The notes beneath the pieces were generated by a model. It was not told where the DNA came from and ran no database searches. It was given only the letters and a program-made list of their open reading frames with translations. Position numbers and translations under genes: made by a program. Positions 1-23,167 of a DNA stretch of 23,167 nt are shown piece by piece. Origin of the DNA: a virus. How positions within the stretch are numbered: position 1 is the first letter of the stretch; the number at the start of each line of letters is the position of its first letter. The stretch spans positions 1 through 23,167 of IMG/VR virus record IMGVR_UViG_3300050024_000159. One strand, given 5' to 3'.

Positions 1-2
1 AG

Positions 3-410
3 TTTGAATACATCCCGACGCCCGTACATCTGGAGCGGGACACCAATGGGAAGCACAACACCGTCACTGAATACAGGGTGAGGCGCGGGGCAGCCCTTGG
101 GACATGGACGCGTTGGTTCAAGACCAATGATCTGGGCAACACCCTGATCAATCTTGGATTCAGGAAGAAGTTGCCCGCCACGCTGATGCATGATTTCGCG
201 TTTGAATCATTGCTCGGGCGCGGGGAAATCACGCTGAACAAGAAAATGGTTCGCGCCATTGCCAACGAGGCTGGATTCAATCATTTGGGCACGCACCTGT
301 ACAGCCGCCTCAAGCAGGTTGCGGACGATCGGTGGATAATGCCTTCATCCGCCATCATGGATCAGCAGGTCTATGCGCACCTGAAAAAAATCATTTCAAA
401 AAACTTATAG
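3..410 (+). CDS. 3' part of an unrecognised gene, cut by the window edge
   Basis: The frame is open from the first base of the window (first whole codon at base 3), so the GTG at 78 is probably internal and the true start lies upstream. The visible 135 residues are soluble and mixed-charge, with an arginine and tryptophan rich stretch (RRGAALGTWTRWF) in the first third and a basic C-terminus ending KKIISKNL. No membrane segment is seen and I recognise no family. It ends with TAG one base before the ATG of the next gene, so the two are very probably co-transcribed from a promoter outside the window. Confidence 0.75.
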   Translation, partial: FEYIPTPVHLERDTNGKHNTVTEYRVRRGAALGTWTRWFKTNDLGNTLINLGFRKKLPATLMHDFAFESLLGRGEITLNKKMVRAIANEAGFNHLGTHLYSRLKQVADDRWIMPSSAIMDQQVYAHLKKIISKNL

Positions 411-411
411 C

Positions 412-723
412 ATGTTACGGACAGCCAAATTGATTGAAACGCGCGAGGGCGCGTATGAGTTCATTATGAACCATTCAGACCCTGATGTGGTCAGGAAGCG
501 CAAGGCTGCATTCAACGTGGTGTACCCTGTTGATCCAGAGCTCGATATTATGCCTTATGATTGGCAAACGGAGCCCGACTGGTTTGATCGTATTGAGCGT
601 CATGTGGATGAGCACGGTGACCGCACGGTTATTGCCCAGCTGCTGTCGCAGCTTGAGGGGGATTACCTGATGGAGGAGCGGACGAACTTCCACGAGGTGA
701 CGTGGGTTATTACGCAGATTTAA
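412..723 (+). CDS. Hypothetical protein, 103 aa
   Basis: Small acidic soluble protein of no family I recognise. It begins one base after the stop of the preceding gene and has no promoter of its own, so it should be translated from the same message, probably with re-initiation. The middle is rich in Asp, Glu and Trp (DIMPYDWQTEPDWFDRIE) and the C-terminal third looks helical. Its stop lies directly upstream of the next promoter. Confidence 0.75.
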   Translation: MLRTAKLIETREGAYEFIMNHSDPDVVRKRKAAFNVVYPVDPELDIMPYDWQTEPDWFDRIERHVDEHGDRTVIAQLLSQLEGDYLMEERTNFHEVTWVITQI

Positions 724-724
724 C

Positions 725-755
725 TTGTAAAGTCGAAAAATAGTTCGTATCTTTG
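725..755 (+). promoter_or_regulatory. Bacteroidetes-type phage promoter for 773-1159
   Basis: TTG at 725-727, a 20-bp spacer ending AATAGTTCG, then TATCTTTG at 748-755. It matches the TTG / TAnnTTTG pattern of the Bacteroidetes primary sigma factor. Confidence 0.85.
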
Positions 756-772
756 CGTTAAATTACCACAGT

Positions 773-1159
773 ATGATAATCACAATGGGAATAAACGTAA
801 ACGATTCGAAGGAACGCTGGACGCATTTTCTTCTCTCCGTCAAAAAAACCATCGAGACCCGCAACACCAACAGCCTCAAACCGTACATTAACAAGCCTAT
901 GGGGCTGATACGTACGGGGGTGGGAAAAGCCCAAGTCGTTGGTATTATTCAACTGGGCGAGCCGATTGAATACCGCACGCTGGAAGAGTTCAGGGCTGAC
1001 ACTCACAGGCACTGCATACAGAAAGGAAGCGCCTTTGATTTTAACGGCTGGAAGTTCGGATATCCCGTGACCATCATTAAGAAGCTTGAAACCCCTATGC
1101 CTGTATATTCATTAGGAATTATTGCACGTCAGATAACACCCATCGAGGTGGCTTGTTAA
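773..1159 (+). CDS. ASCH-like domain protein
   Basis: About 128 residues. From around residue 45 the pattern is ASCH-like: a VVGIIQLGEPIEY strand, then LEEFRADTHRHCI, a WKFGYPVTIIKKLE segment and TPMPVY. ASCH folds are PUA-related beta barrels that bind RNA or modified bases; the exact ligand here is unknown. It has its own promoter and stands alone. A second ATG at 785 gives a protein four residues shorter and has the A-rich ACA context typical of starts here, so it may be the real start. The family call rests on visual pattern matching only. Confidence 0.7.
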   Translation: MIITMGINVNDSKERWTHFLLSVKKTIETRNTNSLKPYINKPMGLIRTGVGKAQVVGIIQLGEPIEYRTLEEFRADTHRHCIQKGSAFDFNGWKFGYPVTIIKKLETPMPVYSLGIIARQITPIEVAC

Positions 1160-1165
1160 TTAAAA

Positions 1166-1197
1166 TTAGGAAAGTCGTAAAATAGTTCGTACCTTTG
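1166..1197 (+). promoter_or_regulatory. Phage promoter for the GP88-like gene
   Basis: TTAG at 1166-1169, conserved spacer with GAAAGTCGTAAAATAGTTCG, and TACCTTTG at 1190-1197. The start codon is 24 bp beyond the -7 box. Confidence 0.87.
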
Positions 1198-1220
1198 TTG
1201 AAAGTTTAAAACCTACTCGT

Positions 1221-1847
1221 ATGAAATTCATAAAGAACAAAAAATATTACACAGGAATCGTTTACGAATGGAACCTACCGACGGGGGTAACCTGTCCCTT
1301 TGCCCTTGAATGCAAGGTAAGCGTCGACCGTGTAAGCGGTAAGTTCAGCATTGCCCGCGGGGCGTTTAAATGTTATGCGGCTTCGGCTGAACGTTTTCCC
1401 GCCGTGCGAGAGCACCGCTGGCACAATTATGAAGCGGCTAAAATGGCTAATATTCCTGAACTACCAGCCGACGCAAAGCACGTCCGTATTCATATGTCAG
1501 GCGATTTTTTCAGCCAGCATTACTTTGACGTATGGCTTGATTACGCCCGCAAGCATCCTGATGTGAAGTTCTGGGCGTTCACCAAGAGTATAACCTACTG
1601 GGTGAACAGGCTGGGCGATATTCCCAGCAACTTGATACTGACAGCCAGCTACGGGGGCAAGCATGACGCCCTGATTGAATGCTACAACCTGAAATATACC
1701 AAGGTGGTAAAGTCGGTGGAAGAAGCTGCTGGAATGCCGATTGATTTCAATGACGACTACGCCCGTATGCCTGATGTGAATTTCTGTCTGCTGGACAATA
1801 ACGCCGTGGGAAAGGCGAAACAAAAAGATAAATTAAGAAAGTCATAA
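1221..1847 (+). CDS. GP88-family phage protein
   Basis: 208 residues resembling the phage gene product 88 family, whose function is unknown. Visible signs are an N-terminal cysteine cluster (TCPFALECK, Cys25 and Cys31, then FKCYAA with Cys51) that could bind metal, followed by VRIHMSGDFFSQHYFDVW around residues 88-105 and WAFTKS near 118-123. The HxxGDF and FTKS motifs typify the family. The last codons and the TAA lie inside the next promoter, so the C-terminus (LRKS) is encoded by promoter sequence. Confidence 0.8.
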   Translation: MKFIKNKKYYTGIVYEWNLPTGVTCPFALECKVSVDRVSGKFSIARGAFKCYAASAERFPAVREHRWHNYEAAKMANIPELPADAKHVRIHMSGDFFSQHYFDVWLDYARKHPDVKFWAFTKSITYWVNRLGDIPSNLILTASYGGKHDALIECYNLKYTKVVKSVEEAAGMPIDFNDDYARMPDVNFCLLDNNAVGKAKQKDKLRKS

Positions 1848-1864
1848 AATAGTTCGTACCTTTG
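1833..1864 (+). promoter_or_regulatory. Phage promoter for 1891-2430
   Basis: TTAA at 1833-1836, spacer with GAAAGTCATAAAATAGTTCG, TACCTTTG at 1857-1864. It overlaps the last codons and stop (1845-1847) of the upstream gene. Confidence 0.85.
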
Positions 1865-1890
1865 CATTGAACTTTAAAAACAAACGTCGT

Positions 1891-2430
1891 ATGAAAATCG
1901 AATTGAAAAAACTCCAAGTGTACCCGCGAATGAGTGAGGAAACAACTGCATTCAGCGCCGAGGTATACATTAATGGCACGCACGTGGGCTCCGCAAGGAA
2001 CGACGGCAAGGGCGGCGAAACGGAACTGCAATTTTACCACGCGCAGGTCAGCAAGGAAGCGTTGTTATGCGACGCGGCTTTTGCGTGGGCTGCCGCACTG
2101 CCCCCTAAAGATTTTGGCGGTAAACGCACGTGGAAAATGGATTTGAACTCATACATTGAAGACCTGATGTACGAGCAGTTGCAGATGAAAAAAAATATGA
2201 CCAAGTGGAAGAAAGGCTACGCGTGGGGCGTGCCAAAAGCCAAAAGTTATACGTATCGTGCATTGAAGCCCCGCGGAATGACCTTTGAGAAAATGATAGC
2301 CATTGACGCGGTTGCCGCCCGCAGAATAATCCAGTCGAACATTGCTACCATTAAACGCGACCTGAATAAAGATCGTGGTGAAGTATTGTTAAACGCCGAT
2401 TACCTCAGAAGCCTCGGGTTTAATGTCTAA
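1891..2430 (+). CDS. Conserved hypothetical phage protein, 179 aa
   Basis: I chose the ATG at 1891 because a TTG at 1867 lies only three bases beyond the promoter -7 box and within the expected leader. The N-terminal half (YPRMSEETTAFSAEVYINGTHVGSARNDGKGG) is a beta-rich segment of a type I associate with small phage and plasmid proteins of unknown function. The second half is basic and helical, with KKNMTKWKKGYAWG near residues 108-121. The last 42 bases overlap the convergent end of the minus-strand endonuclease gene, so the C-terminus may have changed when that gene inserted. Confidence 0.75.
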   Translation: MKIELKKLQVYPRMSEETTAFSAEVYINGTHVGSARNDGKGGETELQFYHAQVSKEALLCDAAFAWAAALPPKDFGGKRTWKMDLNSYIEDLMYEQLQMKKNMTKWKKGYAWGVPKAKSYTYRALKPRGMTFEKMIAIDAVAARRIIQSNIATIKRDLNKDRGEVLLNADYLRSLGFNV

Positions 2431-3453
2431 TTTGAGGTCGATAATATCTGTTATTACCCCCAAGAATATCAACGCTTTATTTTCATTAAACGTGCGCATC
2501 GAATTGTTGTCAATCGTACATAATTCGATGCCGCGTTCTAAACACGCTTGAAATTTTCGTTGATCATTATTTTGTATTTTATCTAAAAGTTCCTGTCCAT
2601 AAATAGGTTCATAATGAAATATACCATTTAGCTCAAAAGCTAATTTCATTGAAGGAATATAAATATCTAATTCAGAATTGATTGTATCGTTTCTATTAAA
2701 ATGAATTTCTAATTCAGGGTAAAAGTCTTTTAGTTGTGGTTCCAGCCATTTTTCTAATTTTGACCTTCCGCACCCCCACGTTTTATGCGCAGCATTATAT
2801 TTCGCGCTGCACGATATTGAGCAAAAACTATGTGCTTTACCTTTAAGATCACATTCTCTTTTAGTTATTGGCTTGCCACAAAAGTAACACACTAAGTTTA
2901 TTTCATCTTTACGTAAATGTTGATGAAAACATTTTAATGAACAAAACTGTAATCCTGTTTTTATTCTACATGGTTTTCGTTGTAAAATTTTTCCACAGGT
3001 AGTACATGTAGTATTTATTTGTTTAAATTTATCTATATCATAACACTGCTGACTGCAATAGTGTTTATTATTTCTTGTTACTTCAGATTTTTTTCTTAAA
3101 ATGCTGTTTCCGCAAATTGGACATGTAATAGACACTCGACGAGAAATTTTATATTCCTTCCAGCAATTCCCTGAACAAAAATTATGGTTATTTTTCTGTA
3201 TTTTATGTGGCTCTTTATAAAATGACTTGCCGCATTGATGACAAATTAATTCAACAACTATTTTACGGTGTTTGTTCTTACAGTTATTAGAACAGAATCT
3301 ACCGCTATTTTTGTATTTAGGGTCGTTTGTTCGTGCTCTGGCTATATGCCGTTTTTCAATATAAAAATCTTTATGGCATTCTTCGCACTCGCATTGCAGT
3401 TTATGTGTTGCCCGCGTGTTATTATATTCTTCCTCTGTGAATTTAATTATCAT
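2389..3453 (-). CDS. Zinc-finger-array endonuclease, five fingers (homing-endonuclease-like)
   Basis: 354 residues; the start at 3453 gives MIIKFTEEEY, matching the related gene at 10629-11582. Five C-x2-C / F-C-S-x2-C modules follow: Cys21/23, 26, 54, 58; 71, 74, 93, 97; 111, 114, 133, 137; 150, 153, 171, 175; 189, 192, 211, 215. The C-terminal domain (about 228-354) has SELDIYIP (Glu261, Asp263), LAFELNGIFHYEP (Glu274, His280) and a later NNDQRKF (Asp297), a Vsr or EDxHD-like PD-(D/E)xK nuclease pattern. The likely role is site-specific DNA cleavage by a free-standing homing endonuclease, the fingers binding the target. The gene is AT-rich compared with its neighbours and on the opposite strand. 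Its 3' end overlaps the upstream gene by 42 bases. Function is inferred from motifs. Confidence 0.85.
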   Translation of the reverse strand: MIIKFTEEEYNNTRATHKLQCECEECHKDFYIEKRHIARARTNDPKYKNSGRFCSNNCKNKHRKIVVELICHQCGKSFYKEPHKIQKNNHNFCSGNCWKEYKISRRVSITCPICGNSILRKKSEVTRNNKHYCSQQCYDIDKFKQINTTCTTCGKILQRKPCRIKTGLQFCSLKCFHQHLRKDEINLVCYFCGKPITKRECDLKGKAHSFCSISCSAKYNAAHKTWGCGRSKLEKWLEPQLKDFYPELEIHFNRNDTINSELDIYIPSMKLAFELNGIFHYEPIYGQELLDKIQNNDQRKFQACLERGIELCTIDNNSMRTFNENKALIFLGVITDIIDLKLDIKPEASEVIGV

Positions 3454-3486
3454 ACCCTGTTTTATTATAAATATCATCGTGTTTAC

Positions 3487-3494
3487 CAAAAGTA
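3487..3494 (-). promoter_or_regulatory. Candidate -7 element of the first endonuclease gene
   Basis: On the minus strand TACTTTTG (a TAnnTTTG match) lies 33 bases before the start codon, followed by ATATTTATAATAAA. The second endonuclease gene has TACTTTTT at exactly the same distance with the same downstream AT-rich block. No good TTG is seen at -33. Confidence 0.45.
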
Positions 3495-3537
3495 TAATAC
3501 TATGATTGAGTTGAACACGTTTTTTTTTATGGAATGC

Positions 3538-3568
3538 TTGCACAGTCATAAAAAAGTTTGTACCTTTG
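3538..3568 (+). promoter_or_regulatory. Phage promoter for 3587-4054
   Basis: TTG at 3538-3540, 20-bp spacer, TACCTTTG at 3561-3568. The spacer ends AAGTTTG rather than the usual TAGTTCG, so this is one of the more diverged copies. Confidence 0.78.
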
Positions 3569-3586
3569 CAGCATAACATTAAAATT

Positions 3587-4054
3587 ATGAAAGCACAGGA
3601 AATAAAAACGCTGGACGATGTGCGCAAGTTTCTTGCGAGAATACCCAACTTGCATAATGGTGGCTGCGGGGTATCTGCCATTGCGATGTATCGCTGGTTG
3701 AAGAAGTACACACATAACCCGCGGGTGCGGTTTGTACTGTGTTATAAGGCAGGAAGCGAAGTATTCTTTCGCCGCAATTCGCGGTTTCTTTCCTCGGACA
3801 AGGACAGCTACCCTACCGCTTGTTCACATGCTGGGATTTATTATGACGACCCAGCAACAATGCAGACCGCGCCGATTGACGCCCGCGGGTATCTTCCGAT
3901 AACCAATTATGAATACACGCAGGTGTTCAGGCGTGCGCACCCTATGATAGCAATGGTAAAAGAAAAGGGCGAGTGGTATGACGCGTTCAATCGTGACAAA
4001 TATATTCCGATCATTGAAAAAAGATTAGGAATAAACTTGAAAGATATTTTGTAA
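3587..4054 (+). CDS. Hypothetical phage protein with a GGCGVSA motif, 155 aa
   Basis: The ATG at 3587 is 19 bases after the -7 box; an in-frame TTG at 3566 lies within that box and is rejected. The N-terminal segment HNGGCGVSAIAMYRWLKK (around residues 23-40, Cys27) resembles the catalytic-cysteine helix of papain-like or transglutaminase-like proteins. A later histidine (CSHAGIYYDD) and WYDAFN could supply the other active-site residues. This is only a shape resemblance, and a non-enzymatic protein is equally possible. It is a single-gene unit next to the first endonuclease gene. Confidence 0.75.
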   Translation: MKAQEIKTLDDVRKFLARIPNLHNGGCGVSAIAMYRWLKKYTHNPRVRFVLCYKAGSEVFFRRNSRFLSSDKDSYPTACSHAGIYYDDPATMQTAPIDARGYLPITNYEYTQVFRRAHPMIAMVKEKGEWYDAFNRDKYIPIIEKRLGINLKDIL

Positions 4055-4078
4055 ATCGAAAAATAGTTCGTATCTTTG
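4047..4078 (+). promoter_or_regulatory. Phage promoter for 4116-4514
   Basis: TTTTG at 4047-4051, spacer with AATCGAAAAATAGTTCG, TATCTTTG at 4071-4078. The 5' end overlaps the stop of the upstream gene. Confidence 0.84.
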
Positions 4079-4115
4079 TAGTTCAAAACAATTAAACCAT
4101 TAAAACCGTAAAACT

Positions 4116-4514
4116 ATGAAACTGGTTCTCGAATTAAACAAGAATTTTTATCCCTCCGATCACGCCCTTGGTGTTATAGCTGGCGGCAGAATTATGGTGA
4201 CCCCCGCCATTGGTGAGGACTTTTGGCAGTATCGTGTGAGGCTCAACAAAAAGGGTCAGGCAATTGTGGGCTTCCCCAAGTTCACCCTGATTGGTATTGG
4301 ATTTGCGAAGGAAACCGACTGGAACACAAATTTGCCCTCCAGCTGTGAAACTGAACACATTTACAACCATATCAAGCATAACAAGGGCGATAAGAATATT
4401 AAGCGCGCCGACTGTATTGAAGCCATTAAAATGATACAGGCAGCCGTGCCAGTGGAAAAGGTTGACCGCCACGACATCAGAAAAATAGTTACACGGAAGC
4501 TTGCAAAGTCGTAA
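4116..4514 (+). CDS. Hypothetical protein, 132 aa
   Basis: No family recognised. The first half is beta-rich (LALGVIAGGRIMVTPAIG-like strands and FPKFTLIGIGFAKETDWNTNLPS in the middle); the second half is basic and helical. The leader from -7 box to ATG is 37 bases, longer than most here. The final residues LAKS and the TAA at 4512-4514 are encoded by the next promoter. Confidence 0.75.
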   Translation: MKLVLELNKNFYPSDHALGVIAGGRIMVTPAIGEDFWQYRVRLNKKGQAIVGFPKFTLIGIGFAKETDWNTNLPSSCETEHIYNHIKHNKGDKNIKRADCIEAIKMIQAAVPVEKVDRHDIRKIVTRKLAKS

Positions 4515-4531
4515 AATAGTTCGTACCTTTG
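4501..4531 (+). promoter_or_regulatory. Phage promoter for 4557-5207
   Basis: TTG 4501-4503, 20-bp spacer with CAAAGTCGTAAAATAGTTCG, TACCTTTG 4524-4531. It contains the stop codon of the upstream gene. Confidence 0.87.
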
Positions 4532-4556
4532 CATTAACATTTAAAAACATAAACCA

Positions 4557-5207
4557 ATGGGACAGTATTACAGGGCGGTAAGTATAAACCGCAAACAGGC
4601 AGTAAGCCCTTACGATTACGACAACGGGGCTAAATTAATGGAGCATAGTTTTTTAACAAACTCTTACCTTAACGTGGTAATGATGTTACTCTCGGCTGGC
4701 GGGGCGTGGCATAAAACCCGTCTTGTCTGGGCTGGCGACTACTCCGAGCAGAAGCAGGACGAGCTTATTCCTGCAAAGGTTAAAGCCGCTTATTCTAAAT
4801 GGTACGATAAAACCGAGCCTGAATATGCGCTTAAATATCCTGAAAATCGCATACCAAATCTTTATAATTTGGTTACAAAAATGGGTAAGAACGGCAAAAT
4901 TCCGTCGTTTGGGTTTCAAGTAATCAGACCAGCGGAACCAACTCAGGAAGACGTCAAGCTCTTACGGTTCATAGTAAACCATACCAAAAAAGAGTTTGTT
5001 GATCTAACAAAATGCCCGAAGGATAAGAAAAATTTTGGATGGGAGTTACATCCGCTTTCCCTGCTCACCTGTGACAGCTTCGGTAGTGGCGGCAGTTACC
5101 ACGGCGAAAATAAGTACCGTGGCACATGGGTCGGCGACGTGATTTCGGCGGAGCCTTTTATGCCCGCTATTGATTTCAAAGAGATCAAACCAAATTTTAA
5201 GGAATAA
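4557..5207 (+). CDS. Conserved hypothetical phage protein (MGQYYRAVSI family)
   Basis: 216 residues. The opening MGQYYRAVSINRK, then DYDNGAKLMEHSFLTNSYL and LVWAGDYSEQ, match a widespread phage and mobile-element family of unknown function that usually begins MGxYY with a KLMEHS motif. The C-terminal region carries LLTCDSFGSGGSY and a GTWVGDVIS strand. No membrane segment or known catalytic set is visible. It is a single-gene unit. Confidence 0.82.
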   Translation: MGQYYRAVSINRKQAVSPYDYDNGAKLMEHSFLTNSYLNVVMMLLSAGGAWHKTRLVWAGDYSEQKQDELIPAKVKAAYSKWYDKTEPEYALKYPENRIPNLYNLVTKMGKNGKIPSFGFQVIRPAEPTQEDVKLLRFIVNHTKKEFVDLTKCPKDKKNFGWELHPLSLLTCDSFGSGGSYHGENKYRGTWVGDVISAEPFMPAIDFKEIKPNFKE

Positions 5208-5217
5208 AACCGTACTC

Positions 5218-5267
5218 TTTTGCGATCTGTCGAAAATAAATCATAAAATATTTGGCAGATCGCAAAA
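5218..5267. repeat. Perfect 12-bp inverted repeat overlapping a promoter
   Basis: TTTTGCGATCTG at 5218-5229 and CAGATCGCAAAA at 5256-5267 are exact inverted copies separated by 26 bp. The right arm lies between the -33 and -7 boxes of the promoter at 5252-5282. It could be an operator for a dimeric regulator or an RNA stem-loop at the end of the upstream message; there is no T-run after it on the plus strand. Confidence 0.8.
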
Positions 5268-5282
5268 AAGTTCGTACCTTTG
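5252..5282 (+). promoter_or_regulatory. Phage promoter with operator-like spacer for 5309-6352
   Basis: TTG 5252-5254, 20-bp spacer, TACCTTTG 5275-5282. Instead of the usual AAAGTCG the spacer carries the right arm of a 12-bp inverted repeat, so this promoter may be regulated differently from the others. Confidence 0.82.
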
Positions 5283-5308
5283 TATTGAACTTTAAAACAT
5301 AAACCAAT

Positions 5309-5530
5309 ATGAAAACATATAAAATAGCGTGGGAAATCCAAGTAAACGCTAACAGCCCATTGGAGGCAGCCAAGGACGCAGTAACAATAATGCGCGACGC
5401 TGATAATATCGCGCAGCAGTTTTATGTCCAAGATGAAGACACGAACGAAGTGGTTTCCGTTGATCTGGACGAACCAGACGAGGACGCCGTGCTGCCCGTG
5501 GCAAATTATACACCACTCATCTGTCAGTAG
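5309..5530 (+). CDS. Small acidic hypothetical protein, 73 aa
   Basis: It begins with a beta strand MKTYKIAWEIQVNA followed by SPLEAAKDAVTIM, a small-domain arrangement also found in short plasmid and phage proteins of unknown role. The C-terminal half is strongly acidic (DLDEPDEDA). It is first gene of a two-gene operon with the DUF932 gene, 24 bases apart and without an intervening promoter. Confidence 0.75.
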   Translation: MKTYKIAWEIQVNANSPLEAAKDAVTIMRDADNIAQQFYVQDEDTNEVVSVDLDEPDEDAVLPVANYTPLICQ

Positions 5531-5554
5531 TATTCACAATTAAAAGTTAAAGCT

Positions 5555-6352
5555 ATGATGACGTTAGAAGATATGAAAATTGCGGCACCAGCCGCATTTT
5601 GTGAACATCCAGTAGAAGAAGTTTCGAAGAGGTATGTCTTCATTCCAACAACGAGGCTTATTGAAGACCTTAACTCGTTAGGATGGCACGAAGCGAGAGC
5701 TAACCAGCCAAAATCGCGCAAAAGCCCTCTTACCGCAAAACACCGTATAATATTTAGGTCGGATGAGTTTCCGATGACCAACGGTCTGGTACCAGAGCTA
5801 ATTACAACCAACAGTCATGACAGGAGCAGCGCATTTGTGTTCTTCCTTGGATTATTCCGTCAGGTTTGTAGTAATGGATTATGCGTACTGGACAGCCGAT
5901 TTGAGGAGTTCAGGATTCGCCACATTTATTATGAGTTCGAGGGAATCAGGGAGCTGGTCAATTCCACTGTATTGAACATTCCCAACTTGATGAGCGCCGT
6001 TGAACGGTTGAAGCTGGTTATGATGACCAAGGAGCAGCAGGAAGACTTTGCATTCAGAGCGCTCGCGCTACGCTTCCCAGAATATGTCAGGACAAACAAA
6101 ACCATTAACATAAGTCAGATTGCACATGCCGTTGACGTTCCAGCGTTCCTGACCCCTTATCGTCCTGAAGACGAGGGCAACGCCGTCTGGGCAGTTTACA
6201 ACCGCATACAGGAAAAGTTGATTAAAGGAAAATGGAGCCGCATTGGTTTGACCGATAATGTTTCGAAGAAAGTAAGAAAAGTAGAAAACATCGGGCTGGA
6301 CATTAAGTTAAACACTGGGCTATGGCAAATGGCAAATAGCTATGCCATATAA
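5555..6352 (+). CDS. DUF932-family protein
   Basis: 265 residues. The signature run is IPTTRLIEDLNSLGWHEARAN (about 30-50), KHRIIFR, ELITTNSHDRSSAFVFFLGLFRQVCSNGLCV (about 81-112) and a helical C-terminal half. This is the DUF932 pattern of plasmid and phage proteins, whose biochemical role is not established. It is the second gene of an operon with 5309-5530. A different DUF932-type protein is encoded at 21006-21938. Confidence 0.85.
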   Translation: MMTLEDMKIAAPAAFCEHPVEEVSKRYVFIPTTRLIEDLNSLGWHEARANQPKSRKSPLTAKHRIIFRSDEFPMTNGLVPELITTNSHDRSSAFVFFLGLFRQVCSNGLCVLDSRFEEFRIRHIYYEFEGIRELVNSTVLNIPNLMSAVERLKLVMMTKEQQEDFAFRALALRFPEYVRTNKTINISQIAHAVDVPAFLTPYRPEDEGNAVWAVYNRIQEKLIKGKWSRIGLTDNVSKKVRKVENIGLDIKLNTGLWQMANSYAI

Positions 6353-6353
6353 A

Positions 6354-6385
6354 TTAGGAAAGTCGCAAAATAGTTCGTACCTTTA
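6354..6385 (+). promoter_or_regulatory. Degenerate promoter copy upstream of the RNA gene
   Basis: TTAG at 6354-6357 and a normal spacer with GAAAGTCGCAAAATAGTTCG, but the -7 box reads TACCTTTA (6378-6385) instead of TACCTTTG. It sits 67 bp upstream of a second, intact promoter and may be inactive or a weak tandem promoter. Confidence 0.7.
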
Positions 6386-6421
6386 CCGAAGAACAAGTGA
6401 CGGAATAATTTTCAAAAAATC

Positions 6422-6452
6422 TTTGAAAATCTAAAAATAGTTCTTATCTTTG
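6422..6452 (+). promoter_or_regulatory. Promoter of the structured RNA unit
   Basis: TTTG 6422-6425, spacer with AATAGTTCT, TATCTTTG 6445-6452. The expected start of transcription, about six bases on, coincides with the first paired base of the RNA (6458). Confidence 0.8.
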
Positions 6453-6457
6453 CATTG

Positions 6458-6614
6458 GATTCTGATGGGGGCTTGCCCTTGGATGGGCTTCGGCTGCACA
6501 AGGTAGTACTGAAACGTGTGCGGAGCTGCCGTGGGGAAATGAGAGGTTTGATCACCTTAGAGCCACGGTAAACGGGACACCAGACCTGTTGCTGCCCCCT
6601 GATGAATCTAATTC
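6458..6614 (+). ncRNA. Structured non-coding RNA domain, family not recognised
   Basis: The domain is closed by GATTC 6458-6462 with GAATC 6604-6608, a symmetric UGAU/UGAU loop that can form tandem G-A pairs, and GGGGGC 6467-6472 with GCCCCC 6594-6599. Inside are several hairpins: GCCC/GGGC near 6475-6488, GCACA/TGTGC with CGGC/GCCG, CCGTGG/CCACGG enclosing AGGT/ACCT, and ACGGG/CCTGT. No good ORF fits the stretch. It is transcribed with the downstream tRNA-like domain from one promoter to one terminator. It could be a leader processed off the tRNA or a functional RNA of its own; I match it to no known family. Confidence 0.6.
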
Positions 6615-6755
6615 GCCGCGATGGTGGAAAGTGTATCCGTCCGCGTAATATAAAATAAAGGCGGGCAAGAGTACGGTTAGACACGTCAGTTCTGAGATAT
6701 GGGCTGATGATCGCTACAGGCGGTCGTATAGGTTAGAATCCTGTTCGCGGCACCA
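6615..6755 (+). tRNA. tRNA-Leu-like RNA with a hairpin inserted in the D-loop
   Basis: Acceptor GCCGCGA 6615-6621 pairs perfectly with TCGCGGC 6745-6751, followed by A and an encoded CCA (6753-6755). D-stem GTG 6624-6626 pairs with CAC 6682-6684; long variable arm GATCGC/GCGGTC 6709-6725; T-arm ATAGG, loop TTAGAAT, CCTGT 6728-6744. This is a class II, leucine-like layout. Oddities: about 42 extra D-loop bases (6633-6674) that form their own hairpin (GTAT/GTAC and GTCCGC/GCGGGC); an anticodon arm about five bases too long, with GAG flanked by U and A (6694-6696) as the likely anticodon; and A in place of the invariant C of the T-loop. It may be a modified tRNA, a decoy or a pseudo-tRNA. Confidence 0.65.
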
Positions 6756-6757
6756 CA

Positions 6758-6789
6758 GATCGGAGTTATAACAGCTCCGATTTTTTTTT
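6758..6789 (+). terminator. Rho-independent terminator of the RNA unit
   Basis: ATCGGAG 6759-6765 pairs with CTCCGAT 6775-6781 around a 9-base loop, followed by a run of nine T. Confidence 0.9.
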
Positions 6790-6798
6790 GTCTGGAAA

Positions 6799-6830
6799 TT
6801 AGGAAAGTTATAAAATAGTTCGTACCTTTG
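6799..6830 (+). promoter_or_regulatory. Phage promoter for 6850-7221
   Basis: TTAG 6799-6802, spacer with GAAAGTTATAAAATAGTTCG, TACCTTTG 6823-6830; it begins 10 bp after the RNA terminator. Confidence 0.87.
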
Positions 6831-6849
6831 CTGTTCAAACATAAAAATT

Positions 6850-7221
6850 ATGAAACCTGAAGTATTGAATGCCAAAAATGAAATGATCGCTAAGTTTCTT
6901 GGTTACACCCTTGAACCTTGCAATAATGGGTTGGCGTGGGATCACCACAACAAGCCAGAGATTATAAATCTCCCGTTCAGTTTTCATGGAGAACTGCGTA
7001 GGATAAATCTCAAATTTGATATTTCATGGGATTGGCTGATGCCCGTCGTCCGTAAGATCGTCGAGCTGTGCATTGATAACGCTTCGGTCGAGACTGAGGA
7101 TGATTTATTCATGTCCGATTATTACACCAGCATACTGGACACCGTACCTCTTGCTGTCATTGAGGACGCATTCAGGGTGGTTGCCGAGTTCATCGAGTGG
7201 TATAATTCCATTGATAAATAA
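6850..7221 (+). CDS. Conserved hypothetical phage protein with SWDWLMPVV motif
   Basis: 123 residues. KFDISWDWLMPVVRKIVELC (around residues 55-75) resembles a short motif shared by many small Bacteroidetes phage proteins of unknown function. The N-terminus has MIAKFLGYTLEP, and the rest is acidic and helical with AFRVVAEFIEWYN near the end. It is a single-gene unit. Confidence 0.8.
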   Translation: MKPEVLNAKNEMIAKFLGYTLEPCNNGLAWDHHNKPEIINLPFSFHGELRRINLKFDISWDWLMPVVRKIVELCIDNASVETEDDLFMSDYYTSILDTVPLAVIEDAFRVVAEFIEWYNSIDK

Positions 7222-7222
7222 A

Positions 7223-7254
7223 TTAGGAAAGTTATAAAATAGTTCGTACCTTTG
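7223..7254 (+). promoter_or_regulatory. Phage promoter for the 7278-8480 operon
   Basis: TTAG 7223-7226, spacer with GAAAGTTATAAAATAGTTCG, TACCTTTG 7247-7254. Confidence 0.87.
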
Positions 7255-7277
7255 TTGAAACTTTAACATAACCCAAT

Positions 7278-7502
7278 ATGAAAACCACAGCTAAATTTGT
7301 TACAGAAATTACGGTGACTGACCCCGACAGTGGGGGAGAAGTTGAGCTTGACGTATTTAAGCATGAAAACGGCGGGATGTTCGCCATTGATGCCTCGTAC
7401 CTTGATCAGGCTTTTGATGATGATAAACCGATTGTCATTCCAAATCCTTTCCATCAGGAAGGTATTAAAACCAGTATTACGGTTGAACTGACTGGAATAT
7501 AA
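7278..7502 (+). CDS. Small acidic hypothetical protein, 74 aa
   Basis: First gene of a three-gene operon. It is beta-rich and acidic: alternating strands FVTEITVTDPDSGGEVELDVFKHENGG, then DASYLDQAFDDD and a C-terminal strand TSITVELTGI. No family recognised. The next ATG follows six bases after the stop. Confidence 0.72.
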   Translation: MKTTAKFVTEITVTDPDSGGEVELDVFKHENGGMFAIDASYLDQAFDDDKPIVIPNPFHQEGIKTSITVELTGI

Positions 7503-7508
7503 ACTGAC

Positions 7509-8075
7509 ATGGACGAATACCTGAACACCGAAAAATGGGAACAATGGACTGCCGACGGCGGACTGCTCGAATGCAAGGATGTTGAATTGGCAGCCAAAAT
7601 TCCAGTCAATATTGGCTGTGGCGTACATGAGGACAGAGGTGACGGCAAACTATGGGTTTCTACCCGTGAATACGGCGGAAGGGATAAAAAATATCTAAAA
7701 ACTATTACATTACAAATTAGCTCGTGGCGTGGTATATCTGCTGGTGCTGTTCATTTCTACGGACATCTTCAGGCTCATGGGGTTTATTTTGTATGTGAAG
7801 GAGAAAAAAATACTTATTCATCTTTCGGGCATGGCGTGCCAAAATATCTACAAAATATTAAGATTGAAATTACCCGCCCTGTAACCCAAGCAATGATTGA
7901 TGCCGACCCTGAAATGTGGGAGTATTACCGTGACGGTAGTACCACCGATAGGTTTGATACGGTGGAAGAAATTGTTGAGCGTGGCAAAACAGTGTTCAAG
8001 CAATGGTTTGGGCAAGGCTGGAAACTGGTGCTGGAAAAAGATTGGTCGTCCAAGAAAGAAGTCTTAAAAAGATAA
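7509..8075 (+). CDS. Hypothetical protein, 188 aa
   Basis: Second gene of the operon, three bases before the HNH gene. A glycine-rich middle (IPVNIGCGVHEDRGDGKLW, then WRGISAGAVHFYGHLQAHG) precedes an acidic helical C-terminal part ending KEVLKR. I recognise no family or catalytic motif. It may act with the HNH protein, but only proximity suggests this. Confidence 0.75.
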   Translation: MDEYLNTEKWEQWTADGGLLECKDVELAAKIPVNIGCGVHEDRGDGKLWVSTREYGGRDKKYLKTITLQISSWRGISAGAVHFYGHLQAHGVYFVCEGEKNTYSSFGHGVPKYLQNIKIEITRPVTQAMIDADPEMWEYYRDGSTTDRFDTVEEIVERGKTVFKQWFGQGWKLVLEKDWSSKKEVLKR

Positions 8076-8078
8076 AGT

Positions 8079-8480
8079 ATGATGATGAAGATCAAAGGTG
8101 AGCTGGTTCAGATACCAGATAAGCTCACTGGGCGCAGGGTTATTCAGGTAATGCCATTAGACTACCTGAACAGCGACCATGCGCAGCGACATCACAGGCT
8201 GGAAGTGTTTGCATTCAAGGGTGTACGCTGTGTGGTTCCTGATTGTCCGTGCGAGGGCGCATTCATCGCCGTCACCGCCGAAGGGCAAGAAACAACCAGA
8301 GGACTGCATTACGACCTATACACCGCCGACTTCAAGCTGATGACCGTGGATCACCACGTGGCAAAAGTGAACGGAGGCGGCGATCATCTGGCAAATAAGT
8401 TCCCAATGTGCGAGAAGCATAACAGCAGGAAGGGACAGCTATCACCTGAAATATTTTACGAAAGAGTAGGAAAGTTATAA
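8079..8480 (+). CDS. HNH endonuclease
   Basis: 133 residues (ATG repeated three times at 8079, 8082 and 8085; any could start). The HNH core is clear: an N-terminal zinc pair CVVPDCPC (Cys51, Cys56), GAFIAVTAE, then TVDHHVAKVNGGGDHLANKF (Asp91, His92, His93, Asn106) and MCEKHNSRKG (Cys111, His114, Asn115). HNH enzymes nick or cut DNA with one metal ion; phage versions act in packaging, homing or host DNA attack, and this sequence does not decide which. The stop TAA (8478-8480) is inside the next promoter, which encodes the last residues GKL. Confidence 0.85.
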   Translation: MMMKIKGELVQIPDKLTGRRVIQVMPLDYLNSDHAQRHHRLEVFAFKGVRCVVPDCPCEGAFIAVTAEGQETTRGLHYDLYTADFKLMTVDHHVAKVNGGGDHLANKFPMCEKHNSRKGQLSPEIFYERVGKL

Positions 8481-8497
8481 AATAGTTCGTACCTTTG
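8466..8497 (+). promoter_or_regulatory. Phage promoter for 8526-9199
   Basis: GTAG 8466-8469, spacer with GAAAGTTATAAAATAGTTCG, TACCTTTG 8490-8497. The -33 box is weakened because the upstream gene reads through it. Confidence 0.82.
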
Positions 8498-8525
8498 CCT
8501 GAACATTCACAAACATCTTACACCA

Positions 8526-8927
8526 ATGGAACAAATTAAAACAAAAATCAGGGAGCTGTTGGAAACGGCTCATACTGAAATTGATTACAAGAACGACCAT
8601 GATTGGTCGAAGTCCAAAGCCAAGTATGATAAAATGGATAGGATAATGGACGAGCTGAAAGCTCTTGCCAAAACCATCCCCACCTTATTGGGGCGCGTGC
8701 TGTCCTTCCGTGAGGGCGACGGTTATGCTCTATATGTTATTGTCAAGGTAGGCAAAGCCAACGTCACCGTCGAGTGGGTTCCCTATGTTGACAACTGGCA
8801 GACTGACCTGTTTAATGGCAACGATAAAATGCCCGTCGCAATGGCATCCAAGAAAATCGGCTCACAGGATTGGATGGATCAAATTTTTTCAAAGACGCCC
8901 GCAAACCAAGCAAATCCCGAATTATGA
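8526..8927 (+). CDS. Hypothetical protein, 133 aa
   Basis: The N-terminal 50 residues form a charged helix (KTKIRELLETAHTEIDYKND). A beta domain follows with REGDGYALYVIVKVGKANVTVEWVPYVDNW, a pattern also seen in small phage proteins of unknown role. Its TGA overlaps the ATG of the next gene in an ATGA arrangement (8924-8927), so translation of the two is probably coupled. Confidence 0.77.
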   Translation: MEQIKTKIRELLETAHTEIDYKNDHDWSKSKAKYDKMDRIMDELKALAKTIPTLLGRVLSFREGDGYALYVIVKVGKANVTVEWVPYVDNWQTDLFNGNDKMPVAMASKKIGSQDWMDQIFSKTPANQANPEL

Positions 8928-9199
8928 AAAAGATACAGAAAAGAAAGCCTCATGCCACAGGCGTCATCATTAACCTATTCAACATTGGAACAACCAAGCC
9001 CGCAACGTTCATCAATGAATTGGGAAAGCTCTGCAAAAAAGATAAACGCTGGGTGAACATGCACAAGTCCATCCACAGGGAAATCCTGAAAGCCGAGGGC
9101 AAGATACACCTTCCGCCGAACAAGGCGGAAACCCCGAAAAACGCATACAAGCGCAAAAAATTTCGCAAATCTGATTTACTTAAACTTAACACTGATTAA
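8924..9199 (+). CDS. Small basic hypothetical protein, 91 aa
   Basis: Overlaps the preceding gene by ATGA. The protein is very basic: MKKIQKRKPH at the start, KNAYKRKKFRKSD near the end. This suggests nucleic-acid binding, though no known fold is recognised. A methionine 18 codons upstream in the same frame lies inside the preceding gene and is rejected because of the ATGA overlap. Confidence 0.75.
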   Translation: MKKIQKRKPHATGVIINLFNIGTTKPATFINELGKLCKKDKRWVNMHKSIHREILKAEGKIHLPPNKAETPKNAYKRKKFRKSDLLKLNTD

Positions 9200-9206
9200 A
9201 ATAAAT

Positions 9207-9237
9207 TTGGAAAGTCGCAAAATAGTTCGTACCTTTG
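9207..9237 (+). promoter_or_regulatory. Phage promoter for the 9264-9872 operon
   Basis: TTG 9207-9209, spacer with GAAAGTCGCAAAATAGTTCG, TACCTTTG 9230-9237: a full match to the common form. Confidence 0.9.
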
Positions 9238-9263
9238 CATTGAACATTTAAAAACAAACACCA

Positions 9264-9455
9264 ATGAACTCGTACAAGATCACCAAAGTAGTAAAAGAAA
9301 TCACCACGGCGGTATATACCGTAACCGTTGAAGCGGATAACGTGGCTGGCGCTCAGGCTCAAGCCGTTGAAAACGACATGACGTTAAACTGGTCAGAAGA
9401 TCAAAATGAAATGCAGGACGCTGAATTACTGGAATTAATCGTTTCAAAATTATAA
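9264..9455 (+). CDS. Small hypothetical protein, 63 aa
   Basis: First gene of a three-gene operon. Two strands (KITKVVKEITTAVYTVTVEA) are followed by a helix with AGAQAQAVENDM and a WSEDQNEMQDAELLE tail. The arrangement is like the short strand-strand-helix proteins common in mobile elements. No function can be given. Confidence 0.72.
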   Translation: MNSYKITKVVKEITTAVYTVTVEADNVAGAQAQAVENDMTLNWSEDQNEMQDAELLELIVSKL

Positions 9456-9460
9456 GCCAT

Positions 9461-9679
9461 ATGTTAAAGAAATTAATCAAAATAATTGTAGGCAGTACAA
9501 TTTTTCTCTTTCTGGTCTTGTCGGCAGAAGACTTTGTAACCCATTCCGCGATTAAATCAAAAAGGCTGAAAAAATTAAAACTGGCGACCTCAATCAACCT
9601 GATGAAAATAAAAAGATTGAAACTGGCAGCCCGCATCAGGAAATACCAGCAACAGCAGATTGAAGACGCAAAAAAATAA
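9461..9679 (+). CDS. Small membrane-anchored coiled-coil protein, 72 aa
   Basis: One hydrophobic segment (about residues 7-22, IIVGSTIFLFLVLSAE) is preceded by lysines, so the C-terminal part may face outward. The rest is a very basic helix with repeated KRLKKLKLA and KRLKLAARI units and a glutamine run. Possibly a membrane-anchored phage protein; no family recognised. It starts five bases after the upstream stop. Confidence 0.7.
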   Translation: MLKKLIKIIVGSTIFLFLVLSAEDFVTHSAIKSKRLKKLKLATSINLMKIKRLKLAARIRKYQQQQIEDAKK

Positions 9680-9683
9680 ACCA

Positions 9684-9872
9684 ATGACAGAGCAACCATT
9701 TACCCCAGAAAACTTTGATAAGTTAAAATTAACCTGCCAACAGATCATAATGCTGGCGGATGAAAACTTGGATGGCAACCTGATGGCAGTCCAGCTAATT
9801 ATGCTGGGCAATAAAATCGGGGAATTTATTGATAACCCCATCGTTGCTACCTCTGGGGTGGTTAAAAAATAA
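9684..9872 (+). CDS. Small helical hypothetical protein, 62 aa
   Basis: The ATG at 9684 is four bases after the upstream stop; an in-frame TTG at 9660 lies inside the previous gene and is rejected. Helical and weakly acidic (LTCQQIIMLADENLDG, AVQLIMLGNKIGEFI). It is last in the operon, and its stop abuts the next promoter. Confidence 0.7.
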   Translation: MTEQPFTPENFDKLKLTCQQIIMLADENLDGNLMAVQLIMLGNKIGEFIDNPIVATSGVVKK

Positions 9873-9874
9873 AT

Positions 9875-9905
9875 TTGTAAAGTCGCAAAATACTTCGTAC
9901 CTTTG
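9875..9905 (+). promoter_or_regulatory. Phage promoter for 9930-10624
   Basis: TTG 9875-9877, spacer with AAAGTCGCAAAATACTTCG (ACTTCG variant), TACCTTTG 9898-9905. Confidence 0.87.
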
Positions 9906-9929
9906 CACCTGATTCAAACACAAACACCC

Positions 9930-10271
9930 ATGAAAAAAGAATTTAACATCGACGATTACTCACCAGAGGAAATTGAACGTACCAAAAAGGCGGTGATAGC
10001 AGCCAGTGATTTTGTAAACAATTACGGGCACAGTCCAGAGCTGTTCACTCGCCTCATGGCAAATGAGCACCGAACCCTTCAGCAAAGTTTTACCAAGCTC
10101 ATCCTGAGCTGGCTTGAATACATCGCCAGTGACGAGTACCGCACGGACGGGCGCAATGAAGCCAGCAAACAGACCGCTGAAAAGCTGGCGGCTGGATGGA
10201 AACTGCTGGGCAAACAGGATGAAAAATTAACGTATGGTATGCCGCCGTCGTCATGGCTGCCACTAATATAA
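9930..10271 (+). CDS. Hypothetical helical protein, 113 aa
   Basis: The ATG at 9930 is 25 bases after the -7 box; an in-frame TTG at 9903 overlaps that box and is rejected. The protein is almost all helix, with DYSPEEIERTKKAVIAASDF near the start and a tryptophan-containing helix around ILSWLEYIA. No family recognised. First of two genes. Confidence 0.73.
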   Translation: MKKEFNIDDYSPEEIERTKKAVIAASDFVNNYGHSPELFTRLMANEHRTLQQSFTKLILSWLEYIASDEYRTDGRNEASKQTAEKLAAGWKLLGKQDEKLTYGMPPSSWLPLI

Positions 10272-10276
10272 CAAGT

Positions 10277-10624
10277 ATGATCCTCATAACCTATACACGC
10301 CTCGAACTGGCAACCAGCAAAAAGCAGCTGGATTTTGTCAAGCTGGATTCCCTCGATGACATCTGGGGATGGCTGGACGGACTGGGTGGACAGCTGGTGT
10401 TCCAGCTCACCAATAAAAAGAAAGTTTTAACGCCGCAGGGATTCAAAAAATGCCCCGTTCCAGTCCCAAACGTGATCCAGATCATCAGCGAGGACGAAAA
10501 TACGCTGTTTAACGTGGAAAAGATCATCTGTGAACGCGGCATTTTGTTTTCGAGTATAACTCATTGCTCGGAAGAGTTAGTTGATTACATCGCTTTAAAA
10601 TGCGAAATTCGGCGCACTCAATAA
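10277..10624 (+). CDS. Hypothetical protein, 115 aa
   Basis: I prefer the ATG at 10277, five bases after the upstream stop; an ATG at 10253 would overlap the previous gene by 19 bases. The protein starts with a strand (MILITYTRLELA), has a WGWLDGLGG turn and ends with IALKCEIRRTQ. No family recognised. Its stop is four bases from the end of the convergent endonuclease gene. Confidence 0.72.
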   Translation: MILITYTRLELATSKKQLDFVKLDSLDDIWGWLDGLGGQLVFQLTNKKKVLTPQGFKKCPVPVPNVIQIISEDENTLFNVEKIICERGILFSSITHCSEELVDYIALKCEIRRTQ

Positions 10625-10628
10625 AATA

Positions 10629-11582
10629 TTAAGATAGGTGTTTGTGTTCTATGGGGTTGTCGGTGGTGCGATAACCCCTTTTTGTTTCTATAATGTCGGT
10701 AATGATATTCAAATAAGTTGCGCAATTTTTCGGAGAACATATTGCTCGATCAGCGTCAAGAATACATAAGCTTATATTTTTTTCTATGCAATGTTGAAAT
10801 TTATTATTATCTCGTTCTTGAATTTGATTTAACGTTTTTTCCCCGTATATAGGTTCATAATGAAAAATACCATTAATTTCAAACGCAAGTTTTAATGACG
10901 GAATGTATATATCCAATTCTAACCCTATAGTCACCGAACTATTATATATAATTTCAAGATCAGGGTAGAGTATTCCCAATTGGTCTTCCAGCCATACTTC
11001 TATTTTAGATCGGCGGTAGCCGTATGTTTTATGTGCCGTGTTATATTTACCAGAACAAGTACGTGAGCAAAAAAGTTGAGGATGGTGAAGAATTTTACTT
11101 ACAGTTTTATATACTGGTTTACCACATTCAGCACAGTTGATTAATTTTCTGGTAATATTATGTGCGTGTACACATTTCATTGAACAAAATAAGTTTTTCT
11201 TTACAAGTCGTTTTCTGGAAGGGTCTTTCGTTATTTCTTTTCCGCAATATGCGCAGTTAACAGTTATACTACTTATTTGAAATTTATCAGAGCAATCTTT
11301 AGAGCAAAAATGATTTATTGACCTATTAAACTGGCTGGGAATCTGGGCAATATCTTTACCGCAATAATCACATTGCGATTTTATTGTGTGATCTTTGCTT
11401 TTACTGGCGCACGATTTAGAACAATATTTGCCTTGGTTTTGATAGTGCTTATTACCTGATAAAATAGCAGTAACTATAACTTTTTTCTTTTGAAACGCGT
11501 GGTGACATATTTCGCACTCACATAACAAAAAAGCATTTGCTTTAGCTGTGGTATATTCTTCGGCAGTATAACGCGGTATCAT
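10629..11582 (-). CDS. Zinc-finger-array endonuclease, four fingers (homing-endonuclease-like)
   Basis: 317 residues, homologous along its length to 2389-3453. Four C-x2-C / F-C-S-x2-C modules: Cys21/23, 26, 54, 58; 71, 74, 93, 97; 110, 113, 133, 137; 150, 153, 172, 176. The nuclease domain follows: RRSKIEVWLEDQL, LELDIYIPSLKLAFEINGIF (Glu222, Asp224, Glu235) with His241 next, and ERDNNKF with Asp258. It is one module of about 39 residues shorter than its relative. AT-rich and on the minus strand, it sits between a stop codon and the next promoter, as an intergenic homing endonuclease would. The targets are unknown. Confidence 0.85.
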   Translation of the reverse strand: MIPRYTAEEYTTAKANAFLLCECEICHHAFQKKKVIVTAILSGNKHYQNQGKYCSKSCASKSKDHTIKSQCDYCGKDIAQIPSQFNRSINHFCSKDCSDKFQISSITVNCAYCGKEITKDPSRKRLVKKNLFCSMKCVHAHNITRKLINCAECGKPVYKTVSKILHHPQLFCSRTCSGKYNTAHKTYGYRRSKIEVWLEDQLGILYPDLEIIYNSSVTIGLELDIYIPSLKLAFEINGIFHYEPIYGEKTLNQIQERDNNKFQHCIEKNISLCILDADRAICSPKNCATYLNIITDIIETKRGYRTTDNPIEHKHLS

Positions 11583-11615
11583 ATGGTTGTTTATTATAAA
11601 TATAATGATATTTTG

Positions 11616-11623
11616 AAAAAGTA
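11616..11623 (-). promoter_or_regulatory. Candidate -7 element of the second endonuclease gene
   Basis: Minus-strand TACTTTTT lies 33 bases before the start, the same spacing as in the first endonuclease gene, and the ATATTTATAATAAA block beyond it is conserved. The last base departs from TAnnTTTG and no clear -33 box is seen. Confidence 0.4.
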
Positions 11624-11665
11624 TACCCTATTAATAAAAATACCCAGTTTTATTTCATTAAACAT

Positions 11666-11696
11666 TTTGTAAATCGCAAAATAGTTCGTACCTTTG
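11666..11696 (+). promoter_or_regulatory. Phage promoter for 11719-12372
   Basis: TTTG 11666-11669, spacer with AAATCGCAAAATAGTTCG, TACCTTTG 11689-11696. Confidence 0.86.
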
Positions 11697-11718
11697 TTGA
11701 AACTTTAAAACAATTACA

Positions 11719-12213
11719 ATGGACATGTTCAAGGAATTAATGGAAAAGAACCCCACAGCTAAAATCATCTACGCCGTCACGTGGCTGGATGAAAGCGGAA
11801 GGGAAGTAAAAGACTGGCTGGATGAACCCAAAGCAAGGGAAATATTTGCCCAGCATGCCGCAGAGAACGACGACACCCAGCTCTATAAAGCCTTGGTGAT
11901 TGACCTCGGCGACGGCAAGTGCGACGAACTGCACGGCGAAGTCATTGACAGCCACGAGCCGACAAATCAGAAAACAATTTACAAGAGCATCATCACCATT
12001 GAGGTGCTGCACGAAAAGCCGATTAATATGGAAGAACAAACCCTCGCACGGGTTATTTCAGAAATTGACGACGGCGACTGGTCAGGCAAATTTAGTGTTA
12101 CGGAACAGAACATTCCACTGGTGGGAATGAACGCCGTGGCAGCAACCAAAGCCCAAGGTTCCGATCCTGAATTTTTCGGGATGGACGACGAGGGAAATGA
12201 AACGGAGGACTAA
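11719..12213 (+). CDS. Acidic hypothetical protein, 164 aa
   Basis: Strongly acidic protein with several alternating strands and helices: TAKIIYAVTWLDESGREVKDW near the start, a LYKALVIDLGDGKCDELHGE region in the middle, and a C-terminal tail GMDDEGNETED. Such acidity is common in DNA-mimic and anti-host phage proteins, but that is only a composition argument. First gene of a two-gene unit. Confidence 0.75.
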   Translation: MDMFKELMEKNPTAKIIYAVTWLDESGREVKDWLDEPKAREIFAQHAAENDDTQLYKALVIDLGDGKCDELHGEVIDSHEPTNQKTIYKSIITIEVLHEKPINMEEQTLARVISEIDDGDWSGKFSVTEQNIPLVGMNAVAATKAQGSDPEFFGMDDEGNETED

Positions 12214-12216
12214 GAT

Positions 12217-12372
12217 ATGACAACAACAACAAATATTATTTACCCAGCGTATATTCAGTTAGGTACATATATAGAGGGTAATATTCGCAGAATAAAATTC
12301 AATAAAAACAACCCAAGACATATTAGTTTATTTCATAAGTTTTACAATATTCAATTACAAAAAGTGAAATAA
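12217..12372 (+). CDS. Short AT-rich hypothetical protein, 51 aa
   Basis: Begins MTTTTNIIYPAYIQLG and ends FYNIQLQKVK; the ATG is four bases after the stop of the previous gene. It is basic and rich in Ile, Asn and Tyr, and its DNA is far more AT-rich than its neighbours, so it may be a recent arrival or a fast-evolving small gene. The stop TAA (12370-12372) is directly before the next promoter. No family recognised. Confidence 0.55.
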   Translation: MTTTTNIIYPAYIQLGTYIEGNIRRIKFNKNNPRHISLFHKFYNIQLQKVK

Positions 12373-12373
12373 A

Positions 12374-12405
12374 TTAGGAAAGTCACAAAATAGTTCGTAC
12401 CTTTG
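12374..12405 (+). promoter_or_regulatory. Phage promoter, leaderless type, for 12410-13118
   Basis: TTAG 12374-12377, spacer with GAAAGTCACAAAATAGTTCG, TACCTTTG 12398-12405. The ATG lies only four bases beyond the -7 box, so the message probably starts at or next to the start codon. Confidence 0.87.
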
Positions 12406-12409
12406 TACT

Positions 12410-12712
12410 ATGAAAAAGATAACAAAAAAAGCATTCAGGGAACGGTGTGACTTCCACACGTACACTGGTTCAGGTTCCAAAACCAAGGTAATTTATTATG
12501 ACTGGCAGACCTTTGAACACACGGACATGGAACGTCGGACTGGATTCAAGTACGCAGTACGTGAGGGTAGGGAAAAATTGAAAGCAATTGAATTGTTTAA
12601 CATCCTATATGACTGGGTGGTGAATGAAGTGCAACCGCCTTACTACGTGGGCTACAAATACGCCCCGACTGACAAAGACAGATTCAAAGTACCTTTATCA
12701 TTAAACTTTTAA
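12410..12712 (+). CDS. Duplicated hypothetical protein A, copy 1
   Basis: 100 residues; the paralogue is 13504-13815. Shared stretches include MKKITKKAFRERC at the start, KVIYYDWQ, TGFKYAVRE, a LYDWVVNEV helix, and RFKVPLSLNF at the end. The family appears in phages and function is unknown. The start codon is four bases after the -7 box, giving an apparently leaderless message. In this copy a separate gene has been inserted between A and its coiled-coil partner. Confidence 0.8.
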   Translation: MKKITKKAFRERCDFHTYTGSGSKTKVIYYDWQTFEHTDMERRTGFKYAVREGREKLKAIELFNILYDWVVNEVQPPYYVGYKYAPTDKDRFKVPLSLNF

Positions 12713-12718
12713 ATCACT

Positions 12719-12970
12719 ATGGAAAAAGATAGAATATATTCCCCAAACTCAGTTCATCACGGTTGTTTGATTAGGTCATTAACCAAAGAACAATTTTTAG
12801 TGATTGAAAAAGAAAGAACGGCAGATTTTATTGAATGGCTATTTGATAATCATATTGATATATCGCAATCCAAAGCGTGGAAAGAATTTGAAAATTTTGA
12901 ACTAAACCAAGCAACAAATGAACGCAAAAGCAAAAAAAGAAGCACAGGCAAAAGTAATCGCGCACATTGA
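12719..12970 (+). CDS. Hypothetical protein inserted in cassette copy 1, 83 aa
   Basis: Starts six bases after gene A and overlaps the next gene by 53 bases in another frame. It carries LTKEQFLVIEKERTADFIEW and WKEFENFELN helices and a basic tail (NERKSKKRSTGK) that coincides with the overlap. The second cassette copy lacks it, and the DNA is more AT-rich, so it is probably a later insertion. The overlapping tail may have arisen when the reading frame ran into the neighbour. Confidence 0.6.
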   Translation: MEKDRIYSPNSVHHGCLIRSLTKEQFLVIEKERTADFIEWLFDNHIDISQSKAWKEFENFELNQATNERKSKKRSTGKSNRAH

Positions 12971-13118
12971 CACGGAACTTCGTAATGTTCAGCACGCCGT
13001 ATTTATGAATAAGCGCGCCATAAACGACCTTGTGGAAAAGCAGAAGGTTCTGAAAAAGGAACGCCACGAGCTAAATCAACTTTTATACTCGCTTAAACCA
13101 CCTAAAATATTGGAGTGA
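12918..13118 (+). CDS. Duplicated coiled-coil protein B, copy 1
   Basis: 66 residues; the paralogue is 13818-14015. Almost entirely helical, with the shared block LVEKQKVLKKERHEL near the middle and a hydrophobic heptad pattern (LRNVQHAVFMNKRAINDL). Probably an oligomerising coiled coil, perhaps acting with protein A since the two travel together. Starts inside the preceding gene. Confidence 0.72.
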   Translation: MNAKAKKEAQAKVIAHIDTELRNVQHAVFMNKRAINDLVEKQKVLKKERHELNQLLYSLKPPKILE

Positions 13119-13126
13119 AACTAAAT

Positions 13127-13157
13127 TTGCAAAGTCGCAAAATAGTTCGTACCTTTG
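13127..13157 (+). promoter_or_regulatory. Phage promoter for 13182-13466
   Basis: TTG 13127-13129, spacer with CAAAGTCGCAAAATAGTTCG, TACCTTTG 13150-13157. Confidence 0.9.
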
Positions 13158-13181
13158 CATTTCACTTTAAAACAAACACCA

Positions 13182-13466
13182 ATGAAAGTACTCAGAAGAT
13201 CACAGGTAACACAGGTTCATATTGAACGGGTGGTATCACACGACTTGGAAGTTGACGGTAAAACCTATACCAGATATGAAACTGTTGTGGTAGGCGTGCC
13301 ATATATGGATATGGATATTCTTGTACAGAAACCACAAATCAAATGGGATGAACAAGTGGGCGAACGCACCGTAAAGTATTTGAAAAGAGCCGAGGTAAAG
13401 GCGTTAAATCTGGAAGGCAAATTTGGGGCGTTGGATATCAATGACCGAAACGGAAATGGAAACTAA
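13182..13466 (+). CDS. Hypothetical protein between cassette copies, 94 aa
   Basis: The ATG at 13182 is 25 bases after the -7 box; an upstream in-frame TTG is part of the -7 box itself. Beta-rich, with VHIERVVSHDLEVDGKTYTR and a VVVGVPYMDMDILVQ strand, then KYLKRAEVKALNLEG. No family recognised. It lies between the two A-B cassettes with its own promoter. Confidence 0.72.
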   Translation: MKVLRRSQVTQVHIERVVSHDLEVDGKTYTRYETVVVGVPYMDMDILVQKPQIKWDEQVGERTVKYLKRAEVKALNLEGKFGALDINDRNGNGN

Positions 13467-13468
13467 AT

Positions 13469-13499
13469 TTGCAAAGTCGCAAAATAGTTCGTACCTTTG
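13469..13499 (+). promoter_or_regulatory. Phage promoter, leaderless type, for 13504-14015
   Basis: TTG 13469-13471, spacer with CAAAGTCGCAAAATAGTTCG, TACCTTTG 13492-13499; the ATG is four bases beyond, as in cassette copy 1. Confidence 0.9.
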
Positions 13500-13503
13500 C
13501 AAT

Positions 13504-13815
13504 ATGAAAAAGATAACCAAAAAAGCATTCAGGGAACGCTGCTCATTCCATACCTACAAGGCAACGTCACCACCTTACAGGAATACCAAAGTGATCTATT
13601 ATGACTGGCAGAGCTTTGGGCATACGGACAACGAACGCCATACTGGATTCAAATACGCCGTACGTGAGGAACGGCAGCCGATGAAGGCAAAGGAATTATT
13701 CGACGTCTTATATGAATGGGTGGTGAATGAGGTTGAGCTGCCATATTATGTAGGCTACCAATACGCCGCAACTGACAAAGAACGTTTCAAAGTGCCTTTA
13801 TCCTTAAACTTTTAA
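13504..13815 (+). CDS. Duplicated hypothetical protein A, copy 2
   Basis: 103 residues, clearly paralogous to 12410-12712 with the same start, core and RFKVPLSLNF end. It differs mainly by a short insertion (ATSPPYRN) near residue 20. I chose the ATG at 13504 because it matches the copy 1 start; longer in-frame readings run through the promoter. Protein B follows two bases after the stop. Confidence 0.8.
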   Translation: MKKITKKAFRERCSFHTYKATSPPYRNTKVIYYDWQSFGHTDNERHTGFKYAVREERQPMKAKELFDVLYEWVVNEVELPYYVGYQYAATDKERFKVPLSLNF

Positions 13816-13817
13816 CA

Positions 13818-14015
13818 ATGACCACAAAAGCCAAAACCAAAGCAGCAGCACACCAGCTGGTAATCGACCACCTCGACAGGGAACTGAGGGAAGCCCAGTA
13901 CGCCGTGCTTAAAAACAAGCGTGAAATCAATGCGCTGGTGGAAAAACAGAAAGTTTTGAAGAAAGAGAGGCACGAGTTAACTCAGTTACTTTTTTCCTTG
14001 AAAGTTATTCCTTAG
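13818..14015 (+). CDS. Duplicated coiled-coil protein B, copy 2
   Basis: 65 residues, paralogue of 12918-13118: shared VEKQKVLKKERHEL block and similar heptads (LDRELREAQYAVLKNKREI). It directly follows protein A with no inserted gene, which is probably the ancestral arrangement. Ends TAG, followed by a 76-base stretch with inverted repeats. Confidence 0.75.
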   Translation: MTTKAKTKAAAHQLVIDHLDRELREAQYAVLKNKREINALVEKQKVLKKERHELTQLLFSLKVIP

Positions 14016-14016
14016 A

Positions 14017-14088
14017 CGCTGGTGCTTGAGCAGGCTCACCACCTTAAATTTGTCAAAGACAAGCAGTACTTAACATCTTAAACCAGCG
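14017..14088. repeat. Inverted repeat between genes (CGCTGGT / ACCAGCG)
   Basis: CGCTGGT at 14017-14023 is the inverse of ACCAGCG at 14082-14088. CGCTGGTG and GGCTCACCA each recur inside the next small gene (14193-14200 and 14181-14189). TTGTC and GACAA near 14050-14062 form a small inner hairpin. The stretch may fold in RNA, but its role is unknown. Confidence 0.5.
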
Positions 14089-14091
14089 CTA

Positions 14092-14229
14092 ATGAAGGGT
14101 AAGTATACCAAATGGGAAAGGATATGGGGAGTGAGCATGATTATACTCGTTGCGCTCGCCATTTTTTCCTTGGTTATATTGGCTCACCAATGCGCTGGTG
14201 AATTATATAATTTATTTGGAAAGTCGTAA
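14092..14229 (+). CDS. Small single-pass membrane protein, 45 aa
   Basis: Starts MKGKYTKWERIWG, then one hydrophobic helix (about residues 15-31, SMIILVALAIFSLVILA) and a short tail ending LFGKS. The basic N-terminus suggests a cytoplasmic N-terminus with the helix crossing the inner membrane. The last codons GGA AAG TCG and the TAA (14227-14229) lie inside the following promoter. Small phage membrane proteins of this type include inhibitors and lysis accessories, but nothing here decides. It is probably the third gene of the 13504 operon. Confidence 0.6.
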   Translation: MKGKYTKWERIWGVSMIILVALAIFSLVILAHQCAGELYNLFGKS

Positions 14230-14246
14230 AATAGTTCTTATATTTG
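14216..14246 (+). promoter_or_regulatory. Phage promoter for 14273-14793
   Basis: TTG 14216-14218, spacer with GAAAGTCGTAAAATAGTTCT, -7 variant TATATTTG 14239-14246. It contains the stop of the upstream small gene. Confidence 0.83.
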
Positions 14247-14272
14247 CATCTTAATTTTAAACGTATAGTTAT

Positions 14273-14560
14273 ATGAAAAGGAAAAGAACAACCATCACAC
14301 CCGCAATGGAACAACGAGTGGTAGAAATGCTGAAACTCGGCATGCATAAGTCCAGCATTATAAAAGAAGTTGGTATATCCACGACCAGCGTGGGAAGGGT
14401 TATTAAAAGAAACGCATCATCAATTCCACCCGAATTACTGGCTAAATTGATTCATGTTTCAAAGCTGCATAAACCAGTCGGCTCCATACTTATCACCATA
14501 TCCCGTACAATGAACGGGAAGGTGCATATCGCCCCCGATGGTATATACATAAACTATTAA
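14273..14560 (+). CDS. Helix-turn-helix DNA-binding protein
   Basis: 95 residues. After a basic start (MKRKRTT), residues 8-44 form a resolvase or transposase-type helix-turn-helix: ITPAMEQRVVEMLKLGMHKS, then IIKEVGISTTSVGRVIKR with the usual G-I-S turn. The C-terminal half is beta-rich (VGSILITISRT, GKVHIAPDGIYINY) and may be a dimerisation or ligand domain. A candidate regulator of the repeated promoters here, though nothing direct shows it. First of two genes. Confidence 0.78.
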   Translation: MKRKRTTITPAMEQRVVEMLKLGMHKSSIIKEVGISTTSVGRVIKRNASSIPPELLAKLIHVSKLHKPVGSILITISRTMNGKVHIAPDGIYINY

Positions 14561-14571
14561 ATCATAAACCT

Positions 14572-14793
14572 ATGAGCGCATTAGGCGGATTACTGGCATA
14601 CGGGCAAATGTTTGCTACCGAAATGAAGGTTGGCAGGGAACTGAGGAAACAGGAACTGCTGGAACGCTGGGAGAAATCCAAGGACATGCCCCGCAAGAAG
14701 AAGAAACAGGAACGAAAAGATATCAACCTGACATGGTCTATTGTCAGCTGGAATCCGCTTCCCTTCGACTTGGATGATTTTAGCTTATTTTAA
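14572..14793 (+). CDS. Hypothetical protein, 73 aa
   Basis: Eleven bases after the HTH gene and in its operon. Short glycine-containing start (MSALGGLLAYGQMFATEM), a charged helix (ELRKQELLERWEK), a lysine-rich stretch (RKKKKQERKD), and an acidic aromatic tail ending FDLDDFSLF. No family recognised. Confidence 0.68.
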   Translation: MSALGGLLAYGQMFATEMKVGRELRKQELLERWEKSKDMPRKKKKQERKDINLTWSIVSWNPLPFDLDDFSLF

Positions 14794-14800
14794 AGATCGT

Positions 14801-14831
14801 TTGGAAAGTCGTAAAATAGTTCGTACCTTTG
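14801..14831 (+). promoter_or_regulatory. Phage promoter for 14860-15270
   Basis: TTG 14801-14803, spacer with GAAAGTCGTAAAATAGTTCG, TACCTTTG 14824-14831. Confidence 0.9.
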
Positions 14832-14859
14832 CATTGAACATTTAAACACAAACACCACC

Positions 14860-15270
14860 ATGCACCGAACAGAAGTTTTATGCCCCGAGTGCTTCAAAGG
14901 CAAACTGCTGAAAGAAGACTCAACCAAAGACACAGGAAGCGGATATTGCGACCGTTGTGGAACCGCCTTTATTTTTACGGGCAAATTGTCCGTACGCTAT
15001 GCCACCGCTGGCGACATCAAAGACCAGCCGAAGGCAAGGGTTGAAGAACCCAAACCAAAGCAGAAATTCTATGTTACCATCATGAGCATTGATCCCGACA
15101 TACGGGACAGCGAAGACCCTCATCAAAAGTATGGCTACACCATTGAAGCCACAGACAAAAAAGAAGCCGAAGAAATTGCACGGCAGACATTTTCCGAAGA
15201 TTATGACGACTGCCCCATTGCATGGGTGGACATAAGCAACGGAATGCCCCTGCGCGCAATGTCAGCCTAA
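14860..15270 (+). CDS. Zinc-ribbon protein, 136 aa
   Basis: The N-terminal 35 residues hold a zinc ribbon: CPEC (Cys8, Cys11) and CDRC (Cys30, Cys33). A proline and lysine rich linker (around 56-68) leads to a C-terminal domain with FYVTIMSIDPD and an EATDKKEAEEIARQTF helix, the latter resembling small accessory domains of phage proteins. The ribbon may bind nucleic acid or protein. Followed by a terminator. Confidence 0.77.
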   Translation: MHRTEVLCPECFKGKLLKEDSTKDTGSGYCDRCGTAFIFTGKLSVRYATAGDIKDQPKARVEEPKPKQKFYVTIMSIDPDIRDSEDPHQKYGYTIEATDKKEAEEIARQTFSEDYDDCPIAWVDISNGMPLRAMSA

Positions 15271-15282
15271 TCCATTTGAAAG

Positions 15283-15306
15283 AAGTGGGAGCAACCCCAC
15301 TTTTTT
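15283..15306 (+). terminator. Rho-independent terminator
   Basis: AAGTGGG pairs with CCCACTT around a short loop, ending in a run of six T; it closes the zinc-ribbon gene unit. Confidence 0.87.
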
Positions 15307-15307
15307 C

Positions 15308-15338
15308 TTGTTTAATTGGAAAATAGTTCGTATCTTTG
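15308..15338 (+). promoter_or_regulatory. Phage promoter for 15356-15652, diverged spacer
   Basis: TTG 15308-15310 (in the tail of the terminator), 20-bp spacer that has AAAATAGTTCG but lacks AAAGTCG, TATCTTTG 15331-15338. Confidence 0.8.
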
Positions 15339-15355
15339 CGTCAAATAAAACGGCA

Positions 15356-15652
15356 ATGAAAAAAGAAGAAATCATCAGTGACCAATATCCTGAGAGCAAA
15401 ATGCTGTTCGCTGACGGGTTCGACGACGCTATTCTTGGAGTGGATGACAACCGATGGAACCATACCAAAGGCGATGAGGATGATGGTACCAAGAAACGGG
15501 TTGTTTACTCAGTGACCAAGATCATCAAGGTTCTGATGGAACGTGATGGGATGGATTACGAAACAGCAAGGGAACATTTTGACTTTAATATCGCAGGTGG
15601 CTACGTGGGCGTTCATACACCCGTATTCGTGGAAGATGAAGATTTGGAATAA
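15356..15652 (+). CDS. Conserved hypothetical phage protein, 98 aa
   Basis: Start chosen at the ATG 18 bases after the -7 box. Motifs MLFADGFDDAILGVDD, RVVYSVTKIIKVLMERDGMD and a FNIAGGYVGVHTPVF end match a short family found across many phages and mobile elements, function unknown. Mostly acidic at both ends. Confidence 0.82.
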   Translation: MKKEEIISDQYPESKMLFADGFDDAILGVDDNRWNHTKGDEDDGTKKRVVYSVTKIIKVLMERDGMDYETAREHFDFNIAGGYVGVHTPVFVEDEDLE

Positions 15653-15654
15653 AT

Positions 15655-15685
15655 TTGGAAAGTCACAAAATAGTTCGTACCTTTG
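15655..15685 (+). promoter_or_regulatory. Phage promoter for 15705-16412
   Basis: TTG 15655-15657, spacer with GAAAGTCACAAAATAGTTCG, TACCTTTG 15678-15685. Confidence 0.9.
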
Positions 15686-15704
15686 TAATCTAAATCGCAA
15701 AACA

Positions 15705-16007
15705 ATGGCAACAAAAACATGGAAAATTGGTGAGTGCTGCAAAGGTGGAATCATCACCGTCGAAATAAAAGGTAAAGACGTCGCAGTCATTGGCAAGCGG
15801 TGGGATCACTCCGCTGGCGACCGCAGAAGCTCCAACCAGAACAACGCAAAAGAATGGACAAGGGAAACCGTTAACGTTGGTCAGGCAGCAGCCTACCAGA
15901 CCGTGAGGGATTTTCTGGAAGACCTAACCACCAGCTACTATGCTGGAGAAATCATCAAATGGATTGAAACAAAAGTAACGTTGAACGCCTTCGGATATTC
16001 CTACTAA
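15705..16007 (+). CDS. Hypothetical protein, 100 aa
   Basis: The ATG at 15705 is 20 bases after the -7 box; longer frames read through the promoter and are rejected. The N-terminal part is a small beta domain (KIGECCKGGIITVEIKGKDVAVIGK); the rest is helical (VGQAAAYQTVRDFLEDL). No family recognised. It is in an operon with the alpha-CTD-like gene, 12 bases apart. Confidence 0.74.
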   Translation: MATKTWKIGECCKGGIITVEIKGKDVAVIGKRWDHSAGDRRSSNQNNAKEWTRETVNVGQAAAYQTVRDFLEDLTTSYYAGEIIKWIETKVTLNAFGYSY

Positions 16008-16019
16008 AAATAAAACAAT

Positions 16020-16412
16020 ATGAGTGATGCTTATGATTATCTGAAAGCCGCTGGCGCAAGCATACGACTACTCAACGCTGTAGCTGGATTACATACAAAA
16101 GAATCCAAGATCAAAACATTGGGCGAGCTGGTTCACTACATTCGGAAGTATGGGTACCAAAGTTTAAGGTGTTGCACACGTGGAATGGGAAAGAAGTCCA
16201 TCACGGAATTGGAATGTATTATGAACGAATATATTGGCACGTCCTCCCCGCACGTTCCCGTCATTATGGTCATTGACCTGCAAGTGAACAAAGAGATGAC
16301 GCTGGAAAGCCTCGACGTAAAATCAGGCAAAGCGGTCATTCATAGCGACCAGTATGGTTATTGCTCCCAGACCATATCCAACCTGAAATTCGTTAACAAC
16401 CACCTGAAATAA
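16020..16412 (+). CDS. RNA polymerase alpha C-terminal-domain-like protein
   Basis: 130 residues. Residues 14-72 read like the helix-hairpin-helix alpha-CTD of bacterial RNA polymerase: SIRLLNAVAGL, IKTLGELVHYI, then RGMGKKSITELECIMNEYI, matching the LGxLV and GKKSxTEI patterns of the alpha subunit. The rest (about 75-130) is a short beta-rich extension. A free alpha-CTD-like protein could bind upstream DNA or activators, or compete with the host subunit, and so act on the repeated promoters; that role is inferred. Such domains also occur in other DNA-binding proteins. Confidence 0.75.
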   Translation: MSDAYDYLKAAGASIRLLNAVAGLHTKESKIKTLGELVHYIRKYGYQSLRCCTRGMGKKSITELECIMNEYIGTSSPHVPVIMVIDLQVNKEMTLESLDVKSGKAVIHSDQYGYCSQTISNLKFVNNHLK

Positions 16413-16414
16413 AA

Positions 16415-16446
16415 TTAGGAAAATCATAAAATAGTTCGTACCTTTG
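16415..16446 (+). promoter_or_regulatory. Phage promoter for 16466-16687
   Basis: TTAG 16415-16418, spacer with GAAAATCATAAAATAGTTCG, TACCTTTG 16439-16446. Confidence 0.87.
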
Positions 16447-16465
16447 TACTCTAAATCAAAACACA

Positions 16466-16687
16466 ATGGCAACAATGAATCTGCGTAAAATGATATTACT
16501 CCGAATCAATAAATTGCGTAAAGATTACGGTGGTGAATTTTCCAAAAATCTAATGCGTTGGCAAACGCCGATATCCACAGTTGGTGGGCACGTTTACGCC
16601 TACAATGTAGAGTGGGAAAAATTAGACGATGCTAATTTATTGTATTTGTATGAAAAATTGTTAATCAGACACCACGCTAAAATGTAA
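16466..16687 (+). CDS. Hypothetical protein, 73 aa
   Basis: Basic helical protein: LRKMILLRINKLRKDYGGEF at the start, an aromatic middle (GGHVYAYNVEWEK) and a DDANLLYLYEKLL helix. No family recognised. Single-gene unit. Confidence 0.72.
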   Translation: MATMNLRKMILLRINKLRKDYGGEFSKNLMRWQTPISTVGGHVYAYNVEWEKLDDANLLYLYEKLLIRHHAKM

Positions 16688-16704
16688 ACTGAAGTAAAAA
16701 TAAA

Positions 16705-16736
16705 TTAGGAAAATCGAAAAATAGTTCGTACCTTTG
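16705..16736 (+). promoter_or_regulatory. Phage promoter for the lipoprotein gene
   Basis: TTAG 16705-16708, spacer with GAAAATCGAAAAATAGTTCG, TACCTTTG 16729-16736; the leader to the ATG is 37 bases. Confidence 0.86.
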
Positions 16737-16773
16737 TAGTTCAACTTTATGTTTAACATTAAAATCAACACCG

Positions 16774-17184
16774 ATGAAAAGAGTAACCCTGTTTATGGCA
16801 CTTATCGCTTTTGCGATGATGTTTGCCTCGTGTGAAAAGACTAACGAGGCTAAGCCGATTGCTATCCCGTACACCGTGAACCTGACGGTGGATAACCAAA
16901 CCAATGCCACAGCCGTACTGAACGTATCATACGGACTGGATAACGGCAAAATGCAATACGGAAATACCCTGATTGCCTCCGCTTCATTTCCCGTCGGCAC
17001 AGCAACCAAAACCTTTACGGTGAACAGCACCTCAACAATCTATATGCTGTTTGCCGTGGCGGATGCCAATACGGAAATCACAGTCCTGCAAAACGGAACG
17101 TACACTCCATACGGGGATGCTTACAACGAATCCCTGTTCACCTCACCCGAGGCGGCTATATCTTTCGCCGTCAAACCAAAATAA
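16774..17184 (+). CDS. Predicted lipoprotein, 136 aa
   Basis: Signal peptide of 19 residues (basic MKR, hydrophobic core to FAMM) ending in the lipobox F-A-S-C at 17-20, so Cys20 should be lipidated and the protein anchored to the cell envelope. The mature part is a single beta-rich domain with many Thr and Asn (VNLTVDNQTNATAVLNVSYG). Phage lipoproteins of this size are often superinfection-exclusion proteins or host-surface modifiers; which applies here is unknown. A terminator follows, so it is a sealed single-gene unit. Confidence 0.82.
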   Translation: MKRVTLFMALIAFAMMFASCEKTNEAKPIAIPYTVNLTVDNQTNATAVLNVSYGLDNGKMQYGNTLIASASFPVGTATKTFTVNSTSTIYMLFAVADANTEITVLQNGTYTPYGDAYNESLFTSPEAAISFAVKPK

Positions 17185-17206
17185 TTCTTGTCGTTGCCAA
17201 TGTCAG

Positions 17207-17239
17207 GAACGGGGCGCCGAAAGGTACCCCGTTCTTTTT
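17207..17239 (+). terminator. Rho-independent terminator after the lipoprotein gene
   Basis: GAACGGGG 17207-17214 pairs with CCCCGTTC, followed by TTTTT. Confidence 0.9.
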
Positions 17240-17250
17240 GTAAACTAAAT

Positions 17251-17281
17251 TTGGAAAGTTATAAAATACTTCGTACCTTTG
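17251..17281 (+). promoter_or_regulatory. Phage promoter for 17301-17916
   Basis: TTG 17251-17253, spacer with GAAAGTTATAAAATACTTCG, TACCTTTG 17274-17281. Confidence 0.88.
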
Positions 17282-17300
17282 CATTCTAAACCACAACACA

Positions 17301-17666
17301 ATGACACAGGATAAAAATATGGTATGTGAACTCAATGGCGATGCTGACGAGTTTGACGTTGAAAACTTCTTTGAATCCTTTCAGGCTGCACTGAACCGCA
17401 CCCGCTTGAAAACCTTTTACGTCGAGGGATTTAACTTGAACTGGCAGGGAAAATCAGGACACCTGTTTTTAACAACCAACAAGGCACAGGAGGTACTGAG
17501 TAAAATTCAGCCTCATACCGACGATATCACCGTCGAGGTATTCAAACCGACAACCGAGGACAGCTGGAAGCTGAAAGTGGTTATCTATCATCATGACTGC
17601 CCGACGGGATCAAAAATGTACTTCTATTCAACAAAATACGGCATAACCGCACAAACACCTGACTGA
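17301..17666 (+). CDS. Hypothetical protein, 121 aa
   Basis: Mixed alpha and beta protein. A helix around FFESFQAALNRTRL is followed by strands FYVEGFNLNWQGKSG, GHLFLTTNKAQEVL and KLKVVIYHHDCPTG. No family recognised. The following gene begins one base after its stop, so the two form an operon. Confidence 0.74.
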   Translation: MTQDKNMVCELNGDADEFDVENFFESFQAALNRTRLKTFYVEGFNLNWQGKSGHLFLTTNKAQEVLSKIQPHTDDITVEVFKPTTEDSWKLKVVIYHHDCPTGSKMYFYSTKYGITAQTPD

Positions 17667-17667
17667 C

Positions 17668-17916
17668 ATGAGCAATTTTAAACCGCAATTCAGCATCCCG
17701 AGACAGAACGTTCCGTACTGGGATAAAAAGAAGTCCGACGATTATTCCTTTCCTACGTACAGGGAACTCAAAAGAAACCTTGTAGCAATCATGAAGAAAC
17801 ATAACGTCGACGAGGTATGCGTATCACGCTCACGGCGTGGAAGTTTTGGTGAGTGGTTTGAATACTGGCATAGGTATGGCAACGTGCTGGTTAAGGGCAA
17901 GGAAGGCTGGTTGTAA
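17668..17916 (+). CDS. Hypothetical protein, 82 aa
   Basis: Second gene of a tight operon (TGAC-ATG junction). Basic, with RELKRNLVAIMKKHNVDEVC in the middle and a SRSRRGSFGEWFEYW run near residues 53-67. No family recognised; the composition would suit RNA or DNA contact. Confidence 0.72.
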   Translation: MSNFKPQFSIPRQNVPYWDKKKSDDYSFPTYRELKRNLVAIMKKHNVDEVCVSRSRRGSFGEWFEYWHRYGNVLVKGKEGWL

Positions 17917-17922
17917 AATAAA

Positions 17923-17954
17923 TTAGGAAAAGTGCAAAATACTTCGTACCTTTG
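17923..17954 (+). promoter_or_regulatory. Phage promoter for 17977-18264
   Basis: TTAG 17923-17926, spacer with AAAAGTGCAAAATACTTCG, TACCTTTG 17947-17954. Confidence 0.85.
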
Positions 17955-17976
17955 CATTTCACTTAAAGAAACAACA

Positions 17977-18264
17977 ATGGAAATCACGGTCAAACAAATC
18001 GAAAAATTCGTTAAGGTCAGAAACAAATCTGCCTTCAGCAGCAACCTGCAATTTACGGCAAACTTTCATTCACACCTAAAAAATAAACCAATGGCATTCG
18101 AAACATATCATATCAAAATAGCTGGCGCAGGAACCCGCAAAGACGTTGTAAGCGCATTACGCACCTTGGCAGACGATCTGGACTGCACCCCAGCCGAAGA
18201 ATTAAACACCTCACATACCAGCTACGAGGACGACACCTTGATGGCAGAATGGTTTGAGTTGTAA
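17977..18264 (+). CDS. Hypothetical protein, 95 aa
   Basis: The ATG at 17977 is 23 bases after the -7 box. A second in-frame ATG at 18091 (MAFETYHIKIAG) has the AATAAACCA context typical of starts here and would give a compact 57-residue protein; the first 38 residues could be an extension or an older fused leader. The core has strands and a RKDVVSALRTLADDLD helix, with an acidic end. No family recognised. Confidence 0.66.
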   Translation: MEITVKQIEKFVKVRNKSAFSSNLQFTANFHSHLKNKPMAFETYHIKIAGAGTRKDVVSALRTLADDLDCTPAEELNTSHTSYEDDTLMAEWFEL

Positions 18265-18270
18265 GTAAAT

Positions 18271-18301
18271 TTGGAAAATTGGAAAATAGTTCATACCTTT
18301 G
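18271..18301 (+). promoter_or_regulatory. Phage promoter for 18322-18618
   Basis: TTG 18271-18273, 20-bp spacer ending TAGTTCA, TACCTTTG 18294-18301. Confidence 0.85.
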
Positions 18302-18321
18302 TAACCTAAAACTTTATTCAC

Positions 18322-18618
18322 ATGAAATATCTTATTAAATTTTTTGGCGTAATCGCCTTATTTGCGTTCGCCGTGTTTTACGGAGCTTTTTGCTGGGGGC
18401 TGGTATGCTTCAAATTTTGGGGTTGGTTCATCCTGCCCGCATTTCCTTCCCTGCCAGTATTAAACTATATGCTGTGCGTGGGGCTGATATTCTTTATCGG
18501 ACTGTTTCATAGTAGGGCTCCCTCTGGCAAGCCAGATACGGAAGCGTGGATTGGAGCAATAATTTCCCCTTGGATTACCCTTGGCGCTGGCTGGCTCGTA
18601 CACAGCACGATCATGTAA
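18322..18618 (+). CDS. Small multi-pass membrane protein, 98 aa
   Basis: Three hydrophobic stretches: about 5-29 (FFGVIALFAFAVFYGAF), 33-60 (GWFILPAFPSLPVLN into LCVGLIFFIGLF) and 75-96 (IGAIISPWITLGAGWLV). The basic start suggests N-terminus inside. No family recognised; candidates include envelope-modifying or lysis-related phage proteins. It is followed by a structured stretch and a terminator. Confidence 0.75.
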   Translation: MKYLIKFFGVIALFAFAVFYGAFCWGLVCFKFWGWFILPAFPSLPVLNYMLCVGLIFFIGLFHSRAPSGKPDTEAWIGAIISPWITLGAGWLVHSTIM

Positions 18619-18674
18619 AGATATTTAAGATCAAAAACTGACCGTTATATAGTCCTTGACACATGATAGGATGG

Positions 18675-18726
18675 ATCGGCTCCAGTTATCCGATGGCAGT
18701 TTGCCCTGCCAAGGCAAATCGGATAA
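18675..18726 (+). other. Structured RNA element in the 3' region
   Basis: A perfect 9-bp outer stem (TTATCCGAT 18686-18694 with ATCGGATAA 18718-18726) encloses GGCAG-TTTGCC-CTGCC-AA-GGCAA. The two inner pairings (GGCAG with CTGCC; TTTGCC with GGCAAA) are interleaved, so they form a pseudoknot or alternative hairpins. ATCGG at 18675-18679 can also pair with CCGAT 18690-18694, competing with the outer stem. This could be a regulatory element or small RNA upstream of the terminator; no match to a known family. Confidence 0.5.
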
Positions 18727-18730
18727 AAGA

Positions 18731-18756
18731 CCCCGTCGAAAGGCGGGGTTTTTTAT
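18731..18756 (+). terminator. Rho-independent terminator
   Basis: CCCCGTC 18731-18737, GAAA loop, GGCGGGG 18742-18748, then six T. Confidence 0.92.
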
Positions 18757-18768
18757 TTTAAATAATGT

Positions 18769-18799
18769 TTGGAAAGTTATAAAATACTTCGTACCTTTG
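18769..18799 (+). promoter_or_regulatory. Phage promoter for 18820-19513
   Basis: TTG 18769-18771, spacer with GAAAGTTATAAAATACTTCG, TACCTTTG 18792-18799. Confidence 0.89.
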
Positions 18800-18819
18800 T
18801 ACTCTAAATCAAAAACACA

Positions 18820-19065
18820 ATGGCAACCAAGAAAATGATGCAGCAAACCCTCAACGAGAACGGAATGGAACACATTACCGTCGTCAACAAAAACAATGTT
18901 AAGACCCACGTGGACGGTGAAGAAACCACCTTTGAACGCAGCGATGAGCTCTGGATGAGCAACGGCTCAGGGTTGGCAACATTCGGCTCCGTCGCTGGTG
19001 ATTGGCGAATGATACAGGCAATTTCCGAGGACATCACACACGCTTTTGGACTCATTAAATCGTAA
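18820..19065 (+). CDS. Hypothetical protein, 81 aa
   Basis: Small soluble protein. Strands around EHITVVNKNNVKTHVDGEET and a glycine-rich WMSNGSGLATFGSVAG segment lead to a final helix. No family recognised. The next gene starts four bases after the stop. Confidence 0.73.
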   Translation: MATKKMMQQTLNENGMEHITVVNKNNVKTHVDGEETTFERSDELWMSNGSGLATFGSVAGDWRMIQAISEDITHAFGLIKS

Positions 19066-19069
19066 TCCA

Positions 19070-19513
19070 ATGAAAACACTTACGAGTAAAATGGATAAGA
19101 AGCAACTGAACCGAATAACCAGTTTCCTACCCGATGGTAAACCAAGGAAAATACGTTGCTATGATAACGGTGGTGAAACAGCCGACCGCTATACTTGCGT
19201 ATTCACAGGCAGTTATAAAAAACACACGGACGGCGAACATTGGTACCTTGGAATGAGTGGCAACCCATTTCATCCATTAGGAGTTGCAGATCATGGTGGA
19301 AGCCGTACGCAAATTGATTACCCTTCCTATAAGCACCTCGGAAAAAAAATCAAATATGACCAGCTTAGTATTCATGCCCAGCTATGTATTATGCAAACCT
19401 ATCTCTATCTATGGAGCTTCACCGATGATGATGGCAACTGGCTGGATTCCAAAGGAAATAAAACGGGCAGTAAAATAATCTTTTCTTGCGGACGGATTGA
19501 CCTTCCAAAATAA
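19070..19513 (+). CDS. Conserved hypothetical phage protein, 147 aa
   Basis: The ATG at 19070 is four bases after the preceding stop; an in-frame TTG at 19046 lies inside that gene. Motifs RKIRCYDNGGETADRYTCVF, WYLGMSGNPFHPLGVADHG and IDYPSYKHLGKKI match a widespread phage and mobile-element family of unknown function. Second gene of a two-gene operon. Confidence 0.82.
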   Translation: MKTLTSKMDKKQLNRITSFLPDGKPRKIRCYDNGGETADRYTCVFTGSYKKHTDGEHWYLGMSGNPFHPLGVADHGGSRTQIDYPSYKHLGKKIKYDQLSIHAQLCIMQTYLYLWSFTDDDGNWLDSKGNKTGSKIIFSCGRIDLPK

Positions 19514-19515
19514 AT

Positions 19516-19546
19516 TTGGAAAGTTATAAAATAGTTCGTACCTTTG
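19516..19546 (+). promoter_or_regulatory. Phage promoter for 19572-19901
   Basis: TTG 19516-19518, spacer with GAAAGTTATAAAATAGTTCG, TACCTTTG 19539-19546. Confidence 0.9.
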
Positions 19547-19571
19547 CATTGAACTTAAAAACAACGACACA

Positions 19572-19901
19572 ATGAAAAACATCAGCGAATTTATCCCGAA
19601 AAATTACAGGGAGTTCTATTCAATGCAGGAACTTGTTTCCGCAATATCCCGCACCCTGAAAGTCATCACATGGGCTGCTTGTGGATGGACAAAAATGAAC
19701 AAGGCTTTACTCCGCTTCAGGGTAAGCGCACACCGACATAAAGGCTATGTCTATATCGCTGTGAACGGCGCTGACCTGTTCGACATCTGGCTGACCAACC
19801 TTAAAGGCGATGTTAAAAAGACCTTTACCGACGTGTACGTCGAAGACCTGATCACCGTAATCGACGACGAAATTGAAAAAATGCCTGACTATATTCGCTA
19901 A
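19572..19901 (+). CDS. Conserved hypothetical phage protein, 109 aa
   Basis: A helix with ISRTLKVITWAACGW precedes a compact domain: LLRFRVSAHRHKGYVYIAVN, ADLFDIWLTNLKGDV and VYVEDLITVIDDEIEKM. This order recalls small phage and plasmid proteins of unknown role that carry the KGxVYIxxN strand. Single-gene unit, followed by the cloverleaf-like element. Confidence 0.78.
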   Translation: MKNISEFIPKNYREFYSMQELVSAISRTLKVITWAACGWTKMNKALLRFRVSAHRHKGYVYIAVNGADLFDIWLTNLKGDVKKTFTDVYVEDLITVIDDEIEKMPDYIR

Positions 19902-19920
19902 AAATAAGCTGTGGCAAAAG

Positions 19921-20002
19921 GAAACCGCACCCAGACGCAAGTCTGGGGTTGCTTCGCCCACAAGGCGAATGACATATCTGGATTCGATTTCCAGCGGATT
20001 TT
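19921..20002 (+). ncRNA. Cloverleaf-like RNA element (possible degenerate tRNA)
   Basis: GAAACCG 19921-19927 pairs with CGG(A)TTTT 19995-20002 (one bulge) and closes three hairpins: CCCAGAC-GCAA-GTCTGGG 19930-19947; TTCGCC-CACAA-GGCGAA 19953-19969 (17 bases, the size of an anticodon arm); and CTGGA-TTCGATT-TCCAG 19978-19994, a perfect T-arm with consensus T-loop. Two bases separate the first stem from the first hairpin, as in a tRNA. There is no normal D-arm, no clear anticodon and no CCA. It could be a tRNA mimic or a decayed tRNA. Confidence 0.45.
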
Positions 20003-20018
20003 ATTTCTAAAATAATCC

Positions 20019-20049
20019 TTGCAAAGTTATAAAATAGTTCGTACCTTTG
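20019..20049 (+). promoter_or_regulatory. Phage promoter for 20076-20447
   Basis: TTG 20019-20021, spacer with CAAAGTTATAAAATAGTTCG, TACCTTTG 20042-20049. Confidence 0.9.
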
Positions 20050-20075
20050 CATCGAACATTTAAAACAACACGACA

Positions 20076-20447
20076 ATGGCAGCAACAATGAAAATAATCA
20101 CCGACCTTATCGCAAGCTGGAACACCTCGGGAACAAACTCAAAACACGACCCAGCCTTCGTTGACTTCAAACGCAAATTTAAAAGCGCCCTGACCGCTGA
20201 ACTCAAAAAAATCAACGCCCTTAACATCGTATTCAGTTACGGACACTACTACATCAGCGGGTTCTTTACGGTGAACTCACAAGCCTATTACTTCAGCATT
20301 GGCGACGTCCGTTGTTTCTTCCGCATGGGCAACATCGAGTTTCCTCTGTTATATCGTACCGCCCAGCACTACAAAGATTGGACAGGTGGATATAACCAAT
20401 ACGCCCCGCTGGAAAAGGATATGTTTTTGCGCTCCAGCATAAAATAA
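20076..20447 (+). CDS. Conserved hypothetical phage protein, 123 aa
   Basis: N-terminal helix ending FKRKFKSALTAELKK, then a beta domain with GHYYISGFFTVNSQAYYFSI, DVRCFFRM and a LLYRTAQHYKDWTGGYNQYA motif. The LYRTAxHYKDxTGG run recurs in small phage and mobile-element proteins of unknown function. Single-gene unit. Confidence 0.8.
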   Translation: MAATMKIITDLIASWNTSGTNSKHDPAFVDFKRKFKSALTAELKKINALNIVFSYGHYYISGFFTVNSQAYYFSIGDVRCFFRMGNIEFPLLYRTAQHYKDWTGGYNQYAPLEKDMFLRSSIK

Positions 20448-20450
20448 CCT

Positions 20451-20481
20451 TTGGAAAGTTGCGAAATAGTTCGTACCTTTG
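20451..20481 (+). promoter_or_regulatory. Phage promoter for 20505-20801
   Basis: TTG 20451-20453, spacer with GAAAGTTGCGAAATAGTTCG, TACCTTTG 20474-20481. Confidence 0.89.
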
Positions 20482-20504
20482 CATCTCACTTAAACCTTAA
20501 ACCA

Positions 20505-20801
20505 ATGAAAACGACAACCGACAACCCAAACGTAAACGCTGACAACATTAAAAAAATGTCGCTCAGGGAAATTGCCAACATCATCTTTGAAACAGACCGC
20601 GAAAACTGGCGTGCCAAACATGGCAAATATTACGGTGCTATTCCTTACCTCGACGCAATGAGCTGTCTGGATAACATCAGCCAGAACTACGGAATGGACA
20701 GCGGAAAATCCATCGTGGCATACTTCCTTGGAAACGCCCAAACATGGCAGGGTGCAACGGCAAAAATCGTAAAAGCTGAACTGAACAAACGACTGAAATA
20801 A
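20505..20801 (+). CDS. Hypothetical protein, 98 aa
   Basis: Start at the ATG 24 bases after the -7 box; the frame is open through the promoter from a TTG, which is rejected. Helical: MSLREIANIIFETDRENW, a Tyr-rich KYYGAIPYLDAMSCL turn and AKIVKAELNKRLK at the end. No family recognised beyond general resemblance to small phage helical proteins. A terminator follows. Confidence 0.76.
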   Translation: MKTTTDNPNVNADNIKKMSLREIANIIFETDRENWRAKHGKYYGAIPYLDAMSCLDNISQNYGMDSGKSIVAYFLGNAQTWQGATAKIVKAELNKRLK

Positions 20802-20822
20802 TATTGTTGCCGTGTTTTTCGC

Positions 20823-20867
20823 CCGCCTTGTTAGTACCAACCTTTGGGAACGCAAGGCGGATTTTTT
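20823..20867 (+). terminator. Rho-independent terminator with long loop
   Basis: CCGCCTTG 20823-20830 pairs with CAAGGCGG 20853-20860, then ATTTTTT. The 22-base loop is unusually long. Confidence 0.82.
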
Positions 20868-20931
20868 ATTGCTATGTCTATGTACTATATAATAGGGCGC
20901 CAAACAAATTTAAAAATAAATCTATTTTAAT

Positions 20932-20962
20932 TTGGTGAATCGAAAAATACTTCGTACCTTTG
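20932..20962 (+). promoter_or_regulatory. Phage promoter for the second DUF932 gene
   Basis: TTG 20932-20934, spacer with AATCGAAAAATACTTCG, TACCTTTG 20955-20962; the leader is 43 bases, the longest in the window. Confidence 0.86.
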
Positions 20963-21005
20963 TTCTCGTTAATGCAATGCAGCACTAACATAAAAAATAA
21001 ACCAC

Positions 21006-21938
21006 ATGATATTAGGAACCAACATCGGAAAAAACCTTGACGTCCTCGCAATGTTAATGCAATATGGACTTGCTTGGGGAGTTAAAAAAGTCAGGCTGGC
21101 ACTTGTCAATGAACCACAGCCAAACGAAAAACCAACCTTTTACACCAACGAAAACGGCACCGTTATTGAAGCCACAGAGGACAGGGCAATTGTCCGTGAC
21201 GACAATAACCATATTCTTTCAATCCAAAAGGAATCATATGAAGTTTATGACAATTATAAACTGGGCGATCTTTTTCTTTCGGCTTCGGAAAAATCAGGAC
21301 TGACTGTCGACAAAGCAGGTTCATTCAAAGGTGGCGCCTTGGTTTATATGCAGTTTAATTCTTCCGTCCTTCATCTTGATAACGACACCGTAAATGGCAG
21401 GTTCACCGTTATTAATTCATTTGACGGATCGAAAGCCCTCGGAATGGGCTTATCAAACACCGTTATTTCTTGCATGAATACATTTAACGCCGCTTACAAA
21501 CAGGTACAAAGCAAAATTCGCCACACCAAAAATATGCAACTGAAAGTTGACGACGTAATTAACGCCTTTGACGAATTCCGCAAGGAAGAACAGGATCACT
21601 TCAAACTCATCCGCAAACTGACCACGGCACCCCTCACACCAGCAAATGTTGACCTTGCACTCAAAACCATGTTCGATGTGTCCGCCTCTGACATCCTGAA
21701 CACTCCAAAGGAAATCAGCACCCGTAAAATGAACGACGTTATCCGCTTCCAGTCCGCCCTGCAAACCGAACTGACCCAGAAAGGAAATACACTTTGGGGT
21801 CTATTTAACGGGGTGACAAGGTACACCAGCCACATGATAAAAAACACCGACGCAGAACGGGAAGAAGCTAAACTGTTCGGAACTGTCGCCAACAAGGAAC
21901 GTGCCCTTTTTGCCGCCTTTTCAAAAATGGTTGCATAA
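21006..21938 (+). CDS. DUF932-family phage/plasmid-like protein
   Basis: 310 residues, larger than the DUF932 protein at 5555-6352. The order of motifs fits the phage/plasmid-like group: a start with LAMLMQYGLAWGVKK, RAIVRDDNNHILSI then SYEVYDNYKLGDL, FKGGALVYMQ, VINSFDGSKALGMGLSNTVISCMNTF, IRHTKNMQLKVDDV, and NTLWGLFNGVTRYTSHM near residues 263-279. The family is common in phages and plasmids and its activity is unknown. It has its own promoter and terminator. Confidence 0.88.
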   Translation: MILGTNIGKNLDVLAMLMQYGLAWGVKKVRLALVNEPQPNEKPTFYTNENGTVIEATEDRAIVRDDNNHILSIQKESYEVYDNYKLGDLFLSASEKSGLTVDKAGSFKGGALVYMQFNSSVLHLDNDTVNGRFTVINSFDGSKALGMGLSNTVISCMNTFNAAYKQVQSKIRHTKNMQLKVDDVINAFDEFRKEEQDHFKLIRKLTTAPLTPANVDLALKTMFDVSASDILNTPKEISTRKMNDVIRFQSALQTELTQKGNTLWGLFNGVTRYTSHMIKNTDAEREEAKLFGTVANKERALFAAFSKMVA

Positions 21939-21958
21939 CCGTCCAGCACACCAGCCAT

Positions 21959-21985
21959 AAGCCCGCCCGCCAGCGGGCTTTTTTT
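21959..21985 (+). terminator. Rho-independent terminator
   Basis: AAGCCCGC 21959-21966 pairs with GCGGGCTT, then a T-run. Confidence 0.91.
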
Positions 21986-22174
21986 ATGTTCTTTCCCGCC
22001 CGCTGACAGACTTAAATACTTTGCCCATGCAACGGTGCCACTTTGCCCCGTTCGTTCATTATAGAGCCTTAAATCAAATAAACTGGTTGCCCTTATGTCT
22101 TTTGATTACTTATATATAAGGCGAAAAATTGTAACCCAAGTTGTAACCCTGACAAAAATAAATTAAAATAACCT
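21986..22174. other. Non-coding stretch with a direct repeat and an imperfect hairpin
   Basis: No ORF is supported here. TTGTAACCC occurs twice in direct orientation (22129-22137 and 22141-22149, period 12). GCCCTTAT and ATAAGGC (around 22089-22122) form an imperfect inverted pair around an AT-rich loop. These could be protein-binding sites or a recombination site; nothing decides. Confidence 0.45.
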
Positions 22175-22205
22175 TTGGAAAGTCGGAAAATACTTCGTAC
22201 CTTTG
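22175..22205 (+). promoter_or_regulatory. Phage promoter for 22237-22917
   Basis: TTG 22175-22177, spacer with GAAAGTCGGAAAATACTTCG, TACCTTTG 22198-22205. Confidence 0.89.
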
Positions 22206-22236
22206 CTTCATTATTCACAAATAAAACAACAACAAC

Positions 22237-22917
22237 ATGAAAACAACACACGAAAATTCTTACAAAGTCCTCGCAGAATTAAGAAATGCAGGCGGAAAAA
22301 TCTCAGCCATCGGCTTATTCCGCTTAATTGCGATCACCGAAAACATTATCGCCCCTATGCTCGTCGTTCTGCATAACTATACATCGGACAAGTCAGACAA
22401 TACAGAACTTGCCGATTACGTTATGAACGTCGGAACAAAATACGAAAACGCAAAGGAATCAGCAAACAAAAAAATAACTGACCTCGGAACTGCCGAAATT
22501 GTCGAAATACAGGCACTCTGCACCCCTGCAACCATCAAAGGCTATCAGCACATCAATCGCAAAGGTATGACCGACGAAAACTACTGCAACGCCGTTAAAA
22601 TTGCAGTACCGCAAGCCATCGAGGAAATGAAAACCGTCAAGGAACGCCCGAACGAAAACGTTATCCACTTAAACAAAGTCCTTTCGTACAATACCAATAC
22701 AAGCAATCTGCTTATCGCAGGCGAACTGATCAAAGGCGGAAAGTCCGTAACCATAACAGGCGAAACGAAACCCGTTGCAAAAGCACCCCTGACCGTCGCA
22801 AAAGAAGTCGTAAAAGGCTACCTGAACACCCGTACATCAAAAATCCGTACCTTTGCCATCACGAACCTTAATACCATCTCCATAAACGGCAAAAAAATTG
22901 ACCTCAACGTCGGATAA
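22237..22917 (+). CDS. Hypothetical protein, 226 aa
   Basis: Soluble and lysine-rich. The first 150 residues are helical (SYKVLAELRNAGGKISAIGL, then a TKYENAKESANKKITDL helix and AVKIAVPQAIEEMKTVKE). The last 75 hold strands around NTSNLLIAGELIKGGKSVTI and end ITNLNTISINGKKIDLNVG. No family recognised. It has its own promoter and terminator and is the last gene in the window. Confidence 0.78.
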   Translation: MKTTHENSYKVLAELRNAGGKISAIGLFRLIAITENIIAPMLVVLHNYTSDKSDNTELADYVMNVGTKYENAKESANKKITDLGTAEIVEIQALCTPATIKGYQHINRKGMTDENYCNAVKIAVPQAIEEMKTVKERPNENVIHLNKVLSYNTNTSNLLIAGELIKGGKSVTITGETKPVAKAPLTVAKEVVKGYLNTRTSKIRTFAITNLNTISINGKKIDLNVG

Positions 22918-22942
22918 AATTGTTGTTGTTTCCATAAGTGAA

Positions 22943-22969
22943 AAAGGGTGCAAGTTGCGCCCTTTTTTT
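22943..22969 (+). terminator. Rho-independent terminator
   Basis: AAAGGGTGC pairs with GCGCCCTTT (nine pairs, one G-T) and is followed by a T-run. Confidence 0.9.
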
Positions 22970-23167
22970 ATTGACATGATCTGACCCTATTAGAAGCGAT
23001 ATAAGACACGCAGCACCCGAACGAACCAATGACCTTACCCCGATATTTGCACGCAACCTGAATGATCTTTGACCCCTTAAACTTCATAATTCAGTTACCC
23101 CATACACCCCCCCCCACCTCCTATCTCCTACGGCGTACCCCGCCCCATTTAGCTCAAGGCGGGGGTC
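22970..23167. other. Gene-free right end with C-tract and terminal hairpin
   Basis: No ORF or promoter copy is seen. A run of nine C lies at 23107-23115. ACCCCGCC 23137-23144 can pair with GGCGGGGGT 23158-23166 (one bulged G), a stem that reaches the window edge and could be a terminator continued outside or an end-of-molecule structure. Confidence 0.5.

Follow-up and report, generated by a model that had tools for sequence, protein, structure and literature searches.

What does a phage gain from a small protein that resembles the C-terminal domain of the RNA polymerase alpha subunit (alpha-CTD), in a region where one and the same promoter recurs upstream of gene after gene? The question is raised by an open reading frame of 130 codons within the stretch of DNA analysed here (the window), a single linear virus record of 23,167 bases, both strands of which were read in and around the gene (Table 1). 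The preliminary description of this locus had proposed that such a protein steers the host polymerase towards phage genes or away from host genes. The reading frame begins at the CTD and the alpha-NTD, the assembly domain, is absent; thus, the protein cannot assemble into polymerase. Its start codon lies 12 nt past the end of a 100-aa gene, and within the window it has no promoter of its own; it comes second in a two-gene unit that starts from the promoter at 15654-15685.

The gene belongs to a Bacteroidota phage of large size (about 160 kb), where it lies in the accessory arm, which is transcribed from the promoter array described below. Via a DUF932 gene at window positions 5555-6352 we reached a relative, the 161-kb phage contig IMGVR_UViG_3300020048_000023 (hereafter G010), and the window is collinear with its right end over about 20 genes that share 32-69% identity. 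The only long genes opposing the direction of the promoter array are a pair of zinc-ribbon, homing-endonuclease-like genes on the minus strand (2389-3711 and 10629-11582), whose G010 counterparts are 53-56% identical and stand at two places.

Table 1. Features of the alpha-CTD-like gene, its surroundings in the window and its counterpart in G010.
Feature	Position	Strand	Evidence
alpha-CTD-like protein, 130 aa, ATG start	16020-16412	+	ORF; alpha-CTD profile E 3e-5; ortholog in G010
alpha-CTD-like domain, aa 1-75	16020..16244	+	AF2 model, VIA-align superposition, residue correspondence
Beta-rich C-terminal tail with three predicted strands, assigned to no known family	16287..16409	+	AF2 pLDDT ~70
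100-aa gene 'MATKTW', function not assigned, first in two-gene unit	15705..16007	+	ORF
Host-type promoter of the two-gene unit: -33 TTTG (15654-15657), 20-bp spacer, -7 TACCTTTG (15678-15685)	15654..15685	+	
Next promoter, directly 3' of the alpha-CTD gene, -33 element TTAG	16415..16446	+	
33 near-identical promoters forming an array, most with one small gene directly downstream	743..22205	all +	
G010 ortholog of the alpha-CTD protein, 130 aa	155121-155510 (G010)		E 4.5e-4 by single-protein search
G010 sigma factor (Sigma70_r2, weak r4)	114554-115636 (G010)		

The resemblance to alpha-CTD was borne out by a profile, by superposition of a structure model and by an ortholog. In Pfam, alpha-CTD (PF03118) is the only family within E<=1 for the window protein, with a score of 12.7 bits that lies under the curated cut-off of 23.8. 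A profile built from Bacteroidales RpoA and viral-contig alpha-CTDs, from which the window protein was left out, scored it at 23.6 bits among 16,856 ORFs. The best non-alpha-CTD ORF in the same set, a 702-aa protein that is probably a DNA-ligase helix-hairpin-helix judging by its length and rank, reached 11.7 bits, and the top score among 5000 shuffles of the window protein was 11.0 bits. No close relative emerged from a protein scan of viral contigs, a search of PHROGs gave no significant match, and phmmer with the single sequence found none in the PDB. The sole tblastn match in annotated phages (a 735-kb phage, E 3) fell within a DNA-polymerase-like ORF and was taken as chance. Scanning with the family alignment of two sequences (A4) likewise confirmed no relative; for the tblastn step, even the G010 ortholog was too diverged.

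Given a family alignment that included alpha-CTDs, AF2 modelled aa 1-70 of the protein with block pLDDT values of 81-93. VIA-align superposed this model on residues 254-313 of E. coli alpha with a Z-score of 8.0 (1.5 A, 60 residues, 30% identity), and the 18 best chains were all RNAP alpha-CTDs (Z 5.5-8.0), followed by BAF at 5.1 and RuvA at 2.7. These chains surfaced when Foldseek candidates were realigned with VIA-align; Foldseek itself gave no match against the PDB at E<=0.001 and listed Tudor-like entries first. With the ortholog as its only companion sequence, AF2 returned an unusable model (pLDDT 42.5). Because the alpha-CTD family guided the good model, the evidence from the fold is not independent of sequence homology. 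Structure prediction against alpha-CTD, which the preliminary description had put forward as a check, hence gives the expected fold by way of a model that leans on the family alignment. Closer similarity to another helix-hairpin-helix family, named there as an argument against the assignment, was not what we found: alpha-CTD is far closer than RuvA or the best non-alpha-CTD ORF. Computation thus shows an alpha-CTD-type helix-hairpin-helix domain, as judged from sequence and model, joined to a variable C-terminal tail. The domain is distinguished by two inserts: helix 1 is followed by about 5 extra aa, and a further 4-5 aa precede the GKKS helix. The strands predicted by AF2 in the tail lie at aa 93-118.

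Residues R16, N19, G57, K58, K59, S60 and E63 of the window protein correspond to R265, N268, G296, K297, K298, S299 and E302 of E. coli alpha, among which R265, N268, G296, K298, S299 and E302 are known DNA contacts in E. coli. Six of the eight positions in the full contact set (R265, N268, C269, K291, G296, K298, S299 and E302) are kept in both the window and the G010 protein; C269 is replaced by Ala or Ser, and K291 is not conserved in the two. The picture is different at positions 259 and 261, whose acidic side chains contact sigma at its region 4. Here the window protein carries A and G and its ortholog P and R, without an acid in either, whereas of 16 reference domains 13 carry D or E at 259 and 10 an acid at 261.

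Identification of the G010 ortholog, which is syntenic with the window gene, was supported by phmmer against all ORFs of that contig (E 1.7e-4, next ORF 0.7) and by a Pfam alpha-CTD match of its own (15.3 bits), weak though independent. The two proteins share 22% identity over their whole length and have diverged faster than neighbouring genes; the preceding 100-aa gene is 63% identical to its G010 counterpart in alignment. Their C-terminal halves do not align, the tail being beta-rich in the window model and probably helical in G010. Thus, different tails are attached to one alpha-CTD module. The G010 gene is served by a promoter of its own that follows a terminator-like hairpin and whose -7 element (TACCTTCG) is slightly degenerate. 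The sigma factor encoded by G010 suggests a later class of transcription served by the host core polymerase, and no polymerase was seen among the 20 largest ORFs scanned. Taken together, a sigma factor without a visible polymerase indicates that such phages probably redirect host RNAP. Elsewhere in G010, at 30.7-38.0 kb (L235:10734-18044), there is a CRISPR-Cas set resembling type I-B (Cas6b, Cas5b, Cas3b, Cas8b and Cas7b), accompanied by a 20-repeat array.

The promoters themselves are as numerous as the preliminary description had it, which spoke of more than thirty repeats: with at most one mismatch, GTNCNTACCTTTG matches the window 35 times against 0.38 expected, and -33/-7 promoters on the plus strand account for 33 sites, all but one (32/33) with an ATG 4-37 nt downstream. 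When aligned, they read TTTG, a 20-bp spacer and TACCTTTG, and the spacer itself is almost invariant. Promoters of the Bacteroidota primary sigma factor have TTTG at -33 and TAnnTTTG at -7 (PMC7366714), a pattern that the array fits as type TTTG-N20-TANNTTTG. Among bacterial genomes, the 18-bp core AAATAGTTCGTACCTTTG is present in 114 stretches, of which nearly all are from Bacteroidales. A spacer matrix derived from 64 other promoters in those stretches scored the window at 11.1, G010 at 10.2, host promoters at 6.6 and the shuffled window at -4.6; one from unselected Prevotella ruminicola sequence gave 7.9 for the window, 6.2 for the host and -4.0 after shuffling (n=12), and an Alistipes spacer matrix repeated the pattern weakly (n=9). 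The array therefore consists of idealised host primary-sigma promoters with a host-optimal spacer, and as such they should not need an activator. An invariant spacer might be regarded as the operator of a phage regulator; this is unnecessary, as host promoters prefer the same spacer. Host preference does not fully account for the greater spacer invariance of the window compared with most other phages. Tandem duplicate small genes at 12410-12712 and 13423-13815 (MKKITKKAFRERC...) each have their own promoter copy, which is separated from the ATG by only 4 nt. A different kind of uniform array, with a conserved downstream TTTAGGTATNAATAATTAAAA and a variable spacer, occurs in the Flavobacterium phage immuto (L146).

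Placing the protein within a uniform promoter regulon, as had been proposed, did not hold, since the promoters are of host type and comparable arrays occur where alpha-CTD was not detected. Similar arrays with 20-bp, sometimes 19-bp, spacers are found in dozens of Bacteroidota phage contigs, as records that may be incomplete, without a detectable alpha-CTD; the contig G069, for instance, has repeated TTTGGTAGATTCAAAATAATTACTATCTTTGC promoters with conserved spacers and no alpha-CTD match. Only one of 40 DUF932 phage records, G010, contains an alpha-CTD-like ORF. Three further alpha-CTD matches below threshold, in two DUF932 records, fell in long unrelated ORFs or in frames that are interrupted. 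A relative of the neighbouring 100-aa gene is present in 12 phage records, and again only G010 encodes the alpha-CTD-like ORF. The protein is thus dispensable to the promoter system.

These observations bear directly on the possibility that the protein is a phage activator, which would bind the uniform promoters in their spacer or upstream region and recruit the host polymerase. In its favour, no other array examined has 20-bp spacers as conserved as those of the two encoding phages (26 and 22 bits; the others range from 6 to 19, with a median of about 11), and in both phages the spacer holds an A-tract followed by AGTT. However, window and G010 represent one lineage, so that the correlation between spacer and protein has n=1. 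Moreover, the spacer equals the host optimum according to both the Bacteroidales and the P. ruminicola matrices, and is conserved in arrays such as that of G069 as well. Conservation in the UP region of the window is weak, amounting to 5.7 bits over 20 upstream positions, and the acids at 259/261 are missing. We therefore consider an activator doubtful. Somewhat less doubtful, and still unlikely, is a helix-hairpin-helix accessory factor that works outside transcription, in repair, recombination, packaging or nuclease control, and is nearest to alpha-CTD by chance. Helix-hairpin-helix domains are widespread non-specific DNA binders, a variable tail and a narrow distribution would suit an accessory gene, and the neighbouring genes have no known function. 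A chance likeness is hard to reconcile with sequence and model both lying so much nearer to alpha-CTD than to its competitors, and with the retention of the alpha-CTD pattern R..N and GKKS..E in both phages.

Rather than DNA, the target might be protein. Many host activators make contact with alpha-CTD, and a free domain could compete for them, diverting them from polymerase with no need for DNA. A contact between CRP and alpha-CTD has been noted (PMC2988021). Since conservation in the two phages centres on the DNA-contact residues and not on the acidic surface, we regard such a decoy as quite improbable. With the grip on DNA kept and the acidic sigma-facing residues lost, the simplest interpretation is that the protein would act at A/T-rich upstream DNA, either as a competitor or in an architectural role. 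Our preferred explanation, offered tentatively, is thus a putative DNA-binding protein derived from alpha-CTD that acts on transcription by the host polymerase through the A/T-rich minor groove, by competition or as an architectural factor, and without a private promoter code. The retained contact residues would insert into the A/T-rich minor groove, and the protein would occupy UP-like, A-tract DNA near promoters, or else surfaces that the host alpha-CTD normally uses. This would weaken host promoters dependent on UP elements or activators, while the near-consensus phage promoters would need little help and remain active. Such a protein would achieve without enzymatic activity what T4 Alt/ModA bring about by ADP-ribosylation of Arg265. 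For the window protein, we infer DNA binding, inhibition of the host and timing.

Viral alpha-CTD proteins are more widespread than expected. Chains that combine HTH_17, sigma-70 region 4 and a clear alpha-CTD occur in viral contigs, mostly from rumen Bacteroidales (L131-L138), and in Prevotella genomes (L126/L127), and these fusions are apparently undescribed. Short alpha-CTD proteins are also present in L143 and L145, and in one viral contig (L140:1715-2602) an alpha-CTD is joined to a DUF3310 domain of the phage 'nucleotide kinase' type. In the literature searched, whose coverage was incomplete, we found no description of phage-encoded alpha-CTD proteins. The alpha-CTD domain itself is known already; what this locus would add is a phage protein aimed at host transcription and built from a domain of the host polymerase. 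It is conceivable, if on the unlikely side, that a solitary alpha-CTD mimic in some large Bacteroidota phages competes with the host alpha-CTD for DNA or activators, as a non-enzymatic counterpart of T4 Alt/ModA. It would then be possibly the first case found of a phage protein taking over transcription by mimicry of an alpha domain, and part of a wider, undescribed viral alpha-CTD set that includes the sigma-4-alpha-CTD fusions. Few studies have addressed how Bacteroidota phages take over transcription, and the promoter of their hosts is unusual. Being small and easily expressed, an alpha-CTD mimic of this kind offers a direct handle on phage action on the host polymerase and may inform the contribution of alpha-CTD at Bacteroidota promoters; the host-optimal phage spacer is a ready-made consensus for strong Bacteroidota promoters.

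Compared with the alpha-CTD of RpoA (PF03118), the window protein shares the fold, by model superposition, and R265, N268, G296, K298, S299 and E302, and differs in its two short inserts, the non-acidic positions 259/261, the unrelated C-terminal tail and a score below the Pfam cut-off. Like the HTH-sigma region 4-alpha-CTD fusions, it represents an alpha-CTD outside RpoA in Bacteroidota viral contigs. In contrast to those regulators, which comprise 273-343 aa and have clear alpha-CTDs (Pfam E 2e-19 in L131), it is small, strongly diverged and near-solitary.

Further parallels come from phage proteins that target the host alpha subunit. T4 combines early 'uber' promoters with Alt and ModA, which ADP-ribosylate Arg265 of alpha (PMC2988021). 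The array in the window resembles the 'uber' promoters in that over-optimised host promoters serve one small early gene or unit each, the difference being that the latter are built from UP, -35, TGn and -10 elements and the former are of the Bacteroidota TTTG-N20-TANNTTTG type. With T4 Alt/ModA and the phiKMV-type Rac (PMC2988021, PMC7552054), the window protein would share its target, alpha-CTD-dependent transcription, and in these phages, as here, the phage promoters come close to the ideal of the host enzyme. Alt/ModA and Rac act enzymatically, modifying alpha or bringing about its cleavage, whereas the protein described here is a putative mimic of the domain itself.
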